From the IMG/VR virus record IMGVR_UViG_3300042309_001504, positions 1 through 64,000 of that record: a stretch of 64,000 nucleotides of DNA, one strand, 5' to 3'. The notes under the pieces were generated by a model. The model searched no databases and was not told the DNA's origin. It saw only the letters and a list, made by a program, of their open reading frames with translations. This document shows positions 1-64,000 of this stretch, one piece after another (the stretch's first letter is position 1; every line of letters starts with the position of its first letter). This stretch comes from a virus. The position numbers and the translations under genes are program-made.

Positions 1-2
1 AT

Positions 3-1031
3 ACTCCACACTTAAATAATGTATATGCTGGACTTGGTATTCCTCCAACACTAACAGGCACATTTGGTGCAGCAGGCACAACAAATAATTTTATTAGTTT
101 AAAAACATTAACTCAAAGACTTCAATACGGTAGAGATGTATTAGTTCAATTTTGGGATAATGAAATTACGCTAGTACAAAAAGCAATGGGTTTTAGATAC
201 CCTGCTAAAATAGAATTTGATAGAATGGATCTTAGTAATGAAGAAGCTGAAAAGGCTTTATTAATTCAGTTGGCTGATAGAAATGTTATTAGTGATGAAT
301 TCTTACAGAAACGTTTTGGTGCTGATCCTGAAATGGAAAGAGTAAGACTTAATAGAGAATCTAACGATAGATCAGCAGAAAGAATGGTTCCAAAGATGGG
401 TCCGTATTCTAATTTAGAAAACGATATGAAAAAAATAGCTTTACAATTGGGATTGGCAACTCCTAGCGAAGTTGGTTTGGACCTGATGGAAAAACAAAAG
501 GGACAAAAAACATTATTAGAAATTAGAAATGAATTGGATATTAAAAAAGCAATAGAGGCTCCAAAATCAAATCCATTTAGTGGATCCAATACTAATCCTG
601 GAAGACCCGGTCAGGGTAGACCACAAGGTCAAAAAGATTCAACAAAACGCAAAACCAAACAATTTGCTCCACAAACAGGAGCATCACTAATTTTGAGTGC
701 TAATAAATTACAAGAAAAAATAAACAATGCCGTCAACCCTATTCTGCTTAATTTTTATAAGAAAAAAAATATGAGAAGTTTATCAGATCAAGAATATGTT
801 GAAGCCGAAATTTTTAAGAGCAAGTTACTATTTAGTATATCTCCACAAGATAAACATAATGATGAAACTATTATTAAAAACATAGAATCTATCAATAGTA
901 TTAATCCTATCTATTCTCAATATAATAAATTTATCACTAATTTAGAAAAAAGTATTGGCAAAGAATTATCTATAGAAGAAAATAAACAAGCTAAAGCCTA
1001 TTTTTATTCTTTGGTGTATTCACAATCTTAA
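3..1031 (+). CDS. Portal protein, C-terminal part (cut by window edge)
   Basis: The reading frame is open from the left edge, so the ATG at 186 is probably internal and the gene starts outside the window. The first visible residues contain a GIPPTLTG-like segment followed by a helix (LKTLTQRLQYGRDVL), which resembles the region of portal proteins that precedes the crown helices. A Gly/Pro/Gln-rich, basic low-complexity linker sits near the middle, then a helical tail. Position directly before the protease/scaffold and capsid genes fits a portal, the dodecameric ring through which DNA is packaged. It ends 11 bases before the next gene, whose AAGGAG lies just past the stop. Without the N-terminal two thirds the assignment rests on context and this short motif. 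Confidence 0.55.
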   Translation, partial: TPHLNNVYAGLGIPPTLTGTFGAAGTTNNFISLKTLTQRLQYGRDVLVQFWDNEITLVQKAMGFRYPAKIEFDRMDLSNEEAEKALLIQLADRNVISDEFLQKRFGADPEMERVRLNRESNDRSAERMVPKMGPYSNLENDMKKIALQLGLATPSEVGLDLMEKQKGQKTLLEIRNELDIKKAIEAPKSNPFSGSNTNPGRPGQGRPQGQKDSTKRKTKQFAPQTGASLILSANKLQEKINNAVNPILLNFYKKKNMRSLSDQEYVEAEIFKSKLLFSISPQDKHNDETIIKNIESINSINPIYSQYNKFITNLEKSIGKELSIEENKQAKAYFYSLVYSQS

Positions 1032-1042
1032 AGGAGTAAAAT

Positions 1043-2524
1043 ATGCATATTTTTGAACAAGAAATTAAAGATGGACTACAAGAACAAATAGCCGCAAAAT
1101 CATCCATATCATACGCTTCTGTTGCTACTCCATCTTTGTCTTCATCAGCACATAATATCAAACAAATTAAAGCATTAGCATCTGTTAATGACGACGATTT
1201 ATATTATGTACAATCAATTTTGGTAACATCTTCATGGAATAAAAATGATGATATTTTTGATAGTAAAGAAGTTTGGGCAGCAAAAAATACTCCAGAAGAT
1301 AAACCAACAAATCTAAATCATGATGAAAATATTATTATAGGCCATATAACATCAAACTGGCCTATTACCAATGACGGATTGCTAATTGATCCAGATACTC
1401 CTGTTGAAAATTTACCAGAAAAATTTCATATCTTAACTGGTTCAGTAATTTATAAAGCATATATTAATGATGAATTAAAAGAAAGAACATTAGCACTAAT
1501 TAAAGAAATAGAAAATGGCACAAAATATGTTAGTATGGAATGTTTTTTCAAAGGATTTGATTATGGTCTATTAGATAAAAGTTCCGGAGAATATAAGATA
1601 TTAACCAGAACTGAAGATACTTCTCATTTAAGCAAACATTTAAGAGCTTATGGTGGTTTAGGAGAACACGAAAATTATAAAATTGGTAGAGTTCTAAGAA
1701 ATATAACATTTTCTGGTAAGGGGTATGTTGATAAGCCAGCTAATCCAGATAGTATTATTTTAAACGGAATTAATAATACATATCCTAAAAAGAGTATATC
1801 TGTACAAATCGAAAATAATGATATTATAGAAAATATGGAAAAAAATGATTTTTCTGAAAATAATGGTGTAATTGCTAATAACATCGAAAGCGCTAATACG
1901 GAGACAAATCAAATGAATGAAGAAGTCAATACAACGAGCCAATTAGAAGCTAGTCTTCAAGCCAAAGAAAATGACTTGCAACTAGCACTTTCCAAGTTGG
2001 TTCAATGCGAAGCCGAAGCTGCTGAAAAAATGAAAAACAAAGACGAAGAAATGACCAAAAAAGAAGAAGAAATGAAAAAGATGAAGGCTAGTGTTGATGA
2101 ACTCAGCGAAGCCTTAGCAGCTTACAAAAACAAAGAAGAAGAAATGATGAAGAAAGAAAAGAAAAATAAGAGAATGGCTTCTTTGTTAGAGGCTGGTGTT
2201 GAACTAGCAGAAGCAGAAGCCACAGTTGATAAACTAGAACTTATTGATGATACTGCTTTTGAAACCATGACTCTTCTATTAGCTGCTCAAAAAGCTAAAA
2301 AACCAACCAAAGAAGAAACAATGAAAGAAGAAGCATCTGAAAACGATACCACAAAATCAACAGAAGTTATTGCTGATGAAAGTTTGTTGGAAAATGTTGA
2401 AGAAGACGCTTCTGCCATTGAAGTTACTGTTGGTGGCTCTGATGATGGCACAGAATCAACAAGAGCCGCATTAATCGATTTTGTATATTCCAGACTCGGT
2501 AAAAAACTCAATAAGGGAGAATAA
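1043..2524 (+). CDS. Prohead protease fused to scaffold domain
   Basis: 493 residues, start supported by AAGGAG seven bases upstream. Residues about 50-245 look like an S78-type prohead protease: an NLNH segment with H93, an II-G-H-I stretch, a D-D-G-L-L turn, and VSMECF with S164 and E166, which are the candidate catalytic His and Ser region. Residues about 295-400 are a Lys/Glu-rich coiled coil with repeated KKEEE and KNKEEE blocks, typical of scaffolding domains, followed by an acidic C-terminus. The protein would act inside the procapsid, first as internal scaffold and then cleaving head proteins. An internal in-frame start giving scaffold alone is possible (MNEEVN at about residue 291) but unproven. 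Family assignment is from motif layout, not a search. Confidence 0.62.
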   Translation: MHIFEQEIKDGLQEQIAAKSSISYASVATPSLSSSAHNIKQIKALASVNDDDLYYVQSILVTSSWNKNDDIFDSKEVWAAKNTPEDKPTNLNHDENIIIGHITSNWPITNDGLLIDPDTPVENLPEKFHILTGSVIYKAYINDELKERTLALIKEIENGTKYVSMECFFKGFDYGLLDKSSGEYKILTRTEDTSHLSKHLRAYGGLGEHENYKIGRVLRNITFSGKGYVDKPANPDSIILNGINNTYPKKSISVQIENNDIIENMEKNDFSENNGVIANNIESANTETNQMNEEVNTTSQLEASLQAKENDLQLALSKLVQCEAEAAEKMKNKDEEMTKKEEEMKKMKASVDELSEALAAYKNKEEEMMKKEKKNKRMASLLEAGVELAEAEATVDKLELIDDTAFETMTLLLAAQKAKKPTKEETMKEEASENDTTKSTEVIADESLLENVEEDASAIEVTVGGSDDGTESTRAALIDFVYSRLGKKLNKGE

Positions 2525-2528
2525 AAAC

Positions 2529-2978
2529 ATGGCTCTTAAACCTGATCGTATCGAACAATTAACAGATATTTCTTTTTTCATGAATACAGTGGCAGAAAGA
2601 GGCGGTGTTGTTTCTGCCGTAACTACTGGTTCTGGTGTGGCTATGGATAGTAGTGCTGCTGTAGTTGCTTACGCAGCCAATCCTTCTGGCGCTAAACCAT
2701 TAGGTGTTTTACTAAATGATGTTGTTAATATTGACCTAACACGTCAACATATCAACTGGCATAAAGATGAAATGCAATTGGGTGGCAAAGTAACATTGCT
2801 ACGCAATGGTCAAGTAACAACTAATCTTGTTGCTGGATCACCAACTGCTGGTGCCGATGCTTATGTTGCTGCCAGTGGTTATATTAGCACAGTTCAGGCT
2901 ACCGGTGCTGTTAAGATTGGTCAATTTCTTAGCGCTACCGATACCGATGGCTACGCAAAAGTATCAGTTAACCTATAA
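2529..2978 (+). CDS. Probable capsid decoration protein
   Basis: 149 residues starting at the ATG after AAGGGAGAATAAAAAC; a longer in-frame start at 2481 lies inside the previous gene and lacks a ribosome site, so it is rejected. The protein is rich in Ala, Val and Gly with alternating beta-type segments (GGVVSAVTTGSGVAMD, AYVAASGYISTV), like small trimeric decoration proteins of HK97-fold capsids. It sits between protease/scaffold and the major capsid gene, the usual place for a decoration or head-fibre protein. Codon use is richer in GC-ending codons than in neighbouring genes, as in the following capsid gene, consistent with high expression. Another small head protein is possible. Confidence 0.5.
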   Translation: MALKPDRIEQLTDISFFMNTVAERGGVVSAVTTGSGVAMDSSAAVVAYAANPSGAKPLGVLLNDVVNIDLTRQHINWHKDEMQLGGKVTLLRNGQVTTNLVAGSPTAGADAYVAASGYISTVQATGAVKIGQFLSATDTDGYAKVSVNL

Positions 2979-3001
2979 TTAAATAAAGGGAGAAACATAA
3001 T

Positions 3002-4012
3002 ATGTCGTCTAATACTGTTAGATTTCAACCAACACCAGAACTTACAGACCTTTTGGTTCGTTCTGGCTCGTTAAATAAAGACCAAGCTTTAGCAGCTAAT
3101 GCCGAATTTGCTAAAGCTTTAGAACTACCATTACGTCAAGGTATTCTTAATGGCGATATTCTAGATGGCATTTATGAGCCAATCACCCTTGCTCAAAGTG
3201 CTACTCCAGAATTTCCATTAGACTTCTTGGCTCCTGGTACAGAAAAAGATTTCGTGGCCTATACCATTCCAAATCACGGCTATATTCCACAAAAGCATGT
3301 GGAAGGTGATTATGTCATGGTTCCAACATATGATGTTGGCGCATCCATTGACTATCTCCTAAAGTATGCTCGTGATGCTCGTTGGGATGTTGTTGGTCGT
3401 GCTATGGAAGTTCTAGAAGCACAATTTGTTAAGAAAATGAATGATGATGGTTGGCATACACTATTGGCTGCTGGTGTTGATCGCAACATCGTTGTTTATG
3501 ATAGCGATGCTGATGCTGGTCAATTTACCAAGAGACTAGTTAGTTTGATGAAGACCGTTATGCGTCGTAATGGCGGCGGTAACTCAACATCTGCTAATCG
3601 TGGTATGTTAACAGATCTTTATGTATCTCCAGAAGCTATGGAAGATATTCGTAATTGGGGTATGGATCAAGTTGACGAAATTACTCGTCGAGAAATCTAT
3701 ACCGCTGCTGACGGTACTCTTAACAGAGTATTTGGTGTTAATCTTCACGACCTTGACGAATTGGGCGAAGGCCAAGAATATCAACTATTCTTCAGCAATC
3801 AACTAGGTGCCTCATTGGCTGCTAGTGACGTTGAATTGGTAGTTGGTCTTGATCTTCGTAAGAGAGACAGTTTCATAATGCCAATTCGTGAACAAGTTCA
3901 AATTTTTGAAGATGATACATTACATCGTCAAAAACGAGCTGGCTTCTATGGTTGGGCTGAACAAGGCTTTGCTGTTCTTGATAATAGAAGAGTAATTCTT
4001 GGCAGTCTATAA
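3002..4012 (+). CDS. Major capsid protein
   Basis: 336 residues with a clear ribosome site (AAAGGGAG) ten bases before the ATG. Length, position after protease/scaffold and decoration genes, and an N-terminal helical region followed by a mixed alpha/beta core fit an HK97-fold capsid subunit. Segments such as LYVSPEAMEDIRNW and FGVNLHDLDELGEGQEY resemble the P-domain spine helix and the following loop of T4/HK97-like shell proteins. Codon use is strongly biased (many CGT, GGC, GTT, CTT codons) compared with the AT-rich fibre genes, as expected for the most abundant virion protein. A strong rho-independent terminator follows 28 bases after the stop. No fold comparison could be run. Confidence 0.75.
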   Translation: MSSNTVRFQPTPELTDLLVRSGSLNKDQALAANAEFAKALELPLRQGILNGDILDGIYEPITLAQSATPEFPLDFLAPGTEKDFVAYTIPNHGYIPQKHVEGDYVMVPTYDVGASIDYLLKYARDARWDVVGRAMEVLEAQFVKKMNDDGWHTLLAAGVDRNIVVYDSDADAGQFTKRLVSLMKTVMRRNGGGNSTSANRGMLTDLYVSPEAMEDIRNWGMDQVDEITRREIYTAADGTLNRVFGVNLHDLDELGEGQEYQLFFSNQLGASLAASDVELVVGLDLRKRDSFIMPIREQVQIFEDDTLHRQKRAGFYGWAEQGFAVLDNRRVILGSL

Positions 4013-4040
4013 TCCTTAATATCATAGTCAAAAACAATTA

Positions 4041-4068
4041 AGGCTGGCTTTTGCCAGCCTTTTTTGTT
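4041..4068 (+). terminator. Rho-independent terminator after major capsid gene
   Basis: An eight-base-pair perfect stem (AGGCTGGC / GCCAGCCT) with a TTTT loop at 4041-4060 is followed by TTTTTGTT. It closes the head-gene transcription unit directly behind the major capsid gene. Confidence 0.9.
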
Positions 4069-4092
4069 GATATATAAAATTAGGTGTATAAA
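4064..4092 (+). promoter_or_regulatory. Possible sigma70-like promoter for the neck and fibre genes
   Basis: TTGTTG at 4064-4069 and TATAAA at 4087-4092 are separated by 17 bases, right behind the terminator and 22 bases before the next start codon. A restart of transcription is expected here, but this AT-rich DNA gives such matches by chance and the -35 overlaps the terminator tail. Confidence 0.35.
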
Positions 4093-4114
4093 ATTATACC
4101 AAGGAGATATTAAT

Positions 4115-4657
4115 ATGGCCTGGAAAAAAGATATAGTTTCTATAGTTAGAGTTTTAATTAATGATTTATCTCAGCCATATTCTTTTAGTGATACTAGATT
4201 ACAACAAGCAATAGTAGTAGCAGCACAATTTGTTAAAGCAGATTTAACATTTGATCAAGATTATACTTTAAATATAAGTTCTCCAGATATTAGTCCTGAT
4301 CCAACAGAAACAGAGACTAAAGATGATATATTCATAAACTGTGTATCTTTAAAAACATCGTGTATTATTGATCAAAGTATTTTTAGAACAAAAGCCACCT
4401 TAGAAGGTATTAAAACAGCTTTGGGTCCAGCACAATTAAGTGTTGCTGGTAATTTAGCTGGCTTTAAGATCTTACTAGATCAAGGTCCGTGCGCTCTTTA
4501 TACTAAATTTATAGAAGATTATGAAATTGCTAATGCTACAAATATTGCTGCTGTGCTTGGTCCATTTATTGGTAACAAATTTGATCCACGATTAACTAAT
4601 GCCAATTTGGGTTCATTTTATAGACATCCAGAAAGCGACAATGGTTTTTTTAGCTAA
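4115..4657 (+). CDS. Probable head-tail adaptor (neck) protein
   Basis: 180 residues from the ATG at 4115, chosen because AAGGAGATATTA precedes it; the in-frame ATG at 4064 lies inside the terminator tail and is unlikely. The N-terminal part (WKKDIVSIVRVLINDL, SDTRLQQAIVVAAQFVKADL) is helical and resembles small adaptor proteins that bind below the portal, where residues of this kind pack as a short helical bundle. The C-terminal part has no motif I recognise. First gene of the transcription unit after the capsid terminator. Assignment is by position and helix pattern only. Confidence 0.4.
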   Translation: MAWKKDIVSIVRVLINDLSQPYSFSDTRLQQAIVVAAQFVKADLTFDQDYTLNISSPDISPDPTETETKDDIFINCVSLKTSCIIDQSIFRTKATLEGIKTALGPAQLSVAGNLAGFKILLDQGPCALYTKFIEDYEIANATNIAAVLGPFIGNKFDPRLTNANLGSFYRHPESDNGFFS

Positions 4658-4669
4658 TGAGGTTGTCAA

Positions 4670-5074
4670 ATGCCAGCATCACAATATGACTTTAGTATTG
4701 AACAAGGGTCATCATTTAAATTATCATTAATATATAAAAATAGTAGCGAAACTCCAATAAATCTAACAAATTGGTGCGCTAGATTAATTTGGACAACAGA
4801 CGAAGGTTCGGTACAAACTTTTAGTACCACCAATAATGATTTTAGTCTTTATAAGTTTCAAATTTTTGGAAATGAAGGTAAATTATTATTACAAATTCCC
4901 GCCACAACAACCAATTTGTTCACTTTTGCAACAGCCAAATACGATTTGGAAATAGAGAGTCCGAACGAAATGTATACTGGTGGTGGTAATGAAATAATTA
5001 GATTATTATATGGTACTATTAAAATAGCTATTAGATATAGTGAGCAAAATAACATCTTGGATTGCCAACCATGA
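4670..5074 (+). CDS. Ig-like virion protein resembling BppU N-terminal domains
   Basis: 134 residues. The order of elements (an initial FSIEQGSSFKLSL strand, a P-I-N-L-T-N-W-C-A-R strand, a later K-Y-D-L-E-I strand and a final G-T-I-K-I strand) resembles the N-terminal beta-sandwich of baseplate upper proteins of lactococcal phages, which anchor receptor-binding proteins. The gene at 11620 has the same layout (KGTTFKLSF, DLTGYSARASI, GVYDIEI, QGTMTFSE), so the two are likely paralogues flanking the fibre block. Its stop overlaps the start of the next gene as ATGA, implying coupled translation. Role in fibre attachment is inference. Confidence 0.42.
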   Translation: MPASQYDFSIEQGSSFKLSLIYKNSSETPINLTNWCARLIWTTDEGSVQTFSTTNNDFSLYKFQIFGNEGKLLLQIPATTTNLFTFATAKYDLEIESPNEMYTGGGNEIIRLLYGTIKIAIRYSEQNNILDCQP

Positions 5075-5310
5075 GTGAGCCATTTATTATCTCTATTGAA
5101 AATACTGAACCAAATATTATAGCATTAGAGACTAGTTTTATTGATAATGTGGGAGTAATTGAAATAGAAAGATTTGGAACTCCTAGTGTAAATATAATTA
5201 TGGGACTTAGTCCTATAAGTGTAAGTGATTTACCAGATATTCCAGTTTCTAAAATTATTGGATTAGATGACTACCTAGATAGTTATGAATTTGACTGTGG
5301 AACCCCATAA
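5071..5310 (+). CDS. Small hypothetical protein coupled to upstream Ig-like gene
   Basis: 79 residues. The start at 5071 overlaps the preceding stop as ATGA; a slightly longer in-frame start at 5062 is less likely. It is acidic, beta-rich by pattern (alternating Ile/Val with polar residues) and has no membrane segment or signal peptide. It ends in DCGTP, echoing the GGTP end of the following fibre protein. Lying between an Ig-like adaptor and a fibre gene, it may belong to the fibre attachment apparatus, but I do not recognise a family. Confidence 0.55.
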   Translation: MSEPFIISIENTEPNIIALETSFIDNVGVIEIERFGTPSVNIIMGLSPISVSDLPDIPVSKIIGLDDYLDSYEFDCGTP

Positions 5311-5333
5311 TATTTAATAACGGAGAATCATAA

Positions 5334-6653
5334 ATGCCAGCTCAAACATTAATTCAAATTCGTCGTGGTACAGCAGCATCATGGACAAGTGCAAATCCAA
5401 CACTATTTGCTGGTGAATGGGGATACGAAACAGATACTGGAAGGTATAAAGTTGGTGATGGTTTAACATCATGGACAACACTACCATATTCTGCTATTAC
5501 TCCGAATGCTACTAATTTAGTTACTAATAGTGGTATTGGAGCGTCGTTTGGAGCTAATGGTTTGCCTGTAACGATTAGTGTTACCGGTATTACTAGCAGT
5601 CAAGTTATCGATTTTGGTAGTGCTGTTAGCGGAATTGTTACATCTATTAGTATTAGTACCGAAGAAATTATGGATATTCTAGGTACAGGACTAGTTGGAG
5701 CAAGTGGTATTGGCATAGATTATCAAGACTCTTCCGATCAAATTGTAGTAAATGTTACAGGAATAACATCATCTCAAGTCACTAATTTTAATAGTAGCGT
5801 TAGTGGATTATTGCCAATTACAGATCTAACTGCTGGTACTGGTATTGGCATAACTAATATTGGCACAGATTATACAATATCTGTTACTGGAATTACTACT
5901 AGTTTAATAAATGATTTTGCTAGTGGTGTTGGTAATATTGTGGACACGACATTAGTTGCTGGAACCGGAATAGATTTAGCATACAATTCTGGCACTAATG
6001 AATTAACTATTGCTACCACAGGAGTTAGTTTTAATGGCCATACTCATGTTTGGAGTAATATTACTGATGCTTCTACTAAAGCTACTCTTAGCGAACTAGC
6101 TTATTTATCTGGTGTTACAGCAGGAACAGCAACTGCTAGTAGAGCATTAGTTGTTGATGCTAATAAAGATATTGGTGGAATCGGTAGCATAACCACAACC
6201 GGCAATATTACAATTGGTGGAAATCTTAATGTTCAGGGTACTACCACAACAGTTAATAGTACAACAGTAGATATTGGCGATAATATTATACGAGTTAATA
6301 CTAGTGGATTAACTACTGGTGGATTTGAAGTTTATACTGGTGTTGATTATAAACAGTTAGTTTGGAATGTGTCTAATAATAGATGGGAATTTACTGGAGG
6401 AAATGTTTATACTACTGGTAATTTTATTGGTAATTTAACTGGAAATGCCGATACTGTAACTAGTGGTGTTTATACCTATCAAACTGGTACTGTTACTAGT
6501 ACAATGATTCTTGATGGCACAATAGTAAATGCTGATATTAATAGTAGTGCTAATATTAATGTGCAAAAATTAGCCAGTGGTTCTACTGGACAAGTATTAC
6601 AAGTTAGTAGTACCGGTATAATATGGGGCAGTATTGACGGAGGAACACCATAA
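5334..6653 (+). CDS. Tail fibre protein with shared N-terminal attachment domain
   Basis: 439 residues, start preceded by AACGGAG. Residues 1-55 (LIQIRRGTAASW, G-E-W-G-Y-E-T, Y-K-V-G-D-G, S-W-T-T-L-P) match the short domain found at the N-terminus of many fibre and tropism-determinant proteins; the next gene begins with the same domain. The rest is Thr/Ser/Gly/Ile-rich beta repeats, including SSVSGLLP and ATLSELAYLSGVTAG segments that recur in other phage fibres. It should be a trimeric fibre or collar protein on the virion surface. The first module of the block shares a VDTTL...YNSGTN...LTI segment with the next gene, indicating duplication. No enzyme motif was seen. Confidence 0.75.
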   Translation: MPAQTLIQIRRGTAASWTSANPTLFAGEWGYETDTGRYKVGDGLTSWTTLPYSAITPNATNLVTNSGIGASFGANGLPVTISVTGITSSQVIDFGSAVSGIVTSISISTEEIMDILGTGLVGASGIGIDYQDSSDQIVVNVTGITSSQVTNFNSSVSGLLPITDLTAGTGIGITNIGTDYTISVTGITTSLINDFASGVGNIVDTTLVAGTGIDLAYNSGTNELTIATTGVSFNGHTHVWSNITDASTKATLSELAYLSGVTAGTATASRALVVDANKDIGGIGSITTTGNITIGGNLNVQGTTTTVNSTTVDIGDNIIRVNTSGLTTGGFEVYTGVDYKQLVWNVSNNRWEFTGGNVYTTGNFIGNLTGNADTVTSGVYTYQTGTVTSTMILDGTIVNADINSSANINVQKLASGSTGQVLQVSSTGIIWGSIDGGTP

Positions 6654-6695
6654 TATCATAATAAAGTATATTTTAAAATAGTATTAGGATAAGGT

Positions 6696-9600
6696 ATGCC
6701 CGCATATAATTTAATACAAATAAGAAAAGGAACTAGCACCGAATGGGCAAACCAAAATCCTATTTTATCTAGCGGTGAACCAGGATTTGATATAAGTAAT
6801 AATATATTAAAACTTGGTGATGGAGTTACAGCTTGGTCTAATTTAGATCCTATAGGTAGTGGTTTTATTTCTTCGCATACCGAAATTAATGTATTAAGTC
6901 AAGAACCACAAGGATTTGTTAATAGAATAGATAGCTCTATCAGTTTTAATGATAGTACTAGAACTTTTACTATTCAACCTACTGGTTCTAGTTACGATGT
7001 TTATATTGAAGGTATTAAAGTTACTAAAACTGGTATTGAAACCGTAGTTATCGATAGTGGTACAGCATTAAATTATATTCATTTTGATACTGATACAAAT
7101 CAATTACAAACTAAAACTTCATTTTTTAATTTTGATACTGATGTTCCAATTGCTTTCATTCACTGGAATAGTGGTATTGGTCAAAGCACTTTTTTTGGAG
7201 AAGAACGTCATGGTATAAGAATGGATACTACTACCCACAAGTGGATCCACAATACTTTCGGTATGCAATATATTAATGGACTAAGTATTGGTAACTATGT
7301 TCTTGAGGGAGATGGGACATCAAATAGTCACGCACAAATTAGTATTAGTGATGGAACTCTTTATCAAGAAGATATAGTTATTAATATTGCTGATGGTGAT
7401 AATGGAATTGAATTTACTCAACAATTATATCCAACTGGTTATTTTCCAGTTTATTATCATAGTGGAATTACTGGTCAGTGGGTAAGAGATTCTGGAACAC
7501 CATATCCAGTTAAATACAATGCTACAAGAGCATTATACAATTCGTATTCTGGTGGAACTTGGTCAGTTATTAATGTTCCAAATAATAGATATTTTGCAAT
7601 GTGGCTCGTTGCTACAAATGATATTAATGATCCCATATTGTCAATCATGGGACAAAGAGAAGATAGTAGCTTGGGTGCTGCGGAAAATAATAATAACTGG
7701 ACTGATATTGATCTGACAAATATTCCAACAAATGAGCTACGACCATTATACAGATTAATTTTCTTAACAAATAATACTTTTACCAATACTCCAAAAAGTA
7801 GTTTACAAAGTATATTAGACTTAAGACGAAGCATTCTTACAACTACTTATGGTGTACCACAAAATGATCACGGTAATTTATTCGGCTTGGGTGACGATGA
7901 TCATACTCAATATGTTCATATAAATGAAGCCAGAATTATTAGTGCTAATCATACATTTACCAATGGATTAACCATTAATAATGGACTATTATCTGCTACT
8001 AGTGGTAATTTTACATCTTTAACACTTAACAATACCGGAGTTAGTATTAGTGGACATACCCATATTGTTAATGATATAACAGATTTTGCTTCTGGTGTTG
8101 CTCAAGAAGTTGATACAACATTATCGTCTGGTAGTGGAATATCATTAGTTTATAATAGTGGAACAAATACCCTAACTATTAGTGCAACAGGATTGGCTTT
8201 AACTAATCATACTCATACGTCTTCAAACATTACCGATTTTAATAGTAGTGTTAGCGGATTACTTCCAACCATTGCTAATAGTGGTGATAATAGAATACTC
8301 ACTAGCACCGGCTCAACCGTTGGAATTAATGCTGAAAGTAATTTATCTTTTGATGGAAGCTTATTAAATGTAATTGGTAGTGGAAATTTTTCTAGTGGAT
8401 TAGTGATTAATAATCAAACAGCCAGTACCATCGCAAGTTTTGATAGTAATAAAAATGTTGCTTCTTTAAGTACAGCAACTTATCCATCACTCACAGAGCT
8501 TAGTTATGTTAAGGGCATAACAAGCGCTATTCAAACTCAAATTGACTCTAAAGCAGCTACTAGCACAACTATTACAGCAGGCAGCGGATTAGCTGGTGGT
8601 GGCAGTCTTGCAGCGAATAGAACAATAGATATAGGTCAGGGCGATGGAATAACCGTTAGTACGGATAATATAGCTGTTGATAGTACGGTTGTACGAACTA
8701 CTGGAACTCAAACTATTAGTGGAACGAAAACATTTACAGGTGATACGGTTTTCTCAACTGGAATTACAATTAGTTCTAGTGGCACAAATGTTCCACTTAC
8801 CATTACTAACGATGGTACTGGAAATAGTTTTGTTGTTAATGATGTTAGCGGTGATGCCGATCCTTTTGTAATTGATGCTGCTGGAAGAGTTGTTATTGGT
8901 GGCACTTCCGCATTTTCTGATGCTCATAAGTTTTCAATATTAGGTGGTCTACCATCTACAGCAGGGGTAACTGTTGGGTTTATATTACGAGCATTAGTTC
9001 CATCTAGTAGCACAAATAATTTTATATCATATTTTAGCAACATGGGGACAGAGACATCTTCATATACATTATCATCGTTAGAACATTATGCAGCGAATCA
9101 GCAGTCATTGGGCGTTGGTTCGGCTATTGGAAGTCAATATGGGTTTGTTGCAAGAGATTCGCTTATTGGCGCTACAAATAATTATGGATTTTATAGTAAT
9201 ATTGCGAGTGGCACCGGAAGATTTAATTTTTATGCTAATGGAACAGCAATTAATTATTTTGCTGGAAATGTTGGAATAGGAACAACTGGTCCAAGATCAA
9301 AATTAGATGTTCGTGGATTATCTCAATTTGTTGCTTCGTCTAATGGAACACCAGCACTTGGCGCAAATACACATTATACATCTACATTTGAAAATTTCTC
9401 TGGTAATTATGGACTTGGTATTAATGTTAATGCTAGTACTGGTATTGTTTTAGTTCAATCTCAAAGATTTGACAGTACAGCAACTGCTTATGATATTGGA
9501 TTTCAAACTTTAGGGGGAAATGTTGGAATAGCGGAAACTTCTCCTGCTAGAAAATTACATGTTAAAGAATCATCTGGTATTTTTACTTCTAGATTTGAGG

Positions 9601-11045
9601 GCGGCAATGCTGTAGGCGCTGCTGTAGAAATTAAAAATAGCACTACTCGCACATGGGAAGTTTCTGTTGCCGGTAGTACATCATTCGGACTTGTACCAAC
9701 AGGATCTTTATATTTTTATGATCAAACCGCTGGTTTAGCTAGATTAACTCTTAGCACAACAGGATCATTATTAACACAGATTTTAGGCACAGCCTCTGTT
9801 CCAACAATAAGCAATATTAATGATACTAATACTGGAATATATTGGCCTTCTAGTGATAATTTATTTTTTTCAACTGCTGGAGAAGCTAGATTACAAATTA
9901 ATAGTACGGGTAATATTGGTATAAATAATGCGCCAGTAAGTGAATACAAGTTGTTTGTTAACGGCGGAACAAGATCAGACTCTTCAACAACAAGCCCATC
10001 AATCGTATCTATAAAAAGTTTTACAAATGCCGTTGAAACTGGAGATAATTTATCATCAGCTACTTATGGATATTCTACAACAAGTGGTTCACATACAATA
10101 AGAAATGTTGCTGTAAATACATACTTTAAAATTAATTCTGGAGTAACCAACAGCGCTAGTAGCATTGGTATAGTAAACAATAATCTTCGTAATTATGGTT
10201 TAACAGATGATGCCGGAACATTAACTTCATTATTCGGTATATATAATCAATACGGCCATTATAATACTTCTGTTGTTTCTCCAACAACAACAACGGTTAT
10301 TGGTATACAAAATCTATTTTGGCAAGCCAATGGCACAATAACTACTGCTTTTGATATGTATTGTAGTAATGCTAGTTCTGGCGCTACTGTTACAAATAGA
10401 TGGGGTATATATGTAGAACATACTGGTAATAATTATTTTGGTGGAAATCTTGGTATTGCTATATCGCCAACACAAAAATTACACGTAGCTAGATCTGGAA
10501 CTGGAATAATTGGAAGATTTACAGATGCTACAACGCAAACATTAGATATTGGAGTAACAGCTTCTGCTGGCATGTATTTTGATAATCCAAATGGTGGATA
10601 TCAAGAGTGGCAAATTAGTGGTTCTGGAAAAATGCGCTTGACAGGCGGTGGCGAACTTTTAATTGGAACGACTACTGATAATGGAGCATATTTATTACAA
10701 GTAAATTCTCAAATCTATGCGACAAATGCAACTATTGCAACATCAGATATTAGATTTAAAACAAATGTACAAACTTTAACAAATGCAACAAATATTATAG
10801 AATCTTTAAGACCAGTAACATTTGATTTTATTCCACAAAGCTACAGAAACTTTGCGATAGAAAGACAAGTTGGTTTAATAGCTCAAGAAACATTACATAC
10901 ATTAAAAAATACAGATTATGTGGATAGTGTTGTTGCTAAGTGTGGCGACCACTTGGGTTTAGCCTATGAAAAATTAATACCAGTTTTAATCCGTGCGCTT
11001 CAAGAAAGTAATGCGAGAATTGCAGCATTAGAAGCCAGACTTTAA
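6696..11045 (+). CDS. Large tail fibre with C-terminal self-cleaving S74 chaperone
   Basis: 1449 residues. Residues 1-55 repeat the N-terminal domain of the preceding fibre. The long middle consists of Ser/Thr/Asn/Gly-rich beta modules, with an HTHTSSNITDFNSS module near residue 508 shared with the adhesin at 29121. The C-terminus, from about residue 1340, is an intramolecular chaperone of peptidase family S74: S-D-I-R-F-K places the Ser/Lys dyad at S1350 and K1355, followed by LRPVTFDF and RQVGLIAQE and a final coiled coil (ALQESNARIAALEARL). In this family the chaperone trimerises the fibre and cuts itself off before the serine. The host ligand is unknown. Confidence 0.85.
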   Translation: MPAYNLIQIRKGTSTEWANQNPILSSGEPGFDISNNILKLGDGVTAWSNLDPIGSGFISSHTEINVLSQEPQGFVNRIDSSISFNDSTRTFTIQPTGSSYDVYIEGIKVTKTGIETVVIDSGTALNYIHFDTDTNQLQTKTSFFNFDTDVPIAFIHWNSGIGQSTFFGEERHGIRMDTTTHKWIHNTFGMQYINGLSIGNYVLEGDGTSNSHAQISISDGTLYQEDIVINIADGDNGIEFTQQLYPTGYFPVYYHSGITGQWVRDSGTPYPVKYNATRALYNSYSGGTWSVINVPNNRYFAMWLVATNDINDPILSIMGQREDSSLGAAENNNNWTDIDLTNIPTNELRPLYRLIFLTNNTFTNTPKSSLQSILDLRRSILTTTYGVPQNDHGNLFGLGDDDHTQYVHINEARIISANHTFTNGLTINNGLLSATSGNFTSLTLNNTGVSISGHTHIVNDITDFASGVAQEVDTTLSSGSGISLVYNSGTNTLTISATGLALTNHTHTSSNITDFNSSVSGLLPTIANSGDNRILTSTGSTVGINAESNLSFDGSLLNVIGSGNFSSGLVINNQTASTIASFDSNKNVASLSTATYPSLTELSYVKGITSAIQTQIDSKAATSTTITAGSGLAGGGSLAANRTIDIGQGDGITVSTDNIAVDSTVVRTTGTQTISGTKTFTGDTVFSTGITISSSGTNVPLTITNDGTGNSFVVNDVSGDADPFVIDAAGRVVIGGTSAFSDAHKFSILGGLPSTAGVTVGFILRALVPSSSTNNFISYFSNMGTETSSYTLSSLEHYAANQQSLGVGSAIGSQYGFVARDSLIGATNNYGFYSNIASGTGRFNFYANGTAINYFAGNVGIGTTGPRSKLDVRGLSQFVASSNGTPALGANTHYTSTFENFSGNYGLGINVNASTGIVLVQSQRFDSTATAYDIGFQTLGGNVGIAETSPARKLHVKESSGIFTSRFEGGNAVGAAVEIKNSTTRTWEVSVAGSTSFGLVPTGSLYFYDQTAGLARLTLSTTGSLLTQILGTASVPTISNINDTNTGIYWPSSDNLFFSTAGEARLQINSTGNIGINNAPVSEYKLFVNGGTRSDSSTTSPSIVSIKSFTNAVETGDNLSSATYGYSTTSGSHTIRNVAVNTYFKINSGVTNSASSIGIVNNNLRNYGLTDDAGTLTSLFGIYNQYGHYNTSVVSPTTTTVIGIQNLFWQANGTITTAFDMYCSNASSGATVTNRWGIYVEHTGNNYFGGNLGIAISPTQKLHVARSGTGIIGRFTDATTQTLDIGVTASAGMYFDNPNGGYQEWQISGSGKMRLTGGGELLIGTTTDNGAYLLQVNSQIYATNATIATSDIRFKTNVQTLTNATNIIESLRPVTFDFIPQSYRNFAIERQVGLIAQETLHTLKNTDYVDSVVAKCGDHLGLAYEKLIPVLIRALQESNARIAALEARL

Positions 11046-11060
11046 TCTATAGGAGAATTT

Positions 11061-11384
11061 ATGTTACCAAATTTAACTCCAGTTGATATTTCTATAATTC
11101 CAGCAAAAACATATGATAAATTATGGGTTGATGAAATAATTATTAATGCTGGAAATATAAATGGTGACGCTACAGCGCGTGTACATTTAAAAAAATTTGG
11201 AGTATTTGATGGAATAGCCGAATACATGCCGGGTGATAATGGAATGTGGTTAGTTATTGATAATTTATTAAGTAAAAGTGTTGAAGATCCAGATCTTGCA
11301 AATGTTGTACAATCATTACTATTATATATAGGAAAAGCAGGAGCAGAACAAGGTGTTATTGCTCCAATTAATAGTCCAGAATAA
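11061..11384 (+). CDS. Hypothetical protein after the fibre gene
   Basis: 107 residues with a good ribosome site (AGGAG) seven bases upstream. The first half is beta-like (DISIIPAKTYDKLWVDEIIINA, A-R-V-H-L-K-K-F), the second half helical (NLLSKSVEDPDLANVVQSLLLYIGKAG). No signal peptide or membrane segment. It is followed at 11 bases by a 55-residue ORF with its own ribosome site. Position behind the S74 fibre suggests a structural or fibre-assembly factor, but no family is recognised. Confidence 0.6.
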   Translation: MLPNLTPVDISIIPAKTYDKLWVDEIIINAGNINGDATARVHLKKFGVFDGIAEYMPGDNGMWLVIDNLLSKSVEDPDLANVVQSLLLYIGKAGAEQGVIAPINSPE

Positions 11385-11395
11385 AGGAAAAAATT

Positions 11396-11563
11396 ATGGA
11401 ATTAAATCAAGGTGATATTCAGAATCTAATGGTAGTTATTGATCTTGCTACTCAAAGGGGTGTTTTTAAGGCTAGTGATTTGATAGCTATAGGCACATTA
11501 TATGAAAAACTAAATAAGATCAAAGAAGCTGAAGAATCCAAAAAAGTACCAAATCCAGAATGA
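11396..11563 (+). CDS. Small helical protein of 55 residues
   Basis: A short ORF beginning at ATG 11396 after AAAGGAAAAA and ending at TGA 11561-11563. Translation gives a first helix (NQGDIQNLMVVIDLATQ), a turn with FKASDLIAIG, and a charged second helix (LYEKLNKIKEAEESKK). It is tightly packed behind the 107-residue gene and fills what would otherwise be an empty gap. Similar helical mini-proteins are common as minor phage components, but nothing specific can be said about function. Confidence 0.55.
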   Translation: MELNQGDIQNLMVVIDLATQRGVFKASDLIAIGTLYEKLNKIKEAEESKKVPNPE

Positions 11564-11619
11564 ATAGTATAAAGTATCCTTTTGGTGTATACTAACATAA
11601 ACCACTAGGATAAAATACT

Positions 11620-12027
11620 ATGTCTTTTTGTATTACTAATTTTAATGCTGTTAATAATCCAGCAGTTAGTGATGAATGTTTTGCTACAGCAACAAGAAAT
11701 TTAATAGTTAACAAAGGCACAACATTCAAGTTGTCTTTTGTGTTAACTTTAGATGGTAATTTGGCTGATCTTACTGGATATTCTGCTAGAGCATCTATAA
11801 AACAAAGTTATTCTGATACTAGTGATTTAGTATATTTATCTTCCAGTAACGGAATGATAAAGATTAATTTAACTTCATCATCTATAGATCTTTATATTCC
11901 TGAAAAAATAACACGACGAATTAATGTTCCTATCGGAGTTTATGATATTGAAATTATAAATTCTAATAGTGAAACATTCAGGGTGGTTCAAGGAACTATG
12001 ACTTTTAGTGAACAAGTTAGCACATGA
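11620..12027 (+). CDS. Ig-like virion protein, paralogue of the one at 4670
   Basis: 135 residues, start preceded by AGGAT. After a 28-residue N-terminal extension it follows the same strand order as the protein at 4670: KGTTFKLSF, then DLTGYSARASI, then GVYDIEI and a closing QGTMTFSE strand. This resembles the N-terminal sandwich of baseplate upper proteins. The two paralogues bracket the fibre block, suggesting that they hold fibres at two sites or are the ends of an inserted cassette. The stop overlaps the next start as ATGA. Confidence 0.42.
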   Translation: MSFCITNFNAVNNPAVSDECFATATRNLIVNKGTTFKLSFVLTLDGNLADLTGYSARASIKQSYSDTSDLVYLSSSNGMIKINLTSSSIDLYIPEKITRRINVPIGVYDIEIINSNSETFRVVQGTMTFSEQVST

Positions 12028-12533
12028 ACATCATAACTAGTCAGCACAAAGAATTATATAGAGCAATGATAGATTCTTTGTTTGAGGATGATGCTCTAGC
12101 ATTAAATTGCACTTTAATTTATGAAAATGCTGATAAAATAGAGTGTCCTAATTGTGAGATTGATCCTATGAGTGGTCGATCAGCAAATCTTTATAAAACC
12201 GGAGGATCATTAGAGTTTATTAATGGCCAGCAGTGTCCAGTATGTGCTGGTGATGGATATTTATTTAATAAAAAAGAAGAGAGTATTAAATTATTAGTAT
12301 TATTTGATTATAAATACTGGATTAATTTTAATAGTAATATTGGAGTACCAGACGGAACAATTCAAACCATATCAAAAATAGATATTTTGCCAAAAGTAAA
12401 AAATGCTAATCGATTAATTGTTGACTCTTCTTTGAATGGATTAACTCGTAATTTATTCAGTAGAGTATCCGATCCTGAGCCAGCAGGATTAGGAGACAAT
12501 TCTTATTTTTTTACATTTTGGAAAAAGATATGA
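12024..12533 (+). CDS. Neck protein with zinc-finger motif, possible head-closure protein
   Basis: 169 residues, translationally coupled to the upstream gene by an ATGA overlap. Residues about 37-76 hold CPNC and, after a spacer of some 27 residues, CPVCAGDG, a two-knuckle zinc site of the type seen in DnaJ central domains. The remainder is beta-rich. It lies just before a probable tail-completion gene and the tube genes, the position of head-closure (stopper) proteins. The zinc site is visible; the neck role is inferred from order. Coupled also to the next gene through ATGA at 12530. Confidence 0.45.
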   Translation: MNIITSQHKELYRAMIDSLFEDDALALNCTLIYENADKIECPNCEIDPMSGRSANLYKTGGSLEFINGQQCPVCAGDGYLFNKKEESIKLLVLFDYKYWINFNSNIGVPDGTIQTISKIDILPKVKNANRLIVDSSLNGLTRNLFSRVSDPEPAGLGDNSYFFTFWKKI

Positions 12534-13177
12534 GATTAGAATTAAAATTATTAGAATCTGATATTACAATAGCTAAAAATATATTAGATATATTATCTAA
12601 ACAAATTAATAAAGAGTTATCTAAAAATTTTCCTAAAATACAAGACTCTATAAAAAAAGTAGTAATTGATAGTATTAGAAATCAACCAGAATATGCTTCT
12701 CTAATTGGTGGACAGCTTCAATATGAATTTGGTATTACTAATCCTAAGAGCAGACTAGATGCTATCTTAAACACTCTAGAACAAAGTATGGTATCCTCTT
12801 TAAATAAAGTTGTGCCATCAGGATATGGTTTAAAAGGTGGCTTCAAAATAGAATTTATCAAGAGTGATTATAGTGATATTTTAGCTCTACCAGAATCATC
12901 ATTTGTTAGTGAAAAGGGATCAAACCTACAATGGTTAAATTGGTTATTAATTCAAGGAGATAGTTCCATAGTTTTCGGATATTCTTTCGTATTGGGCGGT
13001 TTTAAATTTTCACGAACAGGCGGTGGTGTTATGAGAGGATCCGAATCTGGCTCATGGCAAGTCCCCTCACAATTTTCTGGAACTGCACAAAATAATTGGA
13101 TAACTAGGGGCATACTATCTTGTTCGGATGATATTCAACAACTATTAAATAGTTTAATTGAAAATTTAGCATCCTAA
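12530..13177 (+). CDS. Probable tail-completion (neck) protein
   Basis: 215 residues from the ATG at 12530, which overlaps the previous stop as ATGA; an in-frame ATG at 12518 is possible. An N-terminal amphipathic helix region (LLESDITIAKNILDILSKQINKEL cut into two helices by context) is followed by SLIGGQLQYEFGI and a Gly-rich C-terminal part that includes FSRTGGGVMRG. Location immediately before the tail tube genes and the helical N-terminus with a beta core fit tail-completion proteins of the HK97 gp10 type. The family was not confirmed. Confidence 0.42.
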   Translation: MRLELKLLESDITIAKNILDILSKQINKELSKNFPKIQDSIKKVVIDSIRNQPEYASLIGGQLQYEFGITNPKSRLDAILNTLEQSMVSSLNKVVPSGYGLKGGFKIEFIKSDYSDILALPESSFVSEKGSNLQWLNWLLIQGDSSIVFGYSFVLGGFKFSRTGGGVMRGSESGSWQVPSQFSGTAQNNWITRGILSCSDDIQQLLNSLIENLAS

Positions 13178-13250
13178 AAAATTTAGATTTTTATGTTATT
13201 AGTGTAATAATATATAACACAATACACCTTTTTTTATATGGGAGATTAAT

Positions 13251-14141
13251 ATGGCCAATCGTGTATTTTATGCTTCCCAAGGCGTCTCAATTTCGGGCGT
13301 TACAGTACCTGGCGCTCAAAGTGTCGGCGTACAAAGCAATTTTAATCTAGAACAAGCTTTCCAACTAGGTCGTCTGGGCATTTACGACAACATTGTTACA
13401 AATCCAGAAGTTACTGTAACAGTTAGTAAAGTTTTGGATGGCGAAAATACAATTTATAAATTGGCCACAGGTGGCGGCAGTTTAATCAGTAATGCTAATG
13501 ATCAATGCAATATTGTTGTTGGCGTTGGTTCAGATACAGCCTCTGCTCTTAGTAGTACATCAGCTATAGAAATGACAGGCATGTATGTTACATCAGTAAG
13601 TTACACTCTTCCTGTTGACGGTAATTTTACAGAAGAAGTTAGTTTCGTTGGAGACAACAAATCTGTTAGTACTGGCGTAGTAGCCGCTCCCACAGCAACT
13701 GGTAATACAGTTTTGCGTCGTCAACACTATAAATCAGATAGCACATTGCCAGTTGAAGTTAGTGGTCAAAATGTTACTAACATTACAATCAATGCTGATC
13801 TTGGCAGAGAAACAATGTTTAGATTAGGCCAATTCGGACCATTCCATCGCTTTGTGAACTTCCCATTAGAAGTAACTTGCGAATTTGAAGTATCTGCTAC
13901 TGGTATTGATACTGTTGAAGTTAGTCAAGATGTTACTTGCACTGGCGGCAATTTGCCAGCAATTCAACCAATCTTGATCAATTTGTGCGATCCAAGTGAT
14001 GGTACAACATCATACAGTTTTGATCTTGGTAGTAGCAATCGTTTAACTAGTGTGAATTATCAAGGTGGTGATACTGGTGGTGGTAATGCTACTATCACAT
14101 TCAGTTATACCACTTATAATGAATTAACAATTAGTGGCTAA
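13251..14141 (+). CDS. Major tail tube protein
   Basis: 296 residues with a strong ribosome site (GGGAG, eight bases before ATG). The sequence is dominated by beta strands: an N-terminal ISGVTVPGAQSVGV hairpin, a central VSYTLPVDGNFTEEVSFVG, and a C-terminal VNYQGGDTGGGNATI strand pair. This is the pattern of tail-tube subunits that form hexameric rings. Codon use is GC-richer, like the capsid gene, in line with abundant product. The next gene is a divergent paralogue with the same ending motif. A 73-base AT-rich gap upstream may carry a promoter. Confidence 0.65.
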   Translation: MANRVFYASQGVSISGVTVPGAQSVGVQSNFNLEQAFQLGRLGIYDNIVTNPEVTVTVSKVLDGENTIYKLATGGGSLISNANDQCNIVVGVGSDTASALSSTSAIEMTGMYVTSVSYTLPVDGNFTEEVSFVGDNKSVSTGVVAAPTATGNTVLRRQHYKSDSTLPVEVSGQNVTNITINADLGRETMFRLGQFGPFHRFVNFPLEVTCEFEVSATGIDTVEVSQDVTCTGGNLPAIQPILINLCDPSDGTTSYSFDLGSSNRLTSVNYQGGDTGGGNATITFSYTTYNELTISG

Positions 14142-14162
14142 TACTTAATTCGGAATTAGTTT

Positions 14163-15110
14163 GTGGCAAGCAATAGAATTTACTACGGATGTTTGGGCGT
14201 GGCATTGTCCACGCCCTCATCTTTTCCATCAGCATTATTGCCAGGAGTTCAAACTGTTGGTGTTACCACATCAACAAAAACAGAATATATATTAGCTCCG
14301 GGTATTGCTGTGCCACATGCTTACTACAGTATTTTACCAGACATATCATTTACTTTTTCAGAAGCTTTTCAATCTTTAGACTCATTATCATCAATTTCTG
14401 GTGTGAATAATTATATTGATTTATTTATGTTTGTTGGCGAAGATGATGTTGCATGTATGGATGCTAGAAAATATATCAGATGTAGATATGTTTTATTAGA
14501 AAGCTTATCATATAATTTAAATATTAATGGTATTTTTACATCCGATAAAACATACAAAGGATTTTCAAGATATGTTTGTTCAACATCGTCTAATATAACT
14601 ATTCCTAATTGCAATTCTCCTATTCCTAACTATAGCGTTGTTGGATCACGACGAAGTTTTAATATTAGTGGCAGTTCTTTACCTAGCATATTAAGTTCTA
14701 GTAATTTATTACAAAGTATTACTATTAACTATAATATTACTAGAGAAAATATAGCAGAACCGGCAACACGCACACCATACGGTAGCATGACATCTTTTCC
14801 TATAGAAAGCACAATATCTTTTAATTTAATTTCACAAAATTTAGATTCGTATAATCAAAACTTTAATTCATCTATTTGTCAAGGGTTAACTAATCATATA
14901 GAAGATATGACAATTAGCGTTTGTGGTATTGGTGGATCGGGTAATGTTAGTTCACTATCTTTTAATGATATGTATTTAGAAGGTATTAATTACAACGGCG
15001 GAGATACTGGAGGAGGAAATCAGGAAATTAGTATAGATTATGTATGCTATAGTACTAGTGGGATTAATAGTTTAGTGGAATTTCCTAATGTTCATAACAC
15101 AGGATGTTGA
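14163..15110 (+). CDS. Second tail tube paralogue with GTG start
   Basis: 315 residues. The N-terminus (ASNRIYYGCLGVAL, LLPGVQTVGV) and C-terminus (INYNGGDTGGGNQEISIDY) align with the preceding tail tube protein, as does the central S-Y-N-L-N-I-N-G-I-F-T strand. It begins with GTG at 14163 and lacks a strong ribosome site, and its codon use is ordinary AT-rich, so it should be made at much lower level than its neighbour. It may form special rings, for example a tail-tip or tail-terminator ring. The product retains about ten cysteines, unlike the first copy. Confidence 0.6.
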   Translation: MASNRIYYGCLGVALSTPSSFPSALLPGVQTVGVTTSTKTEYILAPGIAVPHAYYSILPDISFTFSEAFQSLDSLSSISGVNNYIDLFMFVGEDDVACMDARKYIRCRYVLLESLSYNLNINGIFTSDKTYKGFSRYVCSTSSNITIPNCNSPIPNYSVVGSRRSFNISGSSLPSILSSSNLLQSITINYNITRENIAEPATRTPYGSMTSFPIESTISFNLISQNLDSYNQNFNSSICQGLTNHIEDMTISVCGIGGSGNVSSLSFNDMYLEGINYNGGDTGGGNQEISIDYVCYSTSGINSLVEFPNVHNTGC

Positions 15111-16146
15111 TAATACAGAATATTTATTGTACAAAATATTATGTGGATTTTATTATATCGAGTATAATGATAAAAAATATAAGGTAATATATCCATCATT
15201 AGATATAAAATATCAGGCCGAACAAGTATACTTATCAACATTAGACGATCATAAATTTGATACTGAATGGTTTTCAGAATTGGATCTTAGGATTTTTCTT
15301 GAAAAACAAAATATTTGGAATAATGATAAAGAAAATTATTTAAAGTCTCAACAAAATCTTTTAGAAAAAAGTAAAATAGATTTATATAAAGATTATTCTA
15401 ATGGAGACTTAAAGAAAAAACATAAAAAATTAATACAATCATTATATAAGAATATAAATGATTTAATTATTGAAAAAGAATCTTTTAATTATTTAACATT
15501 AAATTTTTTTGCTAATACAGTTAAGCACGAATTTTTATTAATGAATACTATCTTTGATAATGATATTCTTTTATTAGATGATAAATCTGATCATAAAAGT
15601 ATTCAAGAGATTTCAATAATTATTCTTAAAGAACAAATTAGTATGAATAAATTAAGAAAAATTGCTAGATCAGATATTTGGAAATCTTATTATAATGATA
15701 ATGGAATATATGCTAATGGTGTGATAAATACTAATGATGACTATAGAAATTTAGTAAATCTAACAAAAATGTATGAATCTATCAAACAGCATCCAGAATG
15801 TCCAACAGAAGATATTATTAGTGATGACGATGCTTTAGACGGATGGTTCTTATTACAGAAAGATAAAAGTACTAAAGAAAAACAAAAAAATCAAGTTTTA
15901 GATAGAGTAAGGGGTAATAAAATAAAGGACGCCAAAGAATTATTCATAATCACTCAGGACAAACAGGAAACTGATCAAATTTTTGGATTAAATGATCCCA
16001 AGACCATGAGAGATATTAAGAATTCTGTGGAATTAGCAAAACAAAAAGGTAAAGTATCTTGGACCGATCTGGAACATGTTATAGAGGAAAAATTAATAGA
16101 ACAAGGCAAAGGTGGATATAATAAAATAAAGGAGAATATTAAATGA
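15088..16146 (+). CDS. Hypothetical tail assembly-region protein
   Basis: 352 residues, overlapping the end of the second tube gene by 23 bases. It is Lys/Asp/Glu/Asn-rich, almost wholly helical by pattern, and has an N-terminal segment YLLYKILCGFYYIEYNDKKYKVIYPS resembling a small beta domain. The middle repeats charged helices; no catalytic motif is seen. It starts a set of three coupled genes that lie between tube and tape measure, the site of tail-assembly chaperones. No frameshift signal linking it to the next gene was found; instead the stop and next start overlap as ATGA. Confidence 0.4.
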   Translation: MFITQDVDNTEYLLYKILCGFYYIEYNDKKYKVIYPSLDIKYQAEQVYLSTLDDHKFDTEWFSELDLRIFLEKQNIWNNDKENYLKSQQNLLEKSKIDLYKDYSNGDLKKKHKKLIQSLYKNINDLIIEKESFNYLTLNFFANTVKHEFLLMNTIFDNDILLLDDKSDHKSIQEISIIILKEQISMNKLRKIARSDIWKSYYNDNGIYANGVINTNDDYRNLVNLTKMYESIKQHPECPTEDIISDDDALDGWFLLQKDKSTKEKQKNQVLDRVRGNKIKDAKELFIITQDKQETDQIFGLNDPKTMRDIKNSVELAKQKGKVSWTDLEHVIEEKLIEQGKGGYNKIKENIK

Positions 16147-16439
16147 ATAATTATATTGTGAAAAATCTTAAAAAAAGATTTCAAACCAGTATGATAGGAT
16201 CTATTGCTCGTATAGAAGATTATTTTGGTTTTTTGTGGGGCATAGATAAAGATAAGATTTCCCATATAGAAGAACAAAATAAAAATTTATGGGAAGAACT
16301 TCGTACAGAAATTTTAAATCATTGTAATTATCAGATGAGACTAGCATTGGACGAACTGGAAGAATTTTTGGAAAAACAGGAAAACTACTACGAATATAAA
16401 TTTATTATTAATTCACAACATAACAAGGAGAAAAAATGA
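16143..16439 (+). CDS. Small coupled protein between tube and tape measure
   Basis: 98 residues, beginning in an ATGA overlap at 16143 and ending in another at 16436-16439. It is helical and charged (NKNLWEELRTEILNHC, ALDELEEFLEKQENYY), consistent with a chaperone-like or assembly partner of the flanking products. No membrane segment or known motif. The double overlap implies that it is translated in fixed ratio with both neighbours. Confidence 0.45.
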   Translation: MNNYIVKNLKKRFQTSMIGSIARIEDYFGFLWGIDKDKISHIEEQNKNLWEELRTEILNHCNYQMRLALDELEEFLEKQENYYEYKFIINSQHNKEKK

Positions 16440-17344
16440 TTACTGATACTTTCACAATAAACCTTAATTCTAATGAGGTCGAATTTTTAATCAAATCCCC
16501 ATCCTTAACAGAACAAAGGGAAGCACAAAAAGTATATAATCAAGCCTTCTCTGATGCTGTAAAATCTGGATGCATTGTTAGGGGCCGTCTAGAAGATCTA
16601 TTAAAAGAGCAGGGTTTGTGGGACGACAATAAACAACTAAGAATGACCACTTTGCAACAAGAAATCTTGGATGGCGAAAAAACCTTAGCAAAAGGTGGTA
16701 TTAGTCTAAATGCGGCTAAACAAATAGCTATGAAGATGAAAAGTTTAAGAGAAGATCTTAGGGATTTGATTAGCGTAAGAACAAATTTAGATAATCATAC
16801 AGCAGAAGGACAAGCTGATAATGCACGATTTAATTATTTAGTATCTTGTTGTTTGGTGTATAAAGATAGTAAGAAAAAATATTTTGATAATTATGAAGAC
16901 TATTTGAATAGAGCATCAGAACCAACAGCAATAAGAGCGGCTCAAGTTCTGGCTAATATGCTCTATGGTTTGGATAACGATTACGAAAAGAAATTGCCAG
17001 AAAATAAATTTTTGTTAAAGTATAAATTAGTAGATAACAACCTAAGGTTCATTAATAAAGATGGTAAATTGGTTGATAGTGATGGTCGTTTGGTAGATGA
17101 AAATGGTAGATATATCAATGACAAAGGACAGTTTGTTGATAAAAATGGTAATTTAGTAGATGACAATGGAGAATATGTTACAGACTTTAAACCATTTACT
17201 GATGATAGTGGAAATCCCATACTTTTGGAAAATGAAAATGATACCAAGACTAATGAAGTTCCATCACATCCTCCAACACCATTACCAATTCCAACTCCAC
17301 TACCACAAGAGGTTGAACCAGAAAAACCCCAACCAGTTGAATGA
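16436..17344 (+). CDS. Probable tail assembly protein with heptapeptide repeats
   Basis: 302 residues, coupled to the upstream gene by ATGA. Residues 1-200 are mostly helical and start with a beta segment (TFTINLNSNEVEFLIKSP), resembling tail-assembly chaperones that bind the tape measure; it is the last gene before the tape measure. Residues 206-247 hold six 7-residue repeats of the form (I/V)(D/N)xxGx(L/Y/F). The C-terminus is a Pro-rich tail (SHPPTPLPIPTPLPQE). The repeat block is unusual for a chaperone and may be a small beta-solenoid or binding module. A terminator follows the gene. Confidence 0.42.
   Translation: MITDTFTINLNSNEVEFLIKSPSLTEQREAQKVYNQAFSDAVKSGCIVRGRLEDLLKEQGLWDDNKQLRMTTLQQEILDGEKTLAKGGISLNAAKQIAMKMKSLREDLRDLISVRTNLDNHTAEGQADNARFNYLVSCCLVYKDSKKKYFDNYEDYLNRASEPTAIRAAQVLANMLYGLDNDYEKKLPENKFLLKYKLVDNNLRFINKDGKLVDSDGRLVDENGRYINDKGQFVDKNGNLVDDNGEYVTDFKPFTDDSGNPILLENENDTKTNEVPSHPPTPLPIPTPLPQEVEPEKPQPVE
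17051..17176 (+). repeat. Six 21-base coding repeats (heptapeptide)
   Basis: Six successive heptapeptides, INKDGKL, VDSDGRL, VDENGRY, INDKGQF, VDKNGNL and VDDNGEY, lie in register at 17051-17176. Conserved positions are the first two residues, the Gly at position five and a large hydrophobic residue at position seven. DNA copies have diverged, so the repeat is kept by protein constraint rather than recent slippage. Confidence 0.85.
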
Positions 17345-17375
17345 TCTTTTTTGCAACATAAACATTTTCAATAAT

Positions 17376-17398
17376 AAGGGCGCTATTATGGCGCCTTT
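17376..17398 (+). terminator. Hairpin terminator before the tape measure
   Basis: AAGGGCGC at 17376-17383 pairs with GCGCCTTT at 17391-17398 (seven Watson-Crick pairs and one G-T wobble) around a seven-base loop, followed by an AT-rich ATTTATATAATA tail. It lies between the assembly genes and the tape measure and probably lowers expression of the latter. The missing uninterrupted T-run makes it weaker than the one at 4041. Confidence 0.55.
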
Positions 17399-17420
17399 AT
17401 TTATATAATAGGAAATTATT

Positions 17421-20400
17421 ATGGCATCAGCATTTAATTTAACAGCACAACTCAATATAGTTGGACCAAATAATCTTAGACCAATTATTAGTAATCTAAG
17501 GCAACAACTTCAAGGATTGAATACTAATGTTAGTATTGGCATAGATCAAAATACATCTCGTAATGTTCGCACAGTTACTGCTGATTTGGTTAGATTAAAT
17601 TCTGTTTTGAGTCAAACAGCCGGTGTTGCGCAACAGGTTAATAATAATCTTAATAATATAGGATCATCTTTTACTAACATTCAAAGAGGATCCAATAATG
17701 CTGCTGGCGGTGTGAATAATGTTAATAATGCATTAACTAATGTTAATAGAAACTTATCACAATCAACCAATTTTATGGAACAATTTGGTCGTCAATCAGC
17801 TTTGGCTGTTAGACGTTTTTCTGCTTTTGCTGGTGCCACCAGCGTTATTTATGGATTGACCAGAGCATTTAGTAGCGCATTTGATGAGTTTATAAAATTT
17901 GACAAAGAATTAATTAAATTAGTACAAGTCACTGGTCAAAATGCTCAATCATTAAAAGGTTTGACTAATGAAATTACTAGATTATCAACATCATTAGGAG
18001 TTAGTTCATCAGAATTAATAAACGTATCATCAACATTAGCACAAGCTGGTTTAACAGCTAGTCAAACAAAAACCGCATTAGAAGCATTGGCTAAAGCTAG
18101 TTTGGCCCCATCATTTGATGATTTAACAAGAACTGTTGAAGGTAGTATTGCTGCTATGAGACAGTTTAATATTGGTGCTAGTCAATTAGAGGGCGCTCTT
18201 GGTAGTATCAATGCTGTTGCTGCCGCATTCGCCGTAGAAGCCGGAGATATTATTGCTGCTATTCAACGTACTGGTGGTGTGTTTGCAGCAGCTAGTAACG
18301 GAGTTAGTCAAGGTACTGATGCTCTTAATGAATTCGTTGCCGTGTTTACTAGTGTACGACAAACTACTCGTGAAAGCGCAGAAACTATTGCTACAGGTTT
18401 AAGAACTATTTTTACAAGATTACAACGTGGTAGCACTATTAATTTTCTAAAAGAAATCGGTATTAATCTTACAGACCTAGAAGGTAAGTTCGTTGGTCCA
18501 TATAAGGCTGTGGAATTATTAAATCAGGGACTAAGAAATCTTGATCCAAGAGATTTGCGATATAGTCAGATTATTGAAGAATTGGGCGGCTTTAGACAGA
18601 TTGGTAAGGTTATTCCTTTAATTCAACAATTTAGTGTTGCACAACAAGCATTGAAAGTTGCTCAAACAGGATCTGCTAGTTTAGCAAAAAATGCTGCTGA
18701 AGCACAATTGAGTTTAGCGAATCAATTTACTAAAGTTCGTGAAGAATTTTTAGCATTTGTTAGATCATTAGGAGAATCAAGAACATTTAGAACACTAACA
18801 AGTTTAGCACTAGGACTAGCAAGTTCATTAATTAGTGTTGCTAATGCTTTTAAACCAATACTACCATATCTAGCAATATTAGGAACGATTAGAGGCACTC
18901 AGGCTGCACTATCATTTGGACGCGGATTTATAGGAGGTTTTGGTGGTGGTGGCGGAGGAGGTGGTCCAACAACTGGTGGAGGTGGTACAACTCCTAATAC
19001 TCCATCTGGTCGCGGCGGTGGTGGACAAACACAAAATCCCAATCAACAAAACGTTTTGAATAATGCTACTGTGGTTGCTAATACAACGGCTATTACTAAT
19101 AATATCACATCATTAAATAATAATACAACAACACTTAATTCTTTAATAAATGCTGTTAATAGTTTATCTAGAGGATTAAATAGTGCAATAAATATTTTTG
19201 CAAGATTATCAACTCAAAGAGGAGCATTTGGTGCTGGTGGTAGAGTTTTAGGTTTTAGTAGCGGTGGAAGTGTTCCTGGAAGTGGAAACGGAGATAGTGT
19301 ACCGGCCATGTTGGAGCCGGGTGAGTTTGTTATGAATAAACAGGCTACTAAAAAATTAGGATCTAAAAATCTTAATAAATTAAATAAATATGCTTTTGGA
19401 GGAAAAATTAAAAACCTAACCACTATTAAACCTGATTTAAAAAAATTCTACGATACAGATAATGATAAAGATATTTATTCTCAGATCAATATTAATAGAC
19501 CAGTAGACAAACCATCATTTAGAAAAACAAGATTACAATATAGAGATAAAGCCGAAGATATATGGAATAAAGCATCTAGTATATTTATAGAAACCAAAGA
19601 TCTTGAGATGGCTAATAGTTATATTAGACAAAAAACTAAAATAGATCCCGGTTATTATGATGCAAAAGAATTGAGTCCAAATAATCAAGCGCCGGCAAGA
19701 TTTAATAGAATCCAAGGAGCTTTGGCTGAACGCACGGTTACAGGACAAACTCGTGGTTTAATTAAATTACCCAATATTGCTGGTGCTGATTTTGTTTACG
19801 GCAATAGTAATGGTACTAGATTTGTAGAAGTAAAAAATAAATTAGAAAAAACAGATGATAGTGATTTGATATCGAAAGCATTATTAGGATATGCTTTTAC
19901 TAATAGTAATTCGCCACAATTCTTTAAAAATAATAAACTAGATAATATTTCTAATTTAAATATTGAATTAAGATCAACAAATCCTTTAGATATTGCACAA
20001 TTTGCTGGTGGAGGAGAAGTATTAAAGTCTAAATTATCAACTATAAGAACTCTTTTAGGCGAATTTTATGGAAATGATCAAGAACTAATATCAAAATCAA
20101 TTTCTAATTCTATGATAATCGATGAGGCTCGTGCTGATAAAATTATTGCTAATTTAGAATCATCTAGATCACAGTTGCCATTGTTTAAAAAACTATTTTC
20201 AGAAAAATCATCTTCTGTTGGTGTTTTAAATGGATTTCCGATTGCTAGATATGATGCTATTGGCGGTGTTCAGAGTATGAGATTTGATGAATTAAAAGAT
20301 GAACAAACTATTAGAGAATTTGCAAAAAGAGGAAAATTAGCGATACAAGCTTCTCGTGGACCTGTTGGTAAACGTATAACTTATAGCGACCAAAAATCAG

Positions 20401-23400
20401 CAAGAAGAAGATTTGTAAATGGTGGAATAGTACAAGATATAGCATCCAATGAGGGATTATCGTTATCAGATGTTATCCTAGAAAAAATTCAATCTCTTGG
20501 AGGCATATCCGGAGTTAAAAAAATAATGGGATTAGGTGCTGGAGACAGAGGTTTAAGTTCTCTTTTGCAAGCCGGTAATATTAAGGCTGGAAAAAATTTA
20601 GAAAAAGCTGCTGATATTGTTAATAAAGCCCTAGAAACCAAACAGAATGATATAGCAAGTTTAACAAAAGTGGCTGTTGCTGGTTTAACCCCAATAGATT
20701 ATAATAAAGATTTTAAATGGGATATTGGTAATAGTCGTACTGTTTTTGCTAGCGCTAGAGGCTTTCCTAATAGATATATGGCTGATGTGTCCAAAATGCA
20801 AGAAGAGTCTTCTCAAGCCGCTAGTAAGTTTGCAGAAAATGTTCAGTATACTAGTATTTTTGGCAACAAACAACCGTTAGTATTTGACTTTGATGAAACA
20901 TTAGTGTCTGGTGCTGATATACTTGATGCTAGTGGGAAACCAGATATTCCACAATATTCAAATAGAGATGCTGTCAAACAAGCATTAGGAAAAGGAAGGT
21001 TAACAAGATTAGGAGCAAAACTTAAAACTCTAATAGATGCTGATCCTAATTTTATTAAACAAACAAGAATATTAACAGCTAGACCTCAAAGTACCGCCGA
21101 TTTATTATCTTCTACTTTAAAAAGTTTTGGTTTGCCATATGATACTTCTCTTATTACCGGGGTAAGTAAAGGATTAGGTACAGATATTCCAGGAGCAAAA
21201 GCAGCCAATTTAGCAGCTACAGAAAAATTAATAGACGATTCATTAGCAAATGTTAGTGCTGCTAAAAAGTTGGGTAAATCTGCGTTTTTATATAGTGAAC
21301 CAAAGGCTGGTGGTGCCGCATTTGATGAATTAATGGGACAGGGAAATATTGAGGGTGCTATTGTTGAAAAAGCCCTCGGTATGTTATTGGGATACCAATT
21401 AGATGTTGATAAATTAGAAAGAAATAGGGCCGTTGATTTTCCAGATGGATTAGGAGCGGCTGCACAATTTTTTGATATTGATCCTAATATTCCAACAGAG
21501 GTTAAACGCACATTAAATAATGATAGTTTTAATAAAGCAAGAGAAGAATTTGGACGATTCTTTACAGAAAATCCAACAAGGTTTGCTGATGGTGGAGTTG
21601 TTCCGGCACTATTAACTCCCGGAGAGGCTGTTATTGGTCCAGAATTAGCACAAAAGATTGGATATGGCAAATTACGACGAATGAATCGTGCGGATAAATA
21701 TGCTAGTGGTGGACAAATTAGTATAGTACCCGGACAAGGAAATAGTGATACCTACGGTCCTGTTCCATTACCTGTTGGTAGTTTTGTTATTAGAAAAAAG
21801 GCCACTCAGGCTTTAGGATTTAATAATGGCGGAAATGTTACCACAAGCAATGCTCAACAATCATATTATGCTTCACAACAATCTGCTAGAGTAACCAGCA
21901 TATTCTCAAGTATTAGTCCAAAGTTAGCAGATACATTACAAAGATTTAATGAGAATCTTGGTGGAACTGTTGCTAGTTTAGGATTAGCAGCCACCACTCT
22001 TAGTAGTCAATTACCAAAATTATATGCTAGTATAGATAGATATGCTGGCACATCATTACTCAGAAGTGCCGAAGCTGCTGGAATAACAGGTGCTTTACAA
22101 CAGGGTGGCGCTAATCTTTTTGCTTCTAAAAATATTGCCGAGCAGGCTGGTTTTGGTAGAACAGGCACAGCGGTTACAGTTTTAGCAAGTACTATTGGTG
22201 GTGCGGTTAGTGGATATTTAAGAAGCAGAGAAGAAAAACAGGCAGAAAATATAAGTAATGCTATTAAAGAAAGTGATAAAAGATTAGAAAATATCTTTAA
22301 TCGCTTAGAATCAGCAATATCATTATCAGCAGAAGAACGTAAAGGATTAAATCAACAATTATTAACAGAACTTGCTGGTCAATATAGTGCATTAGCAACT
22401 CCGTTAGAAAATGTAACAGAAACCTTTTCATCAAAAATATCAAGAGCAGCAGAATCATTGAGTGGGGCAGTATTAACATTTGCTTCTTTAAGAACAGCAA
22501 CTAGACGATCAGATGGCGGTATAGTTTATGCTAGTAAAGGAACACTAGTTAATTATGAACCCAAAGGAACTGATACTATACCCGCTATGCTTAGTAAAGG
22601 AGAATTTGTTGTAAATGCTAGATCTACTCGTAAAAATCTTGGACTTTTAAATGCTATTAATAAAAATAAAGGTGGTATTATTAGTCCAAATTATTTAGCA
22701 ATTGGTGGAGGATTGCGTACTCTTGCCGATTTTACGCCATTTGTTGGCAGCATATTGGATATTCTTGAAGGAGGAGGAGATATATTAGGAGGTAAAAGAG
22801 GGAGTGGATTTGGTAAAATTGGTATGGGTATTGGTGGACTAGGACTAGATATTTTTAGTGGAGGATTAGGCAGTCTTGGTAAGGGTGTTGCTAAAACAGC
22901 TATCAAAACAGGTTTACCAACAGCTATTGGTAATTTAGGAAGATCAGCGATTACTAGAGTTGCTGGTGGTAGAGGAGCAGCAGGTGCGGGAGCAGGTGGT
23001 GGTATGTTAGGAAGATTAGGGTCTTTTGCCGGATCTGTTGCTAATATGACCACGGGAAGTTTAGCTTTAGCCGGTGGTCAGGGATTGTATAGTTATTTGT
23101 CTGGTGGTGGACCAACAGCATCACAAAATACCAGACTGGCCGGATTAGGAGAAATGTTTAAAACATCATTACCAAGAGCAGCAGAAGCACAACTATCTGG
23201 TATGACCACACAACAATTATTAGATCAAAGAAGACAAACACAATCTTTTAAAGAAGGCTCAAAAGAACAAATAGATTTCTTGAGTGGACAAGATAGTATA
23301 GTAGTAAAAACAAGACAACTTGCTGAATTAAATACTGATAGAGCAAAAGCATTAGGATTAGAATCTTCCAAACTAGAAGAATATATAGCAACAGCAAAAA

Positions 23401-26400
23401 CAGCAAAGGGAGTTGATCCTACTAAACTTAGTGAAGACCAAAAGAAAGCATTAGAAGCTGAAAAATTAATTTCAGAAGCTAGAACCAATTTATATGTTGA
23501 GGCTTTTGAGGCCAATAGTGCATTAGCTAGAGAAGAAAAAGATGTTTTAATAAAACAAGCATTAGAAGCACAGAAAAAAACCGAACAAGGTATAGCATTA
23601 TCCAAAGAAGAACAAGCTGCTCTAGACAATGTTATTGGCAAGGGTAAAGAATATGTTGCTAATGTAACTAGAGAAATTAATGAAAAAGATCTTCTAAAAC
23701 GCACAATATCTGCTGTTACAGCATCAACACGCAATTTTACTGATGTTATTAATAATTTATCATCATCGCTAGATAGGGCGTCGTCATCTTTTGAAACATC
23801 ATTGGACAGAATAGATATTGCTGTTGGATCACGGTTAACTGGTCGTGCAGAATTTGGTAAAGTAGACAGAACAAATGAAAACGTTTTCAATAATCTAAGA
23901 GCTTATACTCAAAGAGAAATAGCTGCTGCTAGTGCTGGTATATCTAATATGTTTGGATTTAATAGAATGCAAACTGGAACTAGAACAAATGAAAGAGGAC
24001 AAGTTATACCAACAACACTAGCCGATACTTTAACAGAATCAACCTTAGCCCTTAGAACATTAGAGGTTGAATTACCAAGAATTTTAAGAAGTAGTGCTAA
24101 TGTGGCAGATAATAATCAAAATATACAACCACAAATAAAAGAAGCATTAAGAGCTGGTGGATTGAATGAAACTACCGCGAGAGAAATAGCAACCCAAATT
24201 ACTAATAAATTAAACGAACCCAATAGACAAGGTAATGCTATTTCATTTAGTGATATTGCTAATGATATTCCAGGATTTTTACAAACTATAGATAGTCTTA
24301 AAAAGCCTGTGGAATTTCAAGCCAAAATAACCAAAATAGTTAATGATAATTTAGAAAAATTTAATCAAAAATTACAAAGTGCCTCTGATGCTTTGGTAAG
24401 AGCAGCAGAAATAAGATCAGAATTTGAAAGAACAGGAAATGATTTTGCCACAAGATTATCTCAATCATTAGGATTCAGTACATCTTTGGATCAACAAAAT
24501 GCCGCATTTAATGCTGAAATTAGATCACTATCTACTGTGATCGATGAAAATGGACGAATAATGCAGCAAGGAACAACTGATCCATCTGTGTTAGCACAAA
24601 GAATAGAGCAGGGTAACGCTAATATTGCTGCTGAACAAGAAAGATTCATCAGAACAAATTTTGCAGGAAACGATGCTGAAGTTGCTAGATCCCAATATGC
24701 TATTATGAAACAAACACAAGCGGTTAATCAAAGTCAAAAAGCATTAGAAAAATTAGCAAATGATAGTTCAAGAGCCAGTAATGCTTTGAACAAAATAGAA
24801 GAAAGAAGAGGCACTCTGGAAAGTAGAAGATCAGGAATATTAGATGTTATTGGTAATATGAATAATCCTGATTACCTAATGCAATTAATACAAAGGGCTG
24901 GGGCCGTTAGTAGATTTGAACAAGGTAATGCTTCTATGGAGGATATCAGTCTTATTGCTCAAAATATAGATCAAATATTGACACTAAGAGGAGGCAAAGA
25001 AGGTCAGGACTTTTTAAGAAAATTCGGTCTCTTTATAGAAAGAAATTTTGCAAAAGAAAAACCAGAACTAAGACTAGGTGAGTTTATTAGTACAGCATTT
25101 AAACCAGAAACCGATCCTATTGTGCAACAAATGGCAGCAGCTGCTACTGAATATACAAGAATACAACAAGAGGCTCAACAAAAATTAATTAAACAACAAG
25201 AAGATGCAGCAAAAAAGATAACTGATACATTACCAACAGCAGCAGAAATCTTTAGGACCACTGTTGTTGGAGCAGCCAGAGAGGCTGCTGCTGAATTTAT
25301 GAGGATGGGAAATGCTAATAATGGTCAGCAACAGCAACAAGCACAAGTACAAGCTAATATGGCGAATATTGGAATTAATGGAAATGCTAATATTAATGTT
25401 TTGCCACAACAGCCACAAAAACAGGAAATTCCACAAATTCCACAGATACAACCAGTTAGACCAGTTAAAAAAGCCAAAGGAGGAATGATATATGCTAGTA
25501 ATGGACAATTTATAAACTTTCAACCAAGAGGAACTGATACTGTTCCTGCTATGTTGACTCCGGGCGAATTTGTTGTTAATGCCAAATCAACATCAAAACA
25601 CTTGCCATTGCTAAAAGCTATTAATAATGGAGTTAAAGGATATAGTAGTGGAGGAGTAGTTTATTTAGCAGACGGAGGCAAACCAGACGAACAAAATAAT
25701 GCTGGACGATTCGTAGTTCAAAATGGTATGCCAGTTGATATTAATAATCCTATGAGTATGAATCAACCACTAACTAGAAAGCAAATATTAGAACAAAGAA
25801 GCAAACAATACCAAGATATGCAAAGAGCCAGAAAAGAAGCATACGCAGCTATTGAAGACGATAGAAGGATTAGGAGATATGACATAGATTTAGACAATAG
25901 AAGATTCGAGCGAAGACAAGCAAGAGATTCGGAAATAGTCGATTTGATTGCTAATGGAGATTTAGTTGAAACAGCAAGATCATTAGGTGATAAATTGGGC
26001 TTCGCATATCAATATCGTCGAGCTGATGGTTCTTATTCTCCTGATATGCAAGAAAGTGCAGCCTTAACCGCTGCTAGAAAAATTAAAAGAGAAAGAGAAA
26101 AAGAACAAGAATTATCTCGTAGATATAAACCAGTAACATTAATGGAAGAAGTAATAGCTGAAATAAGTGGAAAACCACCTGAACCTCAACCTCTCACATC
26201 AAATGAAAAATCACAATTTGAATTATTAGATAGAGGACGCAAAATAGCAGCTCAGGCTGGTTGGGATATTAATGAACACAACAAGCTCGTTAGTGAGCAA
26301 ACATGGGGTCATAGGAATCCACTATCTGACTCTGATAGAGCAGCATTTGATGCGTATAAAGATTATGAAATTAAAAAACAAGCTGCTAAAACAGAAGAAG

Positions 26401-29105
26401 AAAACCAAAAAATAAAAGGAGAAAGACACACAGCCGAAATAAAATTAATAAATAAGGATATTGATGAAGCTGCAAAGAGAGCAAATGATACAAGACTAGC
26501 TGCTAAAACAGAAGCTGAAGCAAGAAAAGAAGCAAGAAAAACAAGCATAGAGACAAAATATGATAATAAAATAGAGGGTATAAATAAAACATTACGCAGC
26601 ATTATACATACCAATGGTAATAAAGATGATCTAAGTCTTATGGTGGCAGAAATGTCCGGACTTCCAGGATTATCTGAGGCTAGAGCACAGGAACTAATAG
26701 CAATAGCTAAAAGTGAATTTTTACAACAAAAAGAACAACAAGTATTATCGGAACAACAAAAACGAGACACAAAAGCAGTAACCTCTGCTGAAAAAGAGAA
26801 AAAACTTCAACAAGATCAACAAGAACGACAACAAGAAGAAGACAGAAGAATTGCAGCAATAGCTAGACAAGAAAATATATGGGTAGATCCGATAACTGGA
26901 AAAGTACAAGGAAGAACAGAGAAAGAATTAGCAGAAGCTAAAAAATATAAAGAAACAAATAGAAATGCCCCTACTACAGAAGTAGTACTGTATAAAGGAC
27001 AAGATGGTAAATGGGCCACAAAACCAGGTAAATCACTATTCCCACCAAGTGATCTAAGAAATAAATCTAAAAAAGAATTAGAAGATATGGAGAAGGCCAT
27101 AGATTTTGCTAAAAAGAATGCTAAAAAGGTTAAAGGCCAAAGACTAGCAGAAACAGAAGATAGATATCAAGAACTATTAACAAAAAATAAAAATAAAAAA
27201 CTTACTACAAATGAAACTGTGGAATATGCTAGACTAGCTAGAGAAAGAGGAGTTGATTGGAAAGAATTAAGTGGTGCTTCCGCAGGTATGGATCAGGCTA
27301 TTAGAGAAGAAAGTATAGCATCTCAAACAGCAGCAATGGATGCTATCGTAGGAGCAAATGTTTCTGCTACTACACCAGATCAAATGCGCAGAAATTTGGA
27401 TAGAAAAGAAATAGAATCTTTCGTAGAAGAAAAGAAGAATCTTCCTAGTGTGACTCCGGGAACTTTATTGGTTGGTGGTGCTATGATGGCGGGTAATGCT
27501 TTGGGTGGCGGAGGAGCTAAAATCACAGACGAACAAATAATGAATTATGGTAGTATGGAGATTCCTTGGAGTGCTAGCGAAGAATCAAATAGAAAATATG
27601 GATTCAAACCACGAACTATTAGAACACCTGGTTTAGCAAGTACTATAGACTTTTTTGCTGAAAGTAGTAATTTTATTCCGATAGGCGCCGGTTCTGTTGG
27701 AGCAGCAGCTGTTCGATCAAATGCCGCAAGATTAACTAGCAGATATGGTAAATTAGCAACTAGTGGTCGTGTTGTTGATAGTGCTGCTGCTAGAGCATTA
27801 AATACACAATCAGCAAATCAAAGTAGTAGAATAGCAAAAGCGGCACAAGAACAAGCCGCAGAGGCTACTAGACAGCGTATTGCTTCTCAAGAATTTACAC
27901 CGACTGTAAGATCATATAATACAGGATTTAGTAGAGAAGGCTATTCTCCTATGCAGTTATCCATGATGGATAATGCTCCTACTCCAATGAAGGAAGCCGG
28001 GGATTTATATTTTGATCTTGGAGGTAATCCTAGAGTAAGTACCAGTACAGTAATGTCCAGAGTCGAACAGGGCTGGGAAGATCGACAAATTGCTGATATG
28101 CTAATGAGAGAGAACTCTGCTAATATTCCCGAAAGAAAATCTTTAGTAGAAATGACAGGCGGAGAAGAAGCATTTAATACTGCTAGAATAGCAAAACAGG
28201 GCGAAGCTGAAGATGCTGCTCTCACATCACAACGAGGTCGTCCAAAGTCTCGCTATGATATTACTCCTCCAATAAGTAGTATGGATCCCTTAGAGGCGAC
28301 AAGAGCAAGAATGTCTGGAGAAACACCCACGATTTCACCAAAAGAACAAGCAGTAGTAAGAGCTGTTGAACAAAATCCATCAGCAACAGTATCTCAAATA
28401 GCAGAAACAATACGGAATGACACTGTCTATAAAAAACGTGGTGGATTAATATATGCTAGTAATGGAGCCTTAATTCCTTATTCTCCTCGTGGAACTGATA
28501 CTGTTCCGGCCATGCTAACTCCTGGTGAATTTGTTGTTAATAGAACATCCGCTCAAAAACATATGGGATTATTACGAAGTATTAATAATAATCCTAATCA
28601 ATATCTTAATAAGGGCGGAATGGTACAATATTTGGCGGAAGGTGGTTTGGGAAGAGGTGGAACCGTTTCATCCAATGGTGGCGCTATAGACTTTAGTGAA
28701 TTTTCTAATTCGGTGGGAGCTTTTGGAACATATGTTTTAACAATTCAAGATAGTTTTAGCCAAATTCAAAATCTGGACTTTGGTGTATTCAAAAGTAGTG
28801 TTGATTCATTAATATCAAGTTTTGCGGCCCTAAATGGTCCGGCCAATTTGTTTAATAATGCGGCACTAGCTTTTGGTAATAATATATCAGCAATAACAAC
28901 AGCTATAAATGCTTTAAGTAATATTCCTGATACTATAAATATTAATGGACGAATTGATATGCCAAGTAATATAACAGTATCACTAGAAGGTAATACTGGA
29001 GATTTAAGCATAGAAATTAAACGAGACATTCTAAATGCTGTAGCAAACGCACTATCTCAGGGTAATCCTGGTATTAATGTTGATAAATTAAGAGAACAAT
29101 CATAA
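17421..29105 (+). CDS. Giant tail tape measure protein with enzyme-like inserts
   Basis: 3894 residues, start preceded by AGGAAATT. Residues 1-450 show the usual tape-measure head: helical repeats and a T-T-R-E-S-A-E-T-I-A-T-G-L segment with following FLKEIGINL typical of the TMP core. Hydrophobic segments occur near 470-510 and 1755-1830, Gly-rich linkers near 505-545, and long charged coiled coils near 2180-2630 and 2870-3160. Six GG...GEFV-type segments occur at about residues 612, 1389, 1430, 1697, 2684 and 3672. Between the first two lie a PD-(D/E)XK-like domain (about 690-860) and a HAD-like domain (about 1150-1300). It sets tail length, threads the tube and is expelled during infection. 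Very long for the family; no lysozyme or peptidase motif was recognised. Confidence 0.9.
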   Translation: MASAFNLTAQLNIVGPNNLRPIISNLRQQLQGLNTNVSIGIDQNTSRNVRTVTADLVRLNSVLSQTAGVAQQVNNNLNNIGSSFTNIQRGSNNAAGGVNNVNNALTNVNRNLSQSTNFMEQFGRQSALAVRRFSAFAGATSVIYGLTRAFSSAFDEFIKFDKELIKLVQVTGQNAQSLKGLTNEITRLSTSLGVSSSELINVSSTLAQAGLTASQTKTALEALAKASLAPSFDDLTRTVEGSIAAMRQFNIGASQLEGALGSINAVAAAFAVEAGDIIAAIQRTGGVFAAASNGVSQGTDALNEFVAVFTSVRQTTRESAETIATGLRTIFTRLQRGSTINFLKEIGINLTDLEGKFVGPYKAVELLNQGLRNLDPRDLRYSQIIEELGGFRQIGKVIPLIQQFSVAQQALKVAQTGSASLAKNAAEAQLSLANQFTKVREEFLAFVRSLGESRTFRTLTSLALGLASSLISVANAFKPILPYLAILGTIRGTQAALSFGRGFIGGFGGGGGGGGPTTGGGGTTPNTPSGRGGGGQTQNPNQQNVLNNATVVANTTAITNNITSLNNNTTTLNSLINAVNSLSRGLNSAINIFARLSTQRGAFGAGGRVLGFSSGGSVPGSGNGDSVPAMLEPGEFVMNKQATKKLGSKNLNKLNKYAFGGKIKNLTTIKPDLKKFYDTDNDKDIYSQININRPVDKPSFRKTRLQYRDKAEDIWNKASSIFIETKDLEMANSYIRQKTKIDPGYYDAKELSPNNQAPARFNRIQGALAERTVTGQTRGLIKLPNIAGADFVYGNSNGTRFVEVKNKLEKTDDSDLISKALLGYAFTNSNSPQFFKNNKLDNISNLNIELRSTNPLDIAQFAGGGEVLKSKLSTIRTLLGEFYGNDQELISKSISNSMIIDEARADKIIANLESSRSQLPLFKKLFSEKSSSVGVLNGFPIARYDAIGGVQSMRFDELKDEQTIREFAKRGKLAIQASRGPVGKRITYSDQKSARRRFVNGGIVQDIASNEGLSLSDVILEKIQSLGGISGVKKIMGLGAGDRGLSSLLQAGNIKAGKNLEKAADIVNKALETKQNDIASLTKVAVAGLTPIDYNKDFKWDIGNSRTVFASARGFPNRYMADVSKMQEESSQAASKFAENVQYTSIFGNKQPLVFDFDETLVSGADILDASGKPDIPQYSNRDAVKQALGKGRLTRLGAKLKTLIDADPNFIKQTRILTARPQSTADLLSSTLKSFGLPYDTSLITGVSKGLGTDIPGAKAANLAATEKLIDDSLANVSAAKKLGKSAFLYSEPKAGGAAFDELMGQGNIEGAIVEKALGMLLGYQLDVDKLERNRAVDFPDGLGAAAQFFDIDPNIPTEVKRTLNNDSFNKAREEFGRFFTENPTRFADGGVVPALLTPGEAVIGPELAQKIGYGKLRRMNRADKYASGGQISIVPGQGNSDTYGPVPLPVGSFVIRKKATQALGFNNGGNVTTSNAQQSYYASQQSARVTSIFSSISPKLADTLQRFNENLGGTVASLGLAATTLSSQLPKLYASIDRYAGTSLLRSAEAAGITGALQQGGANLFASKNIAEQAGFGRTGTAVTVLASTIGGAVSGYLRSREEKQAENISNAIKESDKRLENIFNRLESAISLSAEERKGLNQQLLTELAGQYSALATPLENVTETFSSKISRAAESLSGAVLTFASLRTATRRSDGGIVYASKGTLVNYEPKGTDTIPAMLSKGEFVVNARSTRKNLGLLNAINKNKGGIISPNYLAIGGGLRTLADFTPFVGSILDILEGGGDILGGKRGSGFGKIGMGIGGLGLDIFSGGLGSLGKGVAKTAIKTGLPTAIGNLGRSAITRVAGGRGAAGAGAGGGMLGRLGSFAGSVANMTTGSLALAGGQGLYSYLSGGGPTASQNTRLAGLGEMFKTSLPRAAEAQLSGMTTQQLLDQRRQTQSFKEGSKEQIDFLSGQDSIVVKTRQLAELNTDRAKALGLESSKLEEYIATAKTAKGVDPTKLSEDQKKALEAEKLISEARTNLYVEAFEANSALAREEKDVLIKQALEAQKKTEQGIALSKEEQAALDNVIGKGKEYVANVTREINEKDLLKRTISAVTASTRNFTDVINNLSSSLDRASSSFETSLDRIDIAVGSRLTGRAEFGKVDRTNENVFNNLRAYTQREIAAASAGISNMFGFNRMQTGTRTNERGQVIPTTLADTLTESTLALRTLEVELPRILRSSANVADNNQNIQPQIKEALRAGGLNETTAREIATQITNKLNEPNRQGNAISFSDIANDIPGFLQTIDSLKKPVEFQAKITKIVNDNLEKFNQKLQSASDALVRAAEIRSEFERTGNDFATRLSQSLGFSTSLDQQNAAFNAEIRSLSTVIDENGRIMQQGTTDPSVLAQRIEQGNANIAAEQERFIRTNFAGNDAEVARSQYAIMKQTQAVNQSQKALEKLANDSSRASNALNKIEERRGTLESRRSGILDVIGNMNNPDYLMQLIQRAGAVSRFEQGNASMEDISLIAQNIDQILTLRGGKEGQDFLRKFGLFIERNFAKEKPELRLGEFISTAFKPETDPIVQQMAAAATEYTRIQQEAQQKLIKQQEDAAKKITDTLPTAAEIFRTTVVGAAREAAAEFMRMGNANNGQQQQQAQVQANMANIGINGNANINVLPQQPQKQEIPQIPQIQPVRPVKKAKGGMIYASNGQFINFQPRGTDTVPAMLTPGEFVVNAKSTSKHLPLLKAINNGVKGYSSGGVVYLADGGKPDEQNNAGRFVVQNGMPVDINNPMSMNQPLTRKQILEQRSKQYQDMQRARKEAYAAIEDDRRIRRYDIDLDNRRFERRQARDSEIVDLIANGDLVETARSLGDKLGFAYQYRRADGSYSPDMQESAALTAARKIKREREKEQELSRRYKPVTLMEEVIAEISGKPPEPQPLTSNEKSQFELLDRGRKIAAQAGWDINEHNKLVSEQTWGHRNPLSDSDRAAFDAYKDYEIKKQAAKTEEENQKIKGERHTAEIKLINKDIDEAAKRANDTRLAAKTEAEARKEARKTSIETKYDNKIEGINKTLRSIIHTNGNKDDLSLMVAEMSGLPGLSEARAQELIAIAKSEFLQQKEQQVLSEQQKRDTKAVTSAEKEKKLQQDQQERQQEEDRRIAAIARQENIWVDPITGKVQGRTEKELAEAKKYKETNRNAPTTEVVLYKGQDGKWATKPGKSLFPPSDLRNKSKKELEDMEKAIDFAKKNAKKVKGQRLAETEDRYQELLTKNKNKKLTTNETVEYARLARERGVDWKELSGASAGMDQAIREESIASQTAAMDAIVGANVSATTPDQMRRNLDRKEIESFVEEKKNLPSVTPGTLLVGGAMMAGNALGGGGAKITDEQIMNYGSMEIPWSASEESNRKYGFKPRTIRTPGLASTIDFFAESSNFIPIGAGSVGAAAVRSNAARLTSRYGKLATSGRVVDSAAARALNTQSANQSSRIAKAAQEQAAEATRQRIASQEFTPTVRSYNTGFSREGYSPMQLSMMDNAPTPMKEAGDLYFDLGGNPRVSTSTVMSRVEQGWEDRQIADMLMRENSANIPERKSLVEMTGGEEAFNTARIAKQGEAEDAALTSQRGRPKSRYDITPPISSMDPLEATRARMSGETPTISPKEQAVVRAVEQNPSATVSQIAETIRNDTVYKKRGGLIYASNGALIPYSPRGTDTVPAMLTPGEFVVNRTSAQKHMGLLRSINNNPNQYLNKGGMVQYLAEGGLGRGGTVSSNGGAIDFSEFSNSVGAFGTYVLTIQDSFSQIQNLDFGVFKSSVDSLISSFAALNGPANLFNNAALAFGNNISAITTAINALSNIPDTININGRIDMPSNITVSLEGNTGDLSIEIKRDILNAVANALSQGNPGINVDKLREQS
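19560..20010 (+). other. PD-(D/E)XK nuclease-like domain inside the tape measure
   Basis: Residues about 714-863 of the tape measure contain the ordered core of the fold: an N-terminal helix G-A-L-A-E with E770, then A-G-A-D-F-V-Y with D790, then R-F-V-E-V-K with E803 and K805, followed by a helix S-K-A-L-L-G-Y. E770, D790 and ExK are the expected metal-binding and catalytic residues and none is missing. The domain is bounded by Gly-Gly segments at about residue 660 and residue 861. Activity and target are unknown. Confidence 0.6.
20868..21310 (+). other. HAD phosphatase-like domain inside the tape measure
   Basis: Residues about 1150-1297 of the tape measure carry all four HAD motifs in order: VFDFDETLV (nucleophile D1156, acid/base D1158), ILTARP (motif II T1219), a lysine before the last motif (K1269 or an earlier one), and L-I-D-D-S (D1272, D1273) followed by N-V-S-A-A-K-K-L-G. 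In this superfamily such proteins hydrolyse phosphoesters through an aspartyl-phosphate. The domain is followed by a G-E-A-V segment of the Gly-Gly repeat type. Substrate is not predictable. Confidence 0.7.
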
Positions 29106-29120
29106 TATAGGAATTAAATA

Positions 29121-32100
29121 ATGTCAATAAAAAAATATTATTATAAAGTTCAAGAAACCTCTAACACATTAGGCACTATTGGACTAACTCTTGATGGGGC
29201 CACAACATCATACGAAAGATTTATTGATACTATAGGAACCAACAAAGATTTTACATATAGTGTTATTAATACCTCTAATACTTTAGAGTGGGAATATGGA
29301 GTTGGTCACTTAGAAAATGTTCTTGGAAATTATATTTTAAGCAGAGATCAAATATTATCGTCATCTGCCGGAGTATCATTAGTCTCATTTAGTAGTGGTG
29401 TGAAAAATGTTGATTTAATTCCCACAGACCATAATATTACTAATTTAAGTATAGTCTCCGGCAATACGGATGTTGACTATATATCATCAACATATGCTAT
29501 AGATGCGTCTAATGGAAATTTATCTATTAATTTACCACTAATAGCAGACGGTTTTGATAATGCGTCAAATTCTCAGTCTGTAACTATTGGCTTTGTTCTT
29601 AACACTACCAGTGGAAATGTTACAGAACAAACTAATGCTGTTACTATTGTTCCCAGCGGCGCCGATACTATTGCTGGCACAGGACAATATAATATTTCTA
29701 TTAAAAATGATTATATACAATTTGTTGCTGATCCATCTTCCAATAATTGGATTTTACTAGATCCCATCCAAGACAGTATTTATCCATCAGGTGGAAATGG
29801 GGCCATTCAATTTGCAGAAAATCAAGGATTCAGTTATAGCACAGGATTATACTGGGATATTAGTAATAATTCATTGGTCGTTGGTTCAAGTGGTATAACA
29901 AATTCCACAATAGTTTTATCATCATTAACCTCATCAATATTCAATAATAAGTCTGGAGATATAGATTTTGTTATTAATGGTAGTGGAAATCAATTATTTT
30001 TAGCCGATGCATCAACAAATAGAATTGGTATAAAAACTAATAGTCCAACTCAAACATTAGATATTGTTGTTAGTGGTAACGATGGCGTTTGTGTTAGAAC
30101 AACCAGTTCATCAAGTGTTCCACAATATATTATAAAAAATAATTATACAGGATTATCTCAAGGAGATGATATTGGTTCATTAGTATTTAATGCTCTAGAT
30201 AATGCATCAAATTCCACAGACTATGCTAAAATATTAGTAGAATTTATTTCTAAAGTTAATGGAGCAGAAGAAGGAGTTCTTAAATTACAGGTTAATAAAG
30301 ACGGATCACTACAAACAGTTGCAGAATATGCTTATAGTGGTATAGTATTGGGTCATGATAATACTAATGTTAATGGTATAATTATTGGTGAACAAAATAT
30401 TAATTATGGTGATAATATTATTATTGGTTATTATAGTTCTGGTAATGCCACTAATAGTATCATTATTGGAGATAACAATTTAATTTCTTCTGGATCATTT
30501 GGGGGTATAATTGGACAAGATCATAGTTTATCAGGAGTTAATTCTTGGATACTGGGAGGATCAGGACTATCTGCAACAGGAAATAATCTTACATATTTAG
30601 CCTCTGATAGTAATAACTATATTAGTATACAATCTTCTGGCAGATTAAATTATAATGGACTAAATAGTTCCGGATTAATTTTAGCTATTACTAACGAAGA
30701 AGTATTAACTTCAGGTAATACCGATAGTATACATTTAAATTTTTATAATACTGCTGGACAACAAATTACTGGATTAAAAGTTAGTAATAAAATTACTATT
30801 CCAACCTCTGGAAATGAAACATCAGTTTTACAAATTTATGGTCAACAATCTGGTAGTAGTGTTAAAATATTAGAGATTGCTGATACTAATATTACTCTTG
30901 GAAATAATTCTTTAAGTAGTGGTAATATTATCATCGGTAATGATAATACAGTAAACGATAGCGGCAATATTATTCTTGGTAATAATGTTGTTATCAGCGG
31001 ATTAAATACCACAATATTAGGATCGTCTAATGTTGTAAATAGTGGTATTGATAATATAACTATCGTTGGAGAATCCAATACAGTAGATACTTCTGGCAAT
31101 AATAATATTACAGTAATTGGTCTTAGCAATAATGTTGATGAAGATTATTCTACAACAATAGGAATGTCAAATACTAATAGCGGATTATATAGTACCGCTA
31201 TCGGTTTTGATAATGGTGTTGATGGTTCTTATATATCTGTAATCGGAGAGCAAAATTTAGTTACAACTAATGGATCAGTAGTTTTTGGAAATAATAATAC
31301 TATTGATAATAGTGGAATTAATGCTCAGGGTTTTGCTATCGGAGCCGGTAATGATATAGATGCTTCTGGTACTGGCATAGCAATAGGATCAAACAATATT
31401 ATTTCTGGTTTTGGTGGTTCGATATATGGATTAAATAACTCTAGTTCCGGCTTAAACAATACTATCATAGGTAACAATAATACATTAAACGGATCAGGAT
31501 TATTTGTAATAGGAAACAATATTACATATTCTGGCTCTGATGGTATTTATATATCTTCCACAGGATCCAGTATAGAATTAGTATCTAATCAAGTCAAATT
31601 ATCTGGCGATATTTATATCAATAATACTGGAGTTGGTGAGTATGTTCAAGATATTATTGGTAATATAATTACTGGCACAGGTAGTGTTTCAGTATCATAT
31701 AGCGATGCCGGAAATCAGATAATAGTATCGGGACAAACCATATATAATGAAACAATTAGTATTGTGGGTAATAGCGGTTTAACAGGAAGCGGGTCATTTA
31801 CACTAAATCAAAGTTCTGGAGTATCGATTACGCTTAGTCATAATGATACATCAACTGTTAGTAATAGTGGCGTTACCAATACTAGTGGAAATGTTATACA
31901 ATCATTAAGTTTATCGTTTGATACATACGGCCACACAACTGGTTTATCAATATCATCAACAAATTTGGACTCTCGTTATGCACTAACATCACATACTCAC
32001 ACATCGTCTAATATCACAGATTTTAACAGTTCTGTCAGTGGATTGTTACCAGTTAAAGATGTTAATGGTACTGGTTATGTTGTTGTCACAGACAGTCTTG

Positions 32101-32567
32101 GAATCTACACAGTAAGCGTAACAGGGCTACAACCATCAGGATCTTATGCTGCTAGTGTTCATACTCATATATCCAGCGATATAACTAATTTCAACAGTGC
32201 GGTTAGTGGATTATTACCATCAACTCCTTATATTTTTGCTTCTGGTGGTGGCACATTAACTAGTGGAACAGCAACATTTTCGATTACTAATAATTTAGTT
32301 AGTGGAACAATTATACCACAATCTTTATCGTTTAAATTTGGACAATCAGTATACGATCTTTCTGTTAATGTCACAGGATTAGTACAACCAATTAGTATAA
32401 CTGGAGTATCTGGAGTAGCACAGGTATATTATAATAATAATTTAATTCAGGGTAGTGTAATAACGAGTGGTTCTCCATCATCATTTGATGTGTCGGTAAC
32501 TTATACCGGTATGGGATCAGGGGTAACAACCTCGATTGATTTATATGTGGTTGGTATAAAAGTATAG
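29121..32567 (+). CDS. Large tail adhesin with trimeric beta-roll repeats
   Basis: 1148 residues, ribosome site AGGAAT before the ATG. Residues about 410-805 consist of repeats built on N-N-x-(I/V)-x-G and (I/V)-I-G-(D/N/E), as in IIGDNNLISSG, TIIGNNNTLNGSG and STAIGFDNG, which resemble the left-handed beta-roll of YadA-type trimeric adhesin heads. Residues about 955-1035 contain two HTHxSSxITxFNS modules, also found in the fibres at 5334 and 6696, and the C-terminus is a beta domain. It lies directly behind the tape measure, so it is probably a distal tail or side-fibre protein. No chaperone domain is seen at its end. Confidence 0.65.
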   Translation: MSIKKYYYKVQETSNTLGTIGLTLDGATTSYERFIDTIGTNKDFTYSVINTSNTLEWEYGVGHLENVLGNYILSRDQILSSSAGVSLVSFSSGVKNVDLIPTDHNITNLSIVSGNTDVDYISSTYAIDASNGNLSINLPLIADGFDNASNSQSVTIGFVLNTTSGNVTEQTNAVTIVPSGADTIAGTGQYNISIKNDYIQFVADPSSNNWILLDPIQDSIYPSGGNGAIQFAENQGFSYSTGLYWDISNNSLVVGSSGITNSTIVLSSLTSSIFNNKSGDIDFVINGSGNQLFLADASTNRIGIKTNSPTQTLDIVVSGNDGVCVRTTSSSSVPQYIIKNNYTGLSQGDDIGSLVFNALDNASNSTDYAKILVEFISKVNGAEEGVLKLQVNKDGSLQTVAEYAYSGIVLGHDNTNVNGIIIGEQNINYGDNIIIGYYSSGNATNSIIIGDNNLISSGSFGGIIGQDHSLSGVNSWILGGSGLSATGNNLTYLASDSNNYISIQSSGRLNYNGLNSSGLILAITNEEVLTSGNTDSIHLNFYNTAGQQITGLKVSNKITIPTSGNETSVLQIYGQQSGSSVKILEIADTNITLGNNSLSSGNIIIGNDNTVNDSGNIILGNNVVISGLNTTILGSSNVVNSGIDNITIVGESNTVDTSGNNNITVIGLSNNVDEDYSTTIGMSNTNSGLYSTAIGFDNGVDGSYISVIGEQNLVTTNGSVVFGNNNTIDNSGINAQGFAIGAGNDIDASGTGIAIGSNNIISGFGGSIYGLNNSSSGLNNTIIGNNNTLNGSGLFVIGNNITYSGSDGIYISSTGSSIELVSNQVKLSGDIYINNTGVGEYVQDIIGNIITGTGSVSVSYSDAGNQIIVSGQTIYNETISIVGNSGLTGSGSFTLNQSSGVSITLSHNDTSTVSNSGVTNTSGNVIQSLSLSFDTYGHTTGLSISSTNLDSRYALTSHTHTSSNITDFNSSVSGLLPVKDVNGTGYVVVTDSLGIYTVSVTGLQPSGSYAASVHTHISSDITNFNSAVSGLLPSTPYIFASGGGTLTSGTATFSITNNLVSGTIIPQSLSFKFGQSVYDLSVNVTGLVQPISITGVSGVAQVYYNNNLIQGSVITSGSPSSFDVSVTYTGMGSGVTTSIDLYVVGIKV

Positions 32568-32589
32568 TTGTTAGATAAAGGACTAGCCT

Positions 32590-33999
32590 ATGTTAACATT
32601 AGGATCATTAACATTAGACCCGTCGCCGTTTGTATCATCTAGTTATGAATATAAATTATTAAACAATGGCAGAGTGGTAGGAGTAGTTAAAAAACTAACC
32701 CTAAGTGGTTCGATAATAAAAGAATCAGCATCAGATCTTCTTCTTGAAGCCAAAAAAATCAACGAATGGTTTGGATTACAAGCTAATAGATATATTAATA
32801 ATGTTACTATCAATGGTCAAGTATATAATTTTATTATTATTGATTCTGTTAGTATTGATAATAGTGATTGGGTAAACAAATTAACATATTCCATCCAATT
32901 GACTGCTCCACCAGAGAGCACTCTTGTAATTCCTTCTAATGTTTTGAATCTATCATATAATGATTTTATTGAACAAATAGATATAAGTGAAACATTGGAG
33001 TTAGAATCAGATAAACAAGGAACATATTATATAGCTGCTAATGGTTTTAAAACCGTTAACGGAACAGTAAAATGGAGTTGTAAAATAGGAGTAACTTGTC
33101 GTAGATCATCAACAAACTCTGCTATTAAAAATGCTGAGAATGTTTTGAGAAGAATTATATTAACAACTCCTGATAGAAAAGAATTTGATGAATATAAATT
33201 ATGGAATAAATTTTTACAAACCAGATCCATAAATATGAATGCTAGTAATGGATCCATAGATTTTGATTGTTCTGTTGTTATGATACCAGATACAATTATA
33301 AATAATTGTCTAGTTTCTTTTAATGAGTCAAATAGTCATAATTATGTGGAAAATAGCCATACAAAATCTTTTAATATGGAAATAGAAGGATTGGTGCCTA
33401 TAAATTGGTCGGATATTATAAATATATCATCATCTTGTTTACCAGGTAAATATGATGCAGCATATCAATTTGCAAATAGTATCGTTGGTGCGTACAGAAG
33501 TCCAGATAGTTATCAATCCTTAGACTTAATTTTGCAAAAACTAAATTGTCCAATTTTTTGTAATACTTCTACGGATGCCTTTTGTTATTCTCCGAGAAAT
33601 TCCACAGTAACACACTCTATAGTTGATGGTTCTGTAGGATTAAATTTTGAATGGGGATCTGATCGCAATAACTGTAATAACAATGGTATTTCTGTGGAAA
33701 TAGAAGAAACGATGGCATCATATAATCAAAGCATTAAAGAATTTACAAGTTGGGCTATGCCATATACCATAATACAAAATCTTAATTGTACGAAAGCGCT
33801 GATAAAAAGTTTTCAAATTTCTGCACAAAGTAGATATCAGTGTCCTAATAGCTTAGTCAGATCAGAAGCAACGAATGCCGCATCGAATGTTTATAATTTA
33901 TTACCATCAGAAGGAGAGTGGTTTTTAGTTAAACATACATCTTCTGAAACTAATACTTCCTACACTATTAATATGGACTTTGTAAGAGTATGCCCATAG
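32590..33999 (+). CDS. Distal tail protein A (paralogue pair)
   Basis: 469 residues, ribosome site AAAGGAC before the ATG. The N-terminal 130 residues (VSSSYEYKLLNNGRVVG, KLTLSGSII, NVTINGQVYNFIII, TYSIQLTAP) resemble tube-like beta domains of distal tail proteins: a strand pair, a helix and a second strand pair. A second, Cys-containing half repeats similar strands. The following gene has the same plan and overlaps this one by ten bases. Position after tape measure suggests a ring at the tail tip to which hub and fibres attach. Assigned from order and strand pattern only. Confidence 0.42.
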   Translation: MLTLGSLTLDPSPFVSSSYEYKLLNNGRVVGVVKKLTLSGSIIKESASDLLLEAKKINEWFGLQANRYINNVTINGQVYNFIIIDSVSIDNSDWVNKLTYSIQLTAPPESTLVIPSNVLNLSYNDFIEQIDISETLELESDKQGTYYIAANGFKTVNGTVKWSCKIGVTCRRSSTNSAIKNAENVLRRIILTTPDRKEFDEYKLWNKFLQTRSINMNASNGSIDFDCSVVMIPDTIINNCLVSFNESNSHNYVENSHTKSFNMEIEGLVPINWSDIINISSSCLPGKYDAAYQFANSIVGAYRSPDSYQSLDLILQKLNCPIFCNTSTDAFCYSPRNSTVTHSIVDGSVGLNFEWGSDRNNCNNNGISVEIEETMASYNQSIKEFTSWAMPYTIIQNLNCTKALIKSFQISAQSRYQCPNSLVRSEATNAASNVYNLLPSEGEWFLVKHTSSETNTSYTINMDFVRVCP

Positions 34000-35441
34000 A
34001 TAATGCATTTTTATTAATTAACAATAGTGCCATTAGACCAGCGCCATCTATAACGATGGAATACGAAAAATTTATGTCTGGTGAGTATTTAATTGGTGGT
34101 ATATTAAAAATTAATTTAGAAGGACAAATTATTGGTAACAATTTGAATGATCTTAATAATAAAATTAAAAATATTGTTAATTATAGTGGTAAATGTCAAA
34201 CCATTAAAATATCGTGTGGCGCCACTAAATTAGTTGATGGTATAGGATTTGTTGGAGCAGTAAATGTTACACCATCTGACCAACCCTTTATGGTCAACTA
34301 TACCGCTACCATTGATGTTGGTATTAATAATGGTAAAAAAGTAATTGTTCCTGATGAAAGATTTTTATCTCTTTATGATGTTAATATTCCTGATAATCTG
34401 ATATTAGCATCCTATGATGAATCGTTGTCGTTATCTGGAGATGAATCTTTATCTAATACTGGTTTTTATGGTCAGTCTTTTACAAAAGCTAGTCTAAAAT
34501 TTAGTGGAAGTATTAGTATTCAGGCCCACAATCATATGTGTTCCAATAATACAAATTCTATATTAGATCAATTATATAGTATACTAAATAGTAGAGCAAA
34601 TAGATTATTAAGTTTAGATTCCACACTAATAGACTCCTATCCTTTATTGCAAAATTATTGTAATGGATCTTGGGAGGCTATCCATGACACTAAATCTTTG
34701 TCAATTAATAAATTAGATCATAAAATTGAATGGAAATTTGATTTATTTATAATCAGTGGAGAATGTCATCCAAAAGGCATAGTAAGTGTTAATATTACAG
34801 AAAGCACGGATCAAACTACCGGATTAAGTACTTTTAGTGCTAAGGGTAGTATCAAAGGATTAAATAATAGAACATCTTCTGTTATAGATCATAATATTAT
34901 GAATAATGATAAAATTAATAATGCTAGACAAATTTATGATGATATGGCTGCTACTGGGCCGTATATTGGTGGAGCATATGGTTACGAAATTTTTGGATGT
35001 TTTACTGCTGCTAATTTACCTCCTAACACATGCTATCAAAGAACATCTTCGCAATCTACTCAATCTACAAATAATGGCCAAATAGAGTTTGATTTTACAT
35101 ATTCTGATGTAGAATCTTGCCAACTTGGTGGAAATAATATAGAAATATCTATTGATGAAGAATATCCAACACAAAAATATATAGAACATATTATTCCTGG
35201 CAGAGGATCAGCACTAGTACAAATCAGTAATTCTGTTTCTGCTTATAAGGTTAATATAACAGCAAGTGGTAAATTAAATAGTTGCGATACAACACAAATG
35301 AATAATTTAGTTAGTTGTGTTTATGGACAATTTTTACAAACAATCAATAGTAGAGGCTTTAATCAATATTTATTAATTAAAGAAGATATTACTCTTGGTA
35401 AATACTCATATAAGATTACTAGAAGTTATATAGGTTGTTAG
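33990..35441 (+). CDS. Distal tail protein B (paralogue pair)
   Basis: 483 residues, overlapping the previous gene by ten bases and ending directly against the next ATG. The layout follows protein A: SITMEYEKFMSGEYLIGG, ILKINLEGQII, a helix N-D-L-N-N-K-I-K-N-I, T-I-K-I-S-C, VNYTATIDVG. In the second half a G-S-W-E-A-I-H-D and a RSYIGC end occur. Two copies with this much divergence suggest stacked rings at the tail tip. About eleven cysteines are present, unusual for a cytoplasmically assembled virion protein. Confidence 0.42.
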   Translation: MPIDNAFLLINNSAIRPAPSITMEYEKFMSGEYLIGGILKINLEGQIIGNNLNDLNNKIKNIVNYSGKCQTIKISCGATKLVDGIGFVGAVNVTPSDQPFMVNYTATIDVGINNGKKVIVPDERFLSLYDVNIPDNLILASYDESLSLSGDESLSNTGFYGQSFTKASLKFSGSISIQAHNHMCSNNTNSILDQLYSILNSRANRLLSLDSTLIDSYPLLQNYCNGSWEAIHDTKSLSINKLDHKIEWKFDLFIISGECHPKGIVSVNITESTDQTTGLSTFSAKGSIKGLNNRTSSVIDHNIMNNDKINNARQIYDDMAATGPYIGGAYGYEIFGCFTAANLPPNTCYQRTSSQSTQSTNNGQIEFDFTYSDVESCQLGGNNIEISIDEEYPTQKYIEHIIPGRGSALVQISNSVSAYKVNITASGKLNSCDTTQMNNLVSCVYGQFLQTINSRGFNQYLLIKEDITLGKYSYKITRSYIGC

Positions 35442-37754
35442 ATGAATATAGATTATACTATTAATAATGTTTCTTGTAATGGAGGAGATGATGGATCTAT
35501 ATCTATAGATACTATCGTATTAACCTCTGGCGAATATAATATTTATGGCTTTAATTATACTATTGATTGGACAGATAATATTGATAATGAACAATTATTA
35601 AATAGTAATTTAATTGCTACATCTTTAAGTGCTGATACTTATGGTTTTAGATTATTTGGAAATAGTACCTATAGTTCTTGGACATATGTAAACGTTACTG
35701 AACCATTACCACTAACAATTAACAGTATAATTAAAAACAATAATCCATGTAATACAAATGCAACTATAACCGTTAATATTAGTGGTGGGACACCGCCATA
35801 TACAACAACATATGATATTTACTCTATAGTCGGTTCTGGTACTGAAGTTGTATTTTCTGGACTAAATATTGATCTTAGTTCTTTAATATCTGTTACTGAT
35901 ACAGAAGGATGTTCTGTAACTAGCGACAGCACAACGGATATAGTTTTTTCTAATACTACTATTGATTTTTTATCACAAAGTCCACCATTAATTTATGATG
36001 ATCATTTAGAATCTTTTACTTTTTCTATTACTGGATATGGTCCATTCAAAATATTAATATGGAATACTGATGATAATGGTAATAAAAATACTGTTGTTGA
36101 TACAATAGAATTTTTTGATACATCTTATCTCACTAGTATTAATAATAATATATTTACTTATGATATAGGATCAATTATTTATCCAGGATCATATATTTTT
36201 GATATTATTGATTCTAATAACTGTTCAATTACAACATCTGTTTTAAATGCCCAGAATAGTAATCCTTTAAGTGTGAACTTAACATCTACTAATAATAATC
36301 CTATAGATAATGGATTTTTTATAAATACATCAACTATTTTTGATACATTATTGATACCAATCAATCTAATTATTAATAATAATAATTTATTAAATTTTAT
36401 AAAACAACTTAATCTTAATGATAAAATTTTGATTAAAATAAATGATGTAGAATATTTACAAAAGGTAATTCTATTTAACAAAAATAAAAGTAATATTGAT
36501 AATAATTATTTAGATATTTTGCAATTAGCGCCATCTTTAGATTGGTGGTTTTTTAGCATACCAATAGCTATAGGATTTGATTATACTACTCTCACAAATA
36601 TTTTTACAGATAATATACGTTTAGTATATAATAATGAAGAATATACTATTATTCCCGAACTAGATAATGAATCATCAACCATTAAACTAATTAGAGGAGC
36701 ATTAATATCAACAGCATTTAATACTTCCCAATTTAGCAAAAATAATAAAGTAGGAGTTTATTCTTTAAGTGGATCAGAATATACACTAATACAAGAAATA
36801 GAATCCACCTATAATACATCCCTATATAATACTTATGTTGCCGGTTTAGTATATCATATTAATTTTATGGATAATAATATTATTAATAGTAATATAGATA
36901 TTTTTAATCCACAAATCGATGCTCCATCACTAGATAAACTATCCTATCAACAAAAGGTTAAGAATGCTTTGGCTTTCATAAACAATACAAATAATACCAC
37001 ATATATTGCTGCATCACAAAATTATCAAAACAATGGTGGAATAACCTTTAATATTACTGGTGGATATATAGATAATAATTATTCTATAGAATATAAATAT
37101 TGGAACGAAGAATCTAATAATTTACAAAATATTTATTTGAATAACAATCCTTTAACTCAAACAAGAGCATACGGATTAAAAGAAGGCGTATATATTGTTA
37201 AAATTACAGACAAATATAATAATAAAATTAAAATATTAAATAATATATCTTATGATAATCATTATAGTGAAGCATTAAATTATATATATAATATTTTTAA
37301 TACTACTCCATCAAATTTAAATTTTCAGTATGGAGATCTACTAATTCCAGTATATAGATTGGGTTCGTCATCTACCACACTTCAAAATAGTATAATAGGT
37401 ACTGATCCACCAATAATTCCACCAGTTCCTGATCCTATAATTTTAACAGAAGAAATTATACAAGTTAATGTTACTAATAATAGTATATATAATAATAGTT
37501 TAATAGTAACTATTAATCCAACTAATATTAGCGCACATATTAGTGGTCCTAATGGTTATAATAAGATATTTTCTAATAAAACACAATTTAATAATTTACC
37601 ACCAGGGGTATATTATATAAGTGGTAATGATAATGAATTAAGAAATAATTATTTATTTAACAAATTAACTAAAGTTTATGTTAGCAATAATTTACAGGAT
37701 AATATTAATATTATTTTTGATAGTTATTTAAATCAATATATTGTAGGAAATTAA
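35442..37754 (+). CDS. Tail-tip protein with SprB-like repeats
   Basis: 770 residues, starting at the base after the preceding stop. Residues 7-20 (NNVSCNGGDDGSIS) and 95-160 (N-N-N-P-C-N-T-N-A-T-I, then ISGGTPPYTTTYD, then TDTEGC) match the pattern of SprB repeats, small beta-sandwich modules with a C-x-G-x-x-D-G start and a GGTPPY centre that occur in surface adhesins. A weaker third unit ends with I-I-D-S-N-N-C. The C-terminal half is Asn/Ile-rich with no motif recognised. It lies between distal tail rings and the hub-like protein, so a receptor-contact role is plausible. Base composition is among the most AT-rich in the window. Confidence 0.5.
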   Translation: MNIDYTINNVSCNGGDDGSISIDTIVLTSGEYNIYGFNYTIDWTDNIDNEQLLNSNLIATSLSADTYGFRLFGNSTYSSWTYVNVTEPLPLTINSIIKNNNPCNTNATITVNISGGTPPYTTTYDIYSIVGSGTEVVFSGLNIDLSSLISVTDTEGCSVTSDSTTDIVFSNTTIDFLSQSPPLIYDDHLESFTFSITGYGPFKILIWNTDDNGNKNTVVDTIEFFDTSYLTSINNNIFTYDIGSIIYPGSYIFDIIDSNNCSITTSVLNAQNSNPLSVNLTSTNNNPIDNGFFINTSTIFDTLLIPINLIINNNNLLNFIKQLNLNDKILIKINDVEYLQKVILFNKNKSNIDNNYLDILQLAPSLDWWFFSIPIAIGFDYTTLTNIFTDNIRLVYNNEEYTIIPELDNESSTIKLIRGALISTAFNTSQFSKNNKVGVYSLSGSEYTLIQEIESTYNTSLYNTYVAGLVYHINFMDNNIINSNIDIFNPQIDAPSLDKLSYQQKVKNALAFINNTNNTTYIAASQNYQNNGGITFNITGGYIDNNYSIEYKYWNEESNNLQNIYLNNNPLTQTRAYGLKEGVYIVKITDKYNNKIKILNNISYDNHYSEALNYIYNIFNTTPSNLNFQYGDLLIPVYRLGSSSTTLQNSIIGTDPPIIPPVPDPIILTEEIIQVNVTNNSIYNNSLIVTINPTNISAHISGPNGYNKIFSNKTQFNNLPPGVYYISGNDNELRNNYLFNKLTKVYVSNNLQDNINIIFDSYLNQYIVGN

Positions 37755-37758
37755 AATT

Positions 37759-40700
37759 ATGCCATGTCAAAATGTTTCCGCCACGATGGCACTATATGAT
37801 GCTATAACACAAGTCAATATCTTTGGTAATACTCCGATAGAAATTACTTCATTTACTTCTAATATAGGATTTAATAATCAAGAAAGTTCTGTTTCAATAG
37901 ATCTTGTCATTAATCAGTGTACAGTTGGAGGAATAGCGGATCTAAATACTGGATATGCGGTAAATTTTATATGCAATGGTTTTAGTTTTGGAGGCATAGT
38001 TAAAAGAATAGAATACTCCGAGAGTGATGCTGGTATCAAATATAAGATAGAGATTGGGGACACAAGAAAGTTATTAGACGGAGTACAACTACTATTAAGT
38101 GGATATTATTGTAATTTACAAGGTGGTAATTTTATCAATGTATTAAATTTAATAGAAGGAAGATCAGCTGGATCAGCATGTAGTGGACAACTATCTCCAG
38201 GATCATTACCATCAATCGGCAATTGCGCCTTTTATGGTTTAAGTGGAGCGGGAACTGGTCGAGGTATTTCGTATTTACAAGCTATAACGGCTATAGCAAA
38301 TAGTAATAGTCCAGTATTAACAACTGCTGGTACTAGTTTGTATATGAATTTAAGCCCTATAGTAGGTTTGGCAAGTACTATTCCATATGCTACCACAGAT
38401 GGCTCTAGTATGAGTTTGTTAGAAATGATTACAGCCATTTGTGATGAATCAGGATACGACTTTATAACAACGTTAGTTGGTAATATTATCAATTTTATAC
38501 CAATAAACAGAAGAACTAATCCTCAGTTTGGTCAAATTTCATCACTAATTAATTTAGCAAGATCTGGTGGAACTCTTATATCTGCTAGTCAGGGTTTGGA
38601 AGAAACCTATGAACCAACTAGTAAAATAGTAATAGGAGATAAGGTTCAATATTTAAAAACAGGGTCATCTTATTGGTCACCATCTTTTACCACAATGTTA
38701 TTGGGATACACTAACGATGGTTATCCTATTAGGGCCACACAACAGCAGCTCAATAGTGGAATAAATATAAATACAACCACACTAGCATCATCTTTTGCAT
38801 CAGTAGGCTATAATATAGCAAATTCTTTATCTATCAAAGAAAGTGAAATTTTATCTTTAGGAAGTTTATCATTCTGGAAAGCATATTCGTTAACTAATAC
38901 GGATAGTATTGGAGCATATATTGGTCGAACTTTGTTGGGAGAACAATGGGAAACGCTAACCACCCAAGCTATTAACTCATTACTAACAATAGCTGGACAA
39001 AATAAATTAGGAGAATACTCAGCTTTACAACAAGCAATAAATAGTGTGGTGAAATCAGCAACTATAGCAGCACTATTTGATGATGTTGCTTATAGATGGC
39101 TAAAATCTTTTGTTGATGAATATTATGGTAAGCAATGGTTAGTAAATATTAAATCTAGAGTATGTTATAATGCTCCATATGGTCTTTATGGCCCATCAAT
39201 ATCCGAAGGTGGATCAATATTAGTATCAGATGCTCCTTCTGATGGCGGATGGCCAGATAGCAGTAATATATTAGGATTGAATTATGGAACAGCAGATACT
39301 AGTTTATTTCAGTTAGATGATGGTCGCATAGGATCATTTATAGCTTTTAGAAGTAATATTATTGCTAATAAAACATGGAAAAATAACTCAATAGTTTATT
39401 ATCTTAATACTGGTTTATTAAGTGGTGAGTATATATCTAAAAATGGTTTTATATATATGCCATGTTCTATAGATAGTAAAATGTATAACGGTATTGATAA
39501 TAATGTTGAACTTTTAGTAAAAACACCATTTATTCCACTAAGTATTAGGCCCACAACATCAACTACTATTGCTAATGGATTGTATGCTTTAAGTGTTTTA
39601 GCAGGCGCTAACTTAACAAATATTCCACCAGATGCAAAAAGCGGTATTAATCCTACAATTTTTAATAATCTAAAAGATAATCCTGCGGCTGCTTCTTTTG
39701 ATGGTATTTGTTTACCAATGAAAAGTAATATGTATGTTTATGGTCCATATATGGGATCTAGTGGTCAGGTCGGAGGCACAATAGTTCAGGAGATGAATGA
39801 CTTAAATCCTTGGACATATGGCGGTGTTCAAAATATGAATTCTATTGGACAAGCATTAGCAAATAATGGATTTAAAGGACAAAATAAATCTGAAAGCGGA
39901 TCAATAACATTAGCAGAAGCACCAGCGTATTCTTTGGGGCCGGTAGCATCTTTAGGAGGTTTGGTTTTAGGAAGTGTTAGTACAAATTTTGGAGAGAGTG
40001 GAGTTACAACAACATATAATTTTCAAACGTTTACTCCTAAATTCGGTAATTATGCACAAGCATTGGCTAACAATGTAAAAAGAGGAGTTGAAAATCGTAA
40101 ACAAATATTCAAATATATCAAAGAATTTAATCAAAAAACAATTACCAGTATCAATAACGCTAGAACATCTGTTGTAAAAAGTACTTGGAATCTAAACAAT
40201 CCGATTAACAATACTCCAATAAATCAATCATCTAGTGCTTCACAAAATAGTCCTAATATACTATTATTTAGTAATTATATTTTAAGAGGAGACATAGACG
40301 TTCAAGCTAGTTCTGGTGGTGGAGGTGGTGGTTTTGGTTCTTTTGCTATAAATCCATTTTCGTGTGAACAAATTTGTGATGGAGTACAACCAATAGGTCT
40401 TTTGCCGGGAAATAGTGGTAGTAATAATAATAAGAGAATATATTCGTTATCTGGTTTTGAAAAAACAGATGCTATAGATCAATTTTTAGACGCTAATAGA
40501 TATTCTGCATATGCTATATCATCCACAGATGCAATTTTTGCACCAGTATCTTTACGAGGATCTGGTTCGTTACCAAGATTAATTCATACTAACGTTAATC
40601 AAAATATACCGTTAAGCAAATCAAGAGGCTGTATGCCACCAATATGGTTGGCTGGAAATATTATTGGGAATTTGCCCATCACACAATTATATCTCAATCC

Positions 40701-41757
40701 CATGCTATCATATGCTAATTTATCAGAGTGGGATGGCAGACGGGGATCTAGTAGTGTTGGTTTTACAATTAGTCATATTACATATGGTGATGATCCATCC
40801 ACACTATTCCAACTTGATGATACTGATAGACAATACCAATCAGACTTTAGATTTTCTGCATTAAAGGGACCGTTGGTATTACAAAGCTGGGGATATGATA
40901 CTAATGGTAAACCCATACCAAACAAAGCTGATAGTCCAGCAAATTGTGAAAATGGTAATTTTAATAAAACGGGTTTATATGATCAGTTTATGGGTAATTG
41001 GTTAGGTAATCCTAAAACATGGCCAGTTGGTCCTATTGATTTAAGATGGGATAGAGATCGAGGAGTTTGGGTCGCACCACCACCAGAAAAAATTGTTGTG
41101 GCACAATTATTGAGTGATTTAAATCCTGGTGGATCAGCACAGGCAGTATTATTAAATCCTGGCAGTGGAACAGGTTTATTTTTTAATCAATATGATGTTT
41201 ATGGTCCTAACGGAGAACATATAACAGGTAATATTAGTGATGCTCAAATAGTTGTTGGAGATTTTTTGGGTCGTAAATTATGTAAAGGTACAAGAATTTA
41301 TGCTTATCATTATGATGATGGTAAATATATTGCTTTAGAGGCTAGTATTGTTAATGAAGAAACTTGTGAATGTGATTGTGAAACACCAACGCCATCAACT
41401 ACAACACCCACCACAACCGAAACAACGCCTCCTACAACACCCCCAACAACACCCCCAACAACACCCCCAACAACACCCCCAACAACACCCCCAACAACAC
41501 CCCCAACTACGCCACCAACACCAACTACACCTCCTACAACGCCTCCAACTCCAACAACAACATATACGATTACTACAACGCCAACTACACCAACAACGCC
41601 ACCCACTACTCCGCCTACCACACCTCCTACAACGCCACCATGCGATGTTTGCGATTTGGTCGATTGTTTAAGTCAACTTGGCGGAGACGGAGTACTCGGT
41701 ATTTCTGGAGGATGTTTGAAAATTTATCCGTTGACTACATGTCCATCTGAAACTTAA
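37759..41757 (+). CDS. Large tail hub-like protein with Pro/Thr tract
   Basis: 1332 residues, starting four bases after the previous stop. Residues 20-120 (ISIDLVINQC-type strands, FSFGGIVKRIEYSES, KYKIEIGDTRKLLDG) resemble the first domain of tail hub proteins, a beta barrel with a following ring domain. The middle has no motif I know. Residues about 1212-1295 are almost only Pro and Thr (PTTPPTTPP units) with low-complexity DNA, and the last 35 residues are a Cys-containing end (CDVCDLVDCLSQLGG). The tract may act as an extended, possibly glycosylated spacer for a tip domain. It is the last plus-strand gene; the minus-strand genes end six bases later. Confidence 0.5.
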   Translation: MPCQNVSATMALYDAITQVNIFGNTPIEITSFTSNIGFNNQESSVSIDLVINQCTVGGIADLNTGYAVNFICNGFSFGGIVKRIEYSESDAGIKYKIEIGDTRKLLDGVQLLLSGYYCNLQGGNFINVLNLIEGRSAGSACSGQLSPGSLPSIGNCAFYGLSGAGTGRGISYLQAITAIANSNSPVLTTAGTSLYMNLSPIVGLASTIPYATTDGSSMSLLEMITAICDESGYDFITTLVGNIINFIPINRRTNPQFGQISSLINLARSGGTLISASQGLEETYEPTSKIVIGDKVQYLKTGSSYWSPSFTTMLLGYTNDGYPIRATQQQLNSGININTTTLASSFASVGYNIANSLSIKESEILSLGSLSFWKAYSLTNTDSIGAYIGRTLLGEQWETLTTQAINSLLTIAGQNKLGEYSALQQAINSVVKSATIAALFDDVAYRWLKSFVDEYYGKQWLVNIKSRVCYNAPYGLYGPSISEGGSILVSDAPSDGGWPDSSNILGLNYGTADTSLFQLDDGRIGSFIAFRSNIIANKTWKNNSIVYYLNTGLLSGEYISKNGFIYMPCSIDSKMYNGIDNNVELLVKTPFIPLSIRPTTSTTIANGLYALSVLAGANLTNIPPDAKSGINPTIFNNLKDNPAAASFDGICLPMKSNMYVYGPYMGSSGQVGGTIVQEMNDLNPWTYGGVQNMNSIGQALANNGFKGQNKSESGSITLAEAPAYSLGPVASLGGLVLGSVSTNFGESGVTTTYNFQTFTPKFGNYAQALANNVKRGVENRKQIFKYIKEFNQKTITSINNARTSVVKSTWNLNNPINNTPINQSSSASQNSPNILLFSNYILRGDIDVQASSGGGGGGFGSFAINPFSCEQICDGVQPIGLLPGNSGSNNNKRIYSLSGFEKTDAIDQFLDANRYSAYAISSTDAIFAPVSLRGSGSLPRLIHTNVNQNIPLSKSRGCMPPIWLAGNIIGNLPITQLYLNPMLSYANLSEWDGRRGSSSVGFTISHITYGDDPSTLFQLDDTDRQYQSDFRFSALKGPLVLQSWGYDTNGKPIPNKADSPANCENGNFNKTGLYDQFMGNWLGNPKTWPVGPIDLRWDRDRGVWVAPPPEKIVVAQLLSDLNPGGSAQAVLLNPGSGTGLFFNQYDVYGPNGEHITGNISDAQIVVGDFLGRKLCKGTRIYAYHYDDGKYIALEASIVNEETCECDCETPTPSTTTPTTTETTPPTTPPTTPPTTPPTTPPTTPPTTPPTTPPTPTTPPTTPPTPTTTYTITTTPTTPTTPPTTPPTTPPTTPPCDVCDLVDCLSQLGGDGVLGISGGCLKIYPLTTCPSET
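41434..41505 (+). repeat. 12-base tandem repeat, six perfect copies
   Basis: The unit ACAACACCCCCA is repeated six times without mismatch at 41434-41505, inside a longer degenerate Pro/Thr-coding stretch (about 41395-41640). Each unit encodes four residues, so copy-number changes keep frame. Identical third-position bases in all copies indicate recent slippage expansion, in contrast to the diverged flanks. Confidence 0.95.
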
Positions 41758-41763
41758 TAATAT

Positions 41764-42390
41764 TTAAACGCAAATATCATTAATACAGGTTTTACCTTCT
41801 TCACAACCAGGTAATGGGTTGCTACACTCAGGATCATTTTCCGTGTCACAATAATAACAATTTGATCCGCATGGATTTGTGGCACATTGATTGTTGCAGC
41901 AATATCCTTGAATAGATGTAATTGTTGCATCACATTCTGGAGGTAAATCTAATCCTATAACATATTGATTCGCTTCTTCATAAGATTCAAATGGACCAGC
42001 ATCTCCAGTACATCCTGTATCTTCTGGATTTGTTGGTCCACAAGCACTATTACATGCGATTTCATCGGTATAGCAGTCATTTTCTGGTAAACATGTTTCA
42101 GTACATGTTCCTATAATACATTCGTCTCCATTACAAAAATAACACGGTGATGTGTTTCTATATACATCCACATACCAGTAGATACAATCCTCATTAAATT
42201 CACAAGGATAACCACTACTACTTCCTGATCCGCTACTACTTCCTGATCCGCTACCACTAGTTCCTGATCCACTTGATGATGCGCTACTACTAGATGGAGG
42301 TAAACAACAACAATCTCCAGGACCTAATACTAAACTATCTCCGAGAGAATATATTGCTCCTTCACCATCCCACAGTATTGCATCACTCAT
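41764..42390 (-). CDS. Cys-rich protein with Ser/Gly linker
   Basis: 208 residues. Residues 1-30 form a short domain ending in CCC; residues 33-60 are a Ser/Gly/Thr linker; the remainder carries most of the roughly 25 cysteines in knottin- or EGF-like spacing (GDECIIGTCTETC, C-N-S-A-C-G, GCEEGKTC). No signal peptide is visible. Disulphide-bonded folds are not expected in the cytoplasm, so this may be a virion surface protein or one that acts after release. It is last in the minus-strand operon and faces the plus-strand tail hub gene, whose end is also Cys-rich. I do not recognise a family. Confidence 0.6.
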   Translation of the reverse strand: MSDAILWDGEGAIYSLGDSLVLGPGDCCCLPPSSSSASSSGSGTSGSGSGSSSGSGSSSGYPCEFNEDCIYWYVDVYRNTSPCYFCNGDECIIGTCTETCLPENDCYTDEIACNSACGPTNPEDTGCTGDAGPFESYEEANQYVIGLDLPPECDATITSIQGYCCNNQCATNPCGSNCYYCDTENDPECSNPLPGCEEGKTCINDICV

Positions 42391-42393
42391 TTA

Positions 42394-42726
42394 TCAATCT
42401 TTTTTGTTAGGATTCCACTTGTGCCAACCTTTGTTTGGTAACCAATTACCTTCGTCATCTTTTCTTTTTGGAAATAAAGTACCACCTTTTTTATGTTGCC
42501 CAAATGATAGTACGGCCCCACAATCAGAACATCTTATTTCATAATAATCATTACCATCAACATTACGAACAATAAATCTTAGATTTGAATTATTACATAG
42601 TCCGCATTTTTCTTCAGAAAAAATTTCTTGTATAACAGCAAGTTCTTTAAAAACCTCTTTCTGACCTTCTCCTTCTAATTCAAATTCTAACTTATCATTC
42701 ACTTTATATTTTAATTTCATAATCAT
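42394..42726 (-). CDS. Small zinc-ribbon protein
   Basis: 110 residues (MIMKLKYK start at 42726 overlaps the upstream stop as ATGA; a start two codons later is possible). C-x2-C at KCGLCNNS and C-x2-C at RCSDCGAVLSFG form a single four-Cys zinc ribbon around residues 40-72. The N-terminal part is a beta hairpin and helix, and the C-terminal tail is basic and Trp-rich. It is coupled to a possible recombination protein upstream, and phage genomes often pair such a ribbon with ssDNA annealing genes. Function not established. Confidence 0.6.
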   Translation of the reverse strand: MIMKLKYKVNDKLEFELEGEGQKEVFKELAVIQEIFSEEKCGLCNNSNLRFIVRNVDGNDYYEIRCSDCGAVLSFGQHKKGGTLFPKRKDDEGNWLPNKGWHKWNPNKKD

Positions 42727-43433
42727 GCCTCTTTCCAGTTGTCGTCGTAGCCTATTAGGTCTTGGGAAATATTATCAATATTTTGTTGATACTTTGATAA
42801 CTCTCTTATAATAGACACGGCCTGATCATGCATCAAGTTTTTAATATTTTCAGAATAACCTAATGATACTATTAATTTATTGGTATTAACATTTAATCTT
42901 TTGGACATAACATCAATAAAATTAATTTGATTGGAACTAATCCTATTAACATTGTCGCCAGAAGGATCATCTTCAATATTAGTGGCCAATTCTTCTGCCG
43001 CAACAACCTTTCTTAATCTTAATGCTCGTCTTAGTGCTCGTCCTTCTGCTCTTGTTTCGGCTACGGCCACAGGATGATTACGATATATCTTATCGCAGTT
43101 GCCCCAATAAACGTCCGCAGAGCCATCCACAGTCAGAGTATTTAAACCTTCTGGGTCTGGTTCAGATGGATTTAAACGATACGTTAACGAATGAACAACC
43201 GTTGCTCTTTTTTCGTTGTCTGGACTAGGAGATTGAGCAACTGTTGATGTTGATGATAATAGACGACATTTTAATGCTATTTCAAATATACGACGCAATC
43301 CATCTGTTGTTGGATTACCACTAATTTTTTCATCGTCAGATAATAATCCTAGCACATAGTCATTCCATTCCAGATCATTAGGTGTGACTGTTGGTAATTT
43401 TTCTTCTGTTGATTCTGTAGTTTTTTTAACCAT
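42723..43433 (-). CDS. Possible ssDNA-binding or annealing protein
   Basis: 236 residues. The stretch GSADVYWGNCDKIYRNHP followed by VAVAETRAEGRALRRALRL and a K-V-V-A-A-E-E-L helix resembles phage single-strand annealing proteins of Rad52-like type, in which a beta sheet (here VVHSLTYRLNP) is followed by the AETRAxxRALR helix. The C-terminal 70 residues form a separate helical domain (QINFIDVMSKRLN, AVSIIRELSKYQQN) of a kind found at the end of recombination proteins. Such proteins anneal complementary strands during phage replication. Identification rests on pattern memory and is uncertain. It is near-contiguous with a Vsr-like endonuclease gene. Confidence 0.38.
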   Translation of the reverse strand: MVKKTTESTEEKLPTVTPNDLEWNDYVLGLLSDDEKISGNPTTDGLRRIFEIALKCRLLSSTSTVAQSPSPDNEKRATVVHSLTYRLNPSEPDPEGLNTLTVDGSADVYWGNCDKIYRNHPVAVAETRAEGRALRRALRLRKVVAAEELATNIEDDPSGDNVNRISSNQINFIDVMSKRLNVNTNKLIVSLGYSENIKNLMHDQAVSIIRELSKYQQNIDNISQDLIGYDDNWKEA

Positions 43434-43435
43434 TT

Positions 43436-44227
43436 CTAATCTCCTATTTCTATAGTCCTTTGATTAATTGGCGGAAATTTAATTTGTATATTATCAAGAA
43501 TAGTTTTTAATTCCTGATATATTAGTAATGCTCTTGATTTAGAAAAGTCTTTGGTTTGTTTTATTCTGATTAATACCAATCCTTTTCCTATTATTAGTCC
43601 TGTTTTTTTGTTATCATATGATATGTTTCTATTCAACACATCATCTCCCCATACCGGAGCAAAGTGGGACGGTCCGTCCACCTCAATCGCTACATTCATG
43701 GTAGGCAGAAATATATCTATTTGCAACTTGGTATTAGCTAACAATTGCTCTTTGTGAAACTCTATTTTATGATTATCCTTAATCAAACATTGAGATATGA
43801 ATTTTTCTAATTTAGAACCATCCTTACTAGCTTGTCTTACTGCTTTATTAGCTTTTGTCAACATATTTTCTTTATCGTTTTTAGATTTTTTTTCCCAATT
43901 TTTTTTCGCCGTATTTTTACGATTTTCCAATTCATTATCTGATAATTGCTCCCAAGAGTGTACTAATGATACTCCAATTTTAGTTTTTGTATCGTCTGGT
44001 CTTGTTGTACCTTTAGTCGGATGTTTATGCACACCGGTGTTTAATGCATTCTTTTGAGCTTCGCTTTTATCTCTTAATGCTATACCAAATTTTATAGCAT
44101 CTCGTCTAATTTTATTAGCATATGTATTGTATTTATGTGCTATATTTTGCAGTGAATTATTGTTATTAATATATTCTTCAATTATAAGATCTTGTTTTTT
44201 TTGATCAGATAAATCATTGTAATTCAT
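43436..44227 (-). CDS. Vsr/DUF559-like endonuclease with N-terminal DNA-binding region
   Basis: 263 residues. Residues 1-60 hold a helix-turn-helix-like segment (SLQNIAHKYNTYANKIRRDAIKFG), then a basic GTTRPDDTKTKIG segment like the NUMOD-type DNA-binding motifs of homing endonucleases. Residues about 135-250 form a PD-(D/E)XK-type domain: LEKFISQCL helix, QIDIFLP with Asp, VAIEVDGPSHF with Glu and His, then a K-x-G-L-V-L-I-R-I strand. The active-site spacing is like Vsr and the EDxHD homing enzymes. It is probably a free-standing mobile endonuclease, inserted between unrelated genes. Upstream gene overlaps by 14 bases. A second, shorter relative is at 58828. Confidence 0.6.
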   Translation of the reverse strand: MNYNDLSDQKKQDLIIEEYINNNNSLQNIAHKYNTYANKIRRDAIKFGIALRDKSEAQKNALNTGVHKHPTKGTTRPDDTKTKIGVSLVHSWEQLSDNELENRKNTAKKNWEKKSKNDKENMLTKANKAVRQASKDGSKLEKFISQCLIKDNHKIEFHKEQLLANTKLQIDIFLPTMNVAIEVDGPSHFAPVWGDDVLNRNISYDNKKTGLIIGKGLVLIRIKQTKDFSKSRALLIYQELKTILDNIQIKFPPINQRTIEIGD

Positions 44228-44621
44228 TACAAATATCCTTTAGCGAATTTATAAGAGAAATTTTAACATTTGGTATGGTGGATTTCATTTGATCAACTAT
44301 GATCGATGATTCTGGAGATTCATTATATATGAAATATTCGTGATAGTTATAAACTATTGGTAGATCATAACATTCTTTACTTCTTAATATAACTAATTTT
44401 GGATCGCTGTTTAAATAGTATGAATGAAAAATTGGTAAGAAAATATTTTCTTTTACCATACATTGATCAGAATAAATAGCATAAGTATATGACATATTAA
44501 AATTATTATTATTAATTTCATTTAATATCTCTTGATATGCTATATCCTTATAATTTTCTGATGTAAAAACACTAAAAGCTAACGCAATATGTTTTTTAGG
44601 ATTTGGTCTTTGAAACTGCAT
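44214..44621 (-). CDS. Hypothetical protein in the glycosylation cluster
   Basis: 135 residues, mixed alpha/beta, with no motif I recognise. Hydrophobic strands alternate with Asn/Lys-rich helices (KKHIALAFSVF, TYAIYSDQCMV, DPKLVILRSKE, NVKISLINSL), which could be a Rossmann-like half-domain. Overlaps the upstream nucleotidyltransferase-like gene by 26 bases and the downstream endonuclease gene by 14, so it belongs to the same operon. It may be a small partner of the glycosyltransferase-related genes upstream. Confidence 0.4.
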   Translation of the reverse strand: MQFQRPNPKKHIALAFSVFTSENYKDIAYQEILNEINNNNFNMSYTYAIYSDQCMVKENIFLPIFHSYYLNSDPKLVILRSKECYDLPIVYNYHEYFIYNESPESSIIVDQMKSTIPNVKISLINSLKDICNELQ

Positions 44622-45330
44622 GATTTAATATCCTTTTAGATTTATTCAATGTTTTTAAATTATTAATAAAAATATAGTCTTTATCACTAAATTCCACAGG
44701 CTTAAATAAATGTCCTTGTTCTATAGTAGTATTTATAATTTCAAATGTGAACTTATTTATTGTCTTACTAATTGAAAAAGTATTTTGTATATGTTGTTTT
44801 GTTTCTTTATTCAAATAAACCATATCGGAATATTTGATATCTGTTAAATCGAAAAATATATTATTAATATAAGAGTCATTAACATAGCAGCCAAGATTAA
44901 TATTATCTATATATTTAGATTTTAATACTCCTACTAAATTATCATTATGAGTATTATGACATATTTTTTTAAGAACATTTTTATTATAAACACACCCATA
45001 ATTTATAAACAATATATCATCATAAAATGTATGATTTAAACAACTAACTAGTGCTCCTCCAAAATTAATATTTTGATTTGTCACACTATAATTATGCTTA
45101 ATAATCTTAACATGCTTGTTATGTTCGATTGATTTTGCCACCTTATTAGCATCAAAGTATAATGACAAAATAATCTCATAATTTTTACCATGAAAATAAT
45201 TCTGTATAGTTTCTATTTGATGATGCAATAATGGTTTTTTATTAATATTTATTAAACATTTTGATCCTAGTGATTTAATACCAGGATCAGGTAATGTACA
45301 TAATAGTATAATTGATATATTATTTCTCAT
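44596..45330 (-). CDS. Nucleotidyltransferase-like (GT-A fold) protein
   Basis: 244 residues. The N-terminus (SIILLCTLPDPGIKSLGSKCLI, then KKPLLHHQIETIQNYF, broken here) follows the NTP-transferase pattern: a beta strand, a loop with Lys, and the K-P-L-L-x-H-Q helix seen in sugar-nucleotide pyrophosphorylases. A later DDILFINYGCVY could be the metal-binding Asp segment. The C-terminal half is Asn/Lys-rich and divergent. It probably activates a sugar phosphate or is a degenerate relative. It overlaps the upstream gene by one base (TAATG) and forms a cluster with glycosyltransferases. Confidence 0.45.
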   Translation of the reverse strand: MRNNISIILLCTLPDPGIKSLGSKCLININKKPLLHHQIETIQNYFHGKNYEIILSLYFDANKVAKSIEHNKHVKIIKHNYSVTNQNINFGGALVSCLNHTFYDDILFINYGCVYNKNVLKKICHNTHNDNLVGVLKSKYIDNINLGCYVNDSYINNIFFDLTDIKYSDMVYLNKETKQHIQNTFSISKTINKFTFEIINTTIEQGHLFKPVEFSDKDYIFINNLKTLNKSKRILNHAVSKTKS

Positions 45331-45770
45331 TATTTAAGTTCTAATTCTAGATAATATTCAAAACCATTAATATATTTTCTGGATAAACACCTAAATTCTT
45401 TTTGAGCATTTAAAATTATTGATCCTATAGAAGATAGAGTATGTATGTTAGTCTTACCACCAAATAATAAATATTTACTATCTATACTAATTACTCTATT
45501 AACCATATAAATACAAAACTGTTCTAGATCTATAGATTGAACGTGTAATTTTCCAGTATGAATCAATTTTGATGAAATATTTTGTATAATTGTATTGATT
45601 TCATTATCTTTGTGATAATCTAGTAAATCTGTTATAAATATTTCTTGGATACTTTTTTCTGGAATAGTATTTACATCTTCATATAAGACTAATTCGTATC
45701 CTGTTGGAACATTAGAAGTATCGAATAAGGATATAAAAATTTTATTCTTGTTGTTCTTTTGGGATTTCAT
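45330..45770 (-). CDS. Methyltransferase-like fragment
   Basis: 146 residues. The segments EIFITDLLDYHKD, a helix E-I-N-T-I-I-Q-N-I-S-S-K-L, and H-T-G-K-L-H-V-Q-S-I-D-L resemble the middle-to-C-terminal part of small SAM-dependent methyltransferases (post-motif strands and the L-K-x-G-G-x-L turn). The glycine-rich SAM-binding motif I is absent from the N-terminus, so it may be a truncated or non-binding derivative. It overlaps the upstream gene by 29 bases. Functional status is unclear. Confidence 0.35.
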   Translation of the reverse strand: MKSQKNNKNKIFISLFDTSNVPTGYELVLYEDVNTIPEKSIQEIFITDLLDYHKDNEINTIIQNISSKLIHTGKLHVQSIDLEQFCIYMVNRVISIDSKYLLFGGKTNIHTLSSIGSIILNAQKEFRCLSRKYINGFEYYLELELK

Positions 45771-46251
45771 AAGGCTTTTTATCTTTCATGTTAAACGGAA
45801 TTTTAGTAATTTGATACAAAAGATTTTTCCATTTTTCGATATTCTCATTATCTTTATGATTAAAATGTAATACTAAATTATGCATTCTGTTCCAAGAATT
45901 ATATATCTCGTTATTAATTGCTATTAGAAATATAGAGTTGGATTGGAAAGATATAATATCCTGACTTAAAAAAGATGGTTTTGTTTCATGGTCTATGACT
46001 AAAACAGGACAGTGAAAAAAATATGCCAAATCCATACACTTTTCTAATTGTGTGATCTTATTATTACAAATGATTAAATCTAGAGATAAGTGACCAAATA
46101 ATGAATCCTCAAAAGATAATAAATTACCATCGCCTATCACAAATTTTCTTAGAAAAAAATCAAAAGACTTATTTTCGCACGATCCCATAATAACATTAAG
46201 TGGAGTGTCGTATGTATTGGTATATCTTTTTATAATAGATGATATTAACAT
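45742..46251 (-). CDS. Glycosyltransferase-like fragment or partner protein
   Basis: 169 residues. The pattern DLIICNNKITQLEKCMDL, FHCPVLVIDHETKP, then SIFLIAINNEIYNSW, resembles an N-terminal GT-B half-domain (the strand/loop/helix series with H-E-x-K-P) without its C-terminal nucleotide-sugar half. It overlaps the preceding GT gene by seven bases. It might be a non-catalytic partner or a remnant of a longer transferase. No substitutes for the E-x7-E motif were seen. Confidence is limited. Confidence 0.38.
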   Translation of the reverse strand: MLISSIIKRYTNTYDTPLNVIMGSCENKSFDFFLRKFVIGDGNLLSFEDSLFGHLSLDLIICNNKITQLEKCMDLAYFFHCPVLVIDHETKPSFLSQDIISFQSNSIFLIAINNEIYNSWNRMHNLVLHFNHKDNENIEKWKNLLYQITKIPFNMKDKKPYEIPKEQQE

Positions 46252-47351
46252 ATTAATTCATTAACTCTGCTGTATGAGAATTGATCTAAATCATATTGAT
46301 TATTAGTATTATATCTATTTAGCCAAGCTAATTTCATTTTATAGCATAAATCCTCATAGTCAACACTCATCCATTTGTGATCAATAGTATTATCAATAAA
46401 ACTTTTAGTATATGGATCATAAACATTACAAATATTAGCATTGACAGTATAAGATGAGCCCACTATTTCTGACGATCCAATATGCTTGTTAACAATAATA
46501 TCATTATTAAATAATGCAGATTCTAGAACAGAATATCCAAAATTTTCACCCATAGACACATCTACAAAACAATTTCCATTATAGTGCAATTTAAGAAGCT
46601 GGAAATATTCAAATTTGCCTATCATCATCTTGATATCTGGTGCGGATTCTTTGGATATTTTATTTGCATCATAAATTCTACTAACCTCATAATCTATTTC
46701 TTTGCATAAAATTTCATGATTATTATGAAGATGATGTGGCTTGGTTTTAACAATTAATTGAACATTATCGTCTTTACGAAAAGTATGAATATATGCAGAT
46801 ATTAATGATATAAAATTTTTACGATGTATAAAGTCACCTATCCCATAAAAAACATATGGATCTTTTTTTTGCAACCAATCATATTTTTGATATGAATTAT
46901 CTTTTAGGGATAGATCAATCAATTCTGGCACATATTTCACTTTGGTATCGCTGTTCAATACGATATCATTTAATACTCTATGATTAAGTTTAGAATTAAC
47001 TATAATCCTATCTACTAGATTAAATCTTGATCGTAATATCTTATGTAAATTTTGGGTATTAAATTGAAAGAGTCCGATATTCAGATCAAATCTAGAATCT
47101 TGTATATAATCGAAAGGATGACAATGCTGAATAAGAATATCGTATTTTTTTAAATAGTTATTTTCTAACGGTAGAATCTCTGAAGATATCTCATTTTCTG
47201 GATAAATATCACCTGTTGTGAATATTGGTGCTATACAAATATCGTGACCAGCATGATACAATGCACGAATATAATTCCTAGCGCTTTGTCCTGCTCCACT
47301 AAATTCTCTATATGGACCAATATATAATATTCTATGTTTATTGATTGGCAT
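46245..47351 (-). CDS. GT-B glycosyltransferase (GT4-like)
   Basis: 368 residues. The N-terminus, RILYIGPYREFSGAGQSARNY, has the Gly-rich acceptor loop of GT4 enzymes. Further on, KVKYVPELIDL and DPYVFYGIGDFIHRKN match the linker and first strand of the donor domain, and SMGENFGYSVLESALF matches the E-x7-E-type donor motif (Glu...Glu around residues 283-292). It should transfer a sugar from a nucleotide sugar. It overlaps the upstream GT gene by 14 bases. Acceptor could be modified DNA or virion protein; nothing in the sequence decides. Confidence 0.72.
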   Translation of the reverse strand: MPINKHRILYIGPYREFSGAGQSARNYIRALYHAGHDICIAPIFTTGDIYPENEISSEILPLENNYLKKYDILIQHCHPFDYIQDSRFDLNIGLFQFNTQNLHKILRSRFNLVDRIIVNSKLNHRVLNDIVLNSDTKVKYVPELIDLSLKDNSYQKYDWLQKKDPYVFYGIGDFIHRKNFISLISAYIHTFRKDDNVQLIVKTKPHHLHNNHEILCKEIDYEVSRIYDANKISKESAPDIKMMIGKFEYFQLLKLHYNGNCFVDVSMGENFGYSVLESALFNNDIIVNKHIGSSEIVGSSYTVNANICNVYDPYTKSFIDNTIDHKWMSVDYEDLCYKMKLAWLNRYNTNNQYDLDQFSYSRVNELIC

Positions 47352-48948
47352 AGTTTATAAAATCATCGTTAAGCTGTACTTCTCCTGATCGAATCTTTTC
47401 GAAATAATTTTTGTTATTCATATAAGTTTCTAATGTTTTTACAGCATTTTCTTTAGTATAAACATTCATAACATTATTTCTGATTTCATAACCATCGTCT
47501 AAGTTTTTAATTATTTCTTGAATAAAATTTGTCTGCCATAAATATGGATCATTAATGACATCATAAACTAAAAATTTAATAAAATTTCTATTAGATAAAT
47601 TATTTGGAACCTTTTTCTCTGGATACATGACTAATGGATCATCCCAATTGTTTTTAGGTTCAATTTTATCAAATACTGTTTCTATTGTTGAAGCTGTTTT
47701 ATCCCAACTATAATGTTCTATAATTTTTGATCTTATATTTTGTTTAATTTTATCTTTGGTTTTATCATCTAATTCATAAAATCTATATAGAGTTTGTAAT
47801 AATTCGCTATCATTAGGAATTGCTCTCATAGCACCGGTTTCTAATTCTTTAAATAGAGCATACGAAATCTTGTATGCCTCCAACTTAGATGTAACCTCTG
47901 ACATAGCACTATAGTCAACAGAACATAATGGAATACCACATGATGCTGCTTCTAACTGTGGAATACCTAATCCTTCACATATAGCATATTGAACATATAT
48001 ATCAAACAAATTATATACATCAACCATTTGTTGATCAGATAGTCCATCGATAACATTTGGTATTATGCAACTATTAATAGTTTCACAGAATGGACAACTT
48101 CTTTTTGGTCCTTGAAATTTAGATACAAATACTTTTCTACATTTTTTACAGATATATGAAAATAGCGTATTATTATGCATATCATATTCTTGTAATAAAT
48201 CCGGAATATCCCATCCAGCATTTTCTGGATAGCTAGTATGCAAATACAAATAAATATTAGAATTTCTAGTATAAAGAATTAATTTCTTAACAACATCCAT
48301 AAGATTTGGAATAAGTTTTCTTTTTTGGTTTCTCATCACAGAACCGATAATAAAACCTTGTGGGCATAACATCTTTGCTCTGTGAAAAGATAGACCATAA
48401 TTAATTGGACAAAATCTATTGGTATCCACAGAATCAGCAACAGATGGTCCAACAGTAATATTTCTGTTACTATCTGCTAAATATTGTACAGCCCAATCTG
48501 TATGGGCTAACACCATATCGGCATTTTTAAAAACCTGTAACCACGCATTTTTTTGAGGTAAACTATCAACTGTTGGTGCAACAACCCAGTTATAGTATTT
48601 GCGTAGCGGAGATATTTCTTGAAATGACATCATCCAAAAATCTCTAATATCGAAAACAATATCTGGACGAAAATCTAAAACAGTTTTATCAAATCTCCAT
48701 TGTCCAAAAGCATTTATGGCATTAGCAGAATATGTGGTATGATCTTTATGATTTTTATCTACTGCGTTTGGATAAACTTTCCATGGAACATTTCGTGGCG
48801 ATTGACCAGTATTATAACAACTTAACTCAGCTAATTCATATTTATTTGTTTGATATAAACGACTTAGGATTTCTCTAGTATACAAACCAAATCCGGAATT
48901 AATAGAGTGTGATTCGGCACACATCAAAATTCTTTTTTTACGATTCAT
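47338..48948 (-). CDS. GT-B glycosyltransferase with internal zinc ribbon
   Basis: 536 residues. Residues 1-20 (KRILMCAESHSINSGFGLYT) carry the GT4 acceptor loop, and CEGLGIPQLEAASCGIPLC near residue 325 is the donor motif. Inserted between the two donor-domain strands, at about residues 265-290, is a zinc ribbon: CKKC, a 14-residue spacer, CPFC. I do not know this insertion in ordinary GT4 enzymes; it may bind an acceptor such as DNA or RNA. The gene begins 25 bases after the ssb stop and is read from the ssb promoter. The product is cytoplasmic. Confidence 0.72.
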   Translation of the reverse strand: MNRKKRILMCAESHSINSGFGLYTREILSRLYQTNKYELAELSCYNTGQSPRNVPWKVYPNAVDKNHKDHTTYSANAINAFGQWRFDKTVLDFRPDIVFDIRDFWMMSFQEISPLRKYYNWVVAPTVDSLPQKNAWLQVFKNADMVLAHTDWAVQYLADSNRNITVGPSVADSVDTNRFCPINYGLSFHRAKMLCPQGFIIGSVMRNQKRKLIPNLMDVVKKLILYTRNSNIYLYLHTSYPENAGWDIPDLLQEYDMHNNTLFSYICKKCRKVFVSKFQGPKRSCPFCETINSCIIPNVIDGLSDQQMVDVYNLFDIYVQYAICEGLGIPQLEAASCGIPLCSVDYSAMSEVTSKLEAYKISYALFKELETGAMRAIPNDSELLQTLYRFYELDDKTKDKIKQNIRSKIIEHYSWDKTASTIETVFDKIEPKNNWDDPLVMYPEKKVPNNLSNRNFIKFLVYDVINDPYLWQTNFIQEIIKNLDDGYEIRNNVMNVYTKENAVKTLETYMNNKNYFEKIRSGEVQLNDDFINYANQ

Positions 48949-48973
48949 ATACTAGAGAATCCTGTCGTTATAT

Positions 48974-49351
48974 TCAGAATGCAACGTTTTCTAATTGCTT
49001 AGTTTCTTCTTCTGATCTTTTCTTCAACTTTGTGATTTTAGAAAAGTTATTAACTCTGATCTTTAGAGAATTATGCTTAACGCCGTCCTTCTCCCAGGTA
49101 TCGTTTCTTAAAGAACCCTCAACAAGAACCAAATCACCCTTCTTAAAAGATGAATGTATGGTCTCTGCTCCACTATCCCATGCTTCGCAAGGTATAAAAG
49201 ATGTAATCTTATCCTTTGTACCATTTGCCCTAGTAAACTCTCGTGAAGTTGCTACTGTAAAATTAACAACAGATGTTTGTTTTTCTCCGTTATTAATAAC
49301 TCTTAGTTCTGGATCACGAGTCAAATTGCCTCTAAGTATAACAATATTCAT
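48974..49351 (-). CDS. ssb: Single-stranded DNA-binding protein
   Basis: 125 residues with OB-fold layout: MNIVILRGNLTRDPELR, N-F-T-V-A-T-S-R-E-F, F-I-P-C-E-A-W, L-V-L-V-E-G-S-L-R, and a final strand LKIRVNNFSKI. The C-terminus is short and lacks the usual acidic tip, ending in EENVAF-like residues, so protein contacts may differ. Strong ribosome site AAGGAG. It has its own sigma70-like promoter at 49394-49421 on the minus strand, overlapping the polymerase stop, which fits a need for more SSB than polymerase. The codon use is better adapted than in neighbours. Confidence 0.92.
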   Translation of the reverse strand: MNIVILRGNLTRDPELRVINNGEKQTSVVNFTVATSREFTRANGTKDKITSFIPCEAWDSGAETIHSSFKKGDLVLVEGSLRNDTWEKDGVKHNSLKIRVNNFSKITKLKKRSEEETKQLENVAF

Positions 49352-49393
49352 TTTACAAATCTCCTTGTTTAAAGTACCAAAACCAACAACTTT

Positions 49394-49421
49394 ATTGTAC
49401 CGAAAACCTGGGTTTTGTCAA
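49394..49421 (-). promoter_or_regulatory. Strong promoter with palindrome upstream of ssb
   Basis: Read on the minus strand: TTGACA (49416-49421), 16 bases, TACAAT (49394-49399). The spacer contains the palindrome AAAACC-CA-GGTTTT, and a GGTTTT copy recurs just downstream of the -10 (GTTGGTTTTGGT). The -35 overlaps the stop region of dnaE-C. This is the only convincing promoter within the minus-strand operon. Confidence 0.7.
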
Positions 49422-51016
49422 GCTTTCGGTAGATACAACTTATCAACTATCAATCCATCTTTTGTTTTACTTTTGTTTCCCGACAGTATAACAACATTAC
49501 CAACAAACAAAGCATTTTTATATTTAGCATATTGGTCTGGAAAAAAGATTATTGAATCCAAGCAACCAGTATTATCAGAAGCGGTAATAAAAGACATTTC
49601 TGCTCCCGGTTTAGCTCCACTCTTTGTTTTTACAATATTTATATTTTCTATTTCACATGCTAATATCGCATTATTTACTGTAGGACTTTTAAAATCTCTA
49701 CAACTACAATTAGTCATATTGATATCATACATATCTATTTTTGAACAAGTAACTGAATATCCCAATAATGAATATTCTGTATCAGATAACCACTCTATAG
49801 TATCATCTAAACTATAAGGCGGTCTATTAATAGTCTGCATAAGATTTTGTATAATATCTTTACGTTTTACTGATAGTCTAGGCATTTTCATTAGTAGTAC
49901 AAACATATCATATAGAGAACCACAAATATTATTTGATATAAATTGTAATTCTTTGTCTGTTAATTCTGATAGTAATGTATATTCAAAAATTAATTTATTT
50001 CTAGATTTACCAAAATGATCAAATGCACCAACAGAGATTAATGCTTTGGATGCTGTGCTATTAATTTTTAGTAGAATTTTAATTAATATATCATACCACG
50101 ATGAGGTATTTAAATCCATATTATTTTGAGCTACTAAATTAGTCATTTTATCAAATACAGAATCTCCAACACCCTTTATGTCTGTTAAGCCAAAATAAAT
50201 AGATTTGTTTTTTAATATAAAATATTTATTCAGGAGTCTAAAATCAGGAGGTTTAACAGTTACATTCATCTCATTAGCATTTTGTATCAACTCTTTAATT
50301 TCTGCTTGAGGATCAATTTTATCTTTAGCAAATCTAAGATAGGAATTAAAAAATATTCTTGGAAAATGTGCCTTACAATATGCAGATAAATATGCATTAA
50401 TAGCATAACTTACAGCATGACTTTTATTAAAAGAATATCTTTGGCTTTTTTCAATCCAGTTAAAAATTTCTTCTGCTTGATTCTGACTAATTATTTTGGT
50501 TTCTAGACAACCATTTATAAATTTAGATTTAAGCTTAGACATTTCTTCTGGTTTTTTCTTACCAATAGCTTTTCTTAACATATCTGCTTCTTGCAAATCA
50601 AAACCAGCTAATTCTTTAGCTATTTCCATAGCCTGTTCTTGATAAACCATCTCTCCGTATGTATTAGATAATATCGGTTCAAGAGCATCGTGAAAATAAT
50701 CTACTGATTCTTCACCATTCTTTTTATCTATATAGTGATTGCTAACACTTTTCCCATCTCTAATTGCTTCTAAACAACCGGGCCTCATGATGCTAATTAG
50801 TGCTGCTAATTGCTCTATATTTGTTGGTTTGAGTTTTTTTGCCATTGTTTTACCAAGTCTGCTTTCTAATTGAAAACATCCTTTAGTATTACCATCAGAA
50901 ATTAAATTCCATGTTTTTGAACACGATAAATTTAATTTGCTAATATCTGGATTAAACTCAACACCATCATCGGTTCTATCGAACTGACAACCACAAGAAT
51001 ATTTTATATTTTTCAT
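49418..51016 (-). CDS. dnaE: DNA polymerase III alpha, C-terminal fragment
   Basis: 532 residues. After a short Cys-containing N-terminal extension (KYSCGCQFDR) the sequence enters LISDGNTKGCFQLES, the start of the fingers region, then IMRPG, Y-Q-E-Q-A-M, and S-F-N-K-S-H-A-V-S-Y-A. An HhH-like region follows (YFGLTDIKGVGDSV), and a C-terminal OB domain (MSFITASDNTG, V-V-I-L-S-G-N). The three catalytic aspartates lie in the other fragment (51872), so the two products must associate. The start overlaps the exonuclease stop as ATGA. Together the fragments make 1144 residues, the length of an intact DnaE. Confidence 0.93.
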   Translation of the reverse strand: MKNIKYSCGCQFDRTDDGVEFNPDISKLNLSCSKTWNLISDGNTKGCFQLESRLGKTMAKKLKPTNIEQLAALISIMRPGCLEAIRDGKSVSNHYIDKKNGEESVDYFHDALEPILSNTYGEMVYQEQAMEIAKELAGFDLQEADMLRKAIGKKKPEEMSKLKSKFINGCLETKIISQNQAEEIFNWIEKSQRYSFNKSHAVSYAINAYLSAYCKAHFPRIFFNSYLRFAKDKIDPQAEIKELIQNANEMNVTVKPPDFRLLNKYFILKNKSIYFGLTDIKGVGDSVFDKMTNLVAQNNMDLNTSSWYDILIKILLKINSTASKALISVGAFDHFGKSRNKLIFEYTLLSELTDKELQFISNNICGSLYDMFVLLMKMPRLSVKRKDIIQNLMQTINRPPYSLDDTIEWLSDTEYSLLGYSVTCSKIDMYDINMTNCSCRDFKSPTVNNAILACEIENINIVKTKSGAKPGAEMSFITASDNTGCLDSIIFFPDQYAKYKNALFVGNVVILSGNKSKTKDGLIVDKLYLPKA

Positions 51017-51696
51017 TTAAATGAATTCTCAAAATTAACTTTTGGTGATAAATTACGATGTAATTTCAAAAAACGTATCAAAATATTAGCACAGTCCTTC
51101 ACATCCTTTAACGCATCATGTGCTCCAGATTTATCTATTCCTAGATAATCTCTAATATTATCTAATGAATAACTCTTAATTTTATCTATATTTTCAAACC
51201 AATAAAAAATTAAATTCATAATATCTAAAACGTCTCTTGGATAAAATATATTACTATAATTTTCTTTATTTGTATTTTTATATTTTTGGCTTAATCTATT
51301 AACTATAACAAGATCAAACCTATGTATATTGTATCCGGCAGCAATTGGTGCAGAAAATTCATTTTTCTTTGTTGATCTACAATGATACTTATCCAAGTAA
51401 TTGGTAAATTGTTTCCATGATTGTTCTTGCTTTGGATAAGTTTTCCATAGCTCTAGAATATCTGATTGAGAGCATCCTTTGACTTTAGCATGAAAATCTA
51501 GTATATCATTATCATATTGATGATCTATATTTTTTTCTAAAAGTTCTGGTCTTAGATTAATATTAAATTCTGAATCTTTTATAATTTCTAATTTAATTGG
51601 ATCAATCATAACACACGCTAATTGTACTGGACTACATTCGTGTGGATTTTTACCATCGGTCTCAAAATCAAATACGCATATTTTTTTATTAGCCAT
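51013..51696 (-). CDS. DnaQ-like proofreading 3'-5' exonuclease
   Basis: 227 residues with the DEDDh motifs: FDFETDG (ExoI Asp and Glu, residues 9-15), N-I-H-R-F-D-L (ExoII, about residue 124), and GAHDALKDVKDC (ExoIII His and Asp, about residue 194-202). It should remove misincorporated nucleotides for the polymerase. It is encoded between the two polymerase halves and translated in a chain: its ATG overlaps the stop of the 59-codon ORF as TAATG and its stop overlaps the start of dnaE-C as ATGA. This placement suggests co-assembly of exonuclease and polymerase. Confidence 0.88.
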   Translation of the reverse strand: MANKKICVFDFETDGKNPHECSPVQLACVMIDPIKLEIIKDSEFNINLRPELLEKNIDHQYDNDILDFHAKVKGCSQSDILELWKTYPKQEQSWKQFTNYLDKYHCRSTKKNEFSAPIAAGYNIHRFDLVIVNRLSQKYKNTNKENYSNIFYPRDVLDIMNLIFYWFENIDKIKSYSLDNIRDYLGIDKSGAHDALKDVKDCANILIRFLKLHRNLSPKVNFENSFK

Positions 51697-51875
51697 TAAT
51701 TAATAACCTCTACTTGTTCCATAGGTTTGATCACAACATGTTCATTATTACTAAGCCTTATTGCATTATGCTTAACTTTGCAACAAGTTATTCTCTCTTC
51801 TTTGATTTTTTTATATTCTTCATTTGTTGCCAGTACTCTAAACTTCACATCTAATGGAATTTCATAAAATTTCAT
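51696..51875 (-). CDS. 59-residue protein coupled within the polymerase operon
   Basis: Begins at the ATG at 51875, overlapping the dnaE-N stop as ATGA, and ends with TAA overlapping the exonuclease ATG as TAATG. The product starts MKFYEIPLDVKFRVLATNEE and carries a CC pair and a basic middle, with beta-hairpin-like ends. Both overlaps and full packing support it as a real gene. It may help hold the split polymerase together, but this is conjecture. Confidence 0.6.
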   Translation of the reverse strand: MKFYEIPLDVKFRVLATNEEYKKIKEERITCCKVKHNAIRLSNNEHVVIKPMEQVEVIN

Positions 51876-53710
51876 AAACTATCTCCTATCTTTAGCGTGG
51901 AAGAAATATCCATAATTTTATCTAACATTGCTACACCCAATACATCAAACTTAATTATACCAATACTTTCTAAATCTTGCATTTCCATACCAGCAATCGG
52001 TTGTTTATTTTTAGTGTCATAAACCATAGGACAAATATTTTCTAGATCATTAGACGCTATAACAACTCCGGCAGCATGTTTTGATTGATTAGATTTAGTG
52101 CCTTCTAATCTAATAGCCTGTTCAAATCTTTTGGCAAGTGGTCCTTCTAAGGAATCATTTTCTCCTATATAACACCATTCTTTTAGATCTTTACTATTAT
52201 TTTCTAATGCCCACTGTATTATTGATGCTTCTCCATATTCTTCTTTCATTTCTTGAAGTTCATCAGCAATTTTAGCCTCGTCCGGTATAAATTTAGTAAT
52301 CTTATTCATCTCATCAAAAGATACATTTCCATATGCTCTCAAAACATCTTTTAATGCACCACGACCTTTCATCGTATTAAAAGTAATCATTTGTGATACT
52401 TTTTTGTGACCATATTTATTTTTTATATAATTTATAATATCTTCCCTTTTATTAATTGGCACATCGATATCGATATCTGGCATACTAATTCTATCCTTGG
52501 TATTTCTACCAGCATTATAAAATCTATCAAACATAAGATTATATTTAATAGGATCTATAGATGTTATTCCTAATAAATAAGAAACTAAACATCCAGCAGC
52601 ACTACCTCTTCCCGGACCCGGCAACCAGTTGTTATCTTTTACATAGTTAACAATATCGTTAACAATTAGAAAATAACTTGATAACCCGGCGCCTTGTAAA
52701 ACACCCAATTCATATTTTATTCTATCTGCATAAATATTTTCTTGCTCTTTAGTTATATTGCCAGATAGTTTTTGTTTCCATCCGTTTCTACATAATTGTC
52801 TAACATATTCATCATCCGAATCATATGATTTTGGATAATCAAATGGTGGAAGCATAGGCTTACTCATAATATCATACTCTTCACACATTGATGATGCGAA
52901 TAATGTGTTCTGGATCTCTTCTTCTGTATGAAGACTTTTCATTTCTTCAAAAGTAGGAATATGAAAATTATCAGATGTAAAAAAGCAACTCATACCAACA
53001 TCATCATCATTATCCAATTTTCTGTTAATTTCAGATAGTGTTGTTTTTAAATTATTACATAATAAAATTCTCTGATCAACAGCATCCTCTTTTCTACAAT
53101 AATGAGCATCAGGAGTACAGATTACTTTTATTCCAAATTTTTTACCAAGATCCCTAATATAAGAAGTTAGTGGTACTTGAATAGGTAAATTTTCTTGGTC
53201 TATTAGTTGAGATTCTAAAAATATATTTTCTCTACCAAAAACATCTATCAATTTATTTAGATGATTATTACTATTCTTATCACTATCTGAAGATATGTGA
53301 TCATTGTCAAGTATAGTATTAGCTAAAGATGATCCTAGATGACCAGTGATACAAAGCATATTTTTACTAATGATTGATCCTAAAGTATCTAGATCTAATC
53401 TTGGTTTCTTATAAAAATTATCTCCATAATTAGAAATAGAAATAACTTTTATCAAATCTTTCCATCCATTAAGATTTTTAGCTAGTATTAGCAAATGACT
53501 TAATTTACCATTTTCTTTGGTTTTTATAGATGCGTCTTGATCACAAACATATATTTCACAGCCTAAGATTGGTTTAATTCCTTTTTTATTCATTTCAGAA
53601 TAAAATTGTATAGCTCCAGAAATAGAACCATGATCTGTTAATGCGCAAGAAGTCGCACCTATTTCTAGACACCTATTAGCGATTTGATGTGGTTTAGACA
53701 ATCCATCCAA
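51872..53710 (-). CDS. dnaE: DNA polymerase III alpha, N-terminal fragment
   Basis: 612 residues in the frame starting at a TTG (53710). It shows the PHP region (ALTDHG near residue 21, GCEIYV, PDAHY), then the palm with PDIDID at residues 411-416 and KFDVLG with D589, the three catalytic aspartates of the family. The first PHP motif (HxH) is missing from this frame but encoded just upstream in another frame (53728-53772, after a good ribosome site), so the normal N-terminus is interrupted. The fragment stops just behind the third catalytic Asp, at a natural boundary before the fingers. Stop overlaps the next ATG. Confidence 0.93.
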   Translation of the reverse strand: MDGLSKPHQIANRCLEIGATSCALTDHGSISGAIQFYSEMNKKGIKPILGCEIYVCDQDASIKTKENGKLSHLLILAKNLNGWKDLIKVISISNYGDNFYKKPRLDLDTLGSIISKNMLCITGHLGSSLANTILDNDHISSDSDKNSNNHLNKLIDVFGRENIFLESQLIDQENLPIQVPLTSYIRDLGKKFGIKVICTPDAHYCRKEDAVDQRILLCNNLKTTLSEINRKLDNDDDVGMSCFFTSDNFHIPTFEEMKSLHTEEEIQNTLFASSMCEEYDIMSKPMLPPFDYPKSYDSDDEYVRQLCRNGWKQKLSGNITKEQENIYADRIKYELGVLQGAGLSSYFLIVNDIVNYVKDNNWLPGPGRGSAAGCLVSYLLGITSIDPIKYNLMFDRFYNAGRNTKDRISMPDIDIDVPINKREDIINYIKNKYGHKKVSQMITFNTMKGRGALKDVLRAYGNVSFDEMNKITKFIPDEAKIADELQEMKEEYGEASIIQWALENNSKDLKEWCYIGENDSLEGPLAKRFEQAIRLEGTKSNQSKHAAGVVIASNDLENICPMVYDTKNKQPIAGMEMQDLESIGIIKFDVLGVAMLDKIMDISSTLKIGDSL

Positions 53711-53727
53711 TAACGAGTAATGAGTCG

Positions 53728-53772
53728 TTAGGAATGGACATGCAAAGGCACATAAGTCTTTGTCATATCCAT
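53728..53772 (-). other. Out-of-frame 5' end of dnaE carrying the HxH motif
   Basis: Behind AAGGAG, the ATG at 53772 opens a frame MDMTKTYVPLHVHS that ends at TAA 53730-53728. LHVHS is the first metal-binding PHP motif and should be followed by the HYSLLDG motif, which occurs in the frame used by 51872-53710. A single base shift (one extra C before CTAACG, or -1 reading) joins them as HVHS-LTT-HYSLLDG. Confidence 0.75.
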
Positions 53773-53799
53773 CTATTTGTCTCCTTTCTTTTCTTAAAA

Positions 53800-54798
53800 T
53801 TATTCAACGCTGCCCGGTGCTTTGTATGCCGATACAGTATAACCGGGAAAAGTGTATTCGTCAACAACAACATCCATTCCTTTAACATCTATATCGTGTT
53901 TAATCTGTTCACATTTGGTCATTATATTATTTTTAGCAACTGTTTGGTTGTCTCTGTATTCAGTAATGGTTGGTATATGAGTATTTTCAAAAGACGTTTT
54001 ACCAAAATGGCATAACTTATTGCACATCCATGTTTTATTGAGTCTAGGTTTAGTGGTTTTTTTAATAATTTCATATTTATCTTTTAGCATATTTTCTGTG
54101 CTTTTTAGGTCAGAATTATTAAAACATATAGAGTATGGACCACCATCATTAATAAAATAGATTGTTACAATAACATTATCTATATGAGGATATAATTGCT
54201 TTAATGCATAATGATAAATTTTAAGCTGAGGATCTTTTTCTAGCTTTTCCTGTGTCTTTTCTTGTCCTGTGGCCCAATCTAATCTACGACCAGTTTTCCA
54301 ATCTACAATTTCATATGTATTATCATCTATTTTAGTAATTAGATCTATCGTTCCCTTAATTGCTAAATTACCACTAATAGTTTCATCTTTTAATTTGAAA
54401 GAGTATTTAGACCATGGTTTTTTAATTTCTATATCAAACTTTTGTTCTGGACACACTATGATTCTATTTCTTGGATCAAACATTCCTCCATTATGAGATA
54501 TGGCCTTATATACCCAGCTATGACAATCTTTATAATCTTTAATTTCCCATGTATGATGGGAAAATTGTTTAGAATAATAATTATATACTTTTTCTATAAT
54601 AGTATTTAAATTATATTTATTAACATTAATATTACCAAGTATATCATCTTCAACAGTTTTTTCATCATTTTGAACTCCTTGTTGTATAACGGCTAGAATT
54701 TCTAAAACTTTATGAACTATCGTTCCTTTATCCGCCTTTTTATTAGACGGACCCCTCCATCCTAAAACATATTCGAAAAAATATTGCTGTTCGCACAT
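53800..54798 (-). CDS. RecB/Cas4-like PD-(D/E)XK nuclease
   Basis: 332 residues. KGTIVHKVLE holds the His of RecB-type nucleases, IKGTIDLI the Asp, YEIVDWKTG the D-x-K catalytic core, and QLKIYHYAL the following QxxxY-like helix. The activity would be on DNA ends in recombination or replication. Upstream of the ATG at 54798 the same frame continues (SSSYNTHN joined to MCEQQYFFEY), which is the expected start of this family, so the true start may be a non-ATG codon about 12-15 codons earlier. Ends 27 bases before the dnaE-N leader. Confidence 0.82.
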   Translation of the reverse strand: MCEQQYFFEYVLGWRGPSNKKADKGTIVHKVLEILAVIQQGVQNDEKTVEDDILGNINVNKYNLNTIIEKVYNYYSKQFSHHTWEIKDYKDCHSWVYKAISHNGGMFDPRNRIIVCPEQKFDIEIKKPWSKYSFKLKDETISGNLAIKGTIDLITKIDDNTYEIVDWKTGRRLDWATGQEKTQEKLEKDPQLKIYHYALKQLYPHIDNVIVTIYFINDGGPYSICFNNSDLKSTENMLKDKYEIIKKTTKPRLNKTWMCNKLCHFGKTSFENTHIPTITEYRDNQTVAKNNIMTKCEQIKHDIDVKGMDVVVDEYTFPGYTVSAYKAPGSVE

Positions 54799-54839
54799 AT
54801 TGTGCGTATTATAACTAGATGATCTAAAGTAAGTAATAA

Positions 54840-55427
54840 TTATGATATCACCTTATGTTGTGTGAGAAAATTGTATATTATTTTATTTTGTTCTCCAATA
54901 TTTAAATATCTATTATCAACTACAAGATCAAAATTATTCTGATTATATTTATTATCATCTAAAGCCATCTCACTTAAATGATCAGAATTGTATGGATTTC
55001 TAGTTAATTTAATAACAAGACCTCCAACTTCTTTTATTGCATCTACTTCATTAGGAAATCTACAATCAGCAATAATTGCGACAGTTGGTTTTTCTTGCTG
55101 TATTTTTCTGACAGTAGCACTAGACCATACATTCGTTTGCATCGCCCTAAACATATCTGTTCCAACCATTTGCATAACTTCTCTGGCCGTTAATTGTTTA
55201 TTATCCCAAAAACAGTTTACTAGTTCATTTTTTGATTCATCAGAACCATAACACTGATCATATGTTAATCCTAGTATATTTATACAAATATCTTGTTTTA
55301 GTGGATCAGCAAAATTATATATTTTTACATCTCCCAATAAGTTACCAGTAACTATATTGGCAACAAATTCTGAACAAGTTGTTTTGCCTGACTGTTTTCT
55401 GCCAGCGAAAGCAATAATTTTTGTCAT
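54840..55427 (-). CDS. Deoxynucleoside monophosphate kinase
   Basis: 195 residues. A P-loop GRKQSGKTT sits at residues 9-17, and the segments QLTAREVMQMVGTDMFR, followed by W-S-S-A-T and IIADCRFPNEVDAI, are characteristic of phage dNMP kinases. The enzyme phosphorylates deoxynucleotides to diphosphates for phage DNA synthesis. The start overlaps the primase stop as ATGA and the end lies near the nuclease gene. With ribonucleotide reductase upstream it supplies dNTPs. Confidence 0.83.
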   Translation of the reverse strand: MTKIIAFAGRKQSGKTTCSEFVANIVTGNLLGDVKIYNFADPLKQDICINILGLTYDQCYGSDESKNELVNCFWDNKQLTAREVMQMVGTDMFRAMQTNVWSSATVRKIQQEKPTVAIIADCRFPNEVDAIKEVGGLVIKLTRNPYNSDHLSEMALDDNKYNQNNFDLVVDNRYLNIGEQNKIIYNFLTQHKVIS

Positions 55428-56617
55428 GTTATACTCTTTAAATACTCTTTAATTTGTTTGTTGATTTCATCACTTGTCATTTCGCCAATATCAGATTTAG
55501 ATATGGTTGGCGTATATATTTGATAGGTTTTTTGACATTTTTCAATAATGTTTTCTGCTGCTTTCTTACCAGCATCATCATTATCTGTTAAAATTACTAT
55601 TTTCATAGCGCCAGAACTATCTAATAGTAGTTTTTGTCTGTCGCTCATAGAAGAGCCAAAAATGGCTACGCTGTTATGTATATCGTTTTCCTCTAATCTC
55701 CATACGTTTCCAGGACTCTCTACTATAATTACAATATGGTCTTTTTTGATATATTCTTTTGAAAACCATAAATTATATAAATGATTTTGACACTTAAATC
55801 CATTACTATGTTTCCACTTGCTATATTTATAACCTTCTTCTTTGGAAGGACACGAATGGTTGTGGTCATGATGATATTTGCATTCGCCGCATTTTTCAAA
55901 TATTGAACGACCAGTACATCCAACAACATACTGCCCGGTAATGTCGTATACGGGCGCTACGACCCTATTAGACATTTCTTTATTTGGTCTGTCGCATAGA
56001 CCAACATCGTATTTAACCAGAACATCTGACGAATATCCACGATTTATGTAATATTGTGATGGTATTTTTAAATGACTACGAACAACATCTCTAGTTAAAC
56101 TAGGAACATTATCGGTATTGCTGTTATTATGTATCTTTTCTATAATTCTAGTAAAAGATTTTTTATCTTCAGTTTGATAATCAATTTTTATTTCTGCAAT
56201 ACTATTTCCTAAAAACTTTTCAGCAAAGTTTATTGCTTCATAGAAAGATGCGGTTTTATCTCCAGATTCACCCCATTTATATTTTCTATTAGAAATTATT
56301 CCTCTAATAAAACCTAAAATAGACTCCTTGAAAAATTTTTCACACCCATGAGTTCTGCATTTCCAATTACCTCTATAATTATCTCCCTCATGATAAATAT
56401 TTAATGCGGTTGGATTATCTCCACCATGAATAGGACAGGTCATAGAAATCATAGAACTATTTGTGTGTTTATAATCAATATTAAAATGAGATAATAAATC
56501 ATCTATCTTATCACATAATTGATCACAAATGATTTTTAGTTCTAATTGATTATATGAACGGTAGGGTTTCGTGGTCGTTCTCAATGTCAAATTCTTCATC
56601 AGTATTATTAGTTCCAT
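55424..56617 (-). CDS. DnaG-like DNA primase
   Basis: 397 residues (start could be the second Met, six codons on; it overlaps the helicase gene by about 50-68 bases). Residues about 55-90 have a CHC2-like zinc site (CPIHGGDNPT, C-R-T-H-G-C). The TOPRIM core follows: IVIIVESPGNVW with the Glu and VILTDNDDAGKK with the DxD acids. Between them an additional Cys/His cluster (CGECKYHHDHNHSC) may bind a second zinc. It would make RNA primers for the split DnaE polymerase, with the neighbouring DnaB helicase. Confidence 0.87.
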   Translation of the reverse strand: MELIILMKNLTLRTTTKPYRSYNQLELKIICDQLCDKIDDLLSHFNIDYKHTNSSMISMTCPIHGGDNPTALNIYHEGDNYRGNWKCRTHGCEKFFKESILGFIRGIISNRKYKWGESGDKTASFYEAINFAEKFLGNSIAEIKIDYQTEDKKSFTRIIEKIHNNSNTDNVPSLTRDVVRSHLKIPSQYYINRGYSSDVLVKYDVGLCDRPNKEMSNRVVAPVYDITGQYVVGCTGRSIFEKCGECKYHHDHNHSCPSKEEGYKYSKWKHSNGFKCQNHLYNLWFSKEYIKKDHIVIIVESPGNVWRLEENDIHNSVAIFGSSMSDRQKLLLDSSGAMKIVILTDNDDAGKKAAENIIEKCQKTYQIYTPTISKSDIGEMTSDEINKQIKEYLKSIT

Positions 56618-58004
56618 TAAGTAATTCTAATCTTGTTTTACCCTCAACAATTTTGGCACACCAACCCTTCATATAGCAGTTGATATAGTCATTGTCGTCC
56701 AATCCGCCGCCGTGTCTACTAATGAGTGGAACTAGTTTGCGATTACCGTTTGTTGGTCCATCTTCTGCAATTTCTTCATCACTTTTTCTTTTAAAGATTG
56801 TAAAGTTACTACACAACCAAATGATTCTATCTGAACCACTTGCTGTATCTGTACTTTCTTTTGATATTCCGTCTCTATTTAATTGTATAAAAGCCACAAC
56901 AGGAATTTTATATTGGGTAGCAAAATTATGCAATGACGTCATCATAAAACCCAATACCTGATATTCTTTCATATCCTGAGATATTCCGGCACTATCCATC
57001 AGCTTCAAATAATCATAAAAAATCACACAATCTTTGGCTGTACCATCTGGATTAAGTCCAACATCTTTAACCAGCCATCTTCTCATTATTGCTATTTGTT
57101 CTTCAAAACTTTTACCGGCAATAGATTTATAATAAAGTTTTGTTTCTAGTAAATCTTTAGCAGCTTTGGTGACTTTATTTTTAAGAGTTTCTGATTGATA
57201 AAATTTACCAGTTTCTATACTATTAATTTCTACTTCTGTCATCATAGCTAATATTCTATGAATATGGTCTTCTTTTGTCATTTCTGTATCTAAATTCAAT
57301 ACAGGAATTTTAAGCTTATTTGCTATATGAAAACCCATATTATCCGACAATAATGTTTTGCCTGTTTTTGGCCTTGCTGCTATAACATTGATTGTGCTTT
57401 TTCTTAATCCTCCACCTATAGACTGATCATATATCGGAAACCCGGTTGAAATACCAACTTGATCTATTGGATTATTTCCTAAATATTCTATATATTGATC
57501 TATTTCGTTACCAATAATTTCAGGATTATTATCTACTTGATCTATAGAATTAACAAAATTAAACACACTGTCTTCTGCTATACTAACTATACTATTTATG
57601 CTTTCTGTGCCAGAAATATTTTCTATTTTATTTTGTGCATGTTGAAGTTGTTGAGTTAGTAGTCTGGCTATTTCTAGCTTCTTAATTTTAGTCGCAAACT
57701 TCTTAACATTATTTTTTTCTACAGGAAAACTTAATATGGCTTTAAGATGTTGAATCTCGTCTTTATGAGATAAAATATGAGATAAACCAACCTCTTGAGA
57801 TGCTGATAAAATCGATGCTATATCAAGTTTGGTTTTAGGCTCTGACGATAAAATATGCTTTATACATTTATATAAATAAATATTGCTATCTATAGTAAAT
57901 GTTGACTCTGATATAATATCAGAAATTTCCACATATACTTCATCACCAAACAAACATATTCCGCTTAAAACAGCTCTTTCGGCCGCAGAGTCAGATAATA
58001 TCAT
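56550..58004 (-). CDS. dnaB: Replicative DNA helicase (DnaB family)
   Basis: 484 residues from the Met at 58004 (MILSDSAAERAVLSGI, the normal N-terminal pattern, preceded by CAGGATGAAAAT). A longer in-frame start at 58094 lies inside the upstream gene. N-terminal helical domain, then Walker A (ARPKTGKTLL), a hinge, DCVIFYDYLKLMD as Walker B and VVAFIQLNRDG as motif H3. A D-R-I-I-W-L strand follows. It should unwind DNA as a hexamer with the primase, whose gene overlaps its end. All motifs expected for the RecA-type domain are present. Confidence 0.93.
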   Translation of the reverse strand: MILSDSAAERAVLSGICLFGDEVYVEISDIISESTFTIDSNIYLYKCIKHILSSEPKTKLDIASILSASQEVGLSHILSHKDEIQHLKAILSFPVEKNNVKKFATKIKKLEIARLLTQQLQHAQNKIENISGTESINSIVSIAEDSVFNFVNSIDQVDNNPEIIGNEIDQYIEYLGNNPIDQVGISTGFPIYDQSIGGGLRKSTINVIAARPKTGKTLLSDNMGFHIANKLKIPVLNLDTEMTKEDHIHRILAMMTEVEINSIETGKFYQSETLKNKVTKAAKDLLETKLYYKSIAGKSFEEQIAIMRRWLVKDVGLNPDGTAKDCVIFYDYLKLMDSAGISQDMKEYQVLGFMMTSLHNFATQYKIPVVAFIQLNRDGISKESTDTASGSDRIIWLCSNFTIFKRKSDEEIAEDGPTNGNRKLVPLISRHGGGLDDNDYINCYMKGWCAKIVEGKTRLELLNGTNNTDEEFDIENDHETLPFI

Positions 58005-58008
58005 ATTT

Positions 58009-58359
58009 TCATCCTGCTGAAATGGAACACTTATTACACTTATATCTATCTGTTGATATAACCAACGATGGACTAACCTTATCTTGTTTACCACAAACCC
58101 TGCATTTTACAGAAACCAAATTTGTTTTTCTGGTTCTTGGCATAGGCGGTTTTTGTTGTAATCTTTGATCTATTTCTACGTCCTCTTTATGCATATTTTT
58201 TTCTGGCATATCAGAGAATTTATTATAGAAATTGCTCTTTTTAGTTTTTGTAGGGGTGGGTTCGTCCTCTACTTCAGTATTAGTTTCTGACGACTGATTG
58301 TCCAACATTAGTTGTAACATATCGATCATCTGTTGAATTTGTTTAGGAGATAGATCCAT
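58009..58359 (-). CDS. Zinc-ribbon protein before the helicase
   Basis: 116 residues. N-terminal helix (PKQIQQMIDMLQLMLDNQ), a disordered Glu/Lys/Thr-rich middle, and a C-terminal four-Cys ribbon (CRVCGKQD ... CNKCSIS). Placed just upstream of dnaB and overlapping the previous gene by about 17 bases, it could be a helicase-loading or DNA-contact factor, but the sequence gives no proof. Confidence 0.6.
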   Translation of the reverse strand: MDLSPKQIQQMIDMLQLMLDNQSSETNTEVEDEPTPTKTKKSNFYNKFSDMPEKNMHKEDVEIDQRLQQKPPMPRTRKTNLVSVKCRVCGKQDKVSPSLVISTDRYKCNKCSISAG

Positions 58360-58831
58360 GTTTTACCTTTGTTTTTAAAATGGATAAGAGAATATCAGAT
58401 AGATTTTTAATACTATTTGCTATATATTGTAATCTGTCGCTTCTTTGTTTGGCATATTTTTTGATCTTATTAAGAGCATTTGCTTTATCATTATGCTTTA
58501 TAGCCTGACTAGATTTTTCTATGTATCCATAGCCTTTATAATTATTGATATCATCGGCTATAGCTTCTTTAATATTTTCTTCTGACCAATTATATCTAGC
58601 TATTTCTCTATTAATAGATCTTTGTACATGAAAAGAAAACTGTCCAAGTCTATATGCGATTATGGAACAATCTTCTGGTGTTAACTTTTCAAGCTCATCT
58701 CTAGACATATACAAATATTTATTTAATTCTGATTCATCAAATTGATTTGGTACATAGGTACCCAAACCTAATTGATTCTCATATTCGTCTAGAACTTTAT
58801 CCCATTCACTAACTTGATCTTTGGTGTTCAT
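58343..58831 (-). CDS. Hypothetical helical protein
   Basis: 162 residues, almost entirely helical and charged, for example SEWDKVLDEYENQLGL, LTPEDCSIIAYRLGQ, then VQRSINREIARYNWSEEN. No enzyme motif or metal site. It overlaps the downstream zinc-ribbon gene and is coupled to the upstream nuclease gene (ATGA at 58828-58831). A possible role as a helicase or recombination accessory is inferred only from its place in the replication operon. Confidence 0.5.
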   Translation of the reverse strand: MNTKDQVSEWDKVLDEYENQLGLGTYVPNQFDESELNKYLYMSRDELEKLTPEDCSIIAYRLGQFSFHVQRSINREIARYNWSEENIKEAIADDINNYKGYGYIEKSSQAIKHNDKANALNKIKKYAKQRSDRLQYIANSIKNLSDILLSILKTKVKHGSIS

Positions 58832-59229
58832 GTTTTAATAATTTCTTCCCAAGAGTCGATGTTATCATACGATAAAACTATATATTTAATATTATTATTT
58901 TCGCACCATTCTTTTTTATTCTCATCTCTTTTTTTATGTTTCATAAATCCTAATACGGAATTATGAAAAAATTTATTAAACTTAAAATGTTGTTCACCAT
59001 GAACTTCTACGCAAGTTTTTGTAAGAGGTAAATAAAAATCCATATATAGAGTTTCTGCTTTTCTTAATGGTATGGCTACTTCTTCTAAAATTTGTAGTGT
59101 AGGAAAACATTTATGTAATAGATCTCTTGCTTTAAGATGTAATGATGATTTATTTTGCATAGAACCATGGGAAATATTACCGATCAATTGCCAATGAACA
59201 GTATTATTATCTAAATCTTTTACTTGCAT
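58828..59229 (-). CDS. Vsr-like small endonuclease
   Basis: 133 residues. The order of motifs is a helix with KARDLLHKCF, then M-D-F-Y-L-P with Asp, C-V-E-V-H-G-E-Q-H-F with Glu and two His, a K-K-R-D-E-N-K-K-E-W-C helix and a K-Y-I-V-L-S-Y strand. This is the short PD-(D/E)XK/Vsr plan, with the H-G-E-Q-H site expected for metal binding. The gene at 43436 has the same core joined to a DNA-binding N-terminus. It overlaps the recombinase gene by ten bases. Mismatch-type nicking or Holliday junction cleavage are both possible. Confidence 0.62.
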   Translation of the reverse strand: MQVKDLDNNTVHWQLIGNISHGSMQNKSSLHLKARDLLHKCFPTLQILEEVAIPLRKAETLYMDFYLPLTKTCVEVHGEQHFKFNKFFHNSVLGFMKHKKRDENKKEWCENNNIKYIVLSYDNIDSWEEIIKT

Positions 59230-60239
59230 TTTAATCCCATAGTAGTTTTTATCTCATTCCATAAATCTTCGTACACTTTATTGTTATCTACTAAAAATTG
59301 TCTAGTTTTTTCTAAACCTTGAAATTTTGGTTTGTCTGGAGCACTTGTAAGAGTATACCATGCTCCGCCCTTGGATACAAGTCCCATATCAACAGCAAGA
59401 GTCAGTAATTCCATATATTTATCTATTCCTTGTCCATATCTTAAATAAGATGTTATTTTTCCTCCGGGTGGACCTAATGCTGAACATAATACTTGCCATT
59501 CGATTTCTTGTCCAATTTGAGGAGAATCGTCGGATAGATTCCATGCTTTGAAATAAGTTGCTTTTAATTTAATATCCGTTTGATATGCTATAGCCTGTCC
59601 ACTTTTTTCTTTCCATTCTACATATCCATTACCGGGATTACCCATCAAATGAGTTATACCTATAACAATATTTCTGTTCACAGGAATAACATTCGCAACT
59701 TTCCTACAAAATTTAGCTAATAATTTTGCCCCATCTGCTCTTTGCATTTTATTCATATCGCTTGTTATTTCTGCTTCTGTACACAATGCAGAATATGAGT
59801 CAATAATTAAAAGAGATCCTGGAATCTCATTAATAATTCTTTCTGCAATTTGTAAGTATTCTTCAGCATGTAATATTTTACCTGTTTGAGATCCAATCAC
59901 ATGAAATTTATCTAGATTTAATCCTGGTATTCCTTCCAAATCTCGTTTTTTCAATCGACCTTCAATATTTAGGTAGTACACATCCCTGCCATCTTTAAAA
60001 GAGCCGTAAGCATATTCTGGTTTTTGAGCATTTGCACAGAATGCTAAAGAAGTCGTGGTTTTTCCACACTTTGGTTGTCCGGTTAGAATTACGAATGATC
60101 CTTCCGGAATACCACCATTTAATACAACATCAAGAGATGGACTAATTGGTATAGTAATTAGATCTTTATCAACAACAGCATTTCCTGTTAGAATAACCTC
60201 AGAACCGAATGTTTTAGAAACATCTTCTTTAAGTCCCAT
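59220..60239 (-). CDS. RecA-like recombinase
   Basis: 339 residues. Walker A is GQPKCGKTT (about residues 54-62), Walker B is LLIIDSYSAL, and an I-T-H-L-M-G-N-P-G motif follows, as in RecA/UvsX/Sak4 ATPases. The N-terminal extension is short and the C-terminal helical tail carries K-x-x-R-Q-F-L. The protein should bind ssDNA and promote strand exchange or recombination-dependent replication. ATP-site and ssDNA-loop residues look intact. Upstream it overlaps a short gene by 11 bases. Confidence 0.83.
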   Translation of the reverse strand: MGLKEDVSKTFGSEVILTGNAVVDKDLITIPISPSLDVVLNGGIPEGSFVILTGQPKCGKTTTSLAFCANAQKPEYAYGSFKDGRDVYYLNIEGRLKKRDLEGIPGLNLDKFHVIGSQTGKILHAEEYLQIAERIINEIPGSLLIIDSYSALCTEAEITSDMNKMQRADGAKLLAKFCRKVANVIPVNRNIVIGITHLMGNPGNGYVEWKEKSGQAIAYQTDIKLKATYFKAWNLSDDSPQIGQEIEWQVLCSALGPPGGKITSYLRYGQGIDKYMELLTLAVDMGLVSKGGAWYTLTSAPDKPKFQGLEKTRQFLVDNNKVYEDLWNEIKTTMGLKCK

Positions 60240-60648
60240 TATCTAAGTCCCTTATTTTAGAAATAATATTTTTTGAAGTAGTAGATTGTCTAAAGTTAGT
60301 TTTTGGATTTCTGTCGATAGTTTTTGATAATTGAGTATTTTCTGATTCCAATTGCAACTTTTCGTATTCTATAATAGGCTTCAGATGGGGCGCTCTCAAT
60401 GAGTATATATTTTTAGATTTTGGATTAGATAAAGCTCTTACAACAGCTTTGTCTCCATATTGCTTAATCAACTTATTAGCCGATGCTATTTGATTTCTAA
60501 AAAATTTAGACCATTCATTATTCAGCCAAAATCTATAATGTAAATCCTTTTTTTCTATCAGAGCCTTTTTTTCACAGATTAACTCGGTAACATATTGAGC
60601 AGCAGAGACGGTTGTTTGAGAATACTTGGATGGATATTTATTTGCCAT
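60229..60648 (-). CDS. Hypothetical protein before the recombinase
   Basis: 139 residues from MANKYPSKYS at 60648; a longer frame to 60717 also exists. The N-terminal part (SQTTVSAAQYVTELICEKKALI) and L-H-Y-R-F-W-L-N-N-E-W-S-K-F-F-R-N-Q-I are helical and well ordered; the C-terminus is Asn/Thr-rich and likely disordered. No motif recognised. It overlaps the recombinase gene by 11 bases, suggesting a recombination partner. Confidence 0.6.
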   Translation of the reverse strand: MANKYPSKYSQTTVSAAQYVTELICEKKALIEKKDLHYRFWLNNEWSKFFRNQIASANKLIKQYGDKAVVRALSNPKSKNIYSLRAPHLKPIIEYEKLQLESENTQLSKTIDRNPKTNFRQSTTSKNIISKIRDLDNGT

Positions 60649-60979
60649 TTGGTCTATGAATAGAATTTTTTGCTGTACGGGAAACTGTTGGTGGTAAATT
60701 TTTCTTAAACTCATCATTAACCTGAGACGCTTCTTTTGTCATAATAGAAACAGACTTATTTCCTTTGACAGAAGTTTGTGATATCATCAAATCTTTAGAT
60801 GTAACCTTTGAGCTTTTAACATTGATATCCTTACTAGTATCTATTGATTGATTTTTTTCAACGAATCTTTTTACTGATTCAAAATCTAATTTAAGATCAT
60901 GTGATATTTCTTGTTCTGTTTTATTTTTTTCTAGCATATGCAAAATAGCATACTGTTCGATCTTGGATAATTTTTTCAT
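60638..60979 (-). CDS. Small helix-turn-helix protein
   Basis: 113 residues. Residues 4-40 form a helix-turn-helix: IEQYAILHMLEKNKTEQEI, then S-H-D-L-K-L-D-F-E-S-V-K-R-F-V. The remainder is low-complexity, Lys/Ser/Thr-rich. It could be a DNA-binding regulator or accessory factor. It overlaps its upstream neighbour by four bases and the downstream gene by about ten. Confidence 0.55.
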   Translation of the reverse strand: MKKLSKIEQYAILHMLEKNKTEQEISHDLKLDFESVKRFVEKNQSIDTSKDINVKSSKVTSKDLMISQTSVKGNKSVSIMTKEASQVNDEFKKNLPPTVSRTAKNSIHRPNGK

Positions 60980-61359
60980 GTCATTTCCCTTTCTGCATTA
61001 TTTAACCATGCAATATTTTTAGATCTTAAAAAGTTTATATACATATCAAATACCTTTTGGGGTACTTGCTTAAAATCGTATTCTTTTTTTCCTGTTTTTG
61101 TTAAAAATTTTGTGTGTCTTCCTTCGCTGTATGCTCCTATGGGATTATAAATTCTCCCATAAAGACCTATCTTAATAAAATATTTAGTAGTATTTCCTAT
61201 AATCTTTTTAGCAAATACATCAGCTGTCTCTTTTTTTAGAATAGGATTACCTTCGTTATCAATAAGTTTATGTTTACCAAATATGGTATAATAAACATGA
61301 GTATCTTCAGAAACTTCATCGTTAGATACTTCTTGTTTTGGTTGATGTAAAAAAGTCAT
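60976..61359 (-). CDS. Hypothetical protein of 127 residues
   Basis: Beta-rich first half (VYYTIFGKHKLIDNEGNPIL, TTKYFIKIGLYGRIYNP) with a C-terminal helix (VFDMYINFLRSKNIAWLNNAE). No catalytic motif recognised. It is tightly packed between the HTH gene (four-base overlap) and the zinc-ribbon gene. The sequence is well ordered, so it is likely a folded protein, of unknown role. Confidence 0.6.
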   Translation of the reverse strand: MTFLHQPKQEVSNDEVSEDTHVYYTIFGKHKLIDNEGNPILKKETADVFAKKIIGNTTKYFIKIGLYGRIYNPIGAYSEGRHTKFLTKTGKKEYDFKQVPQKVFDMYINFLRSKNIAWLNNAEREMT

Positions 61360-61360
61360 A

Positions 61361-61705
61361 TCATCTCCATTTTATTTTTTTAGGCTTGTTGATTCTCGAC
61401 ATTCCTTTAGGCAAAGGCTTTTGCGACTGCTCGTCCTTATAGTCATTATGTTTTTTACTTAGTTCATTTTTTTGATCGTCACTCATTCTATCTCTATTCC
61501 TATTTGCTAAATCTCCTATTGTTTTCAACTCTGAGTCGTGTTTAACAATAGATGAATTGATAGTAAGTAAATCATTTTCATAGTCTCTATCTGTCTTAGA
61601 TTTATTACATGATGGACATTTTGGATGAGCATTATAGTCTTTTATATAAGAAAATAGCTCAAAAGAATGATTACAAGAATTACAAATATATGAATATGTT
61701 GGCAT
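61361..61705 (-). CDS. FmdB-type zinc-ribbon protein
   Basis: 114 residues from MPTYSYICNSCNHSFE at 61705; the longer frame to 61747 is rejected because its extra residues lie in the upstream gene. The N-terminus is the MPxYxYxCxxC regulator-type ribbon: C-x2-C, then C-x2-C (CPSCNKSK). The C-terminal part is a charged Lys-rich helix. Such proteins are frequent in phages near replication genes and probably bind nucleic acid. Confidence 0.75.
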   Translation of the reverse strand: MPTYSYICNSCNHSFELFSYIKDYNAHPKCPSCNKSKTDRDYENDLLTINSSIVKHDSELKTIGDLANRNRDRMSDDQKNELSKKHNDYKDEQSQKPLPKGMSRINKPKKIKWR

Positions 61706-61709
61706 AAAT

Positions 61710-62270
61710 TTAAAAAATATAATTAATCCATTCCTCGGGCAGATCATTCTTTATGATATCTAGTCTCCTAGTCACAGACAAGTATTTTTTGTGTTTAGAT
61801 GGGCTTGTTGGAATATTCATTAATTTCATATTGGCTTGTTCTGGTGTTCTATTTCCTTTTCTTCTGTTACATTCTGTACAGGCCAAAACTATATTTGTCC
61901 ATGTTGTAGGAGAATAATCATATGACCATTGAGATTTTGGTATAATATGATCATATGTCATTTGATTTTTATCTGATTTTTGACCACAATATTGACATTT
62001 ATAATTATCTCTTACAAATAAATTAGCACGAGAAAATTTAACAATACAATTATGTAAATTTAAATAATGTTTTACTCTTATTACAGCAGGAATATAAACC
62101 TTATAGTCTATACCAATTAAATAATCATCTTTATAATAGTTAACAATTTCTAGTGTTTGAGATAAATCATCTTTATATAGAAAACTAATAGCTTTTCTAT
62201 AATCTATAATTGACAAAGGAGTATAATCCGCATTCAATACTAGACACTGTTTATGTTTGGTTTGACTCAT
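61710..62270 (-). CDS. HNH endonuclease
   Basis: 186 residues. An N-terminal QCLVLNADYTPLSIID strand/helix is typical of the phage HNH group. The catalytic part has CQYCG, YDHIIPKSQ with the catalytic His, N-I-V-L-A-C-T-E-C-N-R-R-K-G-N-R. Two zinc-binding CxxC pairs and HNH residues are complete. It may be a mobile nuclease or a packaging/recombination enzyme. Coupled to PhoH by a short overlap. Confidence 0.88.
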   Translation of the reverse strand: MSQTKHKQCLVLNADYTPLSIIDYRKAISFLYKDDLSQTLEIVNYYKDDYLIGIDYKVYIPAVIRVKHYLNLHNCIVKFSRANLFVRDNYKCQYCGQKSDKNQMTYDHIIPKSQWSYDYSPTTWTNIVLACTECNRRKGNRTPEQANMKLMNIPTSPSKHKKYLSVTRRLDIIKNDLPEEWINYIF

Positions 62271-62979
62271 AAGATTCTATTTTCGACATTATATCTGCAA
62301 TTATAGGATTCCTAATAATATCGGAAGATTCTAAATAACTAAAACCTATATTATTTATATCTTGTAAAACCTGTGATATAATCTTATATCCACCTTGTAA
62401 ATTTCTAGCCAAGTCAGATTGTCTAATATCTCCAGTGATGACCATTTTACTGTTTTGTCCAATACGTGTCAACAACATTTTTAATTGATCATAGGTAGCA
62501 TTTTGACACTCGTCCGCAACAATAAATGAATCATGAAAACTTCTACCGCGCATTAATCCTAATGGCACAATTTCTATTTGATTATTAAGCTTTAATTTAT
62601 TGTAGTGTTGAATATGAATAAAATGATTTATTTCATCTAAAATAGGTAATAAATAAGGATGAATTTTTTCTTCTGCTGTACCCGGTAAATAACCAATTTT
62701 TTCACCAGCTTCTATAACTGGTCTAGTAATAATAATTTTTTTAATTTTTTGATCAGACAAATATTCTAATGCCATACCAATAGCAATATGTGTTTTACCA
62801 GTACCAGCAACACCTTGACAAAATGTAATCACATTTTCTGCAATAGTTCTTATATAATCCTTTTGATTACTTGTTTTAGGTTTTAAACGATTTTTAAAAT
62901 TAAAAGTAGTGTCGGGAGTTAATGCAACATTAGTTAAATCAATAGGTTTCTTATTCGATTTGTTATTTTTTTTTCTCAA
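62251..62979 (-). CDS. phoH: PhoH-like ATPase
   Basis: 242 residues starting at TTG 62979 (preceded by GGGGATATATC). Walker A is GVAGTGKT at about residue 54, Walker B is FIVADECQN, followed by G-D-I-R-Q-S-D-L and a C-terminal helix. PhoH-like ATPases are common in phages and probably act on RNA or in nucleotide metabolism. The N-terminus is basic. It overlaps the HNH gene by 20 bases and follows the reductase gene after 24 bases. Confidence 0.9.
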   Translation of the reverse strand: MRKKNNKSNKKPIDLTNVALTPDTTFNFKNRLKPKTSNQKDYIRTIAENVITFCQGVAGTGKTHIAIGMALEYLSDQKIKKIIITRPVIEAGEKIGYLPGTAEEKIHPYLLPILDEINHFIHIQHYNKLKLNNQIEIVPLGLMRGRSFHDSFIVADECQNATYDQLKMLLTRIGQNSKMVITGDIRQSDLARNLQGGYKIISQVLQDINNIGFSYLESSDIIRNPIIADIMSKIESYESNQT

Positions 62980-63003
62980 TGATATATCCCCATAAGGATG
63001 TGA

Positions 63004-64000
63004 TTAAATTAGACACGCGCCACCAGCACAACTAATTTCCTCAATCCCTACAGTATTGTCCTCTGTCTCCAACAACTGAGTATAGTCAACTTTCTTAAAA
63101 CTATGAAATAAATCACAGTATACTTTCCAATTATAAACATCTTTCATGCAGTATGTTAGTCTTTTAACATCTCCATCAAAATATTTACCAGCAAAATTTT
63201 TCATTTTGGTGATAAACATAAGTTTGGATTCGTGATCATCTTTGTTAGCTTGATTTAAGGTAACATAATCACATGCGGCCCATAAGTTTTTATTAAATGT
63301 ATTAAGAGCCAACTCTATAAGACCAGAACACCATAATGAAGCGTCTCCATATTCTTTTACTATTTCTCTGCTTGTATAAACAGTAGTAAATGGTGCTTGT
63401 GGATAGTCCTTATCTCCGCTTTGTGGAATTAGACTAATACCAGCAAAATATTTACGATTATTATAAATATATTCAGTAACCTCTTCCCATTCATCTGGTT
63501 TAACCGTTACAGTATTGCTAACATTATGACACAAATAGTCTTGCGTACATAAAGACCTGTTTTTACCAGAATGTACCCAATTTTTTTGAGTATCTTTTAC
63601 TATTGATAACATTTCCACAGCCGGTAATTGATTTTTTAATTTTGCACCATCTGGAACTTCTATTGGAAATTTGACCACTTCGTCTGTATTGTTTGCTGAC
63701 CAAACCGAACGCTCACAGGCTTGAGGGTTATAAGACTTAAAGTGTTGGTATGGTGCCTCTAAAACATTAGCCTGTACATGTCTTATATAGCGTTTAGCAT
63801 GATGTGGATGTATGCCAGATGATGTACCAAGCATACTACTACTGGTGCCTTCTGGTTTTAAGCAAGTTACTCTGGCGGCTTGATTAATACCAATTTTTTG
63901 AGATAATTCTTTATTGGTTTCTACAGCAATTTTGGCACCAGTTTTTAATACTTGCTCCGTTAATAATAAATCATGCTTTTCCATTATTCCTGTCATGGAA
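63004..64000 (-). CDS. Ribonucleotide reductase, C-terminal part (cut by window edge)
   Basis: The frame is open beyond the ATG at 63996, so the start lies outside the window. Visible motifs are CLKPEGTSS, the S-G-I-H-P-H-H-A-K loop, GISLIPQSGD and C-terminal SCAGGACLI, the redox cysteine pair that reduces the active site. The pattern resembles adenosylcobalamin-dependent (class II, RTPR-like) reductases rather than class I large subunits. It would make deoxynucleotides for phage DNA, upstream of dNMP kinase. Class assignment needs the missing N-terminal two thirds. Confidence 0.85.
   Translation of the reverse strand, partial: SMTGIMEKHDLLLTEQVLKTGAKIAVETNKELSQKIGINQAARVTCLKPEGTSSSMLGTSSGIHPHHAKRYIRHVQANVLEAPYQHFKSYNPQACERSVWSANNTDEVVKFPIEVPDGAKLKNQLPAVEMLSIVKDTQKNWVHSGKNRSLCTQDYLCHNVSNTVTVKPDEWEEVTEYIYNNRKYFAGISLIPQSGDKDYPQAPFTTVYTSREIVKEYGDASLWCSGLIELALNTFNKNLWAACDYVTLNQANKDDHESKLMFITKMKNFAGKYFDGDVKRLTYCMKDVYNWKVYCDLFHSFKKVDYTQLLETEDNTVGIEEISCAGGACLI

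Follow-up and report, generated by a model that had tools for sequence, protein, structure and literature searches.

A HAD phosphatase-type domain in a variable, repeat-bounded compartment of a phage tail tape measure protein

The tape measure gene and its surroundings

The window, a stretch of 64,000 nucleotides that makes up positions 1 to 64,000 of the IMG/VR virus record IMGVR_UViG_3300042309_001504, contains on its plus strand an open reading frame of 3,894 amino acids (17421..29105). Residues 183–389 of its product match PhageMin_Tail in Pfam (PF10145, E=1.1e-24), and several PHROG tape-measure families match the same frame (e.g., phrog_28, 6e-26); by these profiles, the product is a tail tape measure protein. 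Tail-fibre-like genes are located at 5334–11045. The protein opens with a conserved N-terminal region (residues 1–530; 17421..19010) that is 51–60% identical to those of six relatives. A profile of the repeat places a first glycine-rich PGEFV repeat at residues 612–654 (19254..19382) and a second repeat region, made of PGEAV and VGSFV, at 21582..21827. These two are the left and right edges of a compartment, hereafter the cargo bay.

Three blocks occupy the bay, all encoded on the plus strand. A variable slot (residues 664–861; 19410..20003) has motifs that we read as PD-(D/E)XK-like ("QGALAERTV..AGADFVYG..FVEVKNK"); it has no Pfam match, and the stretch around it shows 42% identity in one relative (L072). 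It is followed by a conserved block of 127 amino acids (residues 869–995; 20025..20405) that recurs in relatives, and then by a module of ~400 amino acids (residues 996–1394), which is the unit homologous between the window and its relatives. The module consists, in this order, of N-terminal helices with a three-strand meander (residues 996–1149; 20406..20867), delimited by alignment and an AlphaFold2 model, a HAD phosphatase-type domain (residues 1150–1297; 20868..21311), recognized by alignment, AlphaFold2 and Foldseek, and a C-terminal segment (21336..21572) whose E1311, D1339 and E1360-x-K1362 come in the order found in PD-(D/E)XK nucleases. The initial annotation had set a HAD phosphatase domain within the tape measure at 20868–21310, which corresponds exactly to the HAD domain at residues 1150–1297; that part stands, and what had been overlooked is the PD-(D/E)XK-like partner within the module and the bay that the PGEFV repeats enclose.

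Several other genes of the record were observed. Downstream of the tape measure, a 770-aa protein (35442–37754, plus strand) matches the SprB repeat with E=2.5e-5, below the Pfam cut-off; this repeat is a Bacteroidetes adhesin repeat, and the match is a possible hint of the host. On the minus strand, DNA polymerase III alpha is apparently split into two frames (49418–53710), one with the PHP and polymerase NTPase domains (51872–53710) and the other with the finger, HhH and OB parts (49418–51016), and a 227-aa frame between them (51013–51696) appears by eye to be DnaQ-type exonuclease-like (FDFETDG...). A glycosyltransferase group 1 match (PF00534) lies at 47338–48948 on the minus strand, and a metallophosphatase (PF00149; locus L200, G000:C1:116530-117072, minus strand) is encoded elsewhere in the same virus record.

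Conservation and predicted fold of the HAD domain

The HAD motif set is complete and in order within the tape measure, as had been noted at the outset: motif I is DFDET at residue 1156 (20886..20900), with D1156 as the predicted nucleophile and D1158 as the predicted acid/base; motif II is LTARP at residue 1218 (21072..21086), which contains T1219; motif III is K1260 (21198..21200), identified by alignment; and motif IV is LIDDS at residue 1270 (21228..21242), which contains D1272 and D1273. Relatives of the domain were collected from IMG/VR with stepwise wider queries. The domain alone recovered two loci on two contigs, an alignment of the window with L001 recovered 13 loci, and a more diverse alignment (A4) recovered 23, including seven distant HADs (L113–L119) with 27–32% identity over about 130–170 residues; when these seven were used as the query, one scan gave 388 further relatives. 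The same insert is thus present in other tape measures of IMG/VR, which the initial annotation had suggested searching for. Two scans of GTDB genomes found no relatives of the module.

An alignment of 46 rows, consisting of 20 tape-measure HADs and 26 distant HADs with 26–60% identity to the window, was used to ask which positions vary. D1156, F1157, D1158, T1160, A1220, R1221, G1247, K1260, D1272 and D1273 are invariant, so that the motif residues are conserved among relatives. DFDET conforms to the DxDx(T/V) pattern of motif I through the invariant D1156, D1158 and T1160, the motif II position is occupied by T1219 in the window and by T or S across the aligned tape-measure HADs, and the lysine of motif III and the two aspartates of motif IV do not change at all. 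Over the HAD, the ratio dN/dS is 0.08–0.18 in the six pairs compared, which shows selection on the sequence; the value for the window pair is rough at a dS of 1.5. A chance motif match, a chimeric assembly and a misread frame are ruled out by the occurrence of the module in open tape-measure frames on many independent contigs.

The structure of residues 996–1394 was predicted with AlphaFold2 from the 46-sequence alignment, giving a mean pLDDT of 91.6 and a pTM of 0.75, with per-block pLDDT of 92–98 through most of the HAD; with only ten similar sequences the pLDDT was 45.5. In a Foldseek search against the PDB, the five hits of lowest E-value (E <0.001) were drimenol synthases (AsDMS), with TM-scores of 0.20–0.27; this fold was set aside for the module because the hits fail to superpose (rmsd ~20 Å). 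They are followed by HAD hydrolases, phosphoserine phosphatase and the 3'-phosphatase of T4 Pnkp (5uj0, TMt 0.55), and the HAD matches other than those named here have E-values from 7e-5 to 0.1. Against viral models, PNKP phosphatases were matched with TMt of 0.57–0.60 and rmsd of 4.3–5.0, such as the PNKP 3'-phosphatase A0A8S5T9U0 (TMt 0.60, rmsd 4.3) and I3UMB3 of Colwellia phage 9A (0.57), and PNKP 3'-phosphatases belong to those HAD fold matches whose alignment spans the greater part of the target. The predicted structure contains the Rossmann-like HAD core, and HAD phosphatases are recovered by fold.

By sequence, the domain is remote from characterized families. A single-sequence Pfam search of the window HAD gave as its best match PF06189, a 5'-nucleotidase family, with E=0.029, under the cut-off of that family; the single-sequence search of the PDB gave no match, and neither did tblastn against cultured phages at E<=0.01 or E<=1. 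The 46-row profile gave weak PDB hits with E-values of 0.08–1, two HAD phosphatase entries among them. Pfam and PDB sequence searches returned no PNKP match, and the likeness to PNKP is one of fold. Taken together, the alignment and the predicted structure strongly support that the tape measure contains a HAD phosphatase-type domain with every catalytic residue.

The distant HADs (L113–L119 and L120–L199) are found in giant ORFs on viral contigs of 20–70 kb. Those of L113–L119 measure 2,294–3,091 aa, and L116 runs off its contig. Of the 80 loci taken from that scan with a 3 kb flank (L120–L199), the 60 examined have FDFD(D/E)T in a long frame of 984–2,148 aa, and these are minimum lengths since nearly all of the frames are cut at the 5' edge of the flank. 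The 3,091-aa ORF of L119, which contains "SHEFVHGAF", is preceded by small ORFs and followed by repeat-rich ORFs with the look of virion genes. The giant proteins that carry the distant HADs are possibly ejection proteins, a label that no Pfam or PHROG family backs.

A repeat-bounded bay with variable enzyme-like contents

An alignment of the conserved N-terminal region (A3) matched at least 219 related tape measures, and the best 80 of the 219 yielded 65 distinct tape measures for a census of bays; the census was anchored on the N-termini of HAD-bearing tape measures, and its frequencies are biased in that direction. Two PGEFV repeats bound the region directly after the N-terminal part in 58 tape measures, the window included, and the bay between them measures 734 aa in the window and 176–3,027 aa among the 58. 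The HAD lies inside the bay in all 17 of the HAD-bearing tape measures with both repeats (log10 chance of −8.1, a naive value that treats the tape measures as unrelated).

Other contents were counted by phmmer and jackhmmer with segments read from the bays as queries. The GNAT-like segment (8/8), the ART-like segment (7/7), HExxH type 2 (4/4) and a second HAD-like segment (10/10) were always within the bay, as were seven of eight copies of HExxH type 1 and 48 of the PD-(D/E)XK C-type segments, with one outside. The nucleotidyltransferase-like segment lies in the bay in 9 of 11 cases, and both exceptions hinge on whether a second early repeat is taken as the bay end. The nucleotidyltransferase is the one label with Pfam support, which is weak (CTP_transf_like, E=0.0043; HIGH_NTase1_ass, E=0.0022); the GNAT, ART, zincin and PD-(D/E)XK labels are motif readings that had no match in Pfam. 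Several enzyme-like domains may share one polypeptide: in the window a firm HAD and motif-level PD-(D/E)XK-like parts, and in relatives further enzyme-like segments. A repeat-bounded bay with variable enzyme-like contents is shown for this tape-measure family, and a bay whose contents are exchangeable is a more notable result than the HAD alone.

Two of the recurrent segments were viewed individually. The bay domain at L007:8501-9670 has P-loop and HIGH-type nucleotidyltransferase motifs in addition to its weak CTP_transf_like match, and recurs in 11 tape measures. The second HAD-like domain (L055:5131-5604) has DFDRTL and SIISKS, and motif IV is absent from the sequences read; it also occurs in the bays of L019, L026, L028, L046, L048, L056, L062, L071 and L095.

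The C-terminal part of the HAD module can likewise be followed on its own. An iterated search detected it in 46 tape measures; it occurs without the HAD in L038, L077, L081, L096 and L060, and in L035 it is placed ahead of the HAD. The lysine of (E/D)xK is kept in all the HAD-bearing rows shown and is replaced by T in many HAD-less copies. Since many of these copies lack the ExK lysine, some bay domains may be inactive. Neither Pfam nor a PDB profile search of this part alone gave a profile match, and fold searches of the whole module are dominated by the HAD; we therefore call the segment PD-(D/E)XK-like at the level of motifs.

Distances between backbones and distances between HADs are correlated (Mantel r 0.74). 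Despite this overall correlation, the nearest neighbours by HAD and by backbone differ in several phages: the window is closest to L042 by backbone and to L093 by HAD, and L033 and L086 pair by HAD and not by backbone. PMC10684548 reports that mosaicism of recent origin could not be confirmed for tape measures.

Proposed delivery by the tape measure, and its alternatives

Tape measures sit in the tail tube and exit ahead of or with the DNA. We propose that in this uncultivated long-tailed phage family the tape measure may be a modular delivery vehicle, the exchangeable bay enzymes of which act in the host cytoplasm at genome entry, and we give this reading a probability of roughly 0.45. The protein combines a ruler backbone with a compartment after the conserved N-terminal region. 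Glycine-rich PGEFV repeats bound this compartment, and its enzyme-like domains differ from one phage of the family to another; in the window it holds a PD-(D/E)XK-like segment, the 127-aa block, and the ~400-aa module, in which the HAD is joined by another PD-(D/E)XK-like segment. The HAD would be an active Mg2+-dependent phosphatase that travels as part of the tape measure inside the tail tube and is pushed into the cell at genome ejection, so that the bay enzyme would arrive early. It may then remove phosphate from nucleic-acid ends or nucleotides, probably together with its nuclease-like partner, and its activity may shield the entering genome from host defence or prepare the host. Delivery coupled to the genome, followed by action in the host, fits the swappable bay, the distant relatives in giant proteins and the ejection of tape measures. 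The tail lumen is ~4 nm wide, in which a folded domain of ~16 kDa is a tight fit, and unfolding or proteolysis would be needed. In phage lambda, the tape measure is reported as the phage protein with robust labelling beside the inner-membrane ManYZ (ManZ) during genome injection (PMC13190303).

For the HAD itself, we infer activity, transport, delivery and substrate, and the domain is probably catalytically competent, interchangeable cargo that is delivered on infection. The fuller claim, that an active HAD phosphatase is injected as tape-measure cargo and acts on nucleic-acid ends or nucleotides, appears to us evenly poised. End processing or nucleotide dephosphorylation is suggested by the intact catalytic residues, the nuclease-like partner and the PNKP-type fold similarity; because the domain has no sequence-level match to a characterized phosphatase, its substrate is a guess from the fold. 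Neither an AAA_33 kinase nor an RNA_ligase, as looked for in a nucleic-acid repair operon, was found in the virus record.

The main rival to delivery is that the tape measure is a polyprotein from which a bay protease or a host protease frees the enzymes before or during tail assembly, in which case the HAD would work late in the producing cell. Tape measures are known to undergo proteolytic trimming, HExxH zincin-like segments recur in bays, and a bay ranging from 176 to 3,027 aa would disturb the ruler unless it is excluded or removed. However, the window bay has no HExxH in the sequence read, no cleavage site was identified, and other phages have the same HAD family in giant proteins, which are perhaps ejection proteins, so we regard release in the producing cell as somewhat unlikely. 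A structural spacer or retired enzyme, in which a fold passed on by descent serves to fold or pad the tape measure but does not catalyse, would agree with the catalytic loss that does occur in bays, where many PD-(D/E)XK-like copies are without the catalytic lysine and the second HAD-like domain is without motif IV in the sequences read. For the HAD we consider this improbable, as a spacer has no need of D1156, D1158, K1260, D1272 and D1273 together, yet none of the catalytic positions varies across the 46 sequences, the most distant of which share 26% identity with the window, and dN/dS does not exceed 0.18.

The HAD might also have its target in the envelope, where it would act on phosphorylated groups of the cell wall or of lipids, in the manner of tape-measure enzymes that act on peptidoglycan. 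The enzymatic tape-measure domains described in the literature consulted are cell-wall hydrolases, namely the motif of the mycobacteriophage TM4 tape measure (cited in PMC13277306) and, as transglycosylases, those of enterococcal phage tape measures (PMC10194240). However, the fold matches of the HAD include nucleic-acid and nucleotide HADs, and the neighbouring bay segments resemble domains with cytoplasmic action (nuclease, ART, GNAT and nucleotidyltransferase); an envelope target is thus quite improbable, and the one we favour least.

If the bay is delivered into the host, tape measures would be a class of phage protein-delivery vehicles, which would explain the large size of some of them, and the bays would supply a ready-made list of candidate early anti-defence or host-modifying enzymes. 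Delivery would likewise be relevant to the passage of folded domains through the tail tube and to the tolerance of the ruler for inserts of 0.2–3 thousand residues. Tail length control and early host takeover would then be encoded in one protein.

None of the open-licence PMC papers searched describes, by title or abstract, a HAD-bearing tape measure. The tape measures of TM4 and of enterococcal phages also have an embedded enzyme, which is a murein hydrolase, whereas here a phosphatase-type domain lies in a variable, repeat-bounded N-terminal bay. In Sle1 and Tme of contractile injection systems (PMC13277306), a tape-measure-like protein likewise takes an effector part through the tail tube, but these are effectors of bacterial injection systems with helical or membrane-active C-terminal parts, whereas the protein described here is a phage tape measure with exchangeable enzyme-like domains. 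PNKP-type 3'-phosphatases such as T4 Pnkp share the HAD fold, the four motifs and a similar size, and are among the closer fold matches; unlike them, the domain here has neither a kinase domain nor a sequence-level match and is housed in a tape measure together with a PD-(D/E)XK-like segment. The polyvalent proteins of phages and conjugative elements (Iyer et al. 2017, PMC5512222), in the searched text of which neither tape measures nor a HAD phosphatase domain appear, are also giant polypeptides with several unrelated enzyme-like domains and a proposed entry into the host with the DNA. The carrier here differs in being a bona fide tape measure with its payload in one defined bay; with injection inferred from tape-measure biology, the bay would add a further variety to the "polyvalent" injected proteins, one that has a tape measure as its scaffold.
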